Shown: one piece after another, positions 1 through 64,000 of the stretch
Numbering within the stretch: position 1 is the stretch's first letter
Layout: each line of letters starts with the position of its first letter
DNA from: Nitrosomonas eutropha
GTDB lineage: Bacteria; Pseudomonadota; Gammaproteobacteria; Burkholderiales; Nitrosomonadaceae
Direction: 5' to 3'
NCBI RefSeq assembly: GCF_900116685.1
Contig: NZ_FPBL01000001.1
Location: forward strand, 310,001-374,000
DNA: 64,000 nucleotides
Program-made: the position numbers and the translations under genes
Notes under the pieces: generated by a model
Database searches by the model: none
The model's input: the letters and a program-made list of their open reading frames with translations, nothing else
What the model was told of the DNA's origin: nothing

Positions 1-152
1 TTCTGCCGATCCAGATCTACACCATGATCAAAATCTCCGTTACGCCCGAGGTTAACGCTATTTCCACATTATTCATGCTATTGACACTGGTGCTGATCAT
101 CATCGCTAATCGTCTGGATTCCGGCATCTTGCAGGGGGAAAAGAAATCGTGA
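1..152 (+). CDS. potC: Polyamine ABC transporter permease PotC, C-terminal end only
   Basis: Only the last 49 or so codons lie in the window, and the gene is cut by the left edge. The reading frame opens at base 3 and ends at the TGA at 150-152. The peptide has one hydrophobic segment (STLFMLLTLVLIIIAN) followed by a short charged tail, as at the end of PotC/PotI inner-membrane permeases of spermidine/putrescine importers. The stop overlaps the GTG start of the binding-protein gene by 4 bases (GTGA), so the two are translationally coupled. Identity rests mainly on the potD neighbour. Confidence 0.78.
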   Translation, partial: LPIQIYTMIKISVTPEVNAISTLFMLLTLVLIIIANRLDSGILQGEKKS

Positions 153-1258
153 AACTCAGCCGCAACCTGATTGCTCTCTTTTGCCTGCTGTGCATCACGC
201 TGACCGGCTGCACTTCCGGAGATCAGGTTGCGGGTGATTCATCCGGCAAAAATAGCAATATTCTGCGGCTGTTCAACTGGAATAACTACATCAGCCAGCA
301 AACAATCGAGCGCTTTGAGCAGACCTGCCAATGCCGGGTAACACAGGACTATTACTCAGATAACGAGGAACTGCTCGCCAAGCTGGCCGCTGGTGCAACC
401 GGCTATGACCTGCTCGTTCCAACCGGCGATGCCATGGATACCCTGATTCACCAAAGGGCACTAAGCGCGCTGGACAAATCGCAAATTCCTAACCTGAAAA
501 ATATTGACCCAGGCTATCTGGGTACTGTATTTGATCCGGATAATCGTTACTCCGTCCCCTATGCCTACACCACGACATTAATAGGATTTAACCGTGAGAA
601 ACTGGCCGAGCTAAATCTGCCTGCCAATAGCTGGGCGATCATCTTCGAGCCTGAGTATCTGGAAAAAATCAAGGGGCGTATCACCGTACTCGACAGCCAG
701 CGCGAACTGATGGCGGCCGCACTCAAATATCTGGGCTATTCCGCCAGCGATACTGATGAAAATCACTGGCAACAGGCAAAGGCGCTGATTATCCGGGCAA
801 AACCTTACTGGGCTGCTTTCAGCAACACCAGCTATATCCGCGAACTGGCGATTGGTAACCTGTGGGTGGCTCACGGATATTCAAATGATATGTATCAGGC
901 CGCACTGGATGCAAAAAAAACCGGCCGCCACTTTACCGTGGATTTCATCATTCCCCGTGAAGGTGCAGTACTGTCACTCGACAGCATGGTGCTCCATCAC
1001 AGTGGCCATCGTCCGGATCTGGCCCACCGCTTCATCAATTTCATGCTGGAAGGTGAAAACTCCGCCGAGCTGACCAACCTGACTGGTTCCGGCAACCCCA
1101 ATCTGGCTGCTCGACCCTACATCCACCCTGAAATCATCGCCAACCCTGCTATTTTCCCGGATACAGCACAACTGGCCCGGCTGGAAATGTTGCATGATAT
1201 CAACCACACACAACGCCGGCTGCTCAGCCGGATCTGGACAGAAATCAAATTGAGGTGA
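149..1258 (+). CDS. potD: Spermidine/putrescine-binding lipoprotein PotD
   Basis: This is a 369-residue extracytoplasmic substrate-binding protein of a polyamine ABC importer. The N-terminus is a lipoprotein signal ending in the lipobox LTGC, so Cys21 would be lipidated and the protein tethered in the periplasm. The mature part begins LRLFNWNNYIS, the typical first strand of PotD/PotF proteins, and contains the family-like LLVPTGDAMDTLI and SVPYAYTTTLIGFN stretches. Length matches the family (about 350-370 residues). The start is GTG, overlapping the potC stop by 4 bases. Polyamine specificity is a family inference; putrescine and spermidine cannot be told apart here. Confidence 0.9.
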   Translation: MKLSRNLIALFCLLCITLTGCTSGDQVAGDSSGKNSNILRLFNWNNYISQQTIERFEQTCQCRVTQDYYSDNEELLAKLAAGATGYDLLVPTGDAMDTLIHQRALSALDKSQIPNLKNIDPGYLGTVFDPDNRYSVPYAYTTTLIGFNREKLAELNLPANSWAIIFEPEYLEKIKGRITVLDSQRELMAAALKYLGYSASDTDENHWQQAKALIIRAKPYWAAFSNTSYIRELAIGNLWVAHGYSNDMYQAALDAKKTGRHFTVDFIIPREGAVLSLDSMVLHHSGHRPDLAHRFINFMLEGENSAELTNLTGSGNPNLAARPYIHPEIIANPAIFPDTAQLARLEMLHDINHTQRRLLSRIWTEIKLR

Positions 1259-1262
1259 AAAC

Positions 1263-1571
1263 ATGAGCTATTATCAACACCACGTTTTCTTTTGCGTTAA
1301 CCAACGTGACAACGGTGAACGCTGCTGTAATGATCACCACGCTCAGGCAATGCGCGATTACGCCAAGGCGCGCATCAAGGAACTCAAATTAAGCGGCAAA
1401 GGGAAAGTACGCATCAACAACGCGGGCTGTCTCGATCGTTGCAGCGAAGGCCCGGTTATGGTCGTCTACCCGGAAGAGATCTGGTATACCTACGTCGATC
1501 AGGAAGATATTGACGAAATCATCGAATCCCATTTGAAAAATGGACAAATCGTCGAACGCCTGAAAATCTGA
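1263..1571 (+). CDS. Small thioredoxin-fold [2Fe-2S] ferredoxin
   Basis: This 102-residue protein belongs to the thioredoxin-like [2Fe-2S] ferredoxin family. Likely cluster ligands are Cys11, Cys21 or Cys22, Cys56 and Cys60 (AGCLDRC plus the N-terminal FFCVNQ), spaced as in that family. It is a soluble cytoplasmic electron carrier whose partner is unknown. It starts 4 bases after potD with a good ribosome binding site (TTGAGGTG), so it may be co-transcribed with the polyamine importer, although no functional link is known. Cys21 and Cys22 are adjacent and only one is needed as a ligand. Confidence 0.85.
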   Translation: MSYYQHHVFFCVNQRDNGERCCNDHHAQAMRDYAKARIKELKLSGKGKVRINNAGCLDRCSEGPVMVVYPEEIWYTYVDQEDIDEIIESHLKNGQIVERLKI

Positions 1572-1618
1572 TCACCTCTTATCCAGAAATAACAAACCCT
1601 GCAAAAATCACTCCGCTA

Positions 1619-3226
1619 TCACGGTAATAACGGCAAACCCAGTTCTTTCAGAAAGGTATTGTGCTTGTTTTTTGCCTGCGCAATCTCCTGCTCAATGTCC
1701 ATCAATTGCTCGTGAGTGGCTGCCAGATCCTCTTCCTTCTCAGCCTCCGCCGTGCTCACGTACCGCGAGATGTTGAGGTTGAAATCGTTCTTCTCGATTT
1801 CTTCCATGCCCACCCGACGAGAATAACGTTCTTCTTCCTTGCGGAACTGATACGTGTTGATAATCTTGTCGATATGCTCGGGCAGCAGCCGGTTTTGCCG
1901 CTTGCCTTTCTCAAAGTACTCGGCTGCGTTGATAAACAGTACATCATCCGGCTTCTTGCACTTCTTCAGCACCAGAATACACACTGGAATGCCAGTGGAG
2001 AAAAACAGGTTGGCAGGCAGGCCGATCACTGTGTCGATATAGCCATCTTTCAGCAATTTGGTACGGATACGCTCTTCCGCACCACCACGGAACAGCACGC
2101 CGTGAGGCAGGATGATGGCCATCACACCGTCTTGCTTCAGGTAGTGAAAGCCGTGCAGCAGAAAGGCGAAATCAGCAGCAGACTTGGGTGCCAGACCATA
2201 ATTCTTGAAGCGCATATCCTCGCCCAGCGCCTCGGTCGGCTCCCAGCGATAGCTGAACGGCGGATTAGCCACTACCGCGTCGAACTTCGGCATCTTGGCC
2301 GGGTTCATTTCGCGCAGGCTGTCCCATTCGTTGGTCAGCGTGTCGCCGTGGTAGATCTCGAACTCGGAATCTTTCACTCCGTGCAGCAGCATATTCATGC
2401 GCGCCAGGTTGTAGGTGGTGATGTTTTTCTCCTGCCCCACGATTCTGCCGATGCCGTGTGACCCCATGCGGTGACGCACATTGAGCAGCAAGGAGCCGGA
2501 ACCGCAGGCAAAGTCGAACACACTGTCCAAATGCTTTCTTGGCCCGGTTTTAGGCTCCTGACTGTCCAGCGTGACGATACCCGAGAGGATGCTGGAAATC
2601 TGCTGCGGGGTGTAAAACTCGCCCGCCTTCTTGCCACTACCCGCTGCAAACTGACCGATCAGGTATTCATAGGCATCACCCAGCGTATCTTTGTCGGTAG
2701 AGAATTTTTCCAGACCATCGGCAATCGCCTTGATGACGGTGCAAAGCGTGGCGTTTTGCGCCGCGTAGCCCTTACCCAGCTTTTCCGAATTCAGGTTGAT
2801 CTCGGAGAACAAGCCGCCAAAGGTGCTGGCAAAAGATTCGTTCTCGATGTAATCAAAACCTCTTTGCAGGGTGTGGAGCAACTCTCCGTTTTGCGTGCGC
2901 GCCATCTCGGCAATACTGCTCCACAAGTAGACGGGCTGGATTACATAGTGCGTTTTGCGGCGCATCTGTTTTTCAAACTCTGCGGTGTCATCAGTGTTTT
3001 GTGTGTACCACACTGCCAGCGGCGCGCGGCGCTCGCCTGCGTCCAGCTTGGGGTAGTCCGAGCCCAGCTCCTTTTGCGCAGCCGCCTCGTAGTTGTCAGA
3101 CAGATAGCGCAGGAACAGGAAGGAGAGCATGTAATCACGGAAGTCGTCCGCGTTCATCGCCCCGCGCAAGGTGTCAGCAATGCCCCAGAGGGTGGTGCCC
3201 AGTTGTTTTTGATCTTGTTCGGTCAT
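1619..3226 (-). CDS. hsdM: Type I restriction-modification system methyltransferase subunit HsdM
   Basis: This 535-residue N6-adenine DNA methyltransferase is the last gene of the hsd operon. It carries an N-terminal HsdM helical domain (about residues 5-150), the GEFYTP motif (202-207), the SAM-binding motif FDFACGSGS (237-245) and the catalytic NPPF motif (321-324). With HsdS it methylates host sites, and with HsdR added it forms the restriction complex. The ATG at 3226 has an AGGAA ribosome binding site and overlaps the stop of the prrC-like gene by 4 bases. Length and motifs are those of an intact enzyme. Confidence 0.97.
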   Translation of the reverse strand: MTEQDQKQLGTTLWGIADTLRGAMNADDFRDYMLSFLFLRYLSDNYEAAAQKELGSDYPKLDAGERRAPLAVWYTQNTDDTAEFEKQMRRKTHYVIQPVYLWSSIAEMARTQNGELLHTLQRGFDYIENESFASTFGGLFSEINLNSEKLGKGYAAQNATLCTVIKAIADGLEKFSTDKDTLGDAYEYLIGQFAAGSGKKAGEFYTPQQISSILSGIVTLDSQEPKTGPRKHLDSVFDFACGSGSLLLNVRHRMGSHGIGRIVGQEKNITTYNLARMNMLLHGVKDSEFEIYHGDTLTNEWDSLREMNPAKMPKFDAVVANPPFSYRWEPTEALGEDMRFKNYGLAPKSAADFAFLLHGFHYLKQDGVMAIILPHGVLFRGGAEERIRTKLLKDGYIDTVIGLPANLFFSTGIPVCILVLKKCKKPDDVLFINAAEYFEKGKRQNRLLPEHIDKIINTYQFRKEEERYSRRVGMEEIEKNDFNLNISRYVSTAEAEKEEDLAATHEQLMDIEQEIAQAKNKHNTFLKELGLPLLP

Positions 3227-4359
3227 GGTGTCGTTTCCTGTTCTTGCGTTGCGGGCATCAGCTCTGGGTTAAAGGGATAGAACTCCAGAAAATCCGCCAG
3301 TATCTTTTCGAAGTGCGCCTTGTTCTCAGGCAGCATCTCCACCGGGTCATAGAACGAATAATTGCCGTGGCTCAGAATGTTGACGAGCCGCCCGTAGAGG
3401 GTGTCGTCCTGGTCGTCATCCTGCTGCTTGATGCATACGGTGAACTTCTTGTGGCCGTGAAAAATGGATGATTTCTCCAGCAGACTGCGCAAGGCATTGA
3501 AGTGGTGTGTGTAAATCTCACCCGCTTCCTTGGCCCGCCAAATCTCCTGTAGCAGCGTCAAGTGGTGGAAGAACGGCGTGTCCCCAGTATAAGAGAGGTG
3601 ATACTCGCCCGTCTTGCGGGTATGAGACAGGAAATGCGGCGCGAACTTCTTGTGGGCAATCTCCCGCAGCTCATTCCACAGCACGTTAAAGAACAGCGTG
3701 TGGTGCGATGAAATGATGGTTTTGATCGCGTGATCTTTTCGCCGCAAGAATTGCGCCAAATGGCTGCCCACCGCGATAGCGTTGTGCTCGTCCAGCGAGG
3801 TTATGGGGTCGTCGATGTAGATGTACTTCACCCACTGATAAGCTTCCGCGCCGTCCATCGCGAGCTGGACGATGGCCAGAAAGAAGCACCAGATGAACAG
3901 ATTCTCTTCGCCGCGTGAGACTTTGATGTCATCCACGGCCTGTATTAACTCCCCCACCTGCGCATCGCGCGAGAAGTGTATCGTCCAATCGTTGTAGTCG
4001 ATGCTGAAATCAAAATCGGCATAACGGTGCAAGAAGGGACGGATACGATTTTCCATCTCCATCGTTTCCAGCCCTACAAAAAAACGGGACGTGGCATTCA
4101 TTTTCAGCACCCGCGCGCTGTCACCTTCCAGATCGTTGTCCCAAGTGAACAGGTCTTCGGTAAAGGCGTTGAAATACAGCGTGTCGCGTGTGGCGTCCTC
4201 GCCTTCGCCATGCTTGCCGACATCCTTGAACGCCATCGACAGCCGCGTCTTGCCGGTGCCGTTGTAGGCGTACAGCAGGACGAACTTCTTTTCTTCCAGC
4301 TCGGTGCGCAAGTGCTGCGCGAGGGCTGACAAATCTGCAAAGGTGTTAGTCGCCGCCAT
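3223..4359 (-). CDS. prrC: PrrC-type anticodon nuclease (latent tRNA-cleaving toxin)
   Basis: This 378-residue protein matches E. coli PrrC in architecture and motifs. The ABC-type ATPase part has Walker A YNGTGKT (32-38), a family-typical NAFTEDLF...WDND stretch (64-76), a signature-like KVSRGEEN (146-153) and Walker B YIYIDDPITSLD (179-190). In the C-terminal ACNase part the R-x3-E pair Arg291/Glu295 and His331 (ILSHGN) align, from memory, with the catalytic triad Arg320/Glu324/His356 of E. coli PrrC. PrrC is known to cleave tRNA-Lys at the anticodon when a phage peptide disturbs the type I complex that silences it. Its place inside the hsd operon fits this. The target tRNA here is unknown. 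It overlaps rhuM by 14 bases and hsdM by 4. Confidence 0.88.
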   Translation of the reverse strand: MAATNTFADLSALAQHLRTELEEKKFVLLYAYNGTGKTRLSMAFKDVGKHGEGEDATRDTLYFNAFTEDLFTWDNDLEGDSARVLKMNATSRFFVGLETMEMENRIRPFLHRYADFDFSIDYNDWTIHFSRDAQVGELIQAVDDIKVSRGEENLFIWCFFLAIVQLAMDGAEAYQWVKYIYIDDPITSLDEHNAIAVGSHLAQFLRRKDHAIKTIISSHHTLFFNVLWNELREIAHKKFAPHFLSHTRKTGEYHLSYTGDTPFFHHLTLLQEIWRAKEAGEIYTHHFNALRSLLEKSSIFHGHKKFTVCIKQQDDDQDDTLYGRLVNILSHGNYSFYDPVEMLPENKAHFEKILADFLEFYPFNPELMPATQEQETTP

Positions 4360-5362
4360 GACGAACCCCTTTGCGGCGTTTGATTTTGTGCTCCAGTGCT
4401 TTCAGCTCGGACTCGTCTTGCGCGTCGGCGGCGGCGGCTTCGCGGGTTTTGCGTTGCTGGTCGTAATCCTGATACCAGTGGCTGACTTGCTGTTCCATGC
4501 GGGCGTGACTGACGGAGCCCGCCCCTGCCAGCAAAGGGAACCCATTGGCGCTGATGATTTGCCCGATGTTATCGCGCCAGAAACTCATGCTGGTGATGGT
4601 TTGCCTCTTGGCGCGCAGCTCGGCGGTTTCCAGAAAGATCACCACCAGACGATTGAGGGTGTCGATTTCGTCCTCAAGCAGGTAATTCTTGGCCACCACG
4701 ATGTCTTGCTTGCGTACTTGGCCGCCTTTCCAGGTGAGCAAACCAAAATGGACATCGGCAGGGTTGGCGCGGGCGAGGACAATTTCAGCAGCGGTGTGCC
4801 CAGTCACCGCATACAGCAACAGGTTTTGCACCGTGGCAAAAAATTGCTGGGTGGCTTGATCGGTTTTATCGTAATCGGCGGCCAGGGCAAACAGATCACG
4901 CACTTTTTGGTAGAAGCGTTTTTCTGAGGCGCGTATATCGCGAATACGCGCCAGCATCTCATCGAAATAGTCCGGGCGACCATCGGGGTTCTTCAGGCGT
5001 TCGTCGTCCATGGCGAAGCCCTTGAGCAGGTACTCCGCAAGCACGGTAGATGCCCAGCGACGGAACTGCACGCCGCGCTTTGATCGTACGCGGTAGCCCA
5101 CGGCCAAAATGGCGTCGAGATTGTAATGCGCCACTTGGTAGTTCTTGCCATCAGAGGCAGTTGTCAACCATTGGTTGACAACTGCCTCTGATGGCAGCTC
5201 GCCATCGAGAAAAATCGCCTTGAGGTGTTTAGCGATATTCTGCTTGCTGGTTTGAAACAGCTCGGCCATTTCCAGCTGGCTGAGCCATACCGTCTGGCCA
5301 TCGGCGCGCAGTTGAATATGGCTTTGCCCGTCTTCGCTGGTGTAGAGGATGAGGCCGCTCAT
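4346..5362 (-). CDS. RhuM-family protein
   Basis: This 338-residue RhuM-family protein takes its name from rhuM of a Salmonella pathogenicity island; its biochemical role is unknown. The N-terminal region holds the family hallmark, an LTTASDGKNY stretch (66-75) followed by HYNLDAILAVGYRVRS (79-94), and KRGVQFRRW follows. Residues about 26-50 (VWLSQLEMAELFQTSKQNI) look like a helix-turn-helix, so DNA binding is plausible. The C-terminal part is helical and charged. It overlaps hsdS by 4 bases and prrC by 14, so it is translated as part of the hsd operon. RhuM genes are often seen within type I restriction loci. A perfect palindrome lies inside its coding sequence. Confidence 0.88.
   Translation of the reverse strand: MSGLILYTSEDGQSHIQLRADGQTVWLSQLEMAELFQTSKQNIAKHLKAIFLDGELPSEAVVNQWLTTASDGKNYQVAHYNLDAILAVGYRVRSKRGVQFRRWASTVLAEYLLKGFAMDDERLKNPDGRPDYFDEMLARIRDIRASEKRFYQKVRDLFALAADYDKTDQATQQFFATVQNLLLYAVTGHTAAEIVLARANPADVHFGLLTWKGGQVRKQDIVVAKNYLLEDEIDTLNRLVVIFLETAELRAKRQTITSMSFWRDNIGQIISANGFPLLAGAGSVSHARMEQQVSHWYQDYDQQRKTREAAAADAQDESELKALEHKIKRRKGVRHGGD
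5146..5196. repeat. Perfect 25-bp inverted repeat inside rhuM
   Basis: Arms 5146-5170 and 5172-5196 are exact reverse complements with a single base (5171) between them. The repeat falls in codons 56-73 of rhuM, in the family-conserved stretch. No T-run follows on either strand, so it is not an ordinary terminator. It could form a very stable hairpin in the operon mRNA between hsdS and prrC/hsdM. Confidence 0.95.
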
Positions 5363-6558
5363 GCCGCAACCTCACCCTGTGTGGGGAAAAGCTGCTGCAT
5401 CAGGCCTTTTTTGTGGGTTTTGAGCGCGGAAAGCCTTTCCGATTGGTTATTGATGAGATCGTCAATAGAGAGCAGGCAGCGTGCAATCGCTGCTTGTTCT
5501 TCAACATTTATTGGCGAATGAAATTCCAAGTTATCGAATTCCTTCTGGCCCAGTGTCTTGTTCCTGCCAGCTCCGCCAGGAGACGCTATTCCAAGAAGTT
5601 CCTTGCCCTTATTGGTCAAGAAAAAATATTTGATGAAATCAACATCAGACTTGCGTTCGACAGGCTTATACATGGGGAACCGATGAGAGGCGATCATTCC
5701 TCTTTCTGCCGGCGAAGTTACTGCAACAGCTTGCTCCCAAGCGAACACGATATTCAGCACAAAGGCGTTTTCTTCGACTTTAAAAACACGCTTGCCGCCA
5801 AGCGCCTTTCCCAGCACGGGTTCTTTGTGAAATATTCCTTTGCCGTGTGAGCGTATACCAATCTCTCGATATACTTCTTTGACCTCAACGTTTAACGGGG
5901 TTGCCGACCTGACAAGCAGGTTGGATATCTTTCGTTTTTGCCACTCCCCCGTATTCCGAAACTCAGGAAAACGCAGCTTGGGCAGGGTTTTGCCTTCGGT
6001 GGGGAAAAGCTGCTGCATCAGCCCTTTTTTGTGAGTCTTGAGTACGGCGAGCTTTTTTGTTTCCAGCGCAATCAGTCCATCGAGGGAGCCGAGGCAATCA
6101 GCGATTTTCTGTTGCTCAATTACTTCGGGCACTGCAACTTCAATCTTTGCAATATTGGCTTTAGAAAGACTCGGGACGCCGCCCGCCTCGTTATGATCAA
6201 GCCAGTTGATATTCTGAAATATTGCATAGATAAATTTTGGCAAACAGCTTCTAAAAGAGTGCATGTAGAAAAGGGTGTCCACCGTCCAAAACTTTCCTGA
6301 GAGAAATATCGGTTTATCAATGGTTCCCTTTCTTCCAATGCAAACGCTTTCGCCATCATATAAATAACCATCGACCGAAAGCATGTAACCACCTGAACCA
6401 TAGACAGGGACATCTCCACTGGACAAATGCTTATAGTCTTTGCCATTCCCAATAACAAACAGTTCATCGAAAGGCTTAACTTCCCACTCCCCCGCATCCC
6501 GAAATTCGGGGAAGCGCAGTTTGGGCAATAAGGCGCGTTTTTTAGCTGATGACGGCAC
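5359..6558 (-). CDS. hsdS: Type I restriction-modification specificity subunit HsdS
   Basis: This 399-residue specificity subunit recognises the bipartite DNA target for both methylation and restriction. It is built as two target-recognition domains (about residues 15-160 and 205-360), each introduced by an LPKLRFPEFR...GEW motif and followed by a helical spacer ending in LKTHKKGLMQQLFPT. The GTG at 6558 is preferred because TTGAGGA lies 8 bases upstream; a TTG at 6573 would sit inside that ribosome binding site. The 3' end overlaps rhuM by 4 bases. The target sequence cannot be read from the protein. Confidence 0.95.
   Translation of the reverse strand: MPSSAKKRALLPKLRFPEFRDAGEWEVKPFDELFVIGNGKDYKHLSSGDVPVYGSGGYMLSVDGYLYDGESVCIGRKGTIDKPIFLSGKFWTVDTLFYMHSFRSCLPKFIYAIFQNINWLDHNEAGGVPSLSKANIAKIEVAVPEVIEQQKIADCLGSLDGLIALETKKLAVLKTHKKGLMQQLFPTEGKTLPKLRFPEFRNTGEWQKRKISNLLVRSATPLNVEVKEVYREIGIRSHGKGIFHKEPVLGKALGGKRVFKVEENAFVLNIVFAWEQAVAVTSPAERGMIASHRFPMYKPVERKSDVDFIKYFFLTNKGKELLGIASPGGAGRNKTLGQKEFDNLEFHSPINVEEQAAIARCLLSIDDLINNQSERLSALKTHKKGLMQQLFPTQGEVAA
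5383..6042 (-). repeat. Direct repeats bounding the two HsdS half-domains
   Basis: Copies at 5383-5424 and 6001-6042 (42 bp, 39 identical) encode the repeated spacer end. A second, weaker pair at 5941-5985 and 6484-6528 (45 bp, about 37 identical) encodes the repeated start of each recognition domain. Such repeats are typical of HsdS and allow recognition domains to be exchanged by recombination. Confidence 0.85.
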
Positions 6559-6559
6559 G

Positions 6560-7165
6560 CTATAAATCCTCAACCCTGAATTCGCTATAGCCTTCGTAGT
6601 AATAGCTGATGTCGATGCCCTTCATGAACAATGCACGGTCGTTGATTTTTTCAGTCAGAGCGGCTTTTAGCAGGTGTTTAATTTCCACATCTTTCACCAC
6701 ACTGCGCTCCATAGCCGAAAGATACTCGGCCTTGTCCACGGCATTCCAGTCAATCACATGATGGATTTCATTTTTGAGTATCAAATCCAGCCAGATGCGC
6801 GTCGCGCGGCCATTCCCTTCACGAAAGGGGTGAGCAACATTCATTTCTACATATTTTTCAATAATTTGCTCAAAAGTTTGTTGCGGCATGGCACTGATGT
6901 GCTCCAGGGATTGCGACAAGTACATGAGTGGCACAAAACGAAAGCTGCCTTTGGCGATATTGACATCACGGAGCTTCCCCGCAAATTCATAAATATCATC
7001 AAACAAGTAGGCATGAATCTGTGTAAGCCCTGTGAAAGTGCCAATTTCCATGCGATCCATGTCACCACTTTCAAATAGCTGCCTGGCTTTTTGTTTGCTA
7101 ATTTTTTCTTCGGCTTTATTCAGCTCAATTTGGTGGGTGATGTTTAATTTGTTTGGCAACACCAT
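6560..7165 (-). CDS. fic: Fic-family protein AMP-transferase with C-terminal inhibitory motif
   Basis: This 201-residue Fic protein carries the active-site motif HPFREGNGR (112-120), with catalytic His112. Fic enzymes transfer AMP from ATP to hydroxyl groups of target proteins. At the C-terminus, SYYYEG (187-192) fits the autoinhibitory (S/T)xxxE(G/N) motif of class III Fic proteins such as the Neisseria enzyme, with Glu191 the expected blocking residue. The protein should therefore be kept inactive until rearranged. It lies 32 bases after hsdR, with AGGGG upstream of its ATG, and ends 1 base before the preferred hsdS start. The target protein is unknown; operon partners or gyrase/topoisomerase IV are possibilities by analogy. 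Confidence 0.93.
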   Translation of the reverse strand: MVLPNKLNITHQIELNKAEEKISKQKARQLFESGDMDRMEIGTFTGLTQIHAYLFDDIYEFAGKLRDVNIAKGSFRFVPLMYLSQSLEHISAMPQQTFEQIIEKYVEMNVAHPFREGNGRATRIWLDLILKNEIHHVIDWNAVDKAEYLSAMERSVVKDVEIKHLLKAALTEKINDRALFMKGIDISYYYEGYSEFRVEDL

Positions 7166-7197
7166 GTTATGTACCCCTGATCTGTGTGTGCAACCAA

Positions 7198-10176
7198 CTA
7201 TTCATACGCGCGCAACCCTGAAATATCCCGCCCCTGAGCAAGTTTTTTGAGCAGCGGAATCAGCTCTTCCATCAATGTCAGCTCTGCCTTGGTGCGCGCC
7301 TTCCAGCCCAGCTCCAGTGGGGTGAACAACTCACTCAATTGGTCGCCATCGAACACCATACGGCGCAAGGTGATGTCTACAAAGTTTTGGAGAGCGGCGA
7401 TATCAAGTGTGTGTTTGACAGCGATGTCGGCCAGCAGTTGAGCGTGTTTGTCGGCCTTAAAGCGCTCAAACCCGGCGCGGATGGCTTGCTCATCTAGCGC
7501 TCTGCCCGTTTCCAGGGTGTTGATGTATTCGGCAATGTCGTTACGCTCGTCGATGAATTTAGCATCGGATTGGATTAAGCCGATGAGTTGTTCACGGCTC
7601 ATCTTCTGCTTGCCTGGTGTTTGGCTGGTATAGCGAGTAATCAGCGCCATGATGTAGTCGTAATCAATCATCGCGCTGGCAAACAACACAAACTCGAAAT
7701 CAAGCTGCTGCACGGCTGGGTCGATCCCTTCGTCATTTTTACCGTCTTTGTCCTGCTGTGCTTTCAGGCGCTGAGCGATGTCGAGGTACACACCCCTGAA
7801 ACCTTGTAATTGCTCCCTGGGCAGTACCTGCTCGATGCTGACCTTGTTCTCAGGCGTCAGATCAGTGTACTGATCGAGCTGGGTGTTGAGGCGCTGTACT
7901 TCTTTGAACAGGTTGATGAACTGGGCGCGGGCGGCATCACCCTTGAGGTTGGGCACAACTTCGGGTTTGTTTTCCAGCCCTTGCGATTGCATGAACGTAT
8001 CCAGGGTTTGCACGGCCGTTTGCAGCTTTTCGATGACCACCGGGGCCTTGTCCACTAGCCAGATTTCTTTGGCGGGTTTGCTGGCTTCGCCGGAGAACAG
8101 GCCGATGGCGGTATCCACCGCGTCTTGCTGCTGGCGAAAGTCGAGGATATTACCGTAGGGCTTGGTGTCGTTGAGTACGCGGTTGGTGCGTGAAAACGCC
8201 TGAATCAGGCCGTGATACTTGAGGTTCTTGTCCACGTAAAGCGTGTTCAGGAACTTGGAATCGAAGCCAGTGAGCAGCATGTCCACCACGATGGTGATGT
8301 CAATTTTCTGTGCGTGTGGCAGATCGGCATTGGGGTATTGCTGATCCTTGATGCGCTTTTGCACGTCCTGATAGTAGAGATCGAACTCGCCAAGCTGAAA
8401 GTTGCTGCCGTACTGGGCGTTGTAGTCCGCGATGATGGCCTTCAGCGCGTCCTTCTTTTCGTCGGGCGCTTCTTCGTTGTCGGCCTTTTCCTGCGGCAGA
8501 TCTTCCTGAATCTGCTGCACGTCTTTGTTGCCCTCGGCGGGCGGGGAAAACACGCAGGCAATGTTCAAGGGCAGGAAGTCCGCGGTTTCTGCCTGCTTTT
8601 CCACCTGCAAGGTTTTGAATAGCGCGTGGTACTCGATGGCGTCGTTGATGCTGGCCGTGGCCAGCACGGCGTTGAACTTGCGCCCGGCGGTGGCGGCGTC
8701 GTGCTTGGCCAGGATGGCTTCGACGATGGCCTTTTTCGCCAGCGCTTCGCCCGGCTTGGGCTTTGCCTTGCCATCCGGCTTGTAGTAATCGACATGGAAG
8801 CGCAGCACGTTGCGGTCTTCGATGGCGTGGGTGATGGTGTAGGCGTGCAGTTGCTGCTGAAAAATGTCTGCCGTGGTCTTGTAGCTGGCTTGCTGGCCTT
8901 CAATCTGTTGATAGCTGGCGTTTTGATCGAAGATGGGCGTGCCAGTGAAGCCGAACAACTGGGCGTTGGGGAAGAACTCCTTGATGGCCTTGTGGTTCTC
9001 GCCAAATTGCGAGCGGTGGCATTCGTCGAAGATGAACACCATGCGCTGGTTGCGCAATGGCTCCAGGCGCTCCTTGTAGTTGCGCTTGTTGCTGCCGTCT
9101 AGCGCCAGACCCAGTTTCTGGATGGTGGTGACGATCACCTTGTCGGCGTAGTCATCGGAAAGCAAGCGGCGCACCAGCGTTTCGGTGTTGGTGTTTTCCT
9201 CAACGCAGCCTTCCTGAAACTTGTTGAATTCCTCGCGGGTTTGCCGGTCGAGGTCTTTGCGATCCACCACGAACAGACATTTATCGATGTCGGGGTTGTC
9301 TTTCAGCAGGGTGGAGGCTTTGAACGACGTGAGTGTTTTGCCGCTGCCGGTGGTGTGCCAGATGTAGCCATTGCCGCAGCGCTGGTGGATGCATTCGACA
9401 ATCGCCTTGACCGCATAGATCTGATACGGGCGCATCATCAGCAGCTTTTGCTCGCTGGCCACCAGCACCATGTAGCGGCTGATCATCTGGCCCAGCGTGC
9501 ATTTGGCGAGGAAGGCATCAGCAAAGCCGTCCAGATGGGTGATGGGGTTGTTGTCCACATCCGCGTACTGGTAGAACGGCAAAAAACGCTCGTCAGCGTT
9601 AAAGCTGAAGTGGCGGCTGTTGTTGTTGGCGAAGTACCCGGTAGTGTTTCGGTTGGTGACAATGAATAGCTGCAAAAAGCACAGCAGGGTTTTGGTATAA
9701 CCGTTGCCGGGATCGTTCTTGTAATCGACGATCTGCTGCATCGCCCGGCGCGGGCTGATAGCCAGCGTTTTCAGTTCGATCTGCACTACCGGCACACCGT
9801 TGATCAGCAGAATCACATCAAAGCGGTGATGGCTGTAGTCGGTGTTGATGCGCAGTTGGTTGACCACTTCGAAGTTGTTCTTGCACCAGTCCTTGATGTT
9901 GACCAGCGTGTAATAGAGCGGCGTGCCGTCGTCGCGCTCAAAGCTGTTGCGTTCGCGCAGGTGCTTGGCGGCGGCGAATACATCGGGGGTGACGATGGAA
10001 TCAAGCAGGCGGGCGAATTCGCTATCAGTGAGTTGAACGCGGTTGAGCGCCTCGAAGTGCTGGCGAAAGTTCTGTTCCAGCGCGGCGCGGTCGCGGATAT
10101 CCGGGCGATAGATGTACTTGAGATCCTCCAGCTTCAAGATCAGATCACGCTCGATCTGGTTTTCTGTTGTTGCCAT
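7198..10176 (-). CDS. hsdR: Type I restriction enzyme subunit HsdR
   Basis: This 992-residue restriction and translocation subunit is the first gene of the operon. The N-terminal nuclease has Asp120 and ELK (134-136) as the PD-(D/E)xK core. The superfamily 2 translocase has Walker A HTTGSGKT (274-281), DECH (384-387) and TGTP (411-414), and the C-terminal helical part binds the methyltransferase core. The complex pumps DNA with ATP and cuts unmodified DNA far from the site. All key residues are present and no frameshift was seen. The ATG at 10176 is followed by five further co-oriented genes. Confidence 0.97.
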   Translation of the reverse strand: MATTENQIERDLILKLEDLKYIYRPDIRDRAALEQNFRQHFEALNRVQLTDSEFARLLDSIVTPDVFAAAKHLRERNSFERDDGTPLYYTLVNIKDWCKNNFEVVNQLRINTDYSHHRFDVILLINGVPVVQIELKTLAISPRRAMQQIVDYKNDPGNGYTKTLLCFLQLFIVTNRNTTGYFANNNSRHFSFNADERFLPFYQYADVDNNPITHLDGFADAFLAKCTLGQMISRYMVLVASEQKLLMMRPYQIYAVKAIVECIHQRCGNGYIWHTTGSGKTLTSFKASTLLKDNPDIDKCLFVVDRKDLDRQTREEFNKFQEGCVEENTNTETLVRRLLSDDYADKVIVTTIQKLGLALDGSNKRNYKERLEPLRNQRMVFIFDECHRSQFGENHKAIKEFFPNAQLFGFTGTPIFDQNASYQQIEGQQASYKTTADIFQQQLHAYTITHAIEDRNVLRFHVDYYKPDGKAKPKPGEALAKKAIVEAILAKHDAATAGRKFNAVLATASINDAIEYHALFKTLQVEKQAETADFLPLNIACVFSPPAEGNKDVQQIQEDLPQEKADNEEAPDEKKDALKAIIADYNAQYGSNFQLGEFDLYYQDVQKRIKDQQYPNADLPHAQKIDITIVVDMLLTGFDSKFLNTLYVDKNLKYHGLIQAFSRTNRVLNDTKPYGNILDFRQQQDAVDTAIGLFSGEASKPAKEIWLVDKAPVVIEKLQTAVQTLDTFMQSQGLENKPEVVPNLKGDAARAQFINLFKEVQRLNTQLDQYTDLTPENKVSIEQVLPREQLQGFRGVYLDIAQRLKAQQDKDGKNDEGIDPAVQQLDFEFVLFASAMIDYDYIMALITRYTSQTPGKQKMSREQLIGLIQSDAKFIDERNDIAEYINTLETGRALDEQAIRAGFERFKADKHAQLLADIAVKHTLDIAALQNFVDITLRRMVFDGDQLSELFTPLELGWKARTKAELTLMEELIPLLKKLAQGRDISGLRAYE

Positions 10177-10483
10177 TGATTATAGTTTTTTATAGGTATT
10201 TCTAAAAATACCGGTTATACGGGATGTAGGGTGCATGGAGTATAACAACAAGATATACCAAATAGATAAACGCGGTAGTGAGTACCACTCAACGCTGCGG
10301 TTCACCTGAAAAGCCAATTTTTTGAATTGCCGGCATAGCGTATCGCAATTATCCGGTTAAAAGATAAGGTTAATCAATGTCCCTCTTTTTAACTGACAAA
10401 TCCTCAAACAGGTATTCTTGACGTGACTGCTGGTTCAACTAATTTTTCTTCAAGGCCAACGGGATTCAGCAGCAAAACCACAG
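10177..10483. other. Intergenic region between hrpA and the hsd operon
   Basis: No gene was recognised in these 307 bases. On the minus strand the stretch must hold the end of the hrpA transcript and the promoter of hsdR. A small inverted repeat GGTATTT...AAATACC (about 10194-10211), close to the hsdR start, could be an operator or a weak hairpin. No convincing -35/-10 pair or T-tailed terminator was found by eye. Confidence 0.4.
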
Positions 10484-13400
10484 TTACTCATGCACGCTTT
10501 CCCACAGTTTTTGCAGGCGTTTGACTGATACAGGCATGGGAGTTTTCAGTTCCTGGCTGAACAGGGAAATACGTAGTTCTTCAATTTGCCAGCGGAATAT
10601 TCCCAGATTCGGGTCGGTTACGCTGGCCTGGCGGTGTTTATGCAGGCGCTGTTCGTACTGTTTCCACAGTGCGGTGATGATTCCTGTTTGTTCCTGGTCA
10701 CGTTCCGGATTTTTGTTGTATTTGTCGAGGCGCAGCATCATGCCTTTGAGATAACGCGGGAGGTGTTGCAGGTACTGCCAGCAGGTTGTGCTCAGAAATC
10801 CCGGATAAATCAGGTGGTGCAGCTGTGTTTCCAGATCTTTTTTCAAGGCTGGCGCTGATTTGTCCAGAGTGGCCAGCCGCTTTTTCAGTTCCTGACAAGG
10901 TTGGGCAATCGTCTGGATCAGCTCGGCCATCTCCTGCGAAACAGCTCCCAGCCGTGTGCGTGCCCGTGTGGATTGTGTAGTAAATTCATGTTCATTACGC
11001 GGTAGCGGATCATCGCCGATCAGAGCCAGATCAATGATGGCCGAACGGATATCTTCCCTGAGCCTGCCAATCTCGATTAAATTGCTCATGAGCAGGATTG
11101 CTTTCTGATCAACGGGTAAACTTTTTTCCAGTTGCCTGATTCTGTCCTTAAGCGCAAGACATAACAACCGCCGCACCCCTCCCCGCATACTGTGTTGCGC
11201 GCCTTCCTGCGTATCAAATATACGAATGGCAACACTTTGCTCCTGATCAACCAGTGCCGGATAGCCGGTCAGTTGCTGATTGCCCCGGTTAAAACGGGTT
11301 TCCGGTGGTAATTCTCCAAAGTCCCATTGGGTGATGCCGTCACGCTCGATCGAATTGGGCTCTTCCCCCGCGCCATGCGTAAATAATTGCTGTGCTGTCT
11401 GGCCAAATTGTGCTTTTAATTCAGCCAGATCATGCCCCATGCCCAGCGTGGTGCCGGTATCGTCAATTACTTTGATATTCATTTGCAAATGTACGGGTAA
11501 CGATTTGTCATCCCAGCTATCCAGCGGCACCTTGATTCCGGTTTCGTTGCGGATGAATGTGGACAGGGATTCAGCAAGCAGCACGGCCTGATCCGGGCAG
11601 GTGTCCAGCCATTCCAGAAAGCGGGTAACGAATTGCGGCACCGGAATGGCGTGGCGGCGGATCGGCTTGGGTAACATCTTCACATACCAGGTCACCTTTT
11701 CCCGGATTAACCCCGGTACCAGCCGGTCGAAATGAAACGACATGAATTGATTGAGTAACGGCAGCGGGATGGTAACTGTTACCCCATCCAGAGGATGACC
11801 GGGATCAAAGCGGTAGCTCAAGGGCAGGTCATGGCCGGCTGCCGTCAACGTTTCAGGAAACTGCTCAATAGTCATCACATCTGCAGCTTGCCGCATCAGC
11901 ATTTCCCGCGTCAGGTACAACAGCCTGGGGTCAATCTGTTCCGCCTGCTTGCGCCATTTTTCAAAGGTATTGCCACTACTAATATCTGCAGGAATGCGTG
12001 CAGCATAAAACTCGAATATCTGCTGATCATCCACCAGAATATCCTGCCTGCGCACCTTGCTTTCCAGTTCGCAGATTTCATCAATTAACTGCTGATTGTG
12101 CTGCAGGAAAGGTGCATTGCTTTTGTATGCTCCTGCGACCAATGCTTCACGGATAAAAATTTCGCGTGCATGGGCCGGGTCGATCGGGCCATAAGCCACG
12201 CATCGTTTGGGTACGATGGTCAGGCCATACAGGGTGACACGTTCAAACACGACAGCTTGTGCGCGCTGTTTTTCCCAGTGCGGATCAAAGTAGTGTTTTT
12301 TACACAGTTTGCCAGCGATTCTTTCCAGCCAGATCGGGTCAATGGCTGCTACACAACGTGCATAAAGTTTGGTGGTTTCTGCCAGCTCGGCTGCCACGAC
12401 CCATTTCGGCTGCTTTTTTCTCAGGGATGAGCCGGGGAAGATTGAAAACTTGATTGCACGCGCCCCTTCGTATATTCCCTTCTCATCCGATTTGAAGCCG
12501 ATATTACCCAACAGACCAGACAGCAGTGCCCGGTGAATTTCATCGTAACTGGCAGGAACCTGATTGGGACGTAACCCCATTTCCTGAATCAGCGTATGTA
12601 ACTGGCCGTGAATCTCGCGCCATTCCCGCATTCTGCGATGGGAAATAAAACTTTTTTGGCATTGTTCAATCAGCTTTCTATTGGATTTCTTGTGTTTGAC
12701 CAGATCATTATAGAAATCCCATAATTTAAGATAGCTGATGAAATCGGAACGATCGTCGCGGAATAGCTGGTGTGCTTGATCAGCCGCCTGTTGATGTTCA
12801 AACGGTCGATCACGCGGATCTTGCATACTGAGAGCAGAAGCGATAATCAGCACTTCGGTCAGGCAGTTTTCTTGCCGGGCAGCAATAATCATGCGGGCAA
12901 TTTTAGGGTCAATGGGAAACCTTGCCAGTTGATACCCGGTTTGTGTCAACCCTTTTTGCTCATTCAGCGCACCAAGTTCCGACAAAAGCTGGTAGCCATC
13001 GGCAATCATGCGCGCAGCAGGCGGCTGAATAAACGGAAATTGCTCCACATCTCCGATTTTCAGCGACTTCATGCGCAAAATAACTGCCGCCAGCGAGGAA
13101 CGCAGGATCTCCGGATCGGTATACTGCGGGCGGGCAGCAAAATCTTCCTCTGAATATAGGCGGAAACATATGCCGTTCATCACCCTGCCGCATCGTCCAG
13201 CACGTTGATTAGCTGAAGCCTGGGAAATTTTCTCGACCAGCAACTGTTCCACCTTGTTGCGATAGCTGTAACGATTAATGCGTGCCAACCCGGTATCAAT
13301 CACATAGCGAATACCGGGAACCGTGAGTGAAGTTTCAGCAACATTGGTGGCCAGCACAATGCGTCGCTGTTGGCCGGGCATAAAAATACGCGTCTGTTCT

Positions 13401-14245
13401 GTATGGGACAACCGGGCGAACAGGGGCAAGATCTCTGCACCAGCCCTACCGCCGGAGCCGGAAAAGGCGTGTTTGCGCAAGGTTTCTGCAGTTTCCCGTA
13501 TTTCCCGTTCTCCGGGCAGAAATACCAGCATATCTCCCTCTCCCATGTACATAGCTTCATCAACCGCATGCAGAATGGCTCGGGGTAGATCATGATCCTC
13601 GCCATCTGCCTGATCGTTGAACGACCGGTAATGAATCTCTACCGGGAATAATCTGCCAGATACCTCGATGACAGGTGCATTATTGAAATGGGAAGCAAAG
13701 CGCTGGGCATCAATGGTGGCAGACGTGATAATCAGCTTCAGATCCGGACGGCGCGGCAGCAATTGCTTAAGATAGCCGAGCAGGAAATCAATATTCAGGC
13801 TGCGCTCATGCGCTTCATCGATAATGATGGTTTGATAGGCACGCAGCAAGGGATCTTGCTGCGTTTCAGCCAGCAGGATGCCATCGGTCATCAACTTGAT
13901 GCGTGTATCAGGATGCGTCTGATCAGAAAAGCGGACTTTATAGCCGACCAGTTGCCCAAGTGGGCTGTTCAGTTCCGTGGCAATGCGTGCAGCAACGGTT
14001 CTGGCAGCAATACGCCGGGGCTGGGTGTGACCAATCAGTTTTTTGGCGCGCTGCTGTTTTCCAATACTATGTTCCAGTTCCAGGCAGATTTTTGGTAACT
14101 GCGTAGTTTTGCCGGAACCGGTTTCACCACAGATAATAACGGCTTGATGCTGCGCGATCGCGTACGCGATTTCTTCACGTCGCGCGACGACCGGCAGTTC
14201 TTCCGGATAGGTGATGCGGGCAATTGATTCGGAGGGAGGTACCAA
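10484..14245 (-). CDS. hrpA: ATP-dependent RNA helicase HrpA (DEAH box)
   Basis: This 1253-residue DEAH-box helicase is close to the E. coli HrpA length of about 1300. It has Walker A GETGSGKT (40-47), TQPRR (74-78), DEAH (143-146) and the SAT motif, then the winged-helix, ratchet and DUF3418 regions that define HrpA. HrpA unwinds RNA and acts on stalled ribosomes. The start is a TTG at 14245, 6 bases after the thioesterase stop. An in-frame stop lies just upstream and no ATG or GTG occurs before the helicase core, so TTG is the only practical start. It is probably co-transcribed with the thioesterase gene. Confidence 0.96.
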   Translation of the reverse strand: MVPPSESIARITYPEELPVVARREEIAYAIAQHQAVIICGETGSGKTTQLPKICLELEHSIGKQQRAKKLIGHTQPRRIAARTVAARIATELNSPLGQLVGYKVRFSDQTHPDTRIKLMTDGILLAETQQDPLLRAYQTIIIDEAHERSLNIDFLLGYLKQLLPRRPDLKLIITSATIDAQRFASHFNNAPVIEVSGRLFPVEIHYRSFNDQADGEDHDLPRAILHAVDEAMYMGEGDMLVFLPGEREIRETAETLRKHAFSGSGGRAGAEILPLFARLSHTEQTRIFMPGQQRRIVLATNVAETSLTVPGIRYVIDTGLARINRYSYRNKVEQLLVEKISQASANQRAGRCGRVMNGICFRLYSEEDFAARPQYTDPEILRSSLAAVILRMKSLKIGDVEQFPFIQPPAARMIADGYQLLSELGALNEQKGLTQTGYQLARFPIDPKIARMIIAARQENCLTEVLIIASALSMQDPRDRPFEHQQAADQAHQLFRDDRSDFISYLKLWDFYNDLVKHKKSNRKLIEQCQKSFISHRRMREWREIHGQLHTLIQEMGLRPNQVPASYDEIHRALLSGLLGNIGFKSDEKGIYEGARAIKFSIFPGSSLRKKQPKWVVAAELAETTKLYARCVAAIDPIWLERIAGKLCKKHYFDPHWEKQRAQAVVFERVTLYGLTIVPKRCVAYGPIDPAHAREIFIREALVAGAYKSNAPFLQHNQQLIDEICELESKVRRQDILVDDQQIFEFYAARIPADISSGNTFEKWRKQAEQIDPRLLYLTREMLMRQAADVMTIEQFPETLTAAGHDLPLSYRFDPGHPLDGVTVTIPLPLLNQFMSFHFDRLVPGLIREKVTWYVKMLPKPIRRHAIPVPQFVTRFLEWLDTCPDQAVLLAESLSTFIRNETGIKVPLDSWDDKSLPVHLQMNIKVIDDTGTTLGMGHDLAELKAQFGQTAQQLFTHGAGEEPNSIERDGITQWDFGELPPETRFNRGNQQLTGYPALVDQEQSVAIRIFDTQEGAQHSMRGGVRRLLCLALKDRIRQLEKSLPVDQKAILLMSNLIEIGRLREDIRSAIIDLALIGDDPLPRNEHEFTTQSTRARTRLGAVSQEMAELIQTIAQPCQELKKRLATLDKSAPALKKDLETQLHHLIYPGFLSTTCWQYLQHLPRYLKGMMLRLDKYNKNPERDQEQTGIITALWKQYEQRLHKHRQASVTDPNLGIFRWQIEELRISLFSQELKTPMPVSVKRLQKLWESVHE

Positions 14246-14251
14246 TAAATG

Positions 14252-14731
14252 TTACTTGCCGACAATGACGGTTTCTTTCTGGTTGCTGAGTGTGCCCTGT
14301 TCAATAATGGCAACAGTCAGCCTGGAAACAGCAACACGCTTGCCGGTGGCTTCCTCGGTAATGTCCGTTTGCCAGACCTGGATGCGTTTGCCGACATGCA
14401 ACGGCGTACATACGCCAATGACATTGCCTTCAGCCACCGCCCGGATATGGTTGGCATTTATTTCGATACCAACAGCCCGGTAAATTTCAGGGTTGATCGT
14501 CATCCACGCGGATACGCTGCCCAAGGTTTCAGACAGCACGCAGCTGGCACCGCCGTGCAAAATGCCAAAAGGCTGGGTGGTGCGATGATCTACTGGCATG
14601 CTGGCCTGAAGGAAATTCGGGCCAACTTCCAGAAAGCGTATGCCAATATGCACACCCATATTGGCATTGCGCAACCCTTCCAGATAGTCAATGGTGTAGT
14701 TTTTAAACCAGATCGCTTGATCAGAACTCAT
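14252..14731 (-). CDS. Hotdog-fold acyl-CoA thioesterase (PaaI/EntH/MenI-like)
   Basis: This 159-residue hotdog thioesterase has the motif ILHGGASCVLSETLGS (57-72), with HGG (59-61) and a putative catalytic Glu68, as in the YdiI/YbdB group that hydrolyses aromatic or short acyl-CoA thioesters. It is cytoplasmic and such proteins act as tetramers. It sits directly upstream of hrpA with a 6-base gap, which points to one transcript but not to a shared function. The natural substrate cannot be told from sequence. Confidence 0.88.
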   Translation of the reverse strand: MSSDQAIWFKNYTIDYLEGLRNANMGVHIGIRFLEVGPNFLQASMPVDHRTTQPFGILHGGASCVLSETLGSVSAWMTINPEIYRAVGIEINANHIRAVAEGNVIGVCTPLHVGKRIQVWQTDITEEATGKRVAVSRLTVAIIEQGTLSNQKETVIVGK

Positions 14732-14762
14732 ATTGTCTCCGCATACTTGACAGGTCGGGTAC

Positions 14763-15872
14763 TCAGGAAATTGCAGCAGAATGGGCTGGAATCAACACCG
14801 GTTCGGTGCCATGTTTACCTCTGCGTTTTTCCACTGCTTCGGCCAGATCGGAGAGTACCTGTTGTGTCGTCTCGAAATCAATACAGCCGTCTGTAATACT
14901 CTGCCCGTAAACCAGCTCTTTCAATTGCTTGCCTTCCACATTCTGCCGGCCTGCCACCAGGTGACTTTCAAGCATGACGCCACTGATTGAGCGATTGCCT
15001 GCTGTAATTTGTCGCGCAACATCGGCAGCCACTTCCGGCTGACGTCGGTAATCCTTGTGGCTATTGGCATGACTGCAGTCGATCATCAGATAAGGAGGCA
15101 GCTTGGCTTTTGTTAACGCCTCAACCGCAGAAGCAACATTCCCTACATCATAATTTGGTGATCTTCCACCGCGCAGGATGATATGACAATCCTCATTTCC
15201 CCTGGTTGTGAAAGTGGCCACCCGCCCTTCTTTGGTGACTGACAGGAAGTTGTGCGGATGAGAGGCGGCACCAATTGCATCAATTGCAATATTCAGATTA
15301 CCGTAGGTTCCATTCTTGAACCCTACCGGACACGAAACACCGGAAGCCAGTTCGCGATGCCCCTGGCTTTCTGTTGTCCGGGCACCAATAGCTGCCCAGC
15401 TGATCAGGTCGGCCACATACTGCGGGCTGATCAGATCAAGAAATTCAGTAGCAGCCGGCATATCTGTGTTACCCAGTTTCAGCAATAAATCGCGAGCCAG
15501 TCGCAACCCTTTGTCGATATTGAAACTGTTATCTAGATCCGGATCATTGATCAGGCCTTTCCAGCCAACGGTTGTGCGGGGTTTCTCAAAATAAACCCGC
15601 ATGATGATATGTAACTGACCTTTCAGTTCCTGACGCAGGTAGCTCAGCCGGGAAGCATATTCTACGGCTGCATCTACATCGTGAATGGAGCACGGGCCGC
15701 AAATAACAAGCAACCGGTCATCCTCTCCCCTCAATATGTCATGGCACTCCTGCCTGGCAGTGACCACAGTTTCCGTTGCCTGCTCAGTCAGAGGGTATTC
15801 CTGGAGCAGTTTTACCGGTGTGATCAGCTCGTCTCCCCTGATAATGCGTCGATCGTCAGTTTTATGTTCCAC
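14763..15872 (-). CDS. aroG: 3-deoxy-7-phosphoheptulonate (DAHP) synthase, class I
   Basis: This 369-residue enzyme performs the first step of the shikimate pathway, condensing phosphoenolpyruvate and erythrose 4-phosphate. It aligns by eye with E. coli AroG through CGPCSIHD, MRVYFEKPRTTVGWKG, GARTTESQ.HRELASG and the metal-ligand region near the C-terminus. The GTG at 15872 is chosen because GAGGAA lies 6 bases upstream and the resulting MEHKTDDRRI lines up with the MNYQNDDLRI start of AroG. A longer GTG at 15938 would add 22 unmatched residues. Which aromatic amino acid inhibits the isozyme is not clear. Confidence 0.95.
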   Translation of the reverse strand: MEHKTDDRRIIRGDELITPVKLLQEYPLTEQATETVVTARQECHDILRGEDDRLLVICGPCSIHDVDAAVEYASRLSYLRQELKGQLHIIMRVYFEKPRTTVGWKGLINDPDLDNSFNIDKGLRLARDLLLKLGNTDMPAATEFLDLISPQYVADLISWAAIGARTTESQGHRELASGVSCPVGFKNGTYGNLNIAIDAIGAASHPHNFLSVTKEGRVATFTTRGNEDCHIILRGGRSPNYDVGNVASAVEALTKAKLPPYLMIDCSHANSHKDYRRQPEVAADVARQITAGNRSISGVMLESHLVAGRQNVEGKQLKELVYGQSITDGCIDFETTQQVLSDLAEAVEKRRGKHGTEPVLIPAHSAAIS

Positions 15873-15878
15873 TGATAA

Positions 15879-15884
15879 TTCCTC
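15879..15884 (-). promoter_or_regulatory. Ribosome binding site deciding the DAHP synthase start
   Basis: GAGGAA on the minus strand, 6 bases before the GTG at 15872. It supports the shorter protein over a start at 15938. Confidence 0.7.
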
Positions 15885-16009
15885 GATGATTGTTTCTCTC
15901 CATTTGTCCTCGTTATTCCACAAAAGCGTACTACCCACTGTTACAGTATGTAGTTCGGCTTTGTTTTATCAAGTAGGTGTATTTTACTGCGATGCCTCGC
16001 TAATCTCCA

Positions 16010-17665
16010 TCATTCCTGTAACGAAGCCAGATGACTGGCTACATCTTCCTTACTAAAACCGATTGCACTGGCAATACGATCTGCATGGCTGATGCGCGAG
16101 ACACCCGGAACCAGCCGGTGTGTCGGTTTTTCCAAAGCAAATTCAACTTGCAGATAGTCTCCGATTTCTTCTTGTTGTAAACGTTCGCACAATTCGTGAT
16201 TATGGGTCACCAGTAGCGTAGTGGCACCCAGCTGGTGAAATCCTTTCAGCACATACTCCGAGAGCGTCATTTTTTCTTCAAAGGTAGTACCCTCCGCCAG
16301 TTCATCCAGTATCACCAGAGAACGTGGTGTCGAATTGAAGAAGATTTCGCGGGTTTGTTTCAGTTCATGCGCAAAACGCCCCATTCCCTCCTCCAGCTGG
16401 CCGGGATCAGGCACCTGATAAAAAATATGCTCTGCGGGTACTATGCGTGCTTGTACCGCCGGCACATACGCTCCGGCTTGTGCCAGTAGCTGAATCTGAA
16501 CAACCGTTTTGCAGTAGGCTGTTTTTCCGCCACTGTTTGGCCCCGTCACGATCAGCAGGCGTTTATTGTTATCCAATGCAATATCGTTAGGAACATAATC
16601 AGGACGAGTCCGTACCAGCAATGGGTTTCTGGCGGCAGAAGCAATCAGCGTGTGACGTTCATTCCTATAGATTTCCGGCAGAACAGAATCTCCTGGTATG
16701 GAACGCGCATGGCGGCATAATGCCAGCAATTCATCCAGCATCCCCAATGCCTCAATTGCCTTGGCCAGATCTTCACTATTCCGGAACAGTTTTCGCAACG
16801 GGTAGATCACCGAATCCCGATCGGATGCGCTAACTGCCTGCAAAATGATCGGAATGATCGGCACAAGCAGGATCAAAACGCCGTAGCCAATATAGCTGGC
16901 ACCCAGTTCGTTCAGCGTACTCTGAAAGAAAAAAAGCAGACCAGCCATAAAAACCAGAAAAAAACTGATGAACGGCCACTTGAACACGGAGGGGCGAAAA
17001 CGTGGAGTAGGTAAGCGGGGTTTTTCCTCCCTCGTCAGAAATTTTCCTTCCGAGACATAGATGGGTCCGTGCATCAGGGAATAAGTACGTGTTCGGGCAA
17101 AATCACGCAACGCTTGCACCAGTGTGCACAGGTAATCACTATTGGGAATAGGAAGTGCTTCTGCCTGATCCACCATATCCACGATAAAGCTAGTGCCATC
17201 AATAAACTGACGATAGCCGTATCCACCAAATTCCAGTCTTTCCTTACCGGTCTTATCTTTGGGATCATCGGTTGTCAGTCCACCTGCAAACTCGCCGTAA
17301 AGCAGATGGTATAGTGAGGTTTCATCAAATGCCATTCGTTTGATGTACTTCTCCAGGGCATCCAGCAGCTCGGGGTTGGATTCAAGTTCACGCAATGCCT
17401 CCTGCTTGCTTTGTAATAATGCAGCATCAGTCACCGGGCGCGCAATTGAGCGGTACAGTACAGATTGCCCTACTCGGGTTTGTGCATGGTTAATTTCGTC
17501 AAACAGGGCGTCAGCTTCCACCGCAACAAAAGTCTTGGCATCCAGCGTCCCATAATTATCTGCAGTGGGTCTGGTATCCCGTATCTGTGCCTGATGTTTG
17601 CCGGATGACAAAATAAAACTTCCACGCCAGACAGAAGTGGTATCAGCTTGTGATGTATCATTCAT
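16010..17665 (-). CDS. Membrane-anchored MutS-like ATPase
   Basis: This 551-residue protein has a MutS core at the C-terminal end: Walker A TGPNSGGKT (374-382), a LVILDELAEGT Walker B stretch and a conserved THNHEL. The mismatch-recognition and connector domains of MutS1 are missing. A lever-like helical region precedes two hydrophobic segments (about 230-247 and 257-277) that should span the inner membrane. It is therefore one of the non-canonical MutS homologues of unknown function, not the mismatch repair protein. The gene stands alone between the DAHP synthase gene and a divergent DUF2062 gene. Confidence 0.85.
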   Translation of the reverse strand: MNDTSQADTTSVWRGSFILSSGKHQAQIRDTRPTADNYGTLDAKTFVAVEADALFDEINHAQTRVGQSVLYRSIARPVTDAALLQSKQEALRELESNPELLDALEKYIKRMAFDETSLYHLLYGEFAGGLTTDDPKDKTGKERLEFGGYGYRQFIDGTSFIVDMVDQAEALPIPNSDYLCTLVQALRDFARTRTYSLMHGPIYVSEGKFLTREEKPRLPTPRFRPSVFKWPFISFFLVFMAGLLFFFQSTLNELGASYIGYGVLILLVPIIPIILQAVSASDRDSVIYPLRKLFRNSEDLAKAIEALGMLDELLALCRHARSIPGDSVLPEIYRNERHTLIASAARNPLLVRTRPDYVPNDIALDNNKRLLIVTGPNSGGKTAYCKTVVQIQLLAQAGAYVPAVQARIVPAEHIFYQVPDPGQLEEGMGRFAHELKQTREIFFNSTPRSLVILDELAEGTTFEEKMTLSEYVLKGFHQLGATTLLVTHNHELCERLQQEEIGDYLQVEFALEKPTHRLVPGVSRISHADRIASAIGFSKEDVASHLASLQE

Positions 17666-17812
17666 ATTTTTATATATTGATGGGTTGCAATTGAACTCGG
17701 TTCGCGCAACTTTAGACGATTTTGCTACCTCATGCAGGGATTAATGGTGACAAAACCCCTCTCCCAGCCTTATTATTAATTACTAAGTAGTTGATTTTCG
17801 CGGGCAAGAACT

Positions 17813-18391
17813 ATGCTGCGTAAAATTTTTAAAAAATATCTGCCTTCCCACGAAAGTATCCAGCAAAGCCGCTTTGTACGATTTTTTGGCACGCTGCTGT
17901 ATCATCACAACCTTTGGCATTTGCATCGCCGTTCGGTTGCCGGAGGAGTGGCTGCTGGTCTGTTCGCCGGTCTAATTCCGGGCAGCAATCCGGTGCAGTT
18001 CTTTTTTGCCACCCTGTTTTCCGTGATTTTCAAGGTCAATCTGCCCATCGCTGTATTTGCGACGCTGTACTCCAATCCTTTTACTATCGTACCGCTTTAT
18101 GTGGCAGCGTATTTCCTGGGCAGCTGGGTGATCGGCAGCAAGGTAAGTAACATGGATGAGCTGCCTCCGCTGGAATTGCATTTGCTGGACAAACATCTTT
18201 CTGAGTGGGCTCCCGTGCTGACGGACTATCTGGCAACCTTCGGGAAACCACTGATTACCGGGCTGTTTTTACTGGCCTCCCTGTTATCTGTCACTGGCTA
18301 TTTTGCGGTACGCATGTTCTGGCGTTACTACGTTATCCATGCATGGCATAAACGAGCCAAGCGCAACCATAATTCCAATAATAACCCCTAA
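17813..18391 (+). CDS. DUF2062 membrane protein
   Basis: This 192-residue protein contains the DUF2062 pattern RSVAGGVAAGLFAGLIPG followed by SNPFTIVPLY and several hydrophobic helices (about 42-60, 67-85, 92-107, 150-172). It is an inner-membrane protein of unknown function. It lies 12 bases before the exporter operon and is probably co-transcribed with it. A short gap of 147 bases separates it from the divergent MutS-like gene, so promoters for both lie in 17666-17812. Confidence 0.87.
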   Translation: MLRKIFKKYLPSHESIQQSRFVRFFGTLLYHHNLWHLHRRSVAGGVAAGLFAGLIPGSNPVQFFFATLFSVIFKVNLPIAVFATLYSNPFTIVPLYVAAYFLGSWVIGSKVSNMDELPPLELHLLDKHLSEWAPVLTDYLATFGKPLITGLFLLASLLSVTGYFAVRMFWRYYVIHAWHKRAKRNHNSNNNP

Positions 18392-18403
18392 CCTTTCATC
18401 TTC

Positions 18404-19558
18404 ATGCCTGGAACACGTTTACTGCTTCGCATAGCAGGTATTGCACTGCTGATTACCGCAGCAGGGTACATCACTTGGCATTTAACCAGAAGCCAGCCTC
18501 TGGAAGTGGAACTGGCGACCGTTAGTCGCGGCGCTGTTGAAGCTACTGTGGTCAATACGCGCGCTGGCACGATCAAGGCGTGCCGACGGGCCAAATTATC
18601 TCCACAAGCAGGTGGTCAGGTTATCCGCATGGAAATCAGAGAAGGAGATCGGGTCAAGGAAGGTCAGGTGCTGCTTGAATTATGGAATACTGATCTGCAA
18701 GCACAACATGATCTGGCAAAACAGCAATTGGCTACCGCAGAAAGCCGACGACAGGAATCCTGCATCCTGGCCGACAATGCGCAGCGTGAATATATCCGCA
18801 CCCAACAACTGGTTGGAAAAGGATTTGTCAGCGTACAACGCGCCGATGATGCAAGTGCGACTGCCAAAGCCAACCGGGCAGCCTGCGCCGCCACGAGTGC
18901 AGAAGTCAGGCGAGCGCGTGCACAGATTGCAGTCAGTCAGGCCAACCTGGATCGAACGCAGCTGATTGCGCCCTTTGCTGGGGTCATTGCTCAAATCACA
19001 GGGGAACTGGGCGAATATGTCACCCCTTCCCCGCCGGGAATTCCCACCCCGCCAGCAGTTGATCTGATTGATGATTCCTGCTTGTATGTCAGTGCACCGA
19101 TGGATGAGGTTGATGCACCCAAAATCCGGGTAGGACAAGTTGCACGCATCACGCTGGACGCCCTCCCTGGCCAGATTTTTGTGGGAAAAGTACGTCGTAT
19201 CGCCCCTTATGTGACTGAAGTCGAGAAACAGGCACGCACGGTGGATGTGGAAGCCGAATTTACCAATCCTGATCAGGCTGTTCTGCTGGTAGGTTACAGC
19301 GCGGATATCGAAACAATTATTGATCACCGTAAAAATGTACTGCGCGTTCCCACTCAGGTTATCCGTCAGGACAACAAGGTTTGGGTACTGGATCAGGACA
19401 GTAGGCTTAAGGAGCAAATACTGAAAACGGGATTGGCAAACTGGGCCTATACCGAAGTGCTTGAAAGGTTGTCTGAAGGGGATCAGGTACTGCTGTCCGG
19501 CGATAATGGAGAAATCAAAACGGGCACACAAGTGACCCCCAAATCTCCTCAGCCATGA
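18404..19558 (+). CDS. Periplasmic adaptor of an ABC exporter (HlyD/MacA family)
   Basis: This 384-residue membrane-fusion protein has an N-terminal anchor (about residues 5-25), a lipoyl-like half-motif around SPQAGGQVIRMEIREGDRV, a coiled-coil hairpin (about 95-180) and the second half-motif around RTQLIAPFAGVIAQI. It should link the inner-membrane ABC complex to the periplasm or an outer-membrane channel, as MacA does. It overlaps the ATPase gene by 4 bases (ATGA). No TolC-type gene lies nearby. The exported substrate is unknown. Confidence 0.9.
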   Translation: MPGTRLLLRIAGIALLITAAGYITWHLTRSQPLEVELATVSRGAVEATVVNTRAGTIKACRRAKLSPQAGGQVIRMEIREGDRVKEGQVLLELWNTDLQAQHDLAKQQLATAESRRQESCILADNAQREYIRTQQLVGKGFVSVQRADDASATAKANRAACAATSAEVRRARAQIAVSQANLDRTQLIAPFAGVIAQITGELGEYVTPSPPGIPTPPAVDLIDDSCLYVSAPMDEVDAPKIRVGQVARITLDALPGQIFVGKVRRIAPYVTEVEKQARTVDVEAEFTNPDQAVLLVGYSADIETIIDHRKNVLRVPTQVIRQDNKVWVLDQDSRLKEQILKTGLANWAYTEVLERLSEGDQVLLSGDNGEIKTGTQVTPKSPQP

Positions 19559-20226
19559 TACAGCTCTCGGGTATCACTCGGATTTTTCACATGGGGGATC
19601 AGGCTATCCATGCACTCGACCATGTTGATCTGACAATCGACTCTGGTGAATATGTTTCCATTATGGGGCCTTCCGGATCGGGAAAATCAACCCTGCTGAA
19701 TGTTATCGGTTTACTCGATCGGCCGGACAGCGGGCATTATCTGCTGGATGGTAGGGACGTCACCGTACTGTCAGAAACTGAGCAAGCACAGGTTCGCCGG
19801 GAAAAAATTGGTTTTGTTTTCCAGTCTTTCCATCTGATCCCGCGTTTGACGGCTGCAGAAAACATTGAAATCCCTCTGATACTGACTGGTATGCCCTCAA
19901 CAGAACGCAAGGAGCGCATCGCAGCAACCTTACAGGCATTCAATCTGAGTGATCGTGCACACCACCGGCCGGCGGAGCTGTCTGGTGGACAGCGCCAGCG
20001 GGTGGCCATTGCCCGCGCAACAATCTTGCGTCCTACAGCATTGCTGGCAGATGAACCGACTGGCAATCTCGATCATCGTATCGGCTCAGAAGTAGCAGCG
20101 TTGCTGGAAGCATTGAATCAAACGGGTACCACGCTTATCGTCGTGACGCATGATCGCGAACTGGCATTGCGCGCCCGACGCCGCGTTGCGATGCGTGATG
20201 GCCGGATCGAAACCGACGAGCGATGA
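19555..20226 (+). CDS. ABC exporter ATPase (MacB/LolD-like)
   Basis: This 223-residue ATPase has Walker A GPSGSGKST (38-46), the Q-loop, the signature LSGGQRQRVAIARA and Walker B with ADEPTGNLD. It belongs to the MacB/LolD/FtsE group that powers mechanotransmission exporters. It overlaps the genes on both sides by 4 bases, so the four proteins are made together. The MacA-like partner favours a MacAB-type exporter over a lipoprotein-releasing Lol system. Confidence 0.93.
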   Translation: MIQLSGITRIFHMGDQAIHALDHVDLTIDSGEYVSIMGPSGSGKSTLLNVIGLLDRPDSGHYLLDGRDVTVLSETEQAQVRREKIGFVFQSFHLIPRLTAAENIEIPLILTGMPSTERKERIAATLQAFNLSDRAHHRPAELSGGQRQRVAIARATILRPTALLADEPTGNLDHRIGSEVAALLEALNQTGTTLIVVTHDRELALRARRRVAMRDGRIETDER

Positions 20227-21425
20227 GACCACAGGATCTCCTGCATTTTTCCCTTAAAACCATTACCAGCTACCCTACCCGTTCGCTCTTAATTGTGCTG
20301 GCTATGGCATTGGGCGTGGCTGCCGTCATCATTCTGACTGCGCTGGGCGATGGCGCGCGCCAGTATGTCGTCAATGAATTTTCCTCGATCGGCACCAACC
20401 TGATTATTGTTTTGCCTGGCCGAGCTGAAACAGCAGGAAGTTTTCCTGGCGCAGTCATGGGTCAGACGTCAAGAGATCTGACGCTGGATGATGCTCACTG
20501 GGTAGGAAGGTTGCCACAGGTCAGCCGTTACGCTCCACTGAATGTCGGTGTGGCTGAACTTTCTGCCGTGGGCAAGCTGCGGGAAGTCACGTTGATGGGC
20601 ACCACGGCCGATATTTTCCCAATCCGTCACATGAAACTTTCACAGGGAAAATTTCTTTCAAGCGCTGATGAAAATAGTGCCCAAATTGTATTGGGTGCCA
20701 AGATTGCACAGGAGTTTTTCCCGGATGGGAATGTACTGGGGCAGCGCGTTCGCCTGAGTGATCGGCGCTTCATAGTGACCGGTGTAATGGCGGTACAAGG
20801 CGAATCCATGGGATACAACTCAGACGAACTGGTCATTATCCCTATCCAGCACGCTCAGACATTACTCAACACTACTTCACTGTTCCGGTTACTGATTGAA
20901 GTCCGCCATCATGGCGAAATCGACAATGCCAGGGAAGCAATTCGTCAAACGCTCATTCGACGCCATGATGGCGAAGATGATGTCACCGTAATTGCCCACG
21001 ATGCTGTACTGGCCACATTTGAACGTATCCTGCGTGCATTGACACTGGGGGTTGCCGGCATCGCCGTCATCAGCCTTGCGGTTGCCGGTATTCTGGTGAT
21101 GAATGTCATGCTGGTATCGGTCAGTCAGCGCACGGCAGAAATTGGGCTGCTCAAGGCAATCGGCACTCCGGCTGCTGTCATTCGTTATATTTTTCTGGCT
21201 GAAGCCATCTGGCTATCTCTGGCAGGAGCCCTGGCCGGACTCATACTGGGGCAGGCAGGCAGTTGGGCCTTACGTCTGGCGTATCCGCAGTTGCCTGCCT
21301 GGTCACCTCTTTGGGCCAATTTTGCCGGGGTAGCAGTCGCAGTACTGGCCGGCGTTCTGGCGGGATTATTACCGGCAATCCGTGCGGCAAAACTGGATCC
21401 AGTCGATGCACTTGGCAAGCGATAA
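20223..21425 (+). CDS. ABC exporter permease 1 (MacB/FtsX family)
   Basis: This 400-residue permease has one N-terminal transmembrane helix (about 20-40), a large periplasmic MacB-type domain (about 45-250) and three C-terminal helices of the FtsX fold with the conserved EIGLLKAIG stretch. It begins at the ATGA overlap with the ATPase gene. A second, related permease follows, so the transporter is probably a heterodimer, unlike the homodimeric fused E. coli MacB. Confidence 0.9.
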   Translation: MRPQDLLHFSLKTITSYPTRSLLIVLAMALGVAAVIILTALGDGARQYVVNEFSSIGTNLIIVLPGRAETAGSFPGAVMGQTSRDLTLDDAHWVGRLPQVSRYAPLNVGVAELSAVGKLREVTLMGTTADIFPIRHMKLSQGKFLSSADENSAQIVLGAKIAQEFFPDGNVLGQRVRLSDRRFIVTGVMAVQGESMGYNSDELVIIPIQHAQTLLNTTSLFRLLIEVRHHGEIDNAREAIRQTLIRRHDGEDDVTVIAHDAVLATFERILRALTLGVAGIAVISLAVAGILVMNVMLVSVSQRTAEIGLLKAIGTPAAVIRYIFLAEAIWLSLAGALAGLILGQAGSWALRLAYPQLPAWSPLWANFAGVAVAVLAGVLAGLLPAIRAAKLDPVDALGKR

Positions 21426-21430
21426 AATCG

Positions 21431-22630
21431 ATGAATCTGGTTGAATCCCTGAAATTTGCACTCCGCGCGTTGACTGCTCACCGAACGCGCACATTTCTGT
21501 CTGCATCCGGTATTGCCATCGGCATTGCCGCCGTGATCCTGTTGACATCAATCGGCGCAGGTATTCAGCGTTTTGTGTTATCCGAATTCACCCAGTTTGG
21601 AACCAACATTGTGAATATCACCCCCGGCAAGACTCGTACGCGCGGTGCTTCGACCGGATCGATTAGCAGCGTGCGTCTGCTGACAATTGAGGATTCGCTC
21701 GCGTTAAAATCCTCTCGCCATGCGGTCTACACCAATGCAACCGTCACTGGGAATGCGGAAGTACGTGGTAACGGCCGCAGTCGGCGCGTCACTGTGTATG
21801 GCCAGGGGCCAGATTTTGACCGGGCATTTAATATGCACACAGTAATCGGACAATTCCTGCCAGCGGATGATCCACGTAATCCACGCGCCTTTGCCGTGCT
21901 TGGTGCAAAAGTGCACAAGGAATTGTACGGCAGCACTAATCCGCTTGGCTCGGTGCTGCAAGTCGGTGGCTCACGTTTTCGTATCATTGGTGTTATGGCC
22001 GCCAAGGGCCAGGTATTGGGCTTCGATCTGGATGATACGGTGTACATTCCCACTGCACGGGCACTGGAAATTTTCAACCGAGAAGGCGTGATGGAAGTTC
22101 AGGTAGTCTATCCACCAGCTACACCACTGGATGAGGTCATGCAAGATATCAAGCGCATCATGATTAAACGGCACGGGCGCGAAGATTTTACGATAACACC
22201 ACAACAGCAGATGCTCAGTACACTATCTACCGTACTGAATGTACTCACTTTTGCCGTCGCGGTACTGGGAGGAATTTCATTACTGGTCGGAGCAGTGGGA
22301 ATGATCACACTGATGCACATCACTGTGACAGAACGGATGGCCGAGATCGGCTTGCTGAATGCATTGGGTGCGACTCCCATGCGTATCCGTATCCTGTTTC
22401 TGCTGGAATCAACCGCACTTTCGACGCTGGGGGGTGTTGTCGGATTACTCACAGGATCAGGGATTGCCGGATTACTGGGAATACTGGTCAGCGATTTGCC
22501 CATCAGCATCCCGTGGCGCTATGTCATCGCAGCATTGCTTCTGTCAGGGATAATCGGGCTGGCAGCGGGCGTTGTTCCCGCCATACGCGCAGCCCGTCTT
22601 AATCCAGTGGATGCCCTGCGTGCCGAGTGA
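21431..22630 (+). CDS. ABC exporter permease 2 (MacB/FtsX family)
   Basis: This 399-residue paralogue of the preceding permease has the same plan: an N-terminal helix, a periplasmic domain and three C-terminal helices with MAEIGLLNALGATP. The ATG at 21431 (MNLVESLKFALRAL) is chosen because it matches the N-terminus of permease 1. The frame is open upstream to 21263, but that part reads through permease 1 in another frame. It ends 8 bases from the convergent P460-family gene. Confidence 0.9.
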   Translation: MNLVESLKFALRALTAHRTRTFLSASGIAIGIAAVILLTSIGAGIQRFVLSEFTQFGTNIVNITPGKTRTRGASTGSISSVRLLTIEDSLALKSSRHAVYTNATVTGNAEVRGNGRSRRVTVYGQGPDFDRAFNMHTVIGQFLPADDPRNPRAFAVLGAKVHKELYGSTNPLGSVLQVGGSRFRIIGVMAAKGQVLGFDLDDTVYIPTARALEIFNREGVMEVQVVYPPATPLDEVMQDIKRIMIKRHGREDFTITPQQQMLSTLSTVLNVLTFAVAVLGGISLLVGAVGMITLMHITVTERMAEIGLLNALGATPMRIRILFLLESTALSTLGGVVGLLTGSGIAGLLGILVSDLPISIPWRYVIAALLLSGIIGLAAGVVPAIRAARLNPVDALRAE

Positions 22631-22638
22631 GCCTGGCT

Positions 22639-23163
22639 TTAGTGATTTTTTACGTAATCAACTAACTTCTGGAAGGAAAACAGGTTGTCCTGTTTTTGGA
22701 GTGGAGTATGACACTGCGCACAATTCAAATCGTTGTCCTTCACTTTGCCATCTGGTTCATACAAGGCAAATCCCCAACCGCCTGAGCGATCTTCAGCTTT
22801 AAAAGTACCATCCCAGTCGCTTCTTTTTTCCATAACGCCTACAGCAGCCAGTTTGTCGATGACAAACAAGCCATCCTCACCCGATTGGATTTTGCCCTCG
22901 GCATCTTTCTTAGGGGCATAGATTTCCATAACCACAACCGCGCCGGAAGCAGCCTCTTCACCATTCTTATAACTATCCACAGCAACCTGATTGGCATAAA
23001 GCTTGGCTAACTGTGTTTGGTTAGCGCGATTAGCCGTGGCATATAGAGTAAACGTTTGCGCATAATTCTCCGGGAATTTAACAAACTCCGGGTTCCCTCC
23101 CCCAAAGGCAGGGAATGACAACGTTAAACCGACCAGTGCAGATAAACCTAAACTTGATTTCAT
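22639..23163 (-). CDS. Cytochrome P460-family c-type haem protein, periplasmic
   Basis: This 174-residue exported protein has a signal peptide (about residues 1-22) and one haem site CAQCH (148-152) near the C-terminus, as in cytochromes P460 and c'-beta. The ATG at 23163 has an AAGGAGAG ribosome binding site; an ATG at 23187 is less likely. In ammonia oxidisers, P460 oxidises hydroxylamine, and the sister c'-beta proteins bind NO. Whether the lysine that cross-links to haem in true P460 is present cannot be settled by eye (Lys66 in SYKNGEE is a candidate), so the activity is open. Confidence 0.87.
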   Translation of the reverse strand: MKSSLGLSALVGLTLSFPAFGGGNPEFVKFPENYAQTFTLYATANRANQTQLAKLYANQVAVDSYKNGEEAASGAVVVMEIYAPKKDAEGKIQSGEDGLFVIDKLAAVGVMEKRSDWDGTFKAEDRSGGWGFALYEPDGKVKDNDLNCAQCHTPLQKQDNLFSFQKLVDYVKNH

Positions 23164-23463
23164 TTTTTCTCTCCTTTTAAAAATCATCCTGCAGACAAAT
23201 CACCAGCAAACATGATTTGCTTTTGAGCAGAAAACGAAACATGCGTGCAAAACACGCAAATTCCACTGACATTATAGACATACCCCACACAAATCATGAA
23301 ACCCGTCATCTGAATAGTAATACTGCGGGATGACTACAGATTTTCTCCCATACGTCGATAAAATCAGGTATAGCCTGATTGCTTGCTTCAGGAAGGGATA
23401 TGTTTATTGTCGTCATGGGAGAAAGGATGATAGCTCTCATCAAGAAAAGGATGAATCCATCAT
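23164..23463. other. Intergenic region upstream of the P460-family gene
   Basis: About 300 bases with no supported gene. A hairpin GCGTG...CACGC lies near 23251-23266. The region should hold the minus-strand promoter of the P460-family gene and the plus-strand promoter of the decayed ATPase gene; neither is obvious. Confidence 0.35.
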
Positions 23464-25227
23464 GATAAAACCGGGAGGATATACTACAAAGACTACAAGT
23501 GATCTCGATCTGATTATCCAGCTCTGGTTGCTGCGTATTCTGATACCACTTAATGGATACGCGAATTTCTACGCTCTCACGGTTTCAGCCACGATACGCT
23601 GGCAATAATATTCGGTCTGGAACAATGGATTGATAACTTCGATTCTAAAACTGTTCTTTCAGAATTGAAATTAATACACCAGAAAGCGGAAGAACAATGG
23701 GCCAATGCATCTGTATCTGCCCCCCTGAGTAACAACATCAAGCAATTGTCTGATCTGGTTGATCTCAGTACGGTTGACTGTAGAATTCTAGAATTTTCTA
23801 TACTGCTTCACAACGAATCTCTACTGGAGAACGTTGGCAATTTTCTTGGTTCGCTCTCATCAACCAGGATGTTCCACGCATTATCAGTCATTCTGAATTT
23901 ACCCGAACAGGAAATCTGGAAATCCTTAAGCAGTCAGAATACCCTCGCACGCTCCGGGCTGTTATCAATTGATCGTAACAATTCTCATTGTCTGCGTAAT
24001 AAACTGGGATTGCTTTCTTACGGCTTTGCTGATCAGATTACCTCCGCAGAAACCGATCCAATCAATCTGCTGCGTGGCACCGTAGTTACTGCTGCCCCCA
24101 GACAGCTTGATCTGTCTGACTACAACCATATCAATTCTTCCCTGGAAATCCTGCTTCCCTATTTACGCCATGTCACAGCCACCCAGCAGCACGGGGCCAA
24201 CATTCTGTTATATGGAGCACCCGGAACCGGCAAAAGCCAACTAACTTGTGTGCTCGCCGATGAATTAGGCTACGAACTGTTCGAGGTGGCAAGTGAAGAT
24301 GATGGAGGCGATCCAATAGATGGTGAGCAGCGCTTACGTGTTTTCCGCGCTACTCAAAGTTTTTTTGCACATCGTCAAGTACTGATTGCTTTTGATGAAG
24401 CTGAGGATGTCTTTGATGATGGTAAAAGTTATTTTGGCCATAAAAGCACTGCCCAGTTACGCAAAGCATGGATCAATCGGGTACTGGAAGGCAAGCCGGT
24501 ACCCACCTTATGGTTGTCTAATTCCGTTCATGGAATTGATCCAGCCTTCATCCACGCTGATGCTGATCTGATTTATATTTCCGCTGGACTTATCAGAGTG
24601 CGCACTGGTCGCCTCTGTCTATACGGACCACCCGGTACCGGTAAGACTGCCTACGGACGATGGCTAGCAGAACAGCTCGCCATCCCGCTACTGGTAAAAC
24701 GTGCATCTGATTTAATGTCAATGTGGGTGGGTGAAAGCGAGAAAAATATCGCCCAAGCATTTCAGCAGGCAGAGCAAGAAGGTGCACTCCTGCTGATCGA
24801 CGAAATAGATAGTTTTTTGCAGGATCGTCAGAACGCACATCAAGGATGGGAAATCAGCCTCGTCAATGAAATGCTGACGCAAATGGAATCATTCTCCGGG
24901 GTCTTTATCGCTTCAACCAACCTGATGGGAAATTTAGATCAATCAACACTGCGTCGTTTTGATCTCAAGGTGAAATTTGATTTTCTACGCTCGGAACAAG
25001 CATGGGAACTGCTGTGCCGCCACTGCAAGCAATTAGATTTATCCGTGCCACAGCCGGATCTTCGGTCTCAGATCAAACGCTTACACCACCTGACACCCGG
25101 AGATTTTGCCGCTGTAATACGCCAGCATCGCTTTCGCCCAATTGAATCCCCCGCAGCACTGATATCTGCCCTTGAAGCAGAATGTGCTGTCAAGGAAGGG
25201 AAAAGCACATCTGCTGGATTTACCTGA
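23464..25227 (+). pseudogene. Two-module AAA ATPase gene, frameshifted and apparently internally deleted
   Basis: The main open part (23554-25227) encodes two AAA modules: Walker A GAPGTGKS with Walker B LIAFDEAED, then GPPGTGKT with LLLIDEID and sensor SNLM/RRFDLK. Upstream, LIIQLWLLRILIPLNGY in one frame (from about 23464) runs into REFLRSHGFSHDTLAIIFGL in another near 23560, where one missing base would join them, so the N-terminus is frameshifted. After the first module, GIDPAFI (about 24534-24554) is followed at once by HADADLIY and the second module, so the lid of the first module is absent. A shortened protein from the TTG at 23665 (520 residues) could still be made. It probably partnered the DUF262/HNH protein. 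Confidence 0.7.
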
Positions 25228-25280
25228 ACACCAACTCGCATTGGATAATCTTCTACAAATAAACAAATAAGGGAAATAAC

Positions 25281-27806
25281 ATGCACACCACCACTGAACT
25301 CAGATCAATTATCCACGGACGATTTCCTGACTCAAGGATACATCGGGCTATTAATGAGCCTGTCCCGCTGAGTCTAATGGACATAGCTTACTGGCAGCTG
25401 TCGGCAGTGCGAAAATTATCCCTTAAACAACAACCCAAAATTCTGGCTGCTTTACCTTCTTTGCAACGGGGTGCTGTATGGAAACCAAATCAGATCGAGT
25501 TGCTATGGGATTCAATTTTGCGTGGTTTCCCGATAGGATCTCTGGTCGTTTGCGAGAAGCTAACGAATCAGGCTTCACGCGGTATTGGAGTAAATCAGGA
25601 TAGTGATGAATTTACACCCACGCACCACCTTCTTGATGGTCAGCAGCGGGCAAGTGCCATTGGTCTTGGATTTCTTGATCCCTATCCCGATCCGGGAAAC
25701 TCCGACAAGGATGTGGAGGTAGATACTTTGCTGTGGCTGGATATCGCTCCAGATTCAGGGCTGTTCCCACGCAATTCGACACGGAATTATTTACTACGTG
25801 TAACCACCAAGGCTCACCCATGGGGTTTTAACGTAGATGAATTACGTGAAACAAAGCGTTTATCTGCTGAACAAGCGAAACAATCGCTGGAAGCATTTAA
25901 CTGCAACAAATCTGTTAAAAATGGTGAACGCCCTCACCCTATTCAAGGCTGGCCGTATGTAGCAAACGCTCCAGTGCCCTTGGCCTGGCTTCTGATTGAG
26001 GCACAATCCATATTAGAAGAAAGCGGCACCCTGATAACTCCGGAAAAAAGTGTGGAGCTGTGGCGAAAGGTAAAGGAGCGTTGCCGAAAATTCATCGAGG
26101 GGCGCAACCCATTACCTTCTGAGCAACTTGACCCCAGGAATCGCCCATTATTGGTTCATTGGGCCTATCGCGTACAAGAAATACTAGAAACATGGCTGGA
26201 GCAACCTCAAGCACCTCAGCTTTTGGCTTTAGCAGAAGCACTAGCCAGGGCTGTTTCCACTCAACTAATGGCTCTACTGGTACCTGTCGAGGCGCTCACT
26301 CAACCCAGCCGTAACGAAGAGGGACAAAGTAGTGGAAATAATAAACCCGCTACTACTGATCGAATTGCAAACGTCGAACATTTGTTTCAGCGCCTGAATG
26401 CTGGTGGTACCGAACTCCGCGGTAATGATCTGGCATACTCCATGATCAAAGCCTACTGGCCCGGAATTGAAAAAACTATCCAGAATATCGAAACACGCCC
26501 ACCGGAAACTCAAGTGGCCCTACTTGGTGCTCAGTTGGCATTAGCTACTGATGACGACAAACTCCCCCCTCCTCTGAATGTTACGACGCTGCGCACTCTG
26601 GCACGAATTGATGACGGACAACAACCAAGTGATGACAGCAAAAAGATGCGTCAGGGGGAACTCGATCGTATTAAAACTATGTTTGCTCTGAAGGGACAAG
26701 TATCTTCAGAAGCCCCCATAAAGCTTGCTTTGCAACGCCTGGATAAGTGGTTTTTGTATGATGATGTCAATCGAGATCAGAGATGGGGGTTACCACCGGT
26801 ATTACGTTCCCGCATGGCGGAACAAGCACCTGAAGTTTTTCTGTTCTTACTTCGACTTACCCATCATACAACACAAGAACCTGAACCAGATGTACGGCGG
26901 AAACTGCTCGGATTGTCAACAGCCTTACATTGGTTTAGCCAAGATCGACAACGGGCTGTCAGGTGGCTTTGGGAAACTTCACCTGCCGAATGGTGCGATG
27001 GATCAGCATTTTTCAAAAATCAAAAACCTTTGCTCACACAATTACACGAACTTTCTGATGATCAGCGACATAAAACCATGGCCAACATACTGACACCAGA
27101 GCAATTAAGCGATTACATTTCCATCGATACTTTTAACGAAGACAGCATTGGTAAATGGCGATGGTGGGATACGTTGGTTACAGATCAGGCAAAAAAAGAA
27201 GGCAAGACAGCTGATGAACGCCAGGCAAAGTATGGCGGCCTGATAAAGATACTGAAAGACTATAACTATAGAAATAACAATGGTTTATTACTGATGTACG
27301 CTCAACGTGAACAGATGGCATCCTGCTTTCCTAATTACGATTCATCTCATATCGGATATTGGGATGCTCATAACGTGCCATGGGACTTTGACCATATCCT
27401 GCCGCAAAGTGCATTTGCTGACATGAGAACCGAAAATGACCTGATGGAAGTTTGTAAACAGTGGGGCAATACGATTGCCAACCTGCACATTTATCCATTC
27501 GAAAAGAACCGCAGCAGGCAGGATGAAAAAGCCAACAAAAGCCTGCCACGAGATGAGAGCACACGTATGCTGTTGAACCCATTTGAACTGGATACATTTT
27601 CATTGGAAACAAAGGATATTCGATTTAACAAGGATAAACCCCAGAATAGTGAAGCCCCTCGTAAAGTATATGAATTTGTACTTGCAGCACGAACCAGACT
27701 ACTTCGCATCTATGGGGAATGGTATGACAATCTTTTGATCGGTCATTTATTGCAGTCTGATAATCAATCAACTATTTCACAAACAAATATTGCTGCCAAT
27801 GATTAG
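25281..27806 (+). CDS. DUF262/HNH-endonuclease protein (GmrSD-like, probable defence nuclease)
   Basis: This 841-residue protein has an N-terminal DUF262 domain with LQRGAVW (61-67), DSILRGFPIGSL (77-88) and HHLLDGQQR (115-123), motifs linked to nucleotide binding in GmrS-type proteins. The C-terminal HNH-like DUF1524 region (about 699-745) contains WDFDHILPQS and IANLHIYPFEKN. The layout is that of fused GmrSD type IV restriction enzymes, which cut modified phage DNA. A GGGAA ribosome binding site precedes the ATG. The frame is intact, unlike the ATPase gene 53 bases upstream. Modified-DNA specificity is a family inference. Confidence 0.85.
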   Translation: MHTTTELRSIIHGRFPDSRIHRAINEPVPLSLMDIAYWQLSAVRKLSLKQQPKILAALPSLQRGAVWKPNQIELLWDSILRGFPIGSLVVCEKLTNQASRGIGVNQDSDEFTPTHHLLDGQQRASAIGLGFLDPYPDPGNSDKDVEVDTLLWLDIAPDSGLFPRNSTRNYLLRVTTKAHPWGFNVDELRETKRLSAEQAKQSLEAFNCNKSVKNGERPHPIQGWPYVANAPVPLAWLLIEAQSILEESGTLITPEKSVELWRKVKERCRKFIEGRNPLPSEQLDPRNRPLLVHWAYRVQEILETWLEQPQAPQLLALAEALARAVSTQLMALLVPVEALTQPSRNEEGQSSGNNKPATTDRIANVEHLFQRLNAGGTELRGNDLAYSMIKAYWPGIEKTIQNIETRPPETQVALLGAQLALATDDDKLPPPLNVTTLRTLARIDDGQQPSDDSKKMRQGELDRIKTMFALKGQVSSEAPIKLALQRLDKWFLYDDVNRDQRWGLPPVLRSRMAEQAPEVFLFLLRLTHHTTQEPEPDVRRKLLGLSTALHWFSQDRQRAVRWLWETSPAEWCDGSAFFKNQKPLLTQLHELSDDQRHKTMANILTPEQLSDYISIDTFNEDSIGKWRWWDTLVTDQAKKEGKTADERQAKYGGLIKILKDYNYRNNNGLLLMYAQREQMASCFPNYDSSHIGYWDAHNVPWDFDHILPQSAFADMRTENDLMEVCKQWGNTIANLHIYPFEKNRSRQDEKANKSLPRDESTRMLLNPFELDTFSLETKDIRFNKDKPQNSEAPRKVYEFVLAARTRLLRIYGEWYDNLLIGHLLQSDNQSTISQTNIAAND

Positions 27807-27977
27807 CGTAAAGGTTACGACGTATGAGCTGGAAGTCTGGCTGTTTCTGATCGTGTTGACAAAAAGGCCAAATATGCCAGAGCTGTGATGTTCCCGAAGC
27901 CCGGACAGAAGTTACCTGTAGTTCAGCCTGAATGGATACACTCAATACTTTCAGCACAATAAAAAAGGAGTTTTGTC
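27807..27977 (+). other. Short gap with a possible gene remnant
   Basis: Between the DUF262/HNH gene and recC one frame reads LAVSDRVDKKAKYARAV, then PKPGQKLPVVQPEWIHSI, ending at a TAA near 27960. It has no start codon with a ribosome binding site. It may be the tail of a lost gene of the same island. The recC ribosome binding site AAAGGAG lies at 27964-27970. Confidence 0.3.
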
Positions 27978-30900
27978 TTGCCTGAAGGTCAGGGTCAGTT
28001 TACAAGCGGTTTCATGGTTATCCATGGCAATCAGCCCGAGCTGTTGCGGCAGTTGCTGGTGCACTGGTTCAAAGCGCATCCTCTTGATCCGCTGGAAGAT
28101 GAGACCATTCTCGTACAGAGCAACGGGATTGCTCAATGGCTCAAGCTCGCGCTGGCAGCGAATGCGACAGATGCTCCTGACAGTGGTTGTGGTATTGCGG
28201 CAGCACTCGATATGCTGCTGCCCGCCCGCTTTATCTGGCGGGTTTATCGAGCGGTACTGGGGCCTAATGCTGTACCAGACACTTCCCCATTTGATAAGCC
28301 GCTGCTCATTTGGCGCCTGATGCGTCTCCTGCCAGATGTTGTTCCCCTGCCGGGTTATGAACCCTTGGCACGTTTTCTAGAACAGGATAACGATCTTCGC
28401 AAACGCTACCAGTTAGCTGAAAAGATTGCGGATCTTTTCGATCAATATCAGGTATACCGTGCGGATTGGCTCGCTGCCTGGGGCAGAGGGGAGCATGTAC
28501 TGTACAACACTCACCATATTGCCCGCCCACTCGATGCGACTCACTGCTGGCAAGCTATGCTGTGGCGCGCTTTGCTTGAAGATGTGGGAGCAGCAGCCGG
28601 CCAGAGTAGCCGGGCAGTTGTGCATCAACGTTTTCTGGATGCTGCCAAGCAATTAAAAAAACGGCCTGACGGATTACCGCACCGTATTTCTGTATTTGGC
28701 CTGTCTTCATTGCCGCGTCAGTCACTGGAAGTATTGTTGGCCATCTCACCTGTCACGCAGGTTCTTTTGTGTGTCCACAATCCCTGCGAGCACTATTGGG
28801 CTAATCTTTTCTCTGAAAAAGACCATGCTCGACGGACCTCAAACCGGCATGCCCGTAAAAGTAATACGCCTGCAAATATCACGGAAGATGCTTTACACCT
28901 GTATGCCCATCCATTGCTGGCTGCGTGGGGAAAGCAAGGCCGTGATTACATTGCCCTGCTGGATGAGCTGGATGAACCTGATGCCTACCGCGCCCGGTTT
29001 GAACAGGTCGGCGAGCGGATTGATCTGTTTCAGAGTCATGGAGAATCAACGCTGCTAAACCAGTTGCAAGACGACATCCGCCTGCTGCGCACGGTGGATG
29101 AATCACGCGATACATGGCCGGCAGTCGATCCTGCCAGCGATCGTTCAATCCGCTTTCATCGCGCGCACAGCATTCAACGTGAGGTTGAAATTCTGCACGA
29201 TCAACTGTTGGCAGCATTCAATGCGGATGCAACATTGCGGCCGCGTGATGTCATCGTGATGGTGCCTGATATAAACGCCTATGCCCCCCATATTGAAGCG
29301 GTTTTCGGACAAGTTGAACATTCTGATGCGCGTTATATTCCATTTTCAATGGCTGATCTCACGCAACGCCAGCAAGCGCCACTGGTATTTGCCCTGGAAT
29401 TTTTGCTGGATGTCCCAGAATCACGCCTGACTGTCAGTGATCTGCTCGATCTGCTTAACGTTCCGGCTGTCAGACAATATTTTGGGATTGCTGGTGACGA
29501 TTTGCCACGCCTGCATCAGTGGATCAGACAAACCAACATCCGCTGGGGGTTGAGTGCTCGCCATCGCGCAAAATTTATCCAGGAAAGTCACGAGCAAAAC
29601 ACATGGTCGCAGGGACTCAAGCGTATGTTACTGGGCTATGCCGTCGGTTGTGATCCCACCGGGCGCGCAGATTACAGTTGGCGTGACATTGAACCTTATG
29701 GTGAGATTTCAGGGCTGGAAGCCGCGCTGGTTGGCCCGCTAGCCCGATTGCTGATCCAACTTGAAACACTTGCCGAAACCTTTGCGGAGCCTGCCGCCCC
29801 TGCCGTTTGGGGCCAGCGGTTGCAATTCCTGCTTCAGGATTTTTTCAAAAGCGAAACAGCAGAAGATACGGCCCTGCTTTTGCAGTTGCAAGCCAGCTTG
29901 CATGCCTGGCTTGAGGCTTGTACAGCCGCCGGTTTTACCGAAATGATCCCACTGGCTGTTATCCGTGAATACTGGCTGGCCCAAATTGATCAGCCCAACC
30001 TGGCGCAACGCTTTATGGCCGGCGCGCTGACTTTTGCAACCTTGATGCCAATGCGTGCCATTCCGTTCCGGATGATCTGCCTGCTGGGCATGAATGATGG
30101 CGAATTTCCCCGTACCCGCCCACCCGTTGATTTTGATCTGATGGCGCAGGACATTCGCCCGGGTGATCGTTCCCGCCGGGAAGATGATCGTTATCTATTT
30201 CTGGAAGCTCTGCTCTCCGCCCGGGAAAAACTGCATATCAGCTGGGTGGGCAAAAGTATGCTGGATAATTCCGATTTGCCGCCATCCGTACTGGTCAGCC
30301 AGTTGCGTGACCACATCGCAGCCTGCTGGCAACTGGCGGATTCCCCGGATAACGATCTGCTGGCTGCCCTGACGGTTGAACACAAGTTGCAAGCTTTCAG
30401 CCAGGATTATTTTGGTAAGGATCCGGCCACTTCAGCGTTGTTCACCTATGCACGCGAATGGGAGCGCAAACTCACCAGTCCACCGGCTCCAGCTTCTACG
30501 GAACCTCCTTTGTCATTGCCCGTTTTCAATAACCCCGTCTCGCTCGGGCAGTTGATCGCCTTTCTGAAAGATCCCGTCAAAACCTTCTGCCGTGAACGGC
30601 TGGGTATTTATTACGAGATGGATGATCTAACCAGCGAAGACCACGAACCTTTCATTCTGGATGGATTGGAACAGTGGTCACTCCAGGATCAATTGATTCA
30701 GGCTCGGCTGGATGCTGTCAACCACGAAAATGACGAAATAGCCGCTGTTGAACAACAACTGGATCGAACCTGGCGACGCGGTGAGCTGCCGCTGGGCGGA
30801 ATGGCAGATTTGCTAAAAGCAACCCTGGCCGATCCCTTAGACAAAATGTTTACGTGTTATCGCGAGGCGATTACCAGCTGGCCATTTCCACTGGAAGACC

Positions 30901-31547
30901 AGACATTTGAGTATCCATACGTCACCACTAATGGTGTGGCAATCACTGTGCAGGGGCGTATCACACAGCGCTACTGTATGCATGATGCAAGCAACACGAG
31001 CAATACAAACAATGGTGATAAATACTGCCGGATCGAACTGAGTTCCAGCAATTTACTGAAAAACAATAAATGCCGCCACGAGAAACTGCTTGCTGCCTGG
31101 ATATTCCACTTGGCTGCGCATCTTGATAGTCAGCCGATCACGACCATAATCATTGGCAAGAATGATCCTGTACAAATCAATCCACTGGCGCCAGATCTTG
31201 CCAGGAAATACTTCAATACAATTATTGAAGCTTACGTTAACGGCTTGTGTACACCACTGCCACTGGCACCTAAAACCGGTTTTGCCTGGCTGGAAAAAGA
31301 AGGAATACCTTTTAACGGCCCTCTGACAGCATGTAAGCAAAAAGCTGTTGGCACCGCCCGTAGCCAATATGAAGATGGCCACCAACATACTGGTGAAGCC
31401 AGTCAAAACGCTTATCTGCAGCGGTTTTATCCAGCCTTTGCACAACTGTGGTCAAACGGCCGCTTTACGCAACTTTGTGACGATTTGTACGCTCCGTTGA
31501 TGCAACACGTTGGCAAACCCAAGGTAAATACCTGGAATCCGGAATAA
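27978..31547 (+). CDS. recC: Exodeoxyribonuclease V gamma chain RecC
   Basis: This 1189-residue Chi-recognising subunit of RecBCD begins with the RecC-type region FMVIHGNQPELLRQLL and IAQWLKLALA. It contains the conserved MVPDINAYAPHIEAVFG stretch and the ICLLGMNDGEFPR motif typical of RecC. The first start is a TTG at 27978 with AAAGGAG 7 bases upstream; an ATG at 28014 is the alternative. It opens the recC-recB-recD operon. RecC has a dead helicase fold and guides the unwound strands. Length fits the family (about 1100-1200). Confidence 0.95.
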   Translation: MPEGQGQFTSGFMVIHGNQPELLRQLLVHWFKAHPLDPLEDETILVQSNGIAQWLKLALAANATDAPDSGCGIAAALDMLLPARFIWRVYRAVLGPNAVPDTSPFDKPLLIWRLMRLLPDVVPLPGYEPLARFLEQDNDLRKRYQLAEKIADLFDQYQVYRADWLAAWGRGEHVLYNTHHIARPLDATHCWQAMLWRALLEDVGAAAGQSSRAVVHQRFLDAAKQLKKRPDGLPHRISVFGLSSLPRQSLEVLLAISPVTQVLLCVHNPCEHYWANLFSEKDHARRTSNRHARKSNTPANITEDALHLYAHPLLAAWGKQGRDYIALLDELDEPDAYRARFEQVGERIDLFQSHGESTLLNQLQDDIRLLRTVDESRDTWPAVDPASDRSIRFHRAHSIQREVEILHDQLLAAFNADATLRPRDVIVMVPDINAYAPHIEAVFGQVEHSDARYIPFSMADLTQRQQAPLVFALEFLLDVPESRLTVSDLLDLLNVPAVRQYFGIAGDDLPRLHQWIRQTNIRWGLSARHRAKFIQESHEQNTWSQGLKRMLLGYAVGCDPTGRADYSWRDIEPYGEISGLEAALVGPLARLLIQLETLAETFAEPAAPAVWGQRLQFLLQDFFKSETAEDTALLLQLQASLHAWLEACTAAGFTEMIPLAVIREYWLAQIDQPNLAQRFMAGALTFATLMPMRAIPFRMICLLGMNDGEFPRTRPPVDFDLMAQDIRPGDRSRREDDRYLFLEALLSAREKLHISWVGKSMLDNSDLPPSVLVSQLRDHIAACWQLADSPDNDLLAALTVEHKLQAFSQDYFGKDPATSALFTYAREWERKLTSPPAPASTEPPLSLPVFNNPVSLGQLIAFLKDPVKTFCRERLGIYYEMDDLTSEDHEPFILDGLEQWSLQDQLIQARLDAVNHENDEIAAVEQQLDRTWRRGELPLGGMADLLKATLADPLDKMFTCYREAITSWPFPLEDQTFEYPYVTTNGVAITVQGRITQRYCMHDASNTSNTNNGDKYCRIELSSSNLLKNNKCRHEKLLAAWIFHLAAHLDSQPITTIIIGKNDPVQINPLAPDLARKYFNTIIEAYVNGLCTPLPLAPKTGFAWLEKEGIPFNGPLTACKQKAVGTARSQYEDGHQHTGEASQNAYLQRFYPAFAQLWSNGRFTQLCDDLYAPLMQHVGKPKVNTWNPE

Positions 31548-31569
31548 GGGTCAACACACATCACCAGTC

Positions 31570-34500
31570 ATGAACATTACGCCGCTTGATCCCCTAACCT
31601 TCCCTTTGACCGGGAGCCACCTGATCGAAGCAAGTGCTGGTACCGGTAAAACTTTTACCATCACCATGCTCTATGTCCGCCTGATTCTGGGGCATCAGGG
31701 GGAATTTGCCTTTTCCGGTGGCGCATTGACACCCCCAGATATTCTGGTGGTAACTTTTACGGAAGCAGCCACCAAGGAATTACGTGATCGGATTCGTACA
31801 CGTCTGACAGAAGCTGCTCGCATCTTTCGAGCTGACCCGACAACTGCGCAACCACTGAACGATGCTGATCCGCTGCAGCAGCTACTCACCGAATATCTAC
31901 CTGCCGAGTGGCCTGTCTGTGCGCGCAAACTGGAACTGGCAGCCGAATGGATGGACGAAGCAGCCATCTCGACTATTCATGGCTGGTGCAACCGGATGCT
32001 GCGGGAACATGCCTTTGATAGCCAGAGCCTCTTTACCCAGGAGCTGGAAACCGATCAAACAGAATTGCGAGCAGAAGTGGTGCGAGACTATTGGCGAATT
32101 TTCTTTTACTCGCTCGCCCTGGAAGAGATTGCCCAGATTAATGGCTATTGGAAAAGCCCTGTTGCACTGGAAAAAGCTGTCAACCCCCTACTCGATTATG
32201 TGGATCAACTGCCGGATTTATCCGCCACGGATCCATCGACCATTATCAGCACCAGCCAGAAAAACAAACATGATCTGCTGACCAGGCTCAAACAACCCTG
32301 GAGTACCTGGGCGGACGAATTGCAGGTGCTGCTCGATACTGCCGGGGCAGCTGGCCAGATTGATGGACGCAAACTGCGTGCTGACTGGTACACCAGCTGG
32401 TTGAACAAGCTAAGAGATTGGGCCAGCGATCCCGCTATAGATAGCGTAGACATTGGTAAGGGTTGGGAGCGTTTGACGTCGGAAGGGATCGCGGAGGCAT
32501 GGAAAAAAGGTACCCCCTCCCATCATCCCGCTTTCAATGCAATTCTTGTGCTGAAGGAGACTCTTGATAACCTGCCCGATCCCGGCATTGAACTGCTAAG
32601 CCATGCCGCCCGCTGGATTAACGAAAAATTTGACACCATTCGGAAACACCGCGCCCAGATCGGTTTCAATGATCTGCTGACCGGCCTTGAAGCTGCCCTC
32701 ACCGGCCCTTACGGTGAACAACTCGCTCAAGTCATCCGCCAGCAATTTCCGGTTGCGCTCATTGATGAATTTCAGGATACCGATCCCGTTCAATACCGTA
32801 TTTTTGAACGTATTTATGAAATTTCCGGTAATCGGAACGATTGTGCGCTCATCCTGATCGGTGATCCCAAGCAAGCAATCTATGCTTTCCGGGGGGCGGA
32901 TATTCATACCTATCTCAAGGCCCGGAGAGCGGTTGCGGGACGACGCTACACGCTGGATACAAATTTCCGCTCAACTCAAGCGATGGTCAATGCTGTCAAT
33001 CATTGCTTTGCATATGTCGAAAACCAGGTAGATTCTCGCGGCGCATTCCTGTTCAAAACCGGGGACGATAACCCCGTGCCTTTCCTGGAAGTTAAAGCCA
33101 ATGGCCGCAAGGATACATTCCAGATTACTGGCAAGATATTACCTGCCATGCTGCTGGCTGTTTCAGCCCAACATACAGAGCTCTCAAAAACCGATTACAT
33201 TGAGCAGATGTCTGCCCTCTGTGCTACCCGGATCGTTGACTGGCTGAACGGCGGAGAATCTGAAAAAATCGGATTTATCGGCCAGGACATACCTTTCCGG
33301 GCAATCAGGCCGGGGGATATGGCCATTCTGGTCAATAACGGAAATGAAGCCGCCAGCATCCGCCAGGCTTTGCTGCAACGGGGTGTCCGTTCAGTATATT
33401 TATCCGACAAGGACACGGTTTATGCCACTCCTCAGGCAGCCGAAACCCAGCGCTGGCTGGCCGCCTGTGCCGAGCCCGACAATGATCGCCTGCTGCGCGC
33501 CGCACTGTCCACAACATCGCTGGGCTTCACGCTGGCAGAACTTGATTCCCTCAATACGGATGAAGCGGCGTGGGAAGCCCGAGTGATTCAATTCAAGGGC
33601 TATCGCGAGTTATGGCAAAAGCAGGGAGTGCTCCCAATGTTGCGCCGTATTCTGATTGATTTTAAATGTGGCGATCGCTTGCTTGCACTCAAGATGAATC
33701 TCAATGGCCAGAGCGGAGAACGCATCCTGACTGACTTGCTTCATCTGGCAGAAATCTTGCAGCAGGCGAGCTTTGCGCTGGAAGGTGAACATGCGTTGAT
33801 CCGTTTTCTGGCCGAGCAAATTGCTGTACCCGAGGGAGAAACGGATAGTAAGAAACTGCGCCTGGAAAGCGATAGCGATCTGGTGAAGGTTGTCACCATC
33901 CACAAATCGAAGGGACTTGAATATCCACTGGTTTTTTTACCTTTCATCTGCGCAACCCGGCCCATCAAAAATAGCGATATACCGCTCAAATGGCACGACG
34001 ATCAGGGGACGTTAAAAATTTCCCTTTCTGCTAACCCTGAAATCATAGTGCGTGCCGATCTGGAACGTCTCCGTGAAGACGTGCGCAAGCTCTATGTGGC
34101 ATTAACGCGCGCCTGTTATCTGACCTGGCTGGGTTTGGCACCCATCAAGAACGAATCAAGCGCGATTGGCCATTTATTCGGATTGAAAACTATCCCGGCT
34201 GAACAATATCTTGATGCTCTCCAGTCTTTTATACAGGAACACCCTGATTTCTGCGTGGCGGACAAACCGGACAGCAACCTTGAGCAATACGTTGCGGAAA
34301 CCCGATCAGCCCCGCCAGGTGAGGCTTGCCGCCCGCTGCGGGCAGTGAGAGAAAACTGGCGTATCAGCAGCTATTCAGCGCTTCGGGTTGATGGCAGTGT
34401 CCCATCCACGCGAATGGCTCAGGAAGACACGCCACAGGCAGAGAATCTCCTGGAGGAAGAACAACTTGAACGCTCATCCCTCTCACTACAACCTGTTTCA

Positions 34501-35262
34501 GAACAACTGGCAGGCGTGACCATTCATCGTTTTTTCAAAGGAGCTGAAGCAGGTATTTTTCTGCATGAACTGATGGAATGGGTCGCCAACACCGGTTTCA
34601 CTAGCGTATCAAGTGATGAAACTAATTTACGTGCCACCATCGAGCGTCGTTGCAAGATGCGTCACTGGGAAACCTGGGTGGCACCACTTGTTGACTGGAC
34701 CAAGCGCATGCTGACCACGCCCCTGCCGTTCGGCCCAACCAAAATTCACCTCAATTCGCTGACTGTGGTGAAAGCCGAAATGGAATTCTGGGTGGAAGCC
34801 AGCAATGTCGATCTGACTCTGCTGGATGCCGCCGTGATCAAACAGACACTGGCAAATCGCCCACGCCCGCATCTGACACAGAGTGAGTTAAACGGCATGC
34901 TCAAGGGTTTCATGGATCTGGTTTTTCAATACGATGGGCGCTATTATGTTGCGGATTACAAGTCAAACTGGCTCGGTGCTACAGATCAGGATTACACCGC
35001 AGCTGCCATGGACGAGGTGATTCGTGCCAACCGTTACGATCTGCAGTACGTCATTTATCTGTTTGCCTTGCATCGGCTCCTCAAATCCCGCCTGCCCGAT
35101 TACGATTACGAACAACATGTGGGCGGTGCTGCTTGCCTCTTCGTACGTGGCATTGACGCACCCACAGCCGGTGTCCATTTTGAACGTCCCCCGGGAGCAT
35201 TAATGGACACGTTGGATGAGCTGTTTGCCGGGAAAACAGCAGGTAGCGCATGCGCACTCTGA
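31570..35262 (+). CDS. recB: Exodeoxyribonuclease V beta chain RecB
   Basis: This 1230-residue UvrD-type helicase and nuclease has Walker A ASAGTGKT (21-28), LIDEFQDTDP, GDPKQAIYAFRGAD and the later helicase motifs TIHKSKGLEYP and LYVALTRA. The C-terminal nuclease domain has MDLVFQYDGRYYVADYKSN at about 1116-1134, with the Asp and Asp-x-Lys residues of the RecB nuclease. It starts 22 bases after recC. The 3' end overlaps recD by 13 bases. Confidence 0.97.
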   Translation: MNITPLDPLTFPLTGSHLIEASAGTGKTFTITMLYVRLILGHQGEFAFSGGALTPPDILVVTFTEAATKELRDRIRTRLTEAARIFRADPTTAQPLNDADPLQQLLTEYLPAEWPVCARKLELAAEWMDEAAISTIHGWCNRMLREHAFDSQSLFTQELETDQTELRAEVVRDYWRIFFYSLALEEIAQINGYWKSPVALEKAVNPLLDYVDQLPDLSATDPSTIISTSQKNKHDLLTRLKQPWSTWADELQVLLDTAGAAGQIDGRKLRADWYTSWLNKLRDWASDPAIDSVDIGKGWERLTSEGIAEAWKKGTPSHHPAFNAILVLKETLDNLPDPGIELLSHAARWINEKFDTIRKHRAQIGFNDLLTGLEAALTGPYGEQLAQVIRQQFPVALIDEFQDTDPVQYRIFERIYEISGNRNDCALILIGDPKQAIYAFRGADIHTYLKARRAVAGRRYTLDTNFRSTQAMVNAVNHCFAYVENQVDSRGAFLFKTGDDNPVPFLEVKANGRKDTFQITGKILPAMLLAVSAQHTELSKTDYIEQMSALCATRIVDWLNGGESEKIGFIGQDIPFRAIRPGDMAILVNNGNEAASIRQALLQRGVRSVYLSDKDTVYATPQAAETQRWLAACAEPDNDRLLRAALSTTSLGFTLAELDSLNTDEAAWEARVIQFKGYRELWQKQGVLPMLRRILIDFKCGDRLLALKMNLNGQSGERILTDLLHLAEILQQASFALEGEHALIRFLAEQIAVPEGETDSKKLRLESDSDLVKVVTIHKSKGLEYPLVFLPFICATRPIKNSDIPLKWHDDQGTLKISLSANPEIIVRADLERLREDVRKLYVALTRACYLTWLGLAPIKNESSAIGHLFGLKTIPAEQYLDALQSFIQEHPDFCVADKPDSNLEQYVAETRSAPPGEACRPLRAVRENWRISSYSALRVDGSVPSTRMAQEDTPQAENLLEEEQLERSSLSLQPVSEQLAGVTIHRFFKGAEAGIFLHELMEWVANTGFTSVSSDETNLRATIERRCKMRHWETWVAPLVDWTKRMLTTPLPFGPTKIHLNSLTVVKAEMEFWVEASNVDLTLLDAAVIKQTLANRPRPHLTQSELNGMLKGFMDLVFQYDGRYYVADYKSNWLGATDQDYTAAAMDEVIRANRYDLQYVIYLFALHRLLKSRLPDYDYEQHVGGAACLFVRGIDAPTAGVHFERPPGALMDTLDELFAGKTAGSACAL

Positions 35263-37289
35263 CAACAAACCCGCAGGAAATGCTGGCTCTGCTGGAAAGC
35301 TGGGTTATCCGTGGCTGGCTGCGCGAGCTGGATCTTGCCCTGGTGCGTTTTTTCAAAACTGAAGTTCCCGCTATGGACCCGGTATTAATGCTGGTAACCG
35401 CTCTGGTCAGTCATCAGCTGGGGCGAGGCCATGTTTGCCTGGATCTGGACAATCTCTTAAGTGATCCTTGTACGGTATTGTCGTTGCCCTCTGATCAGAA
35501 TGAACCCTCTGCCAGAAAAGAAATTCAGCATATCAGCGTTCTTCTGGCGGACTGGAAAGCATCCGGCTGGCTTACGCAACAAACGGAACTGATCAGCAAG
35601 GATGAGAAAAATACACCACTGGTGCTGACTGGGACTCGCCTGTATCTGCGCCGCTACTGGCGTTATGAGCGTCAGGTAGAAACCGCCATCTACCAGCGGT
35701 TGATCAGTAGCCAGCAGATTATCAGCCAACTGCCTGACATTGAGTTCAAAGACAAACTGCATGCACTTTTTCCATCAACCGGTACTGTGTATGCACAAAC
35801 GGACTGGCAAAAAATCGCTTGCGCGCTCGCTGCCCGCAGTGCATTCAGTATCATCACCGGCGGGCCAGGAACCGGAAAAACAACTACCGTGGTTCGTCTG
35901 CTGGCACTACTGCAATCGATTGCACTTATCCAGAATCCGGAACGCCCCCTTAAAATTTGCCTGGCCGCCCCTACTGGCAAGGCAGCAGCACGCCTCAAGG
36001 AATCCATTGCTGGCGCCATCGACAAGCTGCCTGCTTTTGTGCAGAACGATACCGCGCTGAAAACGAGCATCCCGAGCGACGTAACAACTCTGCACCGCCT
36101 GCTGGGTGCGCGTCCGGATTCCCGGCTGTTCCGGCATGATGCACGCCACCCGTTGCCACTTGACGTTTTGGTGATTGATGAAGGCTCCATGATTGATCTG
36201 GAAATGATGGCGGCTGTGCTCCTGGCCCTACCCTCTCACGCTCGCCTGATTATCCTGGGAGACAAGGATCAACTGGCTTCTGTTGAAGCGGGTTCTGTAC
36301 TGGGTGCCTTGTGCCACCGGGCTCAGCAAGGGCATTTCCAGCCTGAAACAGCCGCATGGATTGAAGCGATAGTCGGAGAAAAGATCGATCCTGTTCTGCT
36401 GGATGCTGATGGTCTGCTACTCGACCAGCATATTGTGATGTTGCGGGCAAGCTGGCGCTTTGATGCTGCCAGTGGCATCGGGCAACTGGCCCGTGCAGTC
36501 AATACTGGCGATCCGGAAACTATTCGCACAATCTGGACGCAGGGCTATGGTGACTTGTGCCGTCATGACTTACCTGATCTCGAAGACAAACGCCTGACAG
36601 CCATTCTGCTTGGCCAATCCGGAGAAAAAGATGCGCCGCAAGGGGTTGCGGGTTATCTGGGCACCATCAAAACAGAGCGGCCACCACTGGATGCAGAACA
36701 AGCTGCATTTGATGCCTGGGCACATCAGGTGTTGCAATCGCACGGCCGTTTCCAGTTGCTATGCGCACTCAGAAATGGTCCATTTGGGGTCAGCGGTATG
36801 AATCAGCATATTGAAACCCTGCTAGCCAAGCACCAACTAATTCAACCTGGCAATATCTGGTACGAAGGCCGCCCGGTACTGGTTACCTGCAATGACTATG
36901 CGCTTGGTTTGATGAACGGGGATATCGGGATAGCGCTCAGCTATCCTATGCATAACAGGACAACCGGAAAACTGGAATGGAGTACACGGGTTGCCTTTAC
37001 CAGAGGAAATGGCAGCGGTGGTATTCACTGGGTGCTGCCCAGCCGTCTCTTGTCTATTGAAACTGTTTTTGCGCTGACTGTTCACAAATCACAAGGCTCG
37101 GAATTTGAGCATTGTGCCTTGCTGTTACCCCCCGAGCTAAATCCTGTTCTGACACGAGAGTTAATCTATACCGGCATCACCCGGGGAAAACGCTGGTTAT
37201 CCATCATTTGCACTGACAACAACATTATTGATCAAGCTGTCTCCCGCACATTGCAGCGCTCCGGCGGATTATTTGCCGGATCATCCTGA
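35250..37289 (+). CDS. recD: Exodeoxyribonuclease V alpha chain RecD
   Basis: This 679-residue superfamily 1B helicase is the fast motor of RecBCD on the 5'-ended strand. Walker A GGPGTGKTTT lies near residue 204, followed by APTGKAAARL, TTLHRLLG, LVIDEGSMID and the C-terminal TVHKSQGSEF and YTGITRGKRW motifs. The N-terminal part (1-150) is the RecD-specific domain that contacts RecC. The complete RecBCD next to a decayed defence pair and downstream of a restriction operon means incoming linear DNA should be degraded in this host. Confidence 0.96.
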   Translation: MRTLTTNPQEMLALLESWVIRGWLRELDLALVRFFKTEVPAMDPVLMLVTALVSHQLGRGHVCLDLDNLLSDPCTVLSLPSDQNEPSARKEIQHISVLLADWKASGWLTQQTELISKDEKNTPLVLTGTRLYLRRYWRYERQVETAIYQRLISSQQIISQLPDIEFKDKLHALFPSTGTVYAQTDWQKIACALAARSAFSIITGGPGTGKTTTVVRLLALLQSIALIQNPERPLKICLAAPTGKAAARLKESIAGAIDKLPAFVQNDTALKTSIPSDVTTLHRLLGARPDSRLFRHDARHPLPLDVLVIDEGSMIDLEMMAAVLLALPSHARLIILGDKDQLASVEAGSVLGALCHRAQQGHFQPETAAWIEAIVGEKIDPVLLDADGLLLDQHIVMLRASWRFDAASGIGQLARAVNTGDPETIRTIWTQGYGDLCRHDLPDLEDKRLTAILLGQSGEKDAPQGVAGYLGTIKTERPPLDAEQAAFDAWAHQVLQSHGRFQLLCALRNGPFGVSGMNQHIETLLAKHQLIQPGNIWYEGRPVLVTCNDYALGLMNGDIGIALSYPMHNRTTGKLEWSTRVAFTRGNGSGGIHWVLPSRLLSIETVFALTVHKSQGSEFEHCALLLPPELNPVLTRELIYTGITRGKRWLSIICTDNNIIDQAVSRTLQRSGGLFAGSS

Positions 37290-37307
37290 TCAGGAGCGGT
37301 TGGTACG

Positions 37308-38612
37308 CTAACTCAATAAAAACTGTTTCAGCACTTTGATCATATATTCGTGATCCTGCACGCCAGCGCTTTCCCGAATGCTGTGCATGGCCCACATTGG
37401 ACAGCCGATATCAATACTGCGTATACCCAGCTTGGCCGAAGTCATTGGCCCGATTGTGCTGCCACAGGGTAAATCCGAGCGGTGCGAATAGCGCTGATAA
37501 GGTACCTCTGCTGCCTCACACCAGTGAATAAAATGGGCGGCAGAAATGCTTTCCGAGCTATAGCGGTGATTGGCATTAAATTTGATTACCGGCCCCTGGT
37601 TCACAAATACTTTGTGATCTGCATCATAGGCTGAGGGAAAATTGGGGTGATAGGCATGTGCCATATCTGCACTGATGAAAAAACTCTGCGCCAGTGCGCG
37701 CGCAGCATCTTCGTGATCCGGAGAGGTGGCCAGACTGATCCGCTGTAATATATCTGTCAAGAAACTGCCACCCGCGCCAATATGACTTTCACTGCCAATT
37801 TCTTCATGATCAAAAAATGCGCAAACAAGCGTACTGGCAGCATGGTTGAGTGCAGTATCATCCAGTACTGCCTGTAATCCGGCATGACAGGAGGCCAGAT
37901 TATCAATCTGGCTATTGGTATAAAACTCCTGGCTTGTCCCCCAGAATGCCCCTTTCTGTGTATCGTGAACGGCCAGATCCCAGGACAGGATTTGTGAAGC
38001 ACCAATCCCTGTCATCTGTTCCAGCAGTGCCAGAAAACAAGATTGCGGCAGCTGGTCGTTGGTCAATTGCGCGAGGAATGGCAACAATTCATTCTGCTTG
38101 TGCAGCTTCAACCCTTCTTCATTGACACCTCGATTCATGTGAATTGCCAAGTTTGGTATACGCAGCAAGGGATGATCAATACGCACCAATTTATGTGCAA
38201 GATGTCCATGCCCGTAGGTATAACTGACGCGCCCGGCTAAGCTTAGATCGCGATCAGCAAAAGTAGCGAGAATGGGACCGCCATAAACTTCAACCCCCAA
38301 GCGGACAATACCATCACTGGCAGTTGCGGCATTCGGCCTGATCCGCAATCCGGGAGAATCGGTATGCGCGCCGATAATTCTGAATCCGGATTCTGCCGGT
38401 GGTTTCTGTCCTGGGACGAATAATATAATTGAGGAATCATCTCGCACCACATAGTAGCGCCTGCCCGGCTGCAACTGCCATTTGGCTGTTTCATCAAGCC
38501 GGATAAATTGAAATTTTTCTATTTCTGCTTCGATTGAAGCAACGGCATGCCATGGACTTGGACTGTTGTCGATAAAATCCAGCAGATTCTGCACATACGT
38601 TTGAGCTGTCAT
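37308..38612 (-). CDS. apeB: M18-family aminopeptidase ApeB
   Basis: This 434-residue zinc metallopeptidase of family M18 removes N-terminal, mainly acidic, residues from peptides in the cytoplasm. It starts with the family motif DNSPSPWHAVAS. Zinc ligands are in IIGAHTDSPGLR and FDHEEIGSESHIGAGG, with a later ADMAHAYHPN and the C-terminal RSDLPCGSTIGP stretch. All are present and the length is typical. It converges with recD, with 18 bases between them. The 282-base gap to phoQ (38613-38894) shows nothing recognisable. Confidence 0.95.
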   Translation of the reverse strand: MTAQTYVQNLLDFIDNSPSPWHAVASIEAEIEKFQFIRLDETAKWQLQPGRRYYVVRDDSSIILFVPGQKPPAESGFRIIGAHTDSPGLRIRPNAATASDGIVRLGVEVYGGPILATFADRDLSLAGRVSYTYGHGHLAHKLVRIDHPLLRIPNLAIHMNRGVNEEGLKLHKQNELLPFLAQLTNDQLPQSCFLALLEQMTGIGASQILSWDLAVHDTQKGAFWGTSQEFYTNSQIDNLASCHAGLQAVLDDTALNHAASTLVCAFFDHEEIGSESHIGAGGSFLTDILQRISLATSPDHEDAARALAQSFFISADMAHAYHPNFPSAYDADHKVFVNQGPVIKFNANHRYSSESISAAHFIHWCEAAEVPYQRYSHRSDLPCGSTIGPMTSAKLGIRSIDIGCPMWAMHSIRESAGVQDHEYMIKVLKQFLLS

Positions 38613-38894
38613 GATCTCTGTTTTTAAAGGGAAGTTATAAAATAATAGATGGCGTACAGCTAGTCTCAGTAAGTAACTGTTGGTAATTTCCGATGAGTAA
38701 GCAATTGTAGCCAGTTTACTGTAATCATCTGCTATAAATGCATGGGCTGGATGTACTTACAACCTGTGCTAATACACTGTGTGATGGAAATGGCCGTAAA
38801 TCGGTTACAGAAGGTATGTCGTCAGGAGCAGATACTTTGACAACATGGCCAGACAGAGCCTGGCACACAAGACGCGATATGACTTTGCTAACTG

Positions 38895-40232
38895 TTATTT
38901 ACTTCTTCTGAAGCGCAGTATGACGCTGAGCCCCCCAGCAGGATGGTTTTCAATTAACAGGTCACCCCCATATACCTGCATGATGTCCCGCACAATGGCC
39001 AGGCCGATGCCGTGGCCGGAAGTGGACTGATCAGCGCGGGCGCCACGTTCCAGAATACGGGTAATTTCGTGCAACGGAATGCCTGAACCATCATCCCTGA
39101 TGTGAATCTCTACTTGATCTCCCTGATAACCGGCAGATAAATGAATGCTGTGACGGCACCACTTGAATGCATTGTCGATCAGGTTTCCGAACAGCTCCAT
39201 CAAATCACCTTCATCAATGCGCAGACGGATGCTGCTATCAATGTCCACTGTAATCTCCGGATGCTTGTGGCGATAGGCTTTGGTCACCGTGTTGACGATC
39301 CTGTCGATCATCGGGCGCAGCAAGAGTAACCCCATACCGGGTGAACTGCCGGCAGTGGCAGCACGGCGTAATTGATACTGGATTGTGTTATCCATGCGAT
39401 CGATTTGTTCTTGAATCGTTTTATGCCGGATTACCTCCTCATCCTCACCATGAATCGCACCCTGCAAGATGGCAAGTGGTGTTTTCAGGCTGTGTGCCAG
39501 ATCAGCCAGGCCGTTACGGTAACGCTTTTGCTGCTTGTGTTCGTGGGTGATCAAGGAATTGATACTGTCGGTCAGCAATCTAAGCTCTCTGGGGTAGATA
39601 CCCTTGAGATTTTCCTGCCGACCGGATTCAATTGCGGCAAGCTCCACGGAAACTTTGCGTAAGGGCAGCAGCCCCCAGCGCAATACCAGCATCTGTGCAG
39701 CAAGCAGAACAATCGCCATGACACCCAGCCAGCCCCATAGATCTTCACGATAACGCTCTATCTGAGCATCAAGCAGCGTGGTATCAGTAATAACGTTGAA
39801 AGTCAGCGGATAATCACCGGAGGGGGTTTCCCAGGCAATGCCGTAACGGTAAATAAAATGTGGTTCGTCATTAAGCAGGATTTGTTCAAATATTTTTTCT
39901 CCCTGTCCCAGAGGGGCAATAGTCGGAACAAGTTTATTCAATGACGAGATGGAACGCCAAATAACAGTGTTGGCAGGGCCGATGATGAAGGCATAAGTGT
40001 GCGAGTTGACGTGTTCAAATTCCACATCCAGCTGATTAACCGGCACGTCCAGCTCACCGTCCTCCACTTCGGCATCACCCATCAACATTAACAGTTTTGC
40101 AAACAGGCGATCCTTCACCCCTATACGTGCACTGTCGTAGAAAGCACGATCCAGTGTGAATGTAATGCCGCCAATAAAAACCAGTAATACCAGCGTGGCA
40201 CTGAGCAGAACACGCTGGTTAAGTGACATCAT
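38895..40232 (-). CDS. phoQ: Sensor histidine kinase PhoQ-like
   Basis: This 445-residue inner-membrane sensor kinase has transmembrane helices at about 9-26 and 168-186 flanking a periplasmic domain of about 140 residues that is acidic around DAEVEDGELDV. A HAMP-like segment is followed by the H-box AHSLKTPLAIL with phospho-acceptor His247, then the N-box NLIDNAFKW, DDGSGIP and GHGIGLAIV. It overlaps phoP by 4 bases. E. coli PhoQ senses low magnesium and antimicrobial peptides through acidic residues; the same ligands here are only inferred. Confidence 0.88.
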   Translation of the reverse strand: MMSLNQRVLLSATLVLLVFIGGITFTLDRAFYDSARIGVKDRLFAKLLMLMGDAEVEDGELDVPVNQLDVEFEHVNSHTYAFIIGPANTVIWRSISSLNKLVPTIAPLGQGEKIFEQILLNDEPHFIYRYGIAWETPSGDYPLTFNVITDTTLLDAQIERYREDLWGWLGVMAIVLLAAQMLVLRWGLLPLRKVSVELAAIESGRQENLKGIYPRELRLLTDSINSLITHEHKQQKRYRNGLADLAHSLKTPLAILQGAIHGEDEEVIRHKTIQEQIDRMDNTIQYQLRRAATAGSSPGMGLLLLRPMIDRIVNTVTKAYRHKHPEITVDIDSSIRLRIDEGDLMELFGNLIDNAFKWCRHSIHLSAGYQGDQVEIHIRDDGSGIPLHEITRILERGARADQSTSGHGIGLAIVRDIMQVYGGDLLIENHPAGGLSVILRFRRSK

Positions 40233-40915
40233 GCCGATTTATTACAATCCAGTACGAAGCGGTAGCCACGCCCGCGCAGGGTTTCAATCGGCTTTAATGT
40301 GCCATCAGGATCGAGTTTGCGCCGCAATCGGCCAATCATGACTTCAAGCACATTACTGTCTCGATCTTCGTCATGTGGATAGAGAGCATCAGCGAGCGTA
40401 TATTTGGAAAGTACTTCATCACGATGGCGTACCAGCTCTTCCAGCAGGCGGTATTCAAATGAGGTTAATTCAATACTCACACCATTGACGGAAACCTGTT
40501 GTGCTGTGACATCCACCACGATCGGGCCGCATTCCAGCAGGGTTTGCGGGATACCGTTGGCGCGGCGCAACAATGCTTTAACCCGGGCTTGCAGTTCTTC
40601 CATTTGAAACGGCTTGGTCAGGTAGTCATCCGCACCCGTTTCCAGGCCCTGTACCTTGTCTTGCCAACTGCTGCGCGCAGTCAGGATCAAAATCGGCAGC
40701 AGACTGCCCCGTTGTCGCAGCGCCTTGATCACATCCAGGCCGGATTTACCAGGCAGGCCAATATCAATAATGGCAGCATCAAAACGGTATTCTGTCGCGA
40801 GAAACCCCCCTTCTTCGCCATTATTGCAAGTATCAACCATGTAGCCTGCCGCTTCCAGCTGCTGACGAATCTGGTTTTGCAAAAGGAGTTCATCTTCGAC
40901 AACCAGAATGCGCAT
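40229..40915 (-). CDS. phoP: Response regulator PhoP-like (OmpR family)
   Basis: This 228-residue regulator has a receiver domain (phospho-acceptor Asp51 in IIDIGLPGKSGL) with SSWQDKV and GADDYLTKPF stretches close to E. coli PhoP. A winged-helix DNA-binding domain ends in LRGRGYRFVL. It is coupled to the kinase gene by a 4-base overlap. The PepSY gene lies 68 bases upstream on the same strand, so the four genes from 41718 to 38895 may form a regulon or operon. Confidence 0.92.
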   Translation of the reverse strand: MRILVVEDELLLQNQIRQQLEAAGYMVDTCNNGEEGGFLATEYRFDAAIIDIGLPGKSGLDVIKALRQRGSLLPILILTARSSWQDKVQGLETGADDYLTKPFQMEELQARVKALLRRANGIPQTLLECGPIVVDVTAQQVSVNGVSIELTSFEYRLLEELVRHRDEVLSKYTLADALYPHDEDRDSNVLEVMIGRLRRKLDPDGTLKPIETLRGRGYRFVLDCNKSA

Positions 40916-40983
40916 TCAAACCCCCTGTCGCATACGATGACAACAAAATGCGCCGGATTGAATCATGAAATTCATTTTGAAGA

Positions 40984-41274
40984 TTAATGCGTGGATACAA
41001 CCGCGCCATTCTGTGCATTGATCAGAACGGTGTGCACCATGCCCTGGTCGCTAAGTATTTTGATGCGGTAGAGGTTATCAGTTCGGTTGATTGCCAGCAC
41101 ACGTCCCCTAAAATGCTGTTGTGCAATTGCGATCGCTCGCTGTTCTGAAATGCCGCTTGCTGAATTACCTGCCTTGTTGTGCTCACCGGCTGAATTATGG
41201 CGGCCAGCAGCGGCTTCGGACAGCGCAGCAATCATGATTAACATAACCAGTAACGCTTGCTGCCATCCTTTCAT
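40984..41274 (-). CDS. Small exported PepSY-domain protein
   Basis: This 96-residue protein has a signal peptide (about 1-22, ending EAAAG) and one PepSY domain: ISEQRAIAIAQQHFRGRVLA and IKILSDQGMVHTVLINAQNG. PepSY proteins are periplasmic and are often found beside PhoPQ-type systems, where they are thought to modulate signalling or protease activity. Its position directly upstream of phoP supports such a role. Biochemical function is not established. Confidence 0.87.
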   Translation of the reverse strand: MKGWQQALLVMLIMIAALSEAAAGRHNSAGEHNKAGNSASGISEQRAIAIAQQHFRGRVLAINRTDNLYRIKILSDQGMVHTVLINAQNGAVVSTH

Positions 41275-41358
41275 AACCCCTTATCCTTGCTTGCCGATAA
41301 TTAAAATCAAGCGGGAGCAGGATAAGTTTTTAATGGATACCCGGCACCGCTTTTCACA

Positions 41359-41718
41359 TCAGAAACGTAACATAAAATCCACATTTCCGGTATTGATCCC
41401 CATATTCACTCGGGGCGGAACAACATACACTGGAGCAGGTGGATAATAATTGTTGTTATAGTTGTACTGCGGCTGCGGATAGTACTGTTGATAATAGACA
41501 GGTGGCTGGCTGTAGATGTGCACCTGTCCACCAGAGTGACGATGATGGTCATGATGATTATGGTGATGGTGTCGATGGCGATCATGGTGGTCATGGTGGT
41601 CATGGTGATGGTGGCCACGATGCCCTCTATCGGCGTGCACCAAAGAGGGAACTGCCAGACTGACAGTCAGCAATGTAGTTAACGCCAGGCCGATCAGCTT
41701 TTTAGTTTTGACGTTCAT
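41359..41718 (-). CDS. Histidine-rich periplasmic protein
   Basis: This 119-residue protein has a signal peptide (about 1-30, ending SLVHA) and a histidine/aspartate-rich tract of about 35 residues immediately after it (DRGHRGHHHHDHHDHHDR and onward). A Tyr/Gln/Pro/Asn-rich middle (PPVYYQQYYPQPQYNY) and a short conserved-looking end follow. The ATG at 41718 has AGGAG upstream and is preferred to 41769. The tract should bind divalent metals such as copper, zinc or nickel. Lying next to the PepSY-PhoPQ genes it could be part of a metal-responsive set, which is inference. Confidence 0.8.
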   Translation of the reverse strand: MNVKTKKLIGLALTTLLTVSLAVPSLVHADRGHRGHHHHDHHDHHDRHRHHHHNHHDHHRHSGGQVHIYSQPPVYYQQYYPQPQYNYNNNYYPPAPVYVVPPRVNMGINTGNVDFMLRF

Positions 41719-42015
41719 GGTATTTCTCCTTGGTATTGTTCTTTTCAGGCCAATTCCTGATGATGTCAATTTACGTCACTTTGCCTGAACCCAAGCTGAA
41801 TAGGAAAACTTGCCCACTACTCGATCATCAATAATCTCTATCGTTTTAAGCACCACATCTCGCTGGAATCACAGTCCGATTTTTCCCATTTTTTGAGATG
41901 ACCTGGGGGAACCGTGAACCGGATCACACACATTCAGGCAGCGTTGAAACCGGGTATAGTTATTTAATGATTCCGGATATCAGATTTGCACGTTAACTTT
42001 TCGAAATTCGACAAC

Positions 42016-42564
42016 ATGGAAATAAAAATATACACAGAGGTTCTGTCATTCTGGTTCCATGAAATCGAGGAAAAGCTCTGGTTTTCCGCTGATGCAAACT
42101 TTGATGAACTGATCCGCCAGCGTTTCTCCAGTTTGATCCAGCAAGCCGCTGCTGCCGAGCTGTTTTCATGGCGAACGACTGCAGCAGGCCGCCTTGCTGA
42201 AATCATCGTGCTGGATCAATTTTCGCGTAATGCTTATCGCGATACCCCACAAGCATTTCCCCAAGACCCCATGGCATTGGCGCTTGCCCAGGAAGCTGTC
42301 GTATCCGGCGCACTAAAGTCATTGAATCAGAAGCAATGTGGTTTCCTGCTACTTCCTTACATGCACAGTGAATCGCGGCAGATACATGTCGTGGCAGAAG
42401 CACTCCATAAGGATTTCGCCTCGGCAAGAAGCTACTACTACGAGCAGCGACACAAAGCCATCATCGACCATTTTGGCCGCTACCCGCACAGAAATAAAAT
42501 TCTGGGACGAATTTCCACACCAGAAGAAGTAGCGTTTCTGAAGCAACCACTCTCACATTTCTAA
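42016..42564 (+). CDS. DUF924-family protein
   Basis: This 182-residue cytoplasmic protein of the DUF924 (TPR-like) family has the typical VLSFWF start, LAEIIVLDQFSRNAYRDT in the middle and FLLLPYMHSESRQ near the centre. Function is unknown. The ATG at 42016 is chosen because homologues begin just before the FWF motif; a TTG at 41986 would add 10 residues. Neither has a strong ribosome binding site. The gene converges on the integron integrase gene, 135 bases away. Confidence 0.87.
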   Translation: MEIKIYTEVLSFWFHEIEEKLWFSADANFDELIRQRFSSLIQQAAAAELFSWRTTAAGRLAEIIVLDQFSRNAYRDTPQAFPQDPMALALAQEAVVSGALKSLNQKQCGFLLLPYMHSESRQIHVVAEALHKDFASARSYYYEQRHKAIIDHFGRYPHRNKILGRISTPEEVAFLKQPLSHF

Positions 42565-42699
42565 TGGGGCCTGTAAAAAACTACCTGTGTTGCCATTTCT
42601 GCGTTTAAAGTTTGCTCAAAAACTTCCATTTTTTTGCTAACTTTGTCCTTGAACTGCCTATAAGCGTTAAGCAGTTGGAAACATTCTGAATAATCAGTT
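42565..42699. other. Gap between DUF924 gene and integron integrase
   Basis: These 135 AT-rich bases hold no gene. The run beginning GGGGCCTGTAAAAAACTACC resembles the noncoding end of an insertion sequence, but no partner inverted repeat was found in the window, so no element is called. Confidence 0.25.
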
Positions 42700-43689
42700 T
42701 TACAGATGATCCAGCGGGCTGACCACGCCTTTACCACCTTTGTTCAGTACATGGGTATAAATCATTGTGGTGGTAACATCACTATGCCCCAATAGCTCTT
42801 GCACTGTACAAATATCGTAGCCAGCTTGTAAAAGATGCGTGGCAAAGGAATGGCGCAGGGTATGTGGTGTGGCCGGCTTGGTCACTCCCGCTGCCAGCAC
42901 TGCCTTCTTCATCGCACGCTGCAGCAATTTTTCATCCATATGATGACGTCGCTCTACCCCGCTGCGCGGATCAACTGAATAGCTCTTGGCAACAAAAATA
43001 TACTGCCAAATCCAGTCAGTCGCCGCCTTGGGATATTTTCGCTCCAGTGCATCTGGTAAATACACTGCGGCCATATCTTTAGCCAGATCATCCTCGTAGA
43101 GCAATCGCCGGTGTCGTATATGCTCATTCAAAATCGGGATCAAACTTTGCGGCAACATTGTTACCCGATCTTTCGCCCCTTTGCCATCGCGCACCAGTAT
43201 TTCAGCTCGCTCAAAATCCACATCTTTAACCCGCAAACGTACACATTCCATTAACCGCATACCGGTGCCATACAGCAAGCGTGCCATTAAACCATGTGCT
43301 CCTTCCATCCGACCCAATACCGCCTGTACCTCATTATGCGTCAGCACCACTGGCAAACGTGCCGGCCGCTTTGCTCGCACCACGTTGTCAAACCAGGGCA
43401 AATCGATTTCCAGCACTTCCCGATATAAAAACAGCAAAGCTGAAAGTGCCTGATTCTGTGTTGATGCCGCCACCCTGCCCGATACAGCAAGATGTGTCAG
43501 AAAAGCCTCAACCTCCCCGCCCCCCATCTCCTGTGGATGCCGTTTATCATGAAATAAAATGAAGCGCCGTACCCACTGGACATATTGCACCTCAGTCCTT
43601 ATGCTGTAATGCTTTAAGCGCAATTTATCACGAAGCTGATCAAGTAACTTGGGTGAAGTCGGCGCAGGAGATGGTGGCATTTTATTCAT
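42700..43689 (-). CDS. intI: Integron integrase IntI (tyrosine recombinase)
   Basis: This 329-residue tyrosine recombinase has catalytic Arg145, His276, Arg279, His302 and Tyr311. It carries the extra IntI patch (about 221-262, including [17 protein letters not shown] and [13 protein letters not shown]) that separates integron integrases from XerC/D and allows binding of folded single-stranded attC. It is oriented away from the cassettes, as in most integrons. Length is normal and no frameshift was seen, so it should be active. No LexA box was recognised upstream. Confidence 0.96.
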
Positions 43690-43802
43690 ACTTCTTTTAA
43701 ATTCATCATGTTACCAAATAATAAATTTGTTATACACCTTCTTGCAAATAAGTATACACCGCTTGCGGTGTATACTTAACGTTAGGTGTGTTGGAGACAT
43801 CG
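43690..43802. promoter_or_regulatory. Putative attI site and intI/cassette promoter region
   Basis: The first cassette joins at the GTTAGGT core at 43781-43787. Just upstream is a palindrome of 12-bp arms (43751-43762 and 43765-43776, AGTATACACCGC) around a TT loop. On the minus strand TTGCAA, 17 bases, then TTATTA could be the intI promoter. A cassette promoter reading rightward was not evident. AGGAG-like GGAG at 43793 serves the first cassette gene. Confidence 0.55.
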
Positions 43803-44426
43803 ATGCAAGAAGCAAAATGCCCAGAATGCAATAGCACACAACTGTTCCGTAGCGTCCCAACAAGCACTTACGGCGGCAATGAGGAAGGACTCTCTATCTT
43901 GCCTGGTCTTGGGTCAAAGCTATCTGCAGCCAAGTTCACCACAGTCTGTTGCAAAGACTGCGGCTTAATTCAGGTGTTAGGCATCAGGAATCCTATGCAC
44001 GGTCATTGCCTCTGCGGACAAGTCGAGTTTGAAATTGTTGGCGAGCGTTTCAAGCTCTACCAATGCCATTGCTCCCTTTGCAGAAGGCAAGGCGGTTCGC
44101 TATCTAATGCCGCCACAATTGTTCCGAGCGAAAAATTTCGGTGGCTTGGCGGTGCAGGGCTCATCTCGTCGTGGAAGAAAGAATCCGGGTTCCGCTCTGA
44201 TTTTTGTGCCATCTGCGGCTCTCCCGTTCCGAATCCGCTTAGGAACCTGCCTTACTTTTGGGTTCCTGCTGGGCTGCTTGGCGGCAACGGCGGTTTGGAA
44301 ATCGTTGCCCATCTATGCGTGGCTTCCAAAGCCGCATGGAACTCCGCCCTCCTTCAGGGAGCTTGCTATGACGAGTTGCCAAACCTCTTGGAGCTCATCT
44401 CGCTTCTACAGGTAACCGATGCCTAA
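43803..44426 (+). CDS. Cassette 1: zinc-ribbon plus GFA-domain protein
   Basis: This 207-residue protein joins an N-terminal zinc-ribbon-like part (CPEC, then CCKDC, residues 4-53) to a GFA/CENP-V domain with CLCGQVEFEI, QCHCSLCRRQGGS and FCAICGSPVPN, the cysteine pattern that binds zinc in glutathione-dependent formaldehyde-activating-type proteins. The ATG at 43803 has GGAG 7 bases upstream; a GTG at 43788 is less likely. The stop lies within the attC core. GFA domains bind small thiol adducts, but the activity of cassette versions is unproven. Confidence 0.85.
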   Translation: MQEAKCPECNSTQLFRSVPTSTYGGNEEGLSILPGLGSKLSAAKFTTVCCKDCGLIQVLGIRNPMHGHCLCGQVEFEIVGERFKLYQCHCSLCRRQGGSLSNAATIVPSEKFRWLGGAGLISSWKKESGFRSDFCAICGSPVPNPLRNLPYFWVPAGLLGGNGGLEIVAHLCVASKAAWNSALLQGACYDELPNLLELISLLQVTDA

Positions 44427-44484
44427 CCTTTCGTTCGAGAGGGACGGTAAGCCGGCTTCGCGCCCCTCAACTCAAACGTTAGCC
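44421..44484 (+). repeat. attC site 1
   Basis: It starts with GCCTAAC and ends with GTTAGCC, with a central imperfect inverted repeat. It contains the stop codon of cassette gene 1. Confidence 0.88.
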
Positions 44485-44501
44485 ACACAAGGAAGCAGTG
44501 T

Positions 44502-44774
44502 ATGCAGCACTTTGAAATAGGCGTCCTTTCGTTTGTCTTCGCAATCACCCTGCCGGTCATCTACTTCATCGGCTATCAAGTGAGGCGGCTTGGTGCATGG
44601 TCAAAGCGTGAGGCACGTCCGGGCGATCGCATCGGGTTCTTTCTCATCATGGCGCTTGTGCTTGGGTTTGTGTTCGGCAGTTTCGCGCAACCGCTTTGGT
44701 CGGCCGGCGTGAGTTGCCACGCGGCAGGTCAGCCAGTTGTGCCTTGTGTCCTCAACTTGGGTGGGCATGTCTAA
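44502..44774 (+). CDS. Cassette 2: small membrane protein
   Basis: This 90-residue protein has two hydrophobic helices (about 7-25 and 45-66) separated by a basic loop, and a short cysteine-containing tail (SCHAAGQPVVPC). The ATG is 17 bases inside the cassette with AGGAAG upstream, and the stop falls in the attC core, as is normal for cassette genes. No family was recognised. It is probably an inner-membrane protein. Confidence 0.7.
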   Translation: MQHFEIGVLSFVFAITLPVIYFIGYQVRRLGAWSKREARPGDRIGFFLIMALVLGFVFGSFAQPLWSAGVSCHAAGQPVVPCVLNLGGHV

Positions 44775-44825
44775 CATTTCGTTCAAGGCGGACGGCTTCG
44801 CCGCCGCTTAACTCCAGCGTTATGC
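44769..44825 (+). repeat. attC site 2
   Basis: GTCTAAC to GTTATGC, 57 bp, with a GGCGGACGGC...GCCGCCGC stem. It closely resembles attC 7. Confidence 0.88.
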
Positions 44826-45268
44826 ATCAGTCAGATAAGCAAAAGGCAGCGAAAGCCCACACGAGAAAGTCGCTGGAAATCTATTACGAATTCCAATTTC
44901 GCTCGCTTGTTCAAACAGGGGAGCTTCTTACAAAAGGAGTAGCGTACTACTTCACCATCTTAGCTGCTATTGGCGGTTATCTCTATACTGCCAAACTACC
45001 TCTCGTCGAACAGAGACTACTTGTTATCGTGAGCCTTATCGTGTCTACATTGTTTGCTTTTATCATGATCGTGGTCGGCTATGGGGTGCTAAAAGGAATT
45101 GGTCAAATGGAGCGCACACTTGCGAAATACAACTCAAATGAATTTGAGGCGATAGCCATGCCACAGTATTTTCGCCGCGGCAAGATTGTAGGTATCATGG
45201 TCGCTTTATGTTGCCTTGGCATTTTGTTTGTGATCGCTAGCACATTTGCGATCAAGATTTATGCATAA
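44822..45268 (+). CDS. Cassette 3: membrane protein whose start lies in the attC core
   Basis: This 148-residue protein has three hydrophobic helices (about 43-58, 67-93 and 118-146) and a short charged N-terminus (MHQSDKQKAAKAHTRK). The ATG at 44822 is made from the GTTATGC core of the preceding attC, with no ribosome binding site visible before it, so translation may be leaderless or coupled to cassette 2. The stop is in attC 3. Family not recognised. Confidence 0.68.
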   Translation: MHQSDKQKAAKAHTRKSLEIYYEFQFRSLVQTGELLTKGVAYYFTILAAIGGYLYTAKLPLVEQRLLVIVSLIVSTLFAFIMIVVGYGVLKGIGQMERTLAKYNSNEFEAIAMPQYFRRGKIVGIMVALCCLGILFVIASTFAIKIYA

Positions 45269-45320
45269 CACGTCGTTGCACTCTGACGCGCAAGCGCGCC
45301 AGTGAACTGAAACGTTAAGC
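45263..45320 (+). repeat. attC site 3
   Basis: GCATAAC to GTTAAGC, 58 bp, with a GACGCGCAAGCGCGCC-type stem. Confidence 0.87.
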
Positions 45321-45323
45321 GTC

Positions 45324-45779
45324 ATGGGGAAACGTATGCGCGCACTCATTACAGCGATCCTTGCGTTGGTCAGCGCTGGTTCAGCTGCGCAGCCATCAGT
45401 TGAAGCAATGACGGCAGAGGTCACTGACAACGTTGCAACTGAGCATGCCGAATGCTCGGCCCTTTTCGCCATTGCTCAGGGAGCTTTTCTGAGCTCAGGA
45501 AAAAGGCCTGAGGCAGCGAAGTTCAAAGACGCTTCGAATTATGCCGCACAATTTTCTCTCGTGGTGGCTAAGCAGAGTCGCTCGCAAGAAATAGCAACGA
45601 AAGTTACGCTAGCGCGCATCGAAGTAAGCATAAAAGATATGCAAAAGACTATTGAATACAACTACAGCAACATGTCCCTGCTATTAAGTAGATACCTTGA
45701 ACCGTGCGTGCAGACTATGAATGGCTCTGAGCCACTGTTTCAGAGATGGACCGAGAAAATTCAGCAGAAATATATATGA
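45324..45779 (+). CDS. Cassette 4: exported protein of unknown function
   Basis: This 151-residue protein has a signal peptide (about 1-22, ending SAGSAAQ) and a mature alpha-helical domain with two cysteines (Cys44 and Cys128). The mature sequence, with TEHAECSALFAIAQGAF and SLVVAKQSRSQEIATKV, suggests a helical bundle. The ATG lies 4 bases after the cassette boundary. No family was recognised. It is probably periplasmic. Confidence 0.68.
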   Translation: MGKRMRALITAILALVSAGSAAQPSVEAMTAEVTDNVATEHAECSALFAIAQGAFLSSGKRPEAAKFKDASNYAAQFSLVVAKQSRSQEIATKVTLARIEVSIKDMQKTIEYNYSNMSLLLSRYLEPCVQTMNGSEPLFQRWTEKIQQKYI

Positions 45780-45805
45780 AACCTCTAGCAACAAACGTCA
45801 ATGAC

Positions 45806-45874
45806 GCCTAACTCTGCGCTCAACCTGACGCCCAACGGCTGCGCGCTCCGGAGCAGGTTAGCTCCACGTTATAC
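45806..45874 (+). repeat. attC site 4
   Basis: GCCTAAC to GTTATAC, 69 bp. It begins 26 bases after the stop of cassette gene 4. Confidence 0.83.
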
Positions 45875-45895
45875 GAAAAAGGGATTGATAGGGAT

Positions 45896-46570
45896 ATGAA
45901 AACGCGGTTACTGACAATTCAGTTTGCACTCTTCTTCCGCGACATTATTGAACGTCCAGACACGGCATTCTCTGGGCTGAATGAGCGCATGATTAATCTA
46001 TTCGACGGAATGCCGTCCATGCTTCCGGTGCCAAGGGAACTCCCGCCGGAAATTCCTATTGTTACCCTTAGATCAGAGAAGGACGGCTACAGCTGTAATA
46101 TATCGAGATCTCGCATTGACCTTCTGTTCTCGCGTTCCGATGACAAAAAGCAGAACAAGGACATTTTTAAAGACTTCAACATTAAGGTTGCCGCTTTCTC
46201 AAAGTATGTCTTTGAAAAGCAGGATGTCATTCGCTTTGGCTTGATAGCTCGCTACTTCAAGCAGGACAACGATGCCGTTTCAACCATAAGGAAGAAGTAC
46301 TTCAGCAACGCTGTTGAGTCGGTTGCCGAACTCAGTCTCAGGTACAACGCGCAATCTTCAGTCCAGAAAAAAGTCATCAACGATGTTGTGGAAATTGGGG
46401 CGAATCAGCTGATCTTCAATGGACAGACTATAGACGGAGTGCTTGTACAGCGCGACATCAACAACGCCCCTGTGGTGAATGAACTGTTGTCACTTCAAGA
46501 GCTTGAGAAGCTATCGACTGAGTTGTCTGGCCGCATCTCGGAGGAAATGATCGAGGCACTCATCTCATGA
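45896..46570 (+). CDS. Cassette 5, first gene: soluble protein of unknown function
   Basis: This 224-residue protein without signal or membrane segment starts at an ATG with GATAGGGATA upstream. It begins LLTIQFALFFRDIIERPD and carries a long N-terminal beta-rich region followed by DVIRFGLIARYFKQDN and a helical tail. The look is loosely like TIGR04255-type proteins, but this is not secure. It overlaps the second gene by 4 bases (ATGA), so the two products are made together. Confidence 0.7.
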   Translation: MKTRLLTIQFALFFRDIIERPDTAFSGLNERMINLFDGMPSMLPVPRELPPEIPIVTLRSEKDGYSCNISRSRIDLLFSRSDDKKQNKDIFKDFNIKVAAFSKYVFEKQDVIRFGLIARYFKQDNDAVSTIRKKYFSNAVESVAELSLRYNAQSSVQKKVINDVVEIGANQLIFNGQTIDGVLVQRDINNAPVVNELLSLQELEKLSTELSGRISEEMIEALIS

Positions 46571-46971
46571 CAGTGTCTACATCATCGTCTGTTGTGTCGG
46601 CTCCTCCCGCATCATCATCTTCACCGGGACCAATTGGAGCTGTTCCTCCAACGCCATTGGTTGGTACTCAGGGAAATTCGGAAGATAGTTGGTGGAAAAA
46701 GCCGGAGGCGTTGATTGCTATGATGGGCATGGCGCTAACCGGCGTAATCGGGTACTTCAGTTCTTCATGGACTGTGAAAGAGTCTGTTTCAAGGCTTTCA
46801 TCGAACGTGTCTGTGCTCGCCGAGCGCGTAAACAATTTGTCTGATCGCGTCTCAGAAGCTAAGTCATCGTCAGCGTCCGTGCCCTCGATCGAGCGCGATA
46901 TAGCAGTTATTCAAGTAAAGATTGAGGCGAATGCCAAGGCGATCGAAGAACTGCGCCAAAAAGCGAAGTGA
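46567..46971 (+). CDS. Cassette 5, second gene: single-pass membrane protein with coiled coil
   Basis: This 134-residue protein has a Ser/Pro-rich N-terminus (1-38), one transmembrane helix (about 48-64, ALIAMMGMALTGVIGYF) and a C-terminal coiled coil (about 70-134) with regular hydrophobic spacing (VSRLSSNVSVLAERVNNL). It looks like a membrane anchor with an oligomerising tail. Its coupling to the upstream soluble protein suggests that the two form a complex. Confidence 0.7.
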   Translation: MTVSTSSSVVSAPPASSSSPGPIGAVPPTPLVGTQGNSEDSWWKKPEALIAMMGMALTGVIGYFSSSWTVKESVSRLSSNVSVLAERVNNLSDRVSEAKSSSASVPSIERDIAVIQVKIEANAKAIEELRQKAK

Positions 46972-46974
46972 TTC

Positions 46975-47044
46975 GTATAACAATAGGTTCCAGCCGACGT
47001 GACCGCCGAAGGCGGTCACGTCGGCTGGAACCTAGGCGTTAGGA
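46975..47044 (+). repeat. attC site 5 with a perfect stem
   Basis: GTATAAC to GTTAGGA, 70 bp. Arms 46984-47007 and 47011-47034 are exact 24-bp reverse complements around GAA. The last base of the R' core departs from GTTRRRY. No extrahelical base can form in the stem. Confidence 0.85.
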
Positions 47045-47050
47045 GGCCAA

Positions 47051-47638
47051 GTGTCGCTGCTGCCGCTTCTTGTTGCGCCGACCGAGTTCTACCACTTCGC
47101 AACGACTGTGCTTCGTGAGATAGCTCCGCTGAACGAAGAAGAGTATCGAACCAATAGCTTGGCGCGTCGGGCTTCGTACAGCTATCTCAATGAACTTGTT
47201 GAAGGTGCGTTCAAGCTTGCTTCAAATGAACTCACTGCTCGTGGCCATAGGCCCGAGAAGACATACCGATTGCGGTTTCAGCAGGCGGCTGCATTAGGCG
47301 TGTTTCCAACCGTCGTTGCTGAGAGACTGGTTAATCTAGCTGTATTGAGAAACCGTTCAACACACGAAAATAAGGTCGTCAATGATGAGCTTGAACTGTT
47401 CCCGAAGTTGTTGGAGCTTGCCGTCATTGGCTTTGGGTTGTACGAAATTGCCTCAGCTTTGCCTGCGGCCCAACCGCGTGTCATTGCCGTTGACGCGACT
47501 TATGTGTGGAGCAAATTGAGCACTGCTTCTGCTAACGACGATTGCGGCGGAGCGACCGACAAACTCAAGGAGAAGATCACTGTGTATGACGCTTGGCTCT
47601 TTTGCGAAATGCTGCCAAGTTCGCGGCCAGCCTCCTAA
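47051..47638 (+). CDS. Cassette 6: candidate HEPN-domain protein
   Basis: This 195-residue, mostly helical protein starts at GTG with a strong AGGAGG at 47041-47046, which overlaps the preceding attC core. Residues 100-105 read RNRSTH, matching the R-x4-H active-site motif of HEPN RNases with the usual polar residue after the arginine, and lie between two long helices as in that fold. HEPN domains act as RNases or nucleotide-modifying partners in toxin and defence systems. No antitoxin is encoded in the same cassette. Assignment is by motif only. Confidence 0.62.
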   Translation: MSLLPLLVAPTEFYHFATTVLREIAPLNEEEYRTNSLARRASYSYLNELVEGAFKLASNELTARGHRPEKTYRLRFQQAAALGVFPTVVAERLVNLAVLRNRSTHENKVVNDELELFPKLLELAVIGFGLYEIASALPAAQPRVIAVDATYVWSKLSTASANDDCGGATDKLKEKITVYDAWLFCEMLPSSRPAS

Positions 47639-47711
47639 CCCTTCCATCAAGGGGGACGTCCACAATCAGGCTTCGCCTGCTTGTGGACGTCTCCCATGTC
47701 AAACGTTAGGT
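47633..47711 (+). repeat. attC site 6
   Basis: TCCTAAC to GTTAGGT, 79 bp, with a long GGACGTCCACAA...TTGTGGACGTC stem. Confidence 0.85.
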
Positions 47712-47775
47712 CTGTACGGCAAAACTATCGTTCTCCGAATGTTTCACCAAATACGGCGCGAAGCTGGTCAATCCT

Positions 47776-48315
47776 ATGTCGGCCGCTTCCGCACAAGCAG
47801 CTGACGGTGCAATCGTGATTAGCTGCTGGAGCAATTATTTTAGCCACTTCGACAAAGAGACGCTCCGTTACACGGATACCCTGTCGCGCTGGGAGGATAA
47901 TTCTGCCGGCAACAACCTTCTCCGGAAGCACCTATTATTCGCTCAAGCCGATTCGCTTCCTATCCGCCTCGTCGTAACTACTGCACAGAACACTCTGGCG
48001 ATAAATCAGGGTTGGGACGCCAGCAAGATCACCAAGACCTTCCATATAAAGCCAGATGTCATTGGGCAACTTACGTTCTTTGATGGAGATCAGTTCACCA
48101 TCGACTACAGGTCTAACAAATCGTTCGAGGCGGACGGCCACGCCGCCGCTCAACTCAAGCGTTATGCCGCAGTAATTGACCTACTCACACCAAGAGTAAC
48201 ACTATGTCCAGCTCTATCCGCACTTGTCTCTGGTTCCGAGACGGGTGAGGCCGGGAAGCCGAGTCGAGAGGATCTTTTCTGGCGATGCGGGAAACGGCCC
48301 TTTCTCGGTAATTGA
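47776..48315 (+). CDS. Cassette 7: unknown protein, probably damaged at both ends
   Basis: From the ATG at 47776 the frame gives 179 residues, but it is already open from 47710, reading KLSFSECFTKYGAKLVNP before the first Met. An ACG at 47716 stands where an ATG would be expected. Downstream the frame passes through attC 7 (48111-48167) without a stop and ends at 48315 inside the next cassette, unlike all its neighbours. The core includes SRWEDNSAGNNLLRKHLL and KTFHIKPDVIGQLTFFDG; no family was named. It is best read as a decayed or start-less cassette gene. Confidence 0.5.
   Translation: MSAASAQAADGAIVISCWSNYFSHFDKETLRYTDTLSRWEDNSAGNNLLRKHLLFAQADSLPIRLVVTTAQNTLAINQGWDASKITKTFHIKPDVIGQLTFFDGDQFTIDYRSNKSFEADGHAAAQLKRYAAVIDLLTPRVTLCPALSALVSGSETGEAGKPSREDLFWRCGKRPFLGN
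48111..48167 (+). repeat. attC site 7
   Basis: GTCTAAC to GTTATGC, 57 bp, very like attC 2 in sequence. The cassette 7 reading frame runs across it. Confidence 0.86.
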
Positions 48316-48631
48316 TTTCTCGCTCAGCGGGGTGCCTTACCAGATTCTCGACACTGGGCCACATTTCACCTCAACTGAGGCAATATCGATTTCGGTCGAA
48401 ACGGCCGAGACTGATCGACTGTGGACCGCGCTGACCGCAGATGGTGGCGAGGAAAGCGCCTGCGGCTAGCTGAAAGATCGCTACGGGGTCTCGTGGCGGA
48501 TTTTCCCGAGAAGACTGACGGAATTGACGATGAATGCAGACAAGAATGTTTCTGCCAAAGCGATGGCAGCCGTGATGAAGCAAAAGAAAATTGACATCGC
48601 TGCAATTGAAGCAGCAGCGGTTCGTGACTAG
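48204..48631 (+). pseudogene. Cassette 8: decayed VOC/PhnB-like gene
   Basis: The start reads MSSSIRTCLWF and then breaks. A second frame continues RVERIFSGDAGNGPFSVIDF and on to ESACG, where TAG replaces the expected TGG. The same frame then runs LKDRYGVSWRIFPRRL to a proper stop at 48629-48631. Joined, this is a PhnB-like VOC-superfamily protein (about 150 residues). A deletion of some 35-40 bases near 48235-48260 and the amber codon at 48467-48469 disable it. Confidence 0.82.
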
Positions 48632-48640
48632 AAGCCCGCG

Positions 48641-48700
48641 GCCTAACAATTCATTCAAGCCGATACCGCTTCGCGGCTCGGCTAAATTCAGGCGTTAGGC
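48641..48700 (+). repeat. attC site 8, end of the cassette array
   Basis: GCCTAAC to GTTAGGC, 60 bp. No further attC was found to the right. Confidence 0.87.
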
Positions 48701-48719
48701 CTCACTACAGAGTTTTCGC

Positions 48720-48778
48720 CAAACTGACGTGGTTTAGTAAAACTGGATTATCCGGTTTCATTAAACCACATCAGTTTG
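48720..48778. repeat. Palindromic repeat beside the integron
   Basis: Arms 48720-48748 and 48750-48778 form an inverted repeat of 29 bp with four mismatches, all transitions. TCCGGTTTCATTAAACCAC (48751-48769) recurs exactly at 50911-50929, after the dihydroxyacetone kinase gene. Confidence 0.8.
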
Positions 48779-48852
48779 AGATGCATGTTGTTACACCCTA
48801 GATACACTCAAGGTTTTTACTTTGTGAGGAATCGTCCCATATTTCAATTGCC

Positions 48853-49162
48853 GCCTGTTCAAAATCTTTTTCTTGGTAGATACTCCCTGGATGAGAAAAC
48901 ACTATCCCAGCAACATTAGTCGCGAGCAGTTTGAGCAGGTGCACCTGTTGCCGGACGGTTTTCCGAAGTGGTGCATGCATACTTTACGATCTGGAGTGAG
49001 CCTGCTGGAGCGGGCATTAAAAAAATCAGGTTGGCGAGGTTTCGCCTGGCTGGAAAAGAATAAAAGACTGTGGAAGAAAACTGTGAACGAATGATCAACA
49101 CCAGCTTGCAGTTTATCCACCTGGCCTTCCTGGCCGTTCTACTCAAAAGACTTTGAACAGGC
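48853..49162 (+). mobile_element. Internally deleted IS5-family-like element
   Basis: Terminal inverted repeats GCCTGTTCAAAATCTTTT (48853-48870) and its complement with one mismatch (49145-49162) bound 310 bases that contain only pieces of a transposase gene. Target duplications were not evident. Confidence 0.75.
48891..49156 (+). pseudogene. Remnant of an IS5-family transposase
   Basis: It starts with MRKHYPSNISREQFEQ, the N-terminus of IS5-type transposases, then jumps to DGFPKW, GVSLLERALKK and finally FAWLEKNKRLWKK. A one-base frameshift leads to the terminal CERMINTSLQFIHLAFLA stretch, with TGA at 49154-49156. Most of the catalytic DDE domain is missing, so it can only move if an active relative acts on its ends. 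Confidence 0.8.
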
Positions 49163-49246
49163 TCTAAGACCCTTAACTAAATATTTTTTAATAACTTTTA
49201 AATTCATTTTTTCTCATAAATTATTTTTTGCAACAGATCTGAAAAC

Positions 49247-50863
49247 ATGGCCCAGTTCATCAACAGCAGAGAAAGCATCGTCACCGAAGCCGTCGATGGT
49301 CTGGTCGCGGCGTCTGGCGGTAAGCTGGCGCGGCTCGACGGCTATCCGCATATACGGGTGGTTGTACGCAATGACTGGGACAAGTCCAAGGTCGCGTTGA
49401 TTTCGGGAGGCGGATCGGGCCACGAACCGGCACATGCGGGTTTCGTCGGGGAAGGGATGCTGACGGCTGCGGTGTGCGGCGACATCTTCGCCTCGCCAAC
49501 AGTCGATGCGGTACTGGCAGGCATCCTTGCCGTGACGGGATCGTCCGGCTGCCTGCTCATCGTCAAGAATTATACCGGTGACCGATTGAATTTCGGGCTG
49601 GCGGCTGAGCGCGCTCGCCAGTTTGGCTTGATTGTCGAGATAGTCATCGTCGACGATGATGTGGCGTTGCCAGACTTGCCCCAAGCCCGCGGCGTCGCTG
49701 GCACGCTTTTCATCCACAAGATAGCCGGTGCGTTGGCCGAGAATGGTGCCAACTTGGCGCACGTCGCCGCAGCCGCACGCAAGGTCGTGTCAAAGACAAA
49801 AAGCATTGGCATGTCGCTCAGCACCTGCACCATCCCAGGTTCGCCAAAGGAGGATCGCATCCCGCCCGGCATGGCCGAGCTTGGGCTTGGCATTCACGGT
49901 GAAGCCGGGGTTGAGCAGGTCGAGTTCAAGGATGCGAGCGAAGCTGTCTCTGCCATGGTCGAGCACCTGTCAGTTACAATGGAAGAAAAGCCGCATGTCG
50001 CTATGGTCAACAATCTCGGCGGCACATCGATCATCGAGATGTTGATCGTCCTCAACGAAATCCGGCGATCAGAGATTGGCGAGCGGATAACCCACGTCAT
50101 CGGGCCGGCGGCCATGATGACATCGCTTGACATGCACGGCTTTTCGATTTCGGTCTATCCTGCCGACGATGCCGAGATCGCCCTGCTCAAGCAGCACACG
50201 CCGCTGGCAGCATGGCCGCGGATCTCCCGGCTGGGCCAGGTCGCGATTCAGGCGCTTCCGGACGGCCTGACGCCTGTCGTTCCGATGCCCTCTATTCACA
50301 AGCCGACCAGGGAGTTCCTGACCAGATGCTGCGAGGTTCTGATCGCCGCTGAGAATGACCTCAACGCGCTCGATGCGAAGTCAGGCGATGGCGACACCGG
50401 AAGCACGCTAGCCGGCGCGGCACGCGCCCTGATCAGCGCCATGGACCGATTGCCGCTTGCCGACCATACCCAACTCTATCGCGCCATTGGCCTGGAGCTT
50501 TCCAAAACCATGGGAGGCTCGTTCGGTGTGCTCCTCGCGATCTTCTTCGCCGCAACGGGCGAAGCCGCGTCAAGCGGCTTGCCAATGTGCGAAGCGTTGC
50601 AGGCCGGACTGCGGAGAATGCGGGAGATCGGCGGGGCACGTCCGGGTGACCGCACCATGGTCGATGCCCTTGCGCCGGCTCTTGATGTCCTGGAAGAAGG
50701 CCTATCCGCAGCGGCGAAAGCCGCGCGTGCGGGTGCCGATCGCACTGCTCACATGAGTAAGGCGAATGCTGGTCGCGCTTCCTATGTCAATGCCAAGCAT
50801 TGGGTCGGTCACGCTGATCCAGGTGCTGAGGCGGTCGCGCGACTATTTGAACACTTGGCCTAA
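49247..50863 (+). CDS. Dihydroxyacetone kinase, fused DhaK-DhaL (ATP-dependent)
   Basis: This 538-residue kinase phosphorylates dihydroxyacetone to its phosphate. The DhaK half has GGGSGHEPAHAGF (54-66) and His217 (GIHGEAG), the residue that binds the substrate covalently. The DhaL half has DAKSGDGDTGST (376-387), whose aspartates hold the magnesium-ATP. Fusion of both halves marks the ATP-dependent type. GC content (about 60%) is well above the neighbours and no other glycerol-pathway gene is near, so it looks transferred. By motif the closest relatives are those of alpha-proteobacteria, which is an impression only. Confidence 0.93.
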   Translation: MAQFINSRESIVTEAVDGLVAASGGKLARLDGYPHIRVVVRNDWDKSKVALISGGGSGHEPAHAGFVGEGMLTAAVCGDIFASPTVDAVLAGILAVTGSSGCLLIVKNYTGDRLNFGLAAERARQFGLIVEIVIVDDDVALPDLPQARGVAGTLFIHKIAGALAENGANLAHVAAAARKVVSKTKSIGMSLSTCTIPGSPKEDRIPPGMAELGLGIHGEAGVEQVEFKDASEAVSAMVEHLSVTMEEKPHVAMVNNLGGTSIIEMLIVLNEIRRSEIGERITHVIGPAAMMTSLDMHGFSISVYPADDAEIALLKQHTPLAAWPRISRLGQVAIQALPDGLTPVVPMPSIHKPTREFLTRCCEVLIAAENDLNALDAKSGDGDTGSTLAGAARALISAMDRLPLADHTQLYRAIGLELSKTMGGSFGVLLAIFFAATGEAASSGLPMCEALQAGLRRMREIGGARPGDRTMVDALAPALDVLEEGLSAAAKAARAGADRTAHMSKANAGRASYVNAKHWVGHADPGAEAVARLFEHLA

Positions 50864-50894
50864 TTTTAGATAGTCAGCATCTATTTAAAACATG

Positions 50895-50923
50895 TAATGA
50901 AACCAGACAGTCCGGTTTCATTA
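50895..50923 (+). terminator. Possible terminator hairpin after the kinase gene
   Basis: TAATGAAACC and GGTTTCATTA form 10-bp arms around 9 bases, 31 bases after the stop. A T-run is absent. Part of it is the 19-bp repeat shared with 48751, so it may instead be a copy of that element. Confidence 0.4.
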
Positions 50924-51068
50924 AACCACGCCACCATCAGATCCGCTGTCAGACGAATGAGATTGTTAACGTCCCAGGCCAAAACCCTTGCCTGCTATTT
51001 CGAAGGTGGTACTGCTTTCTCATGAAACCTAATGCCTGAATTAAACCGCGCCACGAAGCGACATCAGC

Positions 51069-51503
51069 TTATTGCCAGCCAGTCACTTCGTAACCTTTTT
51101 CACGTAAACAGCGGTTTACAAAATTCATATAGGCTGAAGCTGGCTGCGACGTACCAGAACCAAACATGCCTGACAATAATCCCCAGGTAGCGCCACTGGC
51201 AGCACCAACCATAGCGCCACGTCCAGCTGCACCAGCAATGGCTCCGCCAACGGCACCGCTGGCCGCGCCAGCGCCTGCACCAACGGCTGTTCTTCTGGCT
51301 GTATTGCCGGCATTTCCGCTTCCTTCCCTTGCTCCGGCTGATTCAGCCAGTTGTCTGCACCCCCTGATATCCTGGTCTGCAACCATTTTTCCAACAGATT
51401 GATAGTACGCATTGGGATACAGCACAGGCTGATAGCTCGCACAGGCAGACAGTCCTGATAGTACTATCCCGATTCCCACTATTTTTCCCAATGTACTGAT
51501 CAT
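51069..51503 (-). CDS. Glycine-zipper lipoprotein
   Basis: This 144-residue protein has a lipoprotein signal with the lipobox LSAC (Cys21) and a central Gly/Ala-rich zipper (VGAGAGAASGAVGGAIAGA and repeats, about 77-115) that should insert in or associate with a membrane. It ends in a short domain with one cysteine. The ATG at 51503 is preceded by GGAGTG and is preferred over the 51539 start. Glycine-zipper lipoproteins of this type sit in the outer membrane; function unknown. It lies 25 bases after the peptidase gene and may be co-transcribed. Confidence 0.82.
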   Translation of the reverse strand: MISTLGKIVGIGIVLSGLSACASYQPVLYPNAYYQSVGKMVADQDIRGCRQLAESAGAREGSGNAGNTARRTAVGAGAGAASGAVGGAIAGAAGRGAMVGAASGATWGLLSGMFGSGTSQPASAYMNFVNRCLREKGYEVTGWQ

Positions 51504-51528
51504 AGTATTCCACTCCTGATTTCTGATA

Positions 51529-54500
51529 TTAGCGTTCAACTGGTGTGATTTTGATTGTCTTAAGCTCTTTTCCCCGCTGAAATTGCAGCACTACTTTTTC
51601 TCCTGCTTTCATGGTTGTGAGAATAGCTGCATACGACTTCAGGTTGGTGATGGGTTGTCCTGCCAGCTTAATCAAAATATCACCCGGCTGTAGCTGCGCC
51701 TGCTGTGCCGGAGAATTGGCAACGACATCCTCCACCCGCACACCTTCTCCTTGCCAGGAAAAATCCGGCACGGTGCCGAGGCTGATTTTACGTTTGGCAT
51801 TTGTCTGCGCAGGAGCCTGTGTTAAACGAGATGGCTGTGCATCGAGCATGATAGTCAACGGCTCAATACGATTGGCCAGATACTCAGCACCTTCCTTGAG
51901 AATGGCTGCCACTTTGATCAATCCGGCGGTATCGATTTTATCGACAGTATCGCCCGGCGCGTGGTAATCCTCGTGCGCGCTACCAAAGAACTGGACTGAT
52001 GGTATTCCCTCCTTGATGAAAGCAGCCTGATCGCTGGAGCCAAAATCGTTTGCCACGAGGTTGACGGGAATACTGGTAACAAAACCAGCACCCCGGAAAA
52101 CATGCACCAACTCACGTGCCGTACCCGTGCCAAACAATGTAACCGGGTTATTTCCCAATCGGCCAACGGTATCCAGATTGAGCATTGCCATGATTCTTTC
52201 TGATGGATAACCGGATAATGGATCGCCAAGATAATGGGTAGAGCCTAACAAACCAGCTTCTTCACCGGTAAATGCAATAAAAATGATGGAGCGCTGTGGT
52301 TGCCATTTGGTTGCAACCTGCCGTGCCAGTTCGAGCATAACAGCGATACCGCTGGCATTATCATCCGCACCATAATGAATCTTGCCATGATTGGCGGCGC
52401 GTACATCTGGCCAGCCCATACCAAGGTGATCATAATGCGCGCCAATCACCAGGCTTTGCCCGGCTAACTCAGGATTCGCGCCCGGCAGGATGCCGATAAC
52501 GTTACGTAGTGTGATTTTTCCTTTGGGCTCGCCCACATCCTGCTGCCATATCTGAAAATAGCTTTTACCTTCTCCTCCGGGTTGCAACCCTGCCTGCTGG
52601 AATTGTTGCGCGATGTATTCCGCAGCCTTGTCCAGTTCCGGGCTACCCAGCTCACGCCCCTTGAACGCTTCGCTGGCCAAATAGGTAATATCCTCCAGCA
52701 TGCGATTTTCTGAAAACAAGGGCGGCAGCTCCGCCAGTGCCCGACGCGGCGCCAATGTGCTGACGTGATTCGAGGTAAATGTAGCGTTATCTTTTTGAGT
52801 GATTAGTTGCGTCAGTGGCGAGCGGGTAATTGGCCATTGCCCTTTATTAATATTATTCAGCTCATCTCCTTCAAATACCAGATAGCTGTATTTGCGGTAA
52901 TGTGGCAGTTTTCTGGCTAATTCGGCGATCGCTGCAGGTTGATCAGCTGCTACCCACAGCAGGGTTAAATCCGGATTAGTCGGCTGACGCGCTGTCAGCA
53001 CCACAGCATGTTTGCTCTGTTGCCAAGTTTTATCGCTTAGCTGTAGCGTGCCTTCTTTTCTGGCCACACCTTGTTCCGCCAGGGAATCAATTAATTGATT
53101 GCTGAATTTATTTTGCCAACCCAAAATCCAGATTGTGCGATCAGCAGGCAATGCTTGCAGTTGATCATCCCGGACTATTTCCAGCGAACCGACTTGTGTT
53201 CTTTGCCAATTGTCAGCCAGTGATTGATAAGCCTGCATCAGTTCTTCACTAACGTTGGCAGGCAATATCAGCAAGGGGTTTTCTGCTCCAAAACCTTGCG
53301 ACAAGGCAGAAGGAATTTCACGACTATCCAAACGCCGGAATACATCAAACTGGGGATCGATATCAATGCGTACCGGACGTGCCGGGAAATCCATTGCAAT
53401 ACGGTTGACCGATTGGTTAATTTCGATCTGTATTTGCCGGGCGGCTGTTTCCCCTTCCAGATGAATCGCCACCGGTATGCTTAGTTGATAGGGAGCACCC
53501 GATTGGGTTTGCTTAACAACGGCTTTAAGCCTGAACCCATTGCCTACAGGTTCAGCCTGGGCGCTTTCCAGCAACAGATCAGGCGCACCACTCTGATACA
53601 CCCATTGCTGAAAGAACGAAGAAAAATCCCTGCCGGTTTGGGCATTAAAAGTTGTCAACAGATCTTCAAATGAAGCTTGTTTGAACTGGTATTGCTGGTA
53701 GAAAGCACGCAGCACCTGGGTAAAGTCTTGATCCCCCAGTTCCTGCCGCAGCATGTGAAACAGCATCATGGCTTTGCCATAACCGATGGCCTCTGTGCTG
53801 GGACTGTGGCGCGAAGTAAACCGGGCAATCGGAAAATCCTTTTCCTTATTCACAAAATCAGCATATTTTTGCAGCACATCGCGGCGGTATTCTTCTCCTT
53901 TGCCACTCTGTTCACTAACGAGATGATCTGCCAGATAAGCAGTCAATCCTTCTGACCAGTTACCTTTGCGGTAATCAACAAATACGCCGTTACCCCAGTA
54001 GTTGTGCAAAATTTCATGTGGATAGGAGGTATGCAGAATGAAAGGAAAGCGTACAACCCGCGGCCCCAGCAAGGTAAACGAAGGCATACCATAACCGGTT
54101 TCCCAGAAGTTTTCGACCAGTGCAAACTTTGCATAGGGGTAGGGCCCGATCAGCTTGCTGTACATGGCAATGTATTGTCCGGTGGCATCTAGATATTTTT
54201 GTGCTAATGCCTCATCCGCGCTGCGCAGATAAACATAGGCCTCGACCGGCCCGGCTGTTTGCTGGTAACGCTGATAGCGCCCGGCAACCAGATAAATATC
54301 ATCCTGCGGATGGTTTTCTTCCCAGATAACATGCCGGGTGGTTGCTGTGGTCTGCTCCTGCAACAGTTTTCCCTGGCTGACCACATCCCAACCGGCTGGC
54401 AGCTGAATATCCAGATGAAATGACACCATATCGTCATCAAACCGGGGATACCAGGCAGTCGAGCTGGCCAGAAACACGCCTTCTTCCGAAATCAATCCGG

Positions 54501-54927
54501 GTGAATAGCTAAAGCTGCGCGCGTATTCCAGACTGGGATCACGCACTGCATGGTGAATCTGTCCGTTGAAAATCAGTGAAAAAGACTCCTGCCCTGCTGA
54601 TAACGTTATGGTGTAACGCTTCAGCGGCACCGGGCCGGCATAGTCCGCAGCCACATCAGCTGTTCGGGCGGCAATATCTACTCCTTTATCTGCTGTAACC
54701 GATAAACCCGCATGCAAGCTGAATTCCAGACGAGTCACTGTTGTTGGATTGAGCATATGCTTGGGGACATGAATCTGATCCTTGACCTGAATTTCCGAGG
54801 TATCCGGCGAGAGTATGATTTCCATCCGGTGGTGAAATGTTTGGTCATTAGCCAGCACAAGCACACTACAAAGCAGGTTGATAAAGATAAAGCAGCACAG
54901 GATAAAAAAACGGATTGAAAGTATCAT
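51529..54927 (-). CDS. Exported M1 peptidase - M28 peptidase - PDZ fusion protein
   Basis: This 1132-residue protein has a signal sequence (about 1-26) and three modules. The M1 gluzincin part has HEILH (304-308) and Glu326 (NWSEGL) as zinc ligands. After a linker region, an M28 aminopeptidase part (about 740-1000) has [36 protein letters not shown] and FGSSDQAAF, which supply its two-zinc site. A PDZ domain (about 1035-1132, [17 protein letters not shown]) closes it. Both peptidase sites look intact, so it should trim peptides in the periplasm or at the surface. Confidence 0.88.
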
Positions 54928-55093
54928 AACTGATTAAAAATTATTGAAAACTGAATTGAATAGCGAACTAGATCGTTCGGGCCGGTTTGATGATCCTTTA
55001 TTAGGATGCCCTTGTAACGGGTGGGTTCGCTTACCTTTGCTTATCTTTTTACGGAAACTATGCTTAAATGATTTTTATTTACTGATGAGGATT

Positions 55094-56212
55094 ATGAACC
55101 AAATGAAAAATTTTACACAGCCGATCAGCCTTTCCGGTGGCCTGCCATTTGTTCGTAATTTACTGGCAACCGCCTGTTTTCTTGTTATGGCTCAGGCAGG
55201 AGCAGCCGGTTTTATTACCGATGCCAAACAGATTTCAGGGCAGGAAGTCAGGTCCGGTGAAGGGTATTACCGTGCTGATGGTAACTGGCTGGTTTATCAG
55301 GCAGAAGTTGCTGGTGAGAATCCTTTTTACCAGATTTATCTGAAAAATCTTGCCAGTGAGAATGTGCAGCAGATTTCACCTGGCATTGGCAAAACCACTT
55401 GTTCGTGGGTACATCCTTCCCAGGAGAAGGTGTTGTTTTCTTCAACCCATGACGATCCCGAAGCCAAAGCCAAGATGGTTGCTGAGATTGAGCAAAGAAA
55501 ATCTGGCCAGCGCAGGGCGTATGCCTGGGATTATGACGAATTCTACGATATCTATGAAGCTGATTTCGAAGGCAAAAACATCAAAAACCTTACCAATATT
55601 AAAGGATACGATGCGGAGGCTTCCTGGTCGCCAGATGGTAAGCTGATTGCATTTGCCTCCAACCGCCGGGCTTACAGCGAGCCGCTTACCGAAGAAGAAA
55701 CTGCACTGTTCAACAATAACCCTTCTTCCCTGATCGATATTTACATCATGGATGCAGATGGCTCCAACGTAAAAAGACTGACGCATACCAATAGCTATGA
55801 CGGTGGCCCGTTCTTCAGTCCGGATGGAAAAAGGATCGTTTGGCGTCGTTTCTCCGAGAATGGGCAGGAAGCAGAAATATTCACCATGAATATTGATGGA
55901 TCGGATCAAAAGCAGCTTACCCGGCTCAACAAGATGTCTTGGGCACCTTTTTATCACCCATCCAATCAGTACATTATTTTCGCAACCAACGTTGAGGGGC
56001 ATCGGAATTTCGAGCTTTACATCGTTGATGTTGATGGCAAGAAAGAACCCATACGGGTAACGGAGGAAGAAGGATTCGATGGCCTGCCGGTATTTACACC
56101 GGATGGCCAGTACATCACCTGGACCAGCGACCGCACACCTGATAAAAAAGGCCGTCTTTTTCACGGCAAATGGAACCATGAAAAAGCACTGGGAAGTCTG
56201 GGGTTGAAATAA
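55094..56212 (+). CDS. TolB-like beta-propeller protein, exported
   Basis: This 372-residue protein has a signal peptide and six or so PD40/TolB-type repeats, seen as WSPDGKLIAFASNR, FSPDGKRIVWRR and FTPDGQYITWTSDR. It should fold as a propeller in the periplasm. It is not TolB itself: there is no tol-pal context and no TolB N-terminal domain. The start is uncertain: ATG at 55094 (TGAGG upstream), 55103 or 55085 all fit, while the frame is open further to 54944. It is divergent from the large peptidase gene and may share its promoter region. Confidence 0.8.
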   Translation: MNQMKNFTQPISLSGGLPFVRNLLATACFLVMAQAGAAGFITDAKQISGQEVRSGEGYYRADGNWLVYQAEVAGENPFYQIYLKNLASENVQQISPGIGKTTCSWVHPSQEKVLFSSTHDDPEAKAKMVAEIEQRKSGQRRAYAWDYDEFYDIYEADFEGKNIKNLTNIKGYDAEASWSPDGKLIAFASNRRAYSEPLTEEETALFNNNPSSLIDIYIMDADGSNVKRLTHTNSYDGGPFFSPDGKRIVWRRFSENGQEAEIFTMNIDGSDQKQLTRLNKMSWAPFYHPSNQYIIFATNVEGHRNFELYIVDVDGKKEPIRVTEEEGFDGLPVFTPDGQYITWTSDRTPDKKGRLFHGKWNHEKALGSLGLK

Positions 56213-56214
56213 AT

Positions 56215-56242
56215 AACCACTGGTTAAAGTCAGTGGTTGTTT
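56215..56242 (+). terminator. Terminator of the beta-propeller gene
   Basis: AACCACTG and CAGTGGTT form 8-bp arms around 8 bases, followed by GTTT, 3 bases after the stop. Confidence 0.7.
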
Positions 56243-56245
56243 AGT

Positions 56246-56282
56246 CTGGCTGACAGTTGTAAAAAATAAAACTGTCAGCCAG
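56246..56282 (-). terminator. Terminator hairpin between convergent genes
   Basis: Perfect 13-bp arms (56246-56258 and 56270-56282) around an A-rich loop, 18 bases after the end of the cytochrome gene read on the minus strand. It may work in both directions. Confidence 0.55.
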
Positions 56283-56300
56283 CATCAACTCAGCCCAGCT

Positions 56301-57578
56301 TCAGAACTCATTTCCCCGGCTGTTATCAACCTCTTCCGGACTCACCAGACTGCCAAGATTTCCCCAGGTATTTCTGATATAGGAAACCACCCAGGCAATT
56401 TCATTATCGCGAATGATGTGCTGGAAAGGTGGCATGCCATAAGGACGCGGATTACCCGCTGTGACGGGAGGGAACCCACCATATAGCACACTACGAATGG
56501 TGTTGTGCGGTGAGGTCATAGTGACATTACGATTACCCGCCAGCGGTGGGTAAATGCCCGGCACGCCCTCTCCTGATTCGCCGTGACAACCCTGGCAATG
56601 TTTTTCATATACCGGTTTCCCCAGTGCCAGATATTTGCTGACTCGCTCCGGCATAGGTGGGATTTTTTTCGGTGCCTCATTCCCGTTGCGTTTCTCACCA
56701 ATAGATTGCAGGTAAACCGCCATGGCACGCATATCTTCAGGAGACAGATATTGCAGACTTTGCCGGACAATAGTGGCCATGGGGCCGGAAGTTACCGCAT
56801 GCTCGTTTATGCCAGTAGACAACAGTTTGACGATTTCACCTGTTGACCATTCTCCTACCCCCGCCTCCAATGGGGAAATCAGCGAAGGGGCATACCAGTA
56901 GGTTCCCATAATTTCACCTCCTGCCAGCTTGCTATCCTGAGTGGCACCCCATACATTGCGCGGGGTATGGCAGGCATTACAGTGCCCAAGCCCTTGTACC
57001 AGATAGTTACCACGGTTCCATTCTTCGCTTTTGGAATTATCCGGCTCATACACTCCCTCCTTGAAATACCACGTCCGCCACAGGAACAGCAGAAACTGGT
57101 TATCGTAGGGCGAGTTGATCTTGTGTGGCGGATTGGTCTGCGCAACCGGCTTCAATGAACGCAGATAGGCGAACATGGCATCCGCATCCTCGCGCGTGAT
57201 CTTTGTATATTCGGTATAAGGAAAGACGGGGTACAGATAGCTGCCATCGCGCGCTTTCCCGGAATGAAGTGCTTGCCAGAAATCCTCATTGTTCCAGCGG
57301 CCGAGGCCTGTTTCATCATCTGGTGTAATGTTTGGTGTTACAAATTCGCCAAACGGCGTTTTCAGCGTACGTCCGCCAGCATAAGGCTCTCCACCTCGGG
57401 TCGTGTGGCAACCCATACAATTTGCAGCCCGCGATAGATATTCACCACGCTTGACTTGCTCAGCATCTGGAGTTGGAGACTGGCTTGCTGCAATAACTGA
57501 CAACGGTAACAACAGGCTCGCTGCAAAAACAATCATTTGCCGTTTCCCGGCAAATTTAAATTCATTTGACAATTTCAT
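56301..57578 (-). CDS. Tri-haem c-type cytochrome, dehydrogenase cytochrome-subunit type
   Basis: This 425-residue exported protein has a signal peptide (about 1-31) and three haem sites: CMGCH (54-58), CNACH (200-204) and CQGCH (328-332). The order and the first-domain sequence resemble the cytochrome subunits of membrane alcohol or gluconate dehydrogenases, which pass electrons to quinone. No dehydrogenase partner is encoded here, so the donor is unknown. The ATG at 57578 overlaps the stop of the upstream cytochrome gene by 4 bases (ATGA), which settles the start against 57614. Confidence 0.9.
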   Translation of the reverse strand: MKLSNEFKFAGKRQMIVFAASLLLPLSVIAASQSPTPDAEQVKRGEYLSRAANCMGCHTTRGGEPYAGGRTLKTPFGEFVTPNITPDDETGLGRWNNEDFWQALHSGKARDGSYLYPVFPYTEYTKITREDADAMFAYLRSLKPVAQTNPPHKINSPYDNQFLLFLWRTWYFKEGVYEPDNSKSEEWNRGNYLVQGLGHCNACHTPRNVWGATQDSKLAGGEIMGTYWYAPSLISPLEAGVGEWSTGEIVKLLSTGINEHAVTSGPMATIVRQSLQYLSPEDMRAMAVYLQSIGEKRNGNEAPKKIPPMPERVSKYLALGKPVYEKHCQGCHGESGEGVPGIYPPLAGNRNVTMTSPHNTIRSVLYGGFPPVTAGNPRPYGMPPFQHIIRDNEIAWVVSYIRNTWGNLGSLVSPEEVDNSRGNEF

Positions 57579-58294
57579 TGGATAAAGCCCTCTCCGGATA
57601 AAATGGTCTGACAACGCTGAACAAGTTCCGGGGGCAATTCTTCCGCCTCTGCGGATTCACCCGTTACCGGCTGGGTGGGCAGCCACATGGCCAGCGCATT
57701 CACCTCCTCCTGTGTCATTTTATTGGCTATCTCAGACATACAATCTGGTGTTTGTCCACGCATGATTCCGCCGTTGCGCCAGCCGCCAAATTGGGCAGCC
57801 AAATAGGCATGTGGCAAACCCAGTAAACTGGGAATAAAGGGTTTCGTCCCTGTTAAGGCCTTACCGTGACAGGCACTACAGGCAGGAATATCCCGGTCAG
57901 GGTCGCCCGAATGAATCAGCGTTTCTACTGCCTGTGTTTCACCGGGTGAAAGTGTGTTTGCTGTCGGTTGCGGATAGGGATATTTCAGGAAAGAGAAATA
58001 ATGGGCAATTTCAAGCAGATAATCATCAGACATATTTTCCAGCAGGATCGCCATGGCCTGGTAATAACGTTGCCCATCGCGAAAATTGCGCAACTGATTA
58101 AACAGATAACCGGCAGGCTTGCCTGCAATGCGCGGGTAATAAGCATCCCGCCCCGCTCTGTCTTCATCACCATGACAAATAATACAAGGCTTGACACGCT
58201 GCTCCAGCGTATCGGAAATTTTGGGTGGCATCGGCTCCAGCGCATTAGCCAGATTGGAGATCGTCCATAACAAGATAAAAATAATAAATTTCAT
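57575..58294 (-). CDS. Di-haem c-type cytochrome (c4-like)
   Basis: This 239-residue periplasmic protein has a signal peptide (about 1-18) and two haem sites, CIICH (37-41) and CSACH (139-143), each heading a cytochrome c domain with matching YYPRIAGKPAGYL and FIPSLLGLPHAYL stretches. The two-domain repeat is that of cytochrome c4. It is translationally coupled to the tri-haem gene, so the two probably form one electron-transfer chain in the periplasm. Confidence 0.88.
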   Translation of the reverse strand: MKFIIFILLWTISNLANALEPMPPKISDTLEQRVKPCIICHGDEDRAGRDAYYPRIAGKPAGYLFNQLRNFRDGQRYYQAMAILLENMSDDYLLEIAHYFSFLKYPYPQPTANTLSPGETQAVETLIHSGDPDRDIPACSACHGKALTGTKPFIPSLLGLPHAYLAAQFGGWRNGGIMRGQTPDCMSEIANKMTQEEVNALAMWLPTQPVTGESAEAEELPPELVQRCQTILSGEGFIQ

Positions 58295-58307
58295 TTACAC
58301 TCAACCA

Positions 58308-58826
58308 GTGAAAAATTATCAAAATAACCAAAATGCTCCCGTACTTCTGCCTGAAAACCTGGATTGGAGTCAGGCTATTTTGCAGGATGGAAATACAAGG
58401 CCAACCACCCTTTCAAAAGAGCTGATCAATAATTACCTTGCTGCCTGGTATCAGGTACGGATTGACACAACCAGCCTGATCATGCTGCGTATTGGCAGCC
58501 AATCCAAGTCTGTTGCAACGCTACTGCAGGCAACCAGGAGCCAGAATGCAGCGTATATCACCGCCTGTAACCCCACCAGCCAAATGGCAATGCCTGAAGA
58601 AAATCAGTCTGCCACGATCCGGTTGCACGAGCAACTTGCCCGCTATTCAAACTATATCTATCCGGGAGAGAGCATCGACCCGTCCGGGAAATGGCCGGCC
58701 GAGGCCAGTTTTCTCGCGCTGGGGATCGACCTCGCTACGATAGTAACCATCGGGCATGTGTTTGGACAGAATGCAATCGTCTGGATGAATACTGACACAA
58801 TCCCCCGATTAGTTTTACTGCGTTAA
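58308..58826 (+). CDS. DUF3293-family protein
   Basis: This 172-residue protein has the DUF3293 core AAYITACNPTSQMAM and a C-terminal LGIDLATIVTIGHVFGQNAIVW. Function unknown. The start is taken as GTG at 58308, 13 bases from the divergent cytochrome start; the open frame extends back to 58191 over that gene, which is unlikely to be coding. The 3' end overlaps ftsH by 12 bases, tail to tail. Confidence 0.75.
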   Translation: MKNYQNNQNAPVLLPENLDWSQAILQDGNTRPTTLSKELINNYLAAWYQVRIDTTSLIMLRIGSQSKSVATLLQATRSQNAAYITACNPTSQMAMPEENQSATIRLHEQLARYSNYIYPGESIDPSGKWPAEASFLALGIDLATIVTIGHVFGQNAIVWMNTDTIPRLVLLR

Positions 58827-60668
58827 AGAGGCAGTTTCCTCAGCAAGAATATTGCGTTTTAGCTCCAGTATTTCCGGTTGATTCAATGTTTCAGTTTCCA
58901 GCAATTGCTGCGCAGTTTGGTCAAGCAGTGCCCGGTTCATATCCAGAATTTTAATCGCGCGCTCAAGTGCCTGATCAAGCAGTGTACGTACCGTCAGATC
59001 AATCTTGTTGGCGGTTTCCTCACTGTAATCCCGACTTTGTGGCATTGGGAAATTGGGTTGCAAATAAGTCATTTGCTCCCGGTCATACACCACATTACCG
59101 ATTGCCTCGCTCATGCCATAGCGCAATACCATTGCACGAGCAATATCGGTGGCGCGTGCCAGATCATCCGAAGCGCCAGTTGAAATTTCACTGAATACTA
59201 GCTGTTCTGCTGCACGCCCCCCCAGTAGCACTGCCATTTTATTTTCCAGCTCCTTACGTGTCATGAGGAAACGATCTTCGGTGGGACGCTGAATGGTGTA
59301 TCCCAATGCGCCAATGCCACGTGGAATAATTGATACCTTATGAACTTCATCTAATCCTGGTAGCGCCAGCGCCACCATGGTATGCCCCAGTTCATGATAA
59401 GCAACAGTACGTCTTTCAACGGGATTAAGCAGGCGATTACGTTTCTCCAGGCCAGCTACAATCCGCTCGATTGCGTTGTTAAAATCATCCATGGCCACGG
59501 CTGCTGCACCACGCCGAGTCGCTAGTAATGCGGCTTCATTAATCAGGTTGGCCAGATCTGCGCCGGTAAATCCAGGTGTCAGGGCAGCGATCTGTTCGGT
59601 ATCTACATCGGAGGCCAGTGTAATTTTGCCGATATGAACGCCCAGGATTTGTTGGCGACCTTTTTTATCCGGTCGATCGACCAGTACCTGGCGATCAAAA
59701 CGTCCGGCACGCAGTAAGGCGGCATCCAGAATTTCAGGACGATTGGTGGCTGCCAGCAATACAATACCGCTGGAAGAGTCGAATCCATCCAGCTCGGCCA
59801 GCAACTGATTCAGTGTCTGTTCTTTTTCATCATGACCGCCAAATCCACCTGCACCGCGCGCACGTCCCAACGCATCCAGCTCATCAATAAAAATAATGGC
59901 AGGCGCCATCTGGCGTGCCTGTTCAAACAGATCGCGCACTCTGGCAGCACCTACGCCCACAAACATTTCGACAAATTCCGAACCGGAAATTGAAAAAAAC
60001 GGTACGCCTGCCTCCCCTGCCACCGCACGCGCCAGCAGGGTTTTACCAGTGCCGGGTGGGCCAACCAGCAAAATACCTTTGGGCGCCCTGCCACCTAGCC
60101 GACTGTATTCAGAAGGATTTTTAAGGAAATTAACGATCTCGATTAACTCTTCTTTGGCCTCGTCTACACCGGCAACATTGGCAAAAGTGACTTTGGTTTC
60201 CTTTTCTACATAAACCTTGGCACGGCTTTTGCCAATTGACATCAACCCACTTCCCATTATTCCCTTATTCATCTTCCTGATGATAAACAGCCAGATACCG
60301 ATAAAAATTGCCATCGGTACTATCCAGGAAAGAATATCGCGCAACCAGGTGCTTTGCACCACGCCGGTATAGGTGACACTGTGCTTATCCAGCATTCCTG
60401 CCAGATCCGATTCGACCCGAGTGGTGACGAATTCAGTAAACTTTTCACCGCTCGTATCCTTGAGCTTGCCAAAAATCTGCTGATCGGTAATGGCTACTTC
60501 CGCTACTTTGTCCTGTTCCAGCAATGTCTGAAAACGGCTGTAGGGAATCGGCTCGATTTTTGTATATTGCGTGTAAAGATTCTGGATGAAGAGAATGCTG
60601 AGTACCGCAATTAACACATACCAGAAGTTGATCTGTGTTTTCTTGTCCACTGGTGACTGGCTATTCAT
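58815..60668 (-). CDS. ftsH: ATP-dependent zinc metalloprotease FtsH
   Basis: This 617-residue inner-membrane protease has transmembrane helices at about 15-31 and 112-130 flanking a periplasmic domain, an AAA domain with Walker A GPPGTGKT (203-210) and Walker [10 protein letters not shown], and the zinc site HELGH (425-429). It degrades membrane and regulatory proteins as a hexamer. The gene is not beside rrmJ/ftsJ, where the main proteobacterial ftsH usually sits, so it may be a second copy. The 193-base gap to the next gene holds only its promoter region. Confidence 0.94.
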
Positions 60669-60861
60669 GAATCCTCCTTTGTCTGTCTGATTTTATTTTT
60701 TCAGAATATCGGTAAATCATACCCAATTTAGTCGATCTAAAACCGGGAAATGGTACAACCTCATCCTTTATCCGGCCTTTCGCAAAAGAACCGGGTTGCA
60801 TGGCCGTGTCAGTCAGATACAATGACTACTTTCATCAAACTTCTCACAAGGATAACTCGTC

Positions 60862-61968
60862 ATGAAAACACGTGCAGCAGTCGCTTGGCAGGCTGGCCAG
60901 CCCCTTACCATTGAAGAGGTCGATCTTGCCGCTCCGCGCGCGGGCGAGGTGCTGGTTGAAGTCAAGGCCACAGGTATCTGCCATACTGATTACTACACAC
61001 TTTCCGGCGCTGATCCGGAAGGCCTCTTCCCTGCAATTCTTGGCCACGAAGGCGCCGGGGTTGTGGTTGAAACGGGTGCAGATGTCAAATCATTGCGTCC
61101 GGGCGATCATGTTATTCCCTTGTACACACCAGAATGCCGGGAATGCAAGTTTTGTCTCTCGCGTAAAACCAATTTATGTCAGGCGATCCGTGCAACACAA
61201 GGGCGAGGCCTGATGCCGGATGGCACTTCGCGCTTCTCACTCAACGGCAAATCCATTATGCACTATATGGGGACCTCGACTTTTTCCAATTACATCGTTG
61301 TCCCTGAAATTGCTCTGGCAAAGATTCGTGAAGATGCCCCTTTTGACAAAGCCTGTTACATTGGTTGTGGGGTGACCACCGGTATTGGTGCGGTACTGTT
61401 TACCGCCAAAGTGGAAACCGGTACAAATGTCGCTGTATTCGGGCTGGGTGGCATTGGTCTAAATGTTATTCAGGGTACACGCATGGTCGGTGCAGACAAG
61501 ATTATCGGCGTTGACATCAATCCGGAGCGGGAAGTATTAGGCCGACAATTCGGCATGACACATTTCATCAACCCGAATGAGGTTGAAAACGTGGTGGATG
61601 CGGTCATACAGCTGACTGATGGCGGTGCAGACTATAGTTTTGAATGTACCGGCAATACTTCAGTCATGCGTCAGGCGCTGGAGTGTACACACAAAGGCTG
61701 GGGGCGCAGCATCATTATTGGTGTGGCAGAGGCCGGCGCTGAAATCAGTACCCGTCCGTTTCAGCTGGTTACCGGCAGAAAATGGGAAGGCTCCGCCTTT
61801 GGTGGCGCACGTGGTCGCTCGGATGTGCCACGTATCGTTGACTGGTACATGGACGGCAAAATCAGCATTGATCCACTCATCACACACACACTGAAACTGG
61901 AAGACATTAACGAAGGCTTCAAATTGATGGAAGCCGGCCAATCAATCCGTTCGGTCGTGGTTTACTGA
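60862..61968 (+). CDS. frmA: S-(hydroxymethyl)glutathione dehydrogenase (class III alcohol dehydrogenase)
   Basis: This 368-residue zinc enzyme oxidises the glutathione adduct of formaldehyde to S-formylglutathione with NAD. Catalytic zinc ligands include Cys40 and His62 (GHEGAG), and the structural zinc is held by Cys92, Cys95, Cys98 and Cys106. The Rossmann motif is [13 protein letters not shown]. Length and motifs are typical of the class. It lies 13 bases before fghA, so the two steps of formaldehyde removal are in one operon. Confidence 0.96.
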
Positions 61969-61981
61969 TCTCCTGGAATAT

Positions 61982-62851
61982 ATGACAATCAAACTGGAAA
62001 TTCGCAGCCAGCACCGCTGTTTTGGCGGTCTTCAAAGTTACTATCAGCATCATTCGGAAATTATCGGCTTACCAATGCGCTTCTCGGTGTATGTGCCGCC
62101 TGAAGCCAGTGAGCAGCGTTTACCCGTACTATTTTTTCTAGCTGGGCTAACCTGTACGGAAGAAACCTTCATGATCAAGGCTGGGGCACAACGTTATGCT
62201 GCCGAGCTCGGTCTGGTGCTAGTCAGTATGGATACCAGCCCGCGCAATACCGGTATTTCTGGGGAAGCGGATGATTGGGAATTTGGATCAGGTGCCGGGT
62301 TCTACCTTGATGCTACAGAATCTCCTTGGTCTAAATACTTTCATATGGAAAGCTATATAACACAGGAGTTGCACAACATCATACTGAGTCAATTTCCGGT
62401 TGATCCAAAACGTGTGGGAATTTCGGGGCATTCTATGGGAGGGCATGGTGCGCTGACTCTGGCACTGCGTCACCCTAAACTGTATCGATCAGTTTCCGCT
62501 TTTGCACCAATCGCGGCACCCATCCATTGTCTCTGGGGACAAAAAGCATTCAGCCGCTATCTGGGAGAATCACCAGAAAGCTGGCGTAAACACGATGCGA
62601 CCGCCTTGATTGAATCTGGCCACCGGTTGCCAACTCCATTAATTGATCAAGGACTGGATGATCCTTTTCTTGCCGAACAATTACATCCCAGCTATTTTGA
62701 AGCTGCCTGCCAGCAAGCTGGGCAGCCTGTTATCTTGCGTCGTCATGCCGGATATGATCACAGTTATTTCTTTATAAGCACCTTCATTGAAGATCACCTG
62801 CGGCATCACCACACCCTGCTGACGCTGGATCAGATTGATTCAGCAGGGTAA
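61982..62851 (+). CDS. fghA: S-formylglutathione hydrolase
   Basis: This 289-residue esterase splits S-formylglutathione to formate and glutathione. The nucleophile is Ser151 in GISGHSMGGHGAL; GLTCTEETFMIKAGAQ near residue 55 is a family signature, and the catalytic His is in YDHSYFFI near the end. It completes the pathway begun by the preceding gene. Formaldehyde can arise from methanol or methyl compounds oxidised by ammonia monooxygenase, which would explain the need for it in an ammonia oxidiser. Confidence 0.95.
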   Translation: MTIKLEIRSQHRCFGGLQSYYQHHSEIIGLPMRFSVYVPPEASEQRLPVLFFLAGLTCTEETFMIKAGAQRYAAELGLVLVSMDTSPRNTGISGEADDWEFGSGAGFYLDATESPWSKYFHMESYITQELHNIILSQFPVDPKRVGISGHSMGGHGALTLALRHPKLYRSVSAFAPIAAPIHCLWGQKAFSRYLGESPESWRKHDATALIESGHRLPTPLIDQGLDDPFLAEQLHPSYFEAACQQAGQPVILRRHAGYDHSYFFISTFIEDHLRHHHTLLTLDQIDSAG

Positions 62852-63003
62852 TTCAGTCTGAATTTTCTTGACACATCTGTATCGTCATTACACGACAGCG
62901 ACAACCTTCCGCCTTTGCGAGCGTGTTCCTGTGAAGCAATCCAGAGTGGTTATACCCGGGATGAGGATAGTCTGCTAATGCAGTTTTACCGGAGATTTAA
63001 TAC

Positions 63004-63041
63004 GGATAAGCGGCAAATTTGATAAAAATGCCGCCTTATCC
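63004..63041. terminator. Possible bidirectional hairpin before the decarboxylase end
   Basis: GGATAAGCGGCA (63004-63015) and TGCCGCCTTATCC (63029-63041) pair with one bulge. A 14-bp palindrome ACTGTCATGACAGT follows at 63045-63058. There is no strong T-run. It lies between the convergent fghA and decarboxylase genes. Confidence 0.4.
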
Positions 63042-63069
63042 TCTACTGTCATGACAGTTCTTAGCACCA

Positions 63070-64000
63070 TCAAATCACAATGACATCCGGCAACGGGAAG
63101 CCGTTGAAATTGCTTGCGTACGACGTTGTGTAAGCGCCTGCGTTAGGGATAAAGATGAAATCATCTTCCTGCACATCTTCAGGCAACATCTCGTCGTGCA
63201 TCAATACATCCACGGAATCACAGGTCGGACCAGCAACCGCCCAAGGAACCAGAGAACCATTGCGTTGAGTCAGGATTTCGTAACGCAACCCTTCGCTTAC
63301 CTCAATGATGCCGCCGAAGATCCCTGCATCCCAGTACATCCAGCGCTTGCCGTTACGGGTCGCGGTACCGACCACACGGCACACAAAACACGCTGAATCG
63401 GATACCAGATAACGCCCTGGTTCTGCCATGATGCGAATATTTTCCGGCAAATCTGCAATGGCCTCGTTAATAACCTCAGCAATGATTTCAATGGATGGAA
63501 TCGGTTTGACGTAACGCACCGGGTAGCCGCCACCCAGATTCAACAACCGGGGATTGAGACCGGCCTCGCGCATGCTGGCAAACACGGTTTTGGCGCGCTC
63601 GATTCCAACCCGCCAGTTCTGTGGATTGCGGCATTGAGAACCCACATGAAAAGTAACACCTGCCAGATCCGCATTTAGCCTCACAGCTTCATCAATAATT
63701 TCGCGCACGTCTACCAGATGTGTTCCAAATTTTCCTGCCAACGGCCAGTCACTGCCGATATTGGGAGTGTCAATTCGCAAATACAACTTGGCATCAGGCT
63801 TGACACTGACGATCTTGCGCAGCTCCTCAACGCTATCCAGCACGTACCATTCCACGCCTTTTGCAGCAGCATACTGGAGGTAAGCGCGCGATTTCATCGG
63901 GTTGCTGTAAAAGATTTCAGCAGCAGGTACGCCAAGATTCATCAGGAGATCAAGCTCCGCGATCGATGCGATTTCAAACCCCACACCTTCTTCGATCAGC
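63070..64000 (-). CDS. Ornithine/lysine decarboxylase, alanine-racemase fold (partial)
   Basis: Some 310 residues of a fold-type III PLP decarboxylase; the start lies beyond the right edge, with the frame open to base 64000. Visible motifs are GVGFEIASIAEL, YSNPMKSR, FHVGSQ, NLGGGYPV and MAEPGRYLV, and the active-site GPTCDSVDVL with its cysteine. The missing N-terminus would carry the PLP lysine. Such enzymes make putrescine or cadaverine, so a polyamine gene closes the window as a polyamine importer opens it. Ornithine is the likelier substrate, not proven. Confidence 0.9.
   Translation of the reverse strand, partial: LIEEGVGFEIASIAELDLLMNLGVPAAEIFYSNPMKSRAYLQYAAAKGVEWYVLDSVEELRKIVSVKPDAKLYLRIDTPNIGSDWPLAGKFGTHLVDVREIIDEAVRLNADLAGVTFHVGSQCRNPQNWRVGIERAKTVFASMREAGLNPRLLNLGGGYPVRYVKPIPSIEIIAEVINEAIADLPENIRIMAEPGRYLVSDSACFVCRVVGTATRNGKRWMYWDAGIFGGIIEVSEGLRYEILTQRNGSLVPWAVAGPTCDSVDVLMHDEMLPEDVQEDDFIFIPNAGAYTTSYASNFNGFPLPDVIVI

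Follow-up and report, generated by a model that had tools for sequence, protein, structure and literature searches.

Structure of the integron

The window analysed here, by which we mean the whole 64 kb stretch of DNA, contains a chromosomal integron consisting of an integrase gene (intI), an attI site and eight attC-bounded cassettes in a single orientation (Table 1). It sits on a contig of 534 kb and is in itself of the ordinary kind. The original prediction had placed a chromosomal integron of eight cassettes at 42700-48700, and the coordinates and the count were both correct, as seen from the integrase, the covariance matches to attC and the size of the contig. We are highly confident of the identity of the integron taken jointly with the reality of a two-gene module (A/B) in its fifth cassette; this assessment does not extend to a role of that module in defence.

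Table 1. Features of the integron and its edges, numbered from the first base of the window.
Feature	Position	Strand	Description
intI	42700..43689	-	integron integrase, 329 aa; TIGR02249, 2a3v
attI region	43690..43781	+	predicted; perfect hairpin 43750-43777, GTTAGG crossover motif
Cassette 1	43782..44478	+	ORF 43788-44426, 212 aa; GFA domain behind Cys-rich N terminus
attC1	44421-44484	+	R1 E 2.2e-11
Cassette 2	44479..44819	+	ORF 44502-44774, 90 aa; two hydrophobic segments; no Pfam family
attC2	44769-44825	+	R1 E 5.4e-10
Cassette 3	44820..45314	+	ORF 44822-45268, 148 aa; two hydrophobic segments; no Pfam match above cut-off
attC3	45263-45320	+	R1 E 3.2e-6
Cassette 4	45315..45868	+	ORF 45324-45779, 151 aa; start resembling a signal peptide (by eye)
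attC4	45806-45874	+	R1 E 1.5e-9
Cassette 5	45869..47038	+	two-gene A/B module, overlapping reading frames
Gene A	45896..46570	+	224 aa, without hydrophobic segment
Gene B	46567..46971	+	134 aa, membrane-type; 4 nt overlap with A
attC5	46975-47044	+	near-perfect palindrome; R1 E 0.19, 14.8 bits
Cassette 6	47039..47705	+	ORF 47051-47638 (GTG start), 195 aa; HEPN/HepT-like
attC6	47633-47711	+	R1 E 1.9e-5
Cassette 7	47706..48161	+	ORF 47776-48315, open across attC7; no Pfam family
attC7	48111-48167	+	R1 E 4.4e-10
Cassette 8	48162..48694	+	3-dmu-9_3-mt (VOC-type) gene, broken, its fragments in different frames
attC8	48641-48700	+	R1 E 3.5e-9
IS5-family transposase remnant, distal edge	48993..49169		plasmid records annotated IS5 transposase, 79-82%, among the matches listed

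The integrase is full-length when compared with its NCBIfam profile (487.9 bits, cut-off 265), and residues 16-328 align with Vibrio IntI4 (E 2.8e-93). Read from that alignment, R145, H276, R279, H302 and Y311, which we take to be the catalytic residues, are all present, as had been predicted. The alignment also gives P241, H249 and H250 as counterparts of VchIntIA P232, H240 and H241, which according to the available text of PMC3053210 grip an extrahelical attC base. Within the genus, the top three copies of IntI share 97% (genome G001), 87% and 74% identity, the last containing one stop. A chromosomal integron of Nitrosomonas europaea, probably the same genus as the integron described here, was reportedly studied by Leon and Roy in 2003, and its integrase is said to excise and integrate cassettes.

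The predicted attI adjoins intI and is recognised by a hairpin and a GTTAGG crossover motif. The perfect hairpin immediately precedes the crossover G at 43781, and its 24-base core is identical in G001 and G012. A consensus scan for promoter-like sites, the array promoter Pc included, found 4 against 5.8 expected, which is the level of chance and is also all that the scan offers for expression of A/B. Integron integrases recombine folded, single-stranded attC with attI; new cassettes would enter beside intI, and old ones would drift to the distal end. Such an order of entry fits the last cassette being the shared one, broken here.

The attC sites

A covariance model (R1), derived from 23 attC sites at eight loci, all in other genomes, was run unfiltered on both strands of the entire window. 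All eight array sites were matched, seven at E <= 2e-5 and attC5 at 0.19, with a single off-array match at E <= 1 (3018-3048, E 0.86). The covariance search thus confirmed most of the eight sites first spotted by eye: seven were recovered firmly, and attC5 is in place and abnormal. When measures of attC structure were compared with 500 shuffles, the observed value was reached by 0 to 5 of them, except for pairs in which both sides are changed, where 41/500 reached it, a result that counts against the structure. A strict regular-expression scan found one of the eight sites and was set aside in favour of the model; it misses attC because the two ends of a site in an array belong to separate cassettes and may differ. 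Elsewhere in the same genome a hand-made pattern found no further attC, and R1 gave eleven matches at E <= 1 beyond the window. A second array of this genome includes a BglI-type restriction-modification cassette.

The arms of attC5 are 24 bases each (46984-47007 and 47011-47034) around a loop of 3. The longest perfect arm among 94 other attC is 16 bases, and the median is 6; these 94 were retained from 104 matches after removal of one identical copy, three partial sites and the six lowest scores, and they include the 23 sites used to build R1 and five from the second array. That attC5 is no attC at all, and instead a hairpin of other origin between genes or an error of assembly, is improbable. 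Its R1 score is just 14.8 bits, and a second perfect palindrome, of 51 bases, lies inside a protein-coding gene of the window, both of which would suit such an explanation. However, the ends and spacing of attC5 fit an attC, it is found precisely where two cassettes meet, and the score of its left arm (12.7 bits) is like those of the other seven left arms (0.2 to 17.5). Moreover, the gene holding the second palindrome is open throughout, and a misjoin is therefore unlikely.

Taken as an attC, the site may have arisen by template switching in a quasi-palindrome, the right arm being rewritten from the left. A perfect palindrome should abolish the asymmetry read by integrases and so weaken strand choice by IntI. 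This would leave cassette 5 either locked in place or insertable both ways. attC5 is a natural test of how an integrase chooses a strand once attC asymmetry is lost.

Content of the cassettes

The cassettes are mostly unfamiliar, as was first supposed: Pfam families were matched at or above cut-off in three of the eight (GFA in cassette 1, HepT-like in cassette 6 and the broken 3-dmu-9_3-mt gene in cassette 8). No known resistance gene appeared in the Pfam or NCBIfam scans, again in line with expectation. The ORF of cassette 1 scores 69.1 bits against GFA (PF04828), and the cassette has a 73% DNA match in G012. For the cassette 4 ORF there was no Pfam match above cut-off and no match in a PDB search. 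In cassette 8, PF06983 was matched on 48224-48469. G001 has an intact 156-aa copy of this gene on a contig other than that of its intI, beside the same 538-aa gene as in the window, which is presumably DhaK-like.

The protein of cassette 6 resembles HepT/HEPN ribonuclease toxins in its match to PF01934, narrowly over the cut-off (24.9 bits, cut-off 23.5), and in an R-x4-H motif seen by eye. It differs from them in scoring 35.1 against NF047751, under the NCBIfam cut-off of 60, and in the absence of an MntA-type partner. In the coding direction the cassette contains a single long ORF, without a partner antitoxin, and no MntA-type nucleotidyltransferase was matched among the scanned cassette ORFs, so that cassette 6 does not form a HepT/MntA pair. 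No relatives were found on plasmids or in the PDB, and in 293 genomes of the class only its own genome matched.

The cassettes had also been thought to come from many donors on the strength of attC diversity, which alone is weak evidence; gene-level relatives were listed for cassettes 1 and 8 only. Cassettes 2-7 had no gene-level DNA match among those listed in 60 relatives, a search in which at most four candidates were scored per genome, so the missing cassettes may still occur there. The suggestion that phage-defence genes lie among the cassettes stands as an inference for A/B and perhaps for the HEPN-like cassette 6. No known defence family was credibly matched among the cassettes: ten window ORFs were submitted to PADLOC, and the one match seen (E 0.0074) is of B to part of DruC. 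Defence is a frequent cassette function, accounting for at least 16 of 179 Vibrio cholerae cassettes, and about a tenth of the cassettes of that species are protective (Darracq 2025 and Kieffer 2025, as given in the available text of PMC12409362). According to the same text, those defence cassettes, from sedentary and mobile integrons, are, like the ones here, small, without assigned function and usually of one gene, at times more. In contrast, the present array is one of eight cassettes in an ammonia oxidiser, and its A/B pair is without a credible PADLOC match.

That the array is by now mainly an immobile relic is quite unlikely. The last cassette is broken, attC5 is palindromic, an IS5 remnant lies at the edge and promoters are not above chance, all of which would be expected of a relic. 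Set against this are an intact IntI with its near-identical copy in G001 (97%), seven normal attC of eight, and the lack of listed relatives for cassettes 2-7, which suggests turnover. Parts of the array may nevertheless be decaying, given the broken cassette 8 and the abnormal attC5.

The A and B proteins

The B protein has, by eye, a Ser/Pro/Thr-rich start, one hydrophobic segment and a coiled-coil-like tail. Its best 19-residue hydropathy is 1.57, narrowly below the threshold of 1.6, and it is the exception among ten B proteins tested, the other nine passing. Matches of the window B are weak and of coiled-coil type (e.g. phrog_739, E 3.6e-4). The B of genome G025 scores 17.1 bits against the holin family PF16083, under the gathering cut-off of 28.4.

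An alignment of 12 A proteins contains 20 invariant columns, and at E <= 1 phrog_24110 is matched by 10 of 11 A members, as is phrog_22817. No credible match to A was found in Pfam, NCBIfam or PADLOC. The window A gave none in PADLOC, and among ten members the best were SspC (E 0.0016) and JetA (E 0.013), one member each. A PDB profile search reached E 0.028 at best, which is not credible, and an AlphaFold2 model built from four sequences was unusable (pLDDT 41.9). In profile alignment of A with TIGR04255, a sporadically distributed family, an R-I/F-G motif and neighbouring segments fall in register. A was not assigned to that family: the comparison, which drew on 13 family members, gave an hhalign probability of 4.5% (E 0.0091), and the direct NCBIfam scan of A did not match it. 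TIGR04255 was not mentioned in the literature searched.

Distribution of A/B

A/B is a two-gene module that several lineages carry as a cassette flanked by attC and that also occurs on tiny enterobacterial plasmids. Besides the window, three genomes carry it as such a cassette and one phage-like contig holds a further copy; three of the four genomes with the cassette have it on contigs of 382-534 kb. The plasmids are of 2.6-4.1 kb, with few other annotated genes. A lies next to B in 11 of 11 loci read whole (the window, L048, L062, L063, L066, L067, L068, L069, L070, L071 and L075), with an overlap of 1-4 nt in ten and a 2-nt gap in L066. This count omits L064, where B is split at the start of the record, and L065, a rearranged plasmid of 30.7 kb; L061, L070 and L077 are one and the same locus. 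Plasmid records containing A numbered 26, and seven of them were read. G225, which has a weak A match and no recognisable B, was kept out of the alignments.

The copy in G025 (L048) is flanked by attC at 942-1001 (E 1e-11) and 2042-2120 (E 0.031). At L069 there is an attC at 5914-5972 (E 1.3e-4), that downstream of B reaching only 6.4 bits (E 1.7). L075 has sites at 8263-8334 (E 2.9e-5) and 9309-9379 (E 0.0045), and an attC downstream of B, visible by eye, that the model missed. The phage-like contig has only a weak upstream site (E 0.017), and searches with default filters at E <= 1 gave none for Ruthturnera L070 and none for six plasmid stretches. When compared with a 3.6 kb Klebsiella plasmid, the G025 proteins are 40% identical over 221 aa for A and 38% over 77 aa for B (E 6e-17). 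The G025 copy thus links the cassette form of A/B with the plasmid form.

A is scarce. Counting its own genome each time, it was found in 2/85 genomes of the genus, 2/61 relatives, 2/321 genomes of the class and 3/398 of the phylum, one of these three matches being weak. With phrog_24110 as query, only the genome of the window matched among 398, together with one control, Methanocaldococcus jannaschii. A tblastn search of three A proteins against phage records gave no match; scans of viral sequences found no relatives of two plasmid A proteins, and with alignment A9 found L071 alone.

Possible function of A/B

Cassettes and very small plasmids are two unrelated vehicles for small cargo, with scant room for useless genes, and A/B is therefore probably useful, against phages or rival plasmids. 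As a first guess, offered tentatively, A/B could be a phage-defence system of two genes, hitherto undescribed, that acts by abortive infection. The cytosolic A would sense infection or hold B in check; B, as a small membrane protein, would serve as the effector and damage the cell membrane. A fuller version is possible but marginally more tentative still: an undescribed system against phages or mobile elements, with A sensing or restraining and B damaging membranes, spread by cassettes and by the 2.6-4.1 kb plasmids and lying here beside a palindromic attC5. Lambda RexAB and Kiwa KwaAB are two-gene systems of one soluble and one membrane protein, and A/B, with a soluble A and a membrane-type B, may work similarly. 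However, RexB and KwaA have four hydrophobic segments, whereas B has one or two. Neither RexAB nor KwaAB was named among the PADLOC and PHROGs matches listed for A and B, although PHROGs may not name Rex families.

A toxin-antitoxin-like stabilisation module, in which a membrane toxin (B) is paired with its antitoxin (A) and is kept because cells that lose the pair die, seems unlikely. The genes are small and overlapping with the membrane protein second, they occur on very small plasmids, and toxin-antitoxin cassettes are known in integrons. Such cassettes usually carry their own promoter, though, and here A starts only 21 nt after attC4, with no + strand promoter-like site listed there; moreover, family scans of A and B gave no credible antitoxin or toxin match. 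Somewhat less doubtful, yet still doubtful, is that A/B serves the mobile element itself, by keeping out related plasmids or phages, or through a bacteriocin-like function of small plasmids. That several 2.6-4.1 kb plasmids hold A/B and few other annotated genes would suit this, as would the viral-contig copy, which adjoins genes resembling, by eye, phage lysis and terminase genes. It sits less well with the attC-flanked copies in four genomes: for three of these the contig measures 382-534 kb, and no small plasmid is involved.

Six accessions of plasmid A/B proteins were absent from the literature searched; the pair may still be described somewhere. The available main text of the DefensePredictor paper (PMC13092281) contains neither 'ColE1' nor 'small plasmid'. 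In the available text of the pHW42 paper (PMC2831885) some genes of unknown function are said to be possibly beneficial, and no A/B gene of pHW42 is described. The function of A/B, once established, would show what purpose is served by a set of cryptic enterobacterial plasmids. It would also provide one more case for judging to what extent integrons outside the vibrios act as stores of defence genes.

The integron and its attC sites

Covariance search, a match to TIGR02249 and structure alignment bore out the original prediction of a chromosomal integron whose integrase is intact and whose array has eight attC sites. The covariance model, R1, was built from 23 attC sites at eight loci (L022, L023, L025, L027, L028, L029, L031, L032) in other genomes of the genus and order. 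Training sites were found by script and then aligned, the window's own genome being absent from the set, and a structure of R arms, L arms and an inner stem was assumed. Under this structure 86.9% of the alignment's cells are paired; shuffling lowers the figure to 74.6%, and sliding by 1-3 columns leaves at most 42.3%. Change on both sides was found in 10 of 17 pairs (equalled by 41/500 shuffles) and the covariation score was equalled by 0/500 shuffles. Run unfiltered on both strands of the whole 64 kb, R1 gave nine matches at E ≤ 1, namely seven array sites (E ≤ 1.9e-5), attC5 (E 0.19) and one off the array (E 0.86). Thus eight attC sites are present, one of them unusual.

The integrase, IntI, is 329 aa long (TIGR02249, 487.9 bits) and its residues 16-328 align with a Vibrio integrase of known structure. 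By this alignment it conserves the catalytic residues and those gripping the extrahelical attC base, the latter as identified for VchIntIA in the account of PMC3053210. The best three other copies in the genus are 97%, 87% and 74% identical to it. Between intI and cassette 1, immediately ahead of the crossover point, lies a perfect hairpin. Genomes G001 and G012, whose integrases are 97% and 87% identical to the window's, share its 24-base core without change. The window's genome also encodes ammonia monooxygenase (PF02461, E 6.5e-114), which together with the integrase suggests Nitrosomonas.

Cassette content and turnover

Features of the window, of other contigs (C) of its genome and of loci (L) read elsewhere
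Feature	Sequence	Position	Content and basis
Integron	window	42700-48700	intI, attI, eight cassettes
attI hairpin	window	43750-43777	
Cassette 1	window		GFA domain
Cassettes 2 and 3	window		small membrane proteins (hydropathy)
Cassette 4	window		export-like look (by eye)
Cassette 5	window		A/B module
Cassette 6	window		HEPN/HepT-like, barely over the Pfam and under the NCBIfam cut-off; R-x4-H motif by eye
Cassette 7	window		ORF continues through its own attC
Cassette 8	window		3-dmu-9_3-mt (VOC-type) gene split among frames
IS5-family transposase remnant	window	48993-49169	distal array edge
51-base palindrome	window	5146-5196	25+1+25
psRNA14 (RF02351)	window	56205-56287	Rfam match, 84.8 bits
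Second array	C18 (L043)	6260-10424	restriction-modification cassette, SMR efflux gene
attC-like match	C15	79983-80040	R1
attC-like match	C17	42860-42931	R1
attC-like match	C17	43075-43133	R1
attC-like match	C25	156532-156581	R1
attC-like match	C12	13108-13171	R1
attC-like match	C9	8052-8111	R1
A/B contig of genome G025	L048	1-5898	mostly cassettes; A/B, AadA-type adenylyltransferase, T5orf172/MUG113 protein
A/B stretch of genome G558	L075	7781-12587	small same-direction genes around A/B, two attC matches

The split gene of cassette 8 is intact (156 aa) in G001, on another contig, and in both genomes adjoins the same 538-aa gene, which we take to be DhaK-like. Because of this shared neighbourhood, cassette 8 probably represents the array's old end, common to both genomes. 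In a DNA search of 60 relatives, only cassettes 1 and 8 had gene-level matches among those listed (at most four candidates scored per genome), the remaining listed matches being attC-like. This is what one expects of a chromosomal integron, whose platform is stable while its content changes.

A second array in the same genome

Outside the window, R1 gave eleven matches at E ≤ 1 in the same genome. Five were on contig C18, and those scattered off both arrays had E-values of 2.7e-7 to 0.46. The integron-integrase search of this genome returned six matches, of which the best three were listed; the window's scored E 1.6e-224 and the next 3.2e-16, so that among those listed there was no second match of integron-integrase grade, and the C18 array therefore apparently lacks an integrase. 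Between two of its attC sites lies a complete BglI-type restriction-modification cassette comprising a methylase, an endonuclease (PF14562, 401.9 bits) and a control protein. This bacterium thus has a defence system of a known type as a cassette, but in the C18 array rather than in the window's integron.

A perfect palindrome at attC5

The site ending the A/B cassette, attC5, is a perfect inverted repeat with 24-base arms and a loop of three, and either strand folds as well as the other (-54.1 and -54.2 kcal/mol, RNA parameters). Perfect arms in 94 other attC sites have a median of 6 and a maximum of 16, and only one site reaches 12. The left arm scores as a normal attC left arm whereas the right arm does not, in a rough test by which the right arm of attC4 is also low, apparently through a one-base offset. 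An attC is normally an imperfect palindrome, whose unpaired bases PMC3053210 describes as mattering for bottom-strand recognition by the integrase. If attC5 was made perfect by copying of one arm, this recognition signal would have been lost.

The window has another perfect palindrome, 51 bases long, within an intact 338-aa ORF that by eye resembles a RhuM-type gene. Besides these two, only two palindromes with arms of at least 14 (15 and 16) were found in 483,387 bases including the window. As a guess, both could stem from template switching or from the lack of a nuclease that cuts hairpins.

Distribution of the A/B module

Cassette 5 carries two genes in overlapping frames, A (224 aa) and B (134 aa, membrane-type). 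A had no acceptable Pfam or NCBIfam match, and a resemblance to TIGR04255 was not established. Two phage families without an assigned function, phrog_24110 and phrog_22817, are each matched by 10 of 11 A proteins (E ≤ 1). A tblastn search of 72,556 plasmid records found A in 26 (27.5-39.4% identity), with at least 80% of the protein covered in 24. Twenty-four records are 2.6-8.8 kb long and the other two 20.5 and 30.7 kb; all but one, from Flavobacterium, are of Enterobacterales. Five of seven records read have an intact second small gene directly 3' of A; in one of the others B is divided by the record start, and the last belongs to the 30.7 kb plasmid, which is rearranged. PLSDB assigns ColRNAI to three of these seven, and pHW42 is described as ColE1-like (PMC2831885). 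The reverse search with B gave six records, five also containing A and one a B fragment only. One A/B subtype occurs in 6 of 5,426 complete E. coli genomes, exclusively on plasmids, and the other in none of them.

Outside plasmids, A/B occurs in a MAG from the Gammaproteobacteria (L069), Ca. Ruthturnera (L070), an IMG/VR contig (L071), G558 and G025, the last a genome of the window's own genus. Counting the window's genome, the module occurs in 2/321 genomes of the class, 3/398 of the phylum, one of these a weak match to A, and 2/85 of the genus. In searches of 4.5 to 7 kb, R1 placed attC sites upstream (E 1e-11) and downstream (0.031) of A/B at L048; upstream (1.3e-4) at L069, where the downstream match reaches just 6.4 bits (E 1.7); and one gene upstream (2.9e-5) and directly upstream (0.0045) at L075, with none downstream. 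L071 gave a weak match (E 0.017), and R1 found no attC at L070 or in six plasmid stretches searched. Because attC sites adjoin it at L048, L069 and L075, three further genomes carry A/B as a cassette. By eye the ORFs of the L075 stretch include no integrase, so this stretch may be an integrase-less cassette cluster.

The G025 copy bridges the cassette and plasmid forms. Its A shares 40% identity with one from a plasmid, and its B has in common with plasmid B proteins a KPKTPAQI stretch and a hydrophobic C-terminal half (38% over 77 aa). A tree built from 12 A proteins, in which the Rahnella row sits on a long branch with unsure placement, has one supported branch (97/96; 95% of 200 bootstrap trees) that splits all six plasmid members from the six others. 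One transfer between the cassette and plasmid forms would therefore suffice, in either direction as the tree is unrooted.

Candidate roles of A/B

A/B is a small, mobile, rare pair on vehicles with little other cargo, and couples a soluble protein with a small membrane protein. The same shape is seen in RexAB and Kiwa, which are abortive-infection systems. Because of this likeness and of protective cassettes reported in vibrios, we tentatively place phage defence first, as a possible rather than a probable role. According to the review PMC12409362, at least 16 of 179 V. cholerae cassettes are protective, as are nine of the 57 V. parahaemolyticus cassettes tested. Behind defence we rank service to the pair's own element through exclusion, and third a toxin-antitoxin pair. 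One B has a holin match under threshold, and that of the window weakly matches families of coiled-coil type, among them the spanin-like phrog_739 (E 3.6e-4); these are compatible with a membrane effector without proving one. At L071, A/B lies next to genes resembling, by eye, lysozyme, spanin and terminase genes.

The integron of the window as such is ordinary; what makes it interesting is the A/B module and, to a lesser degree, attC5.
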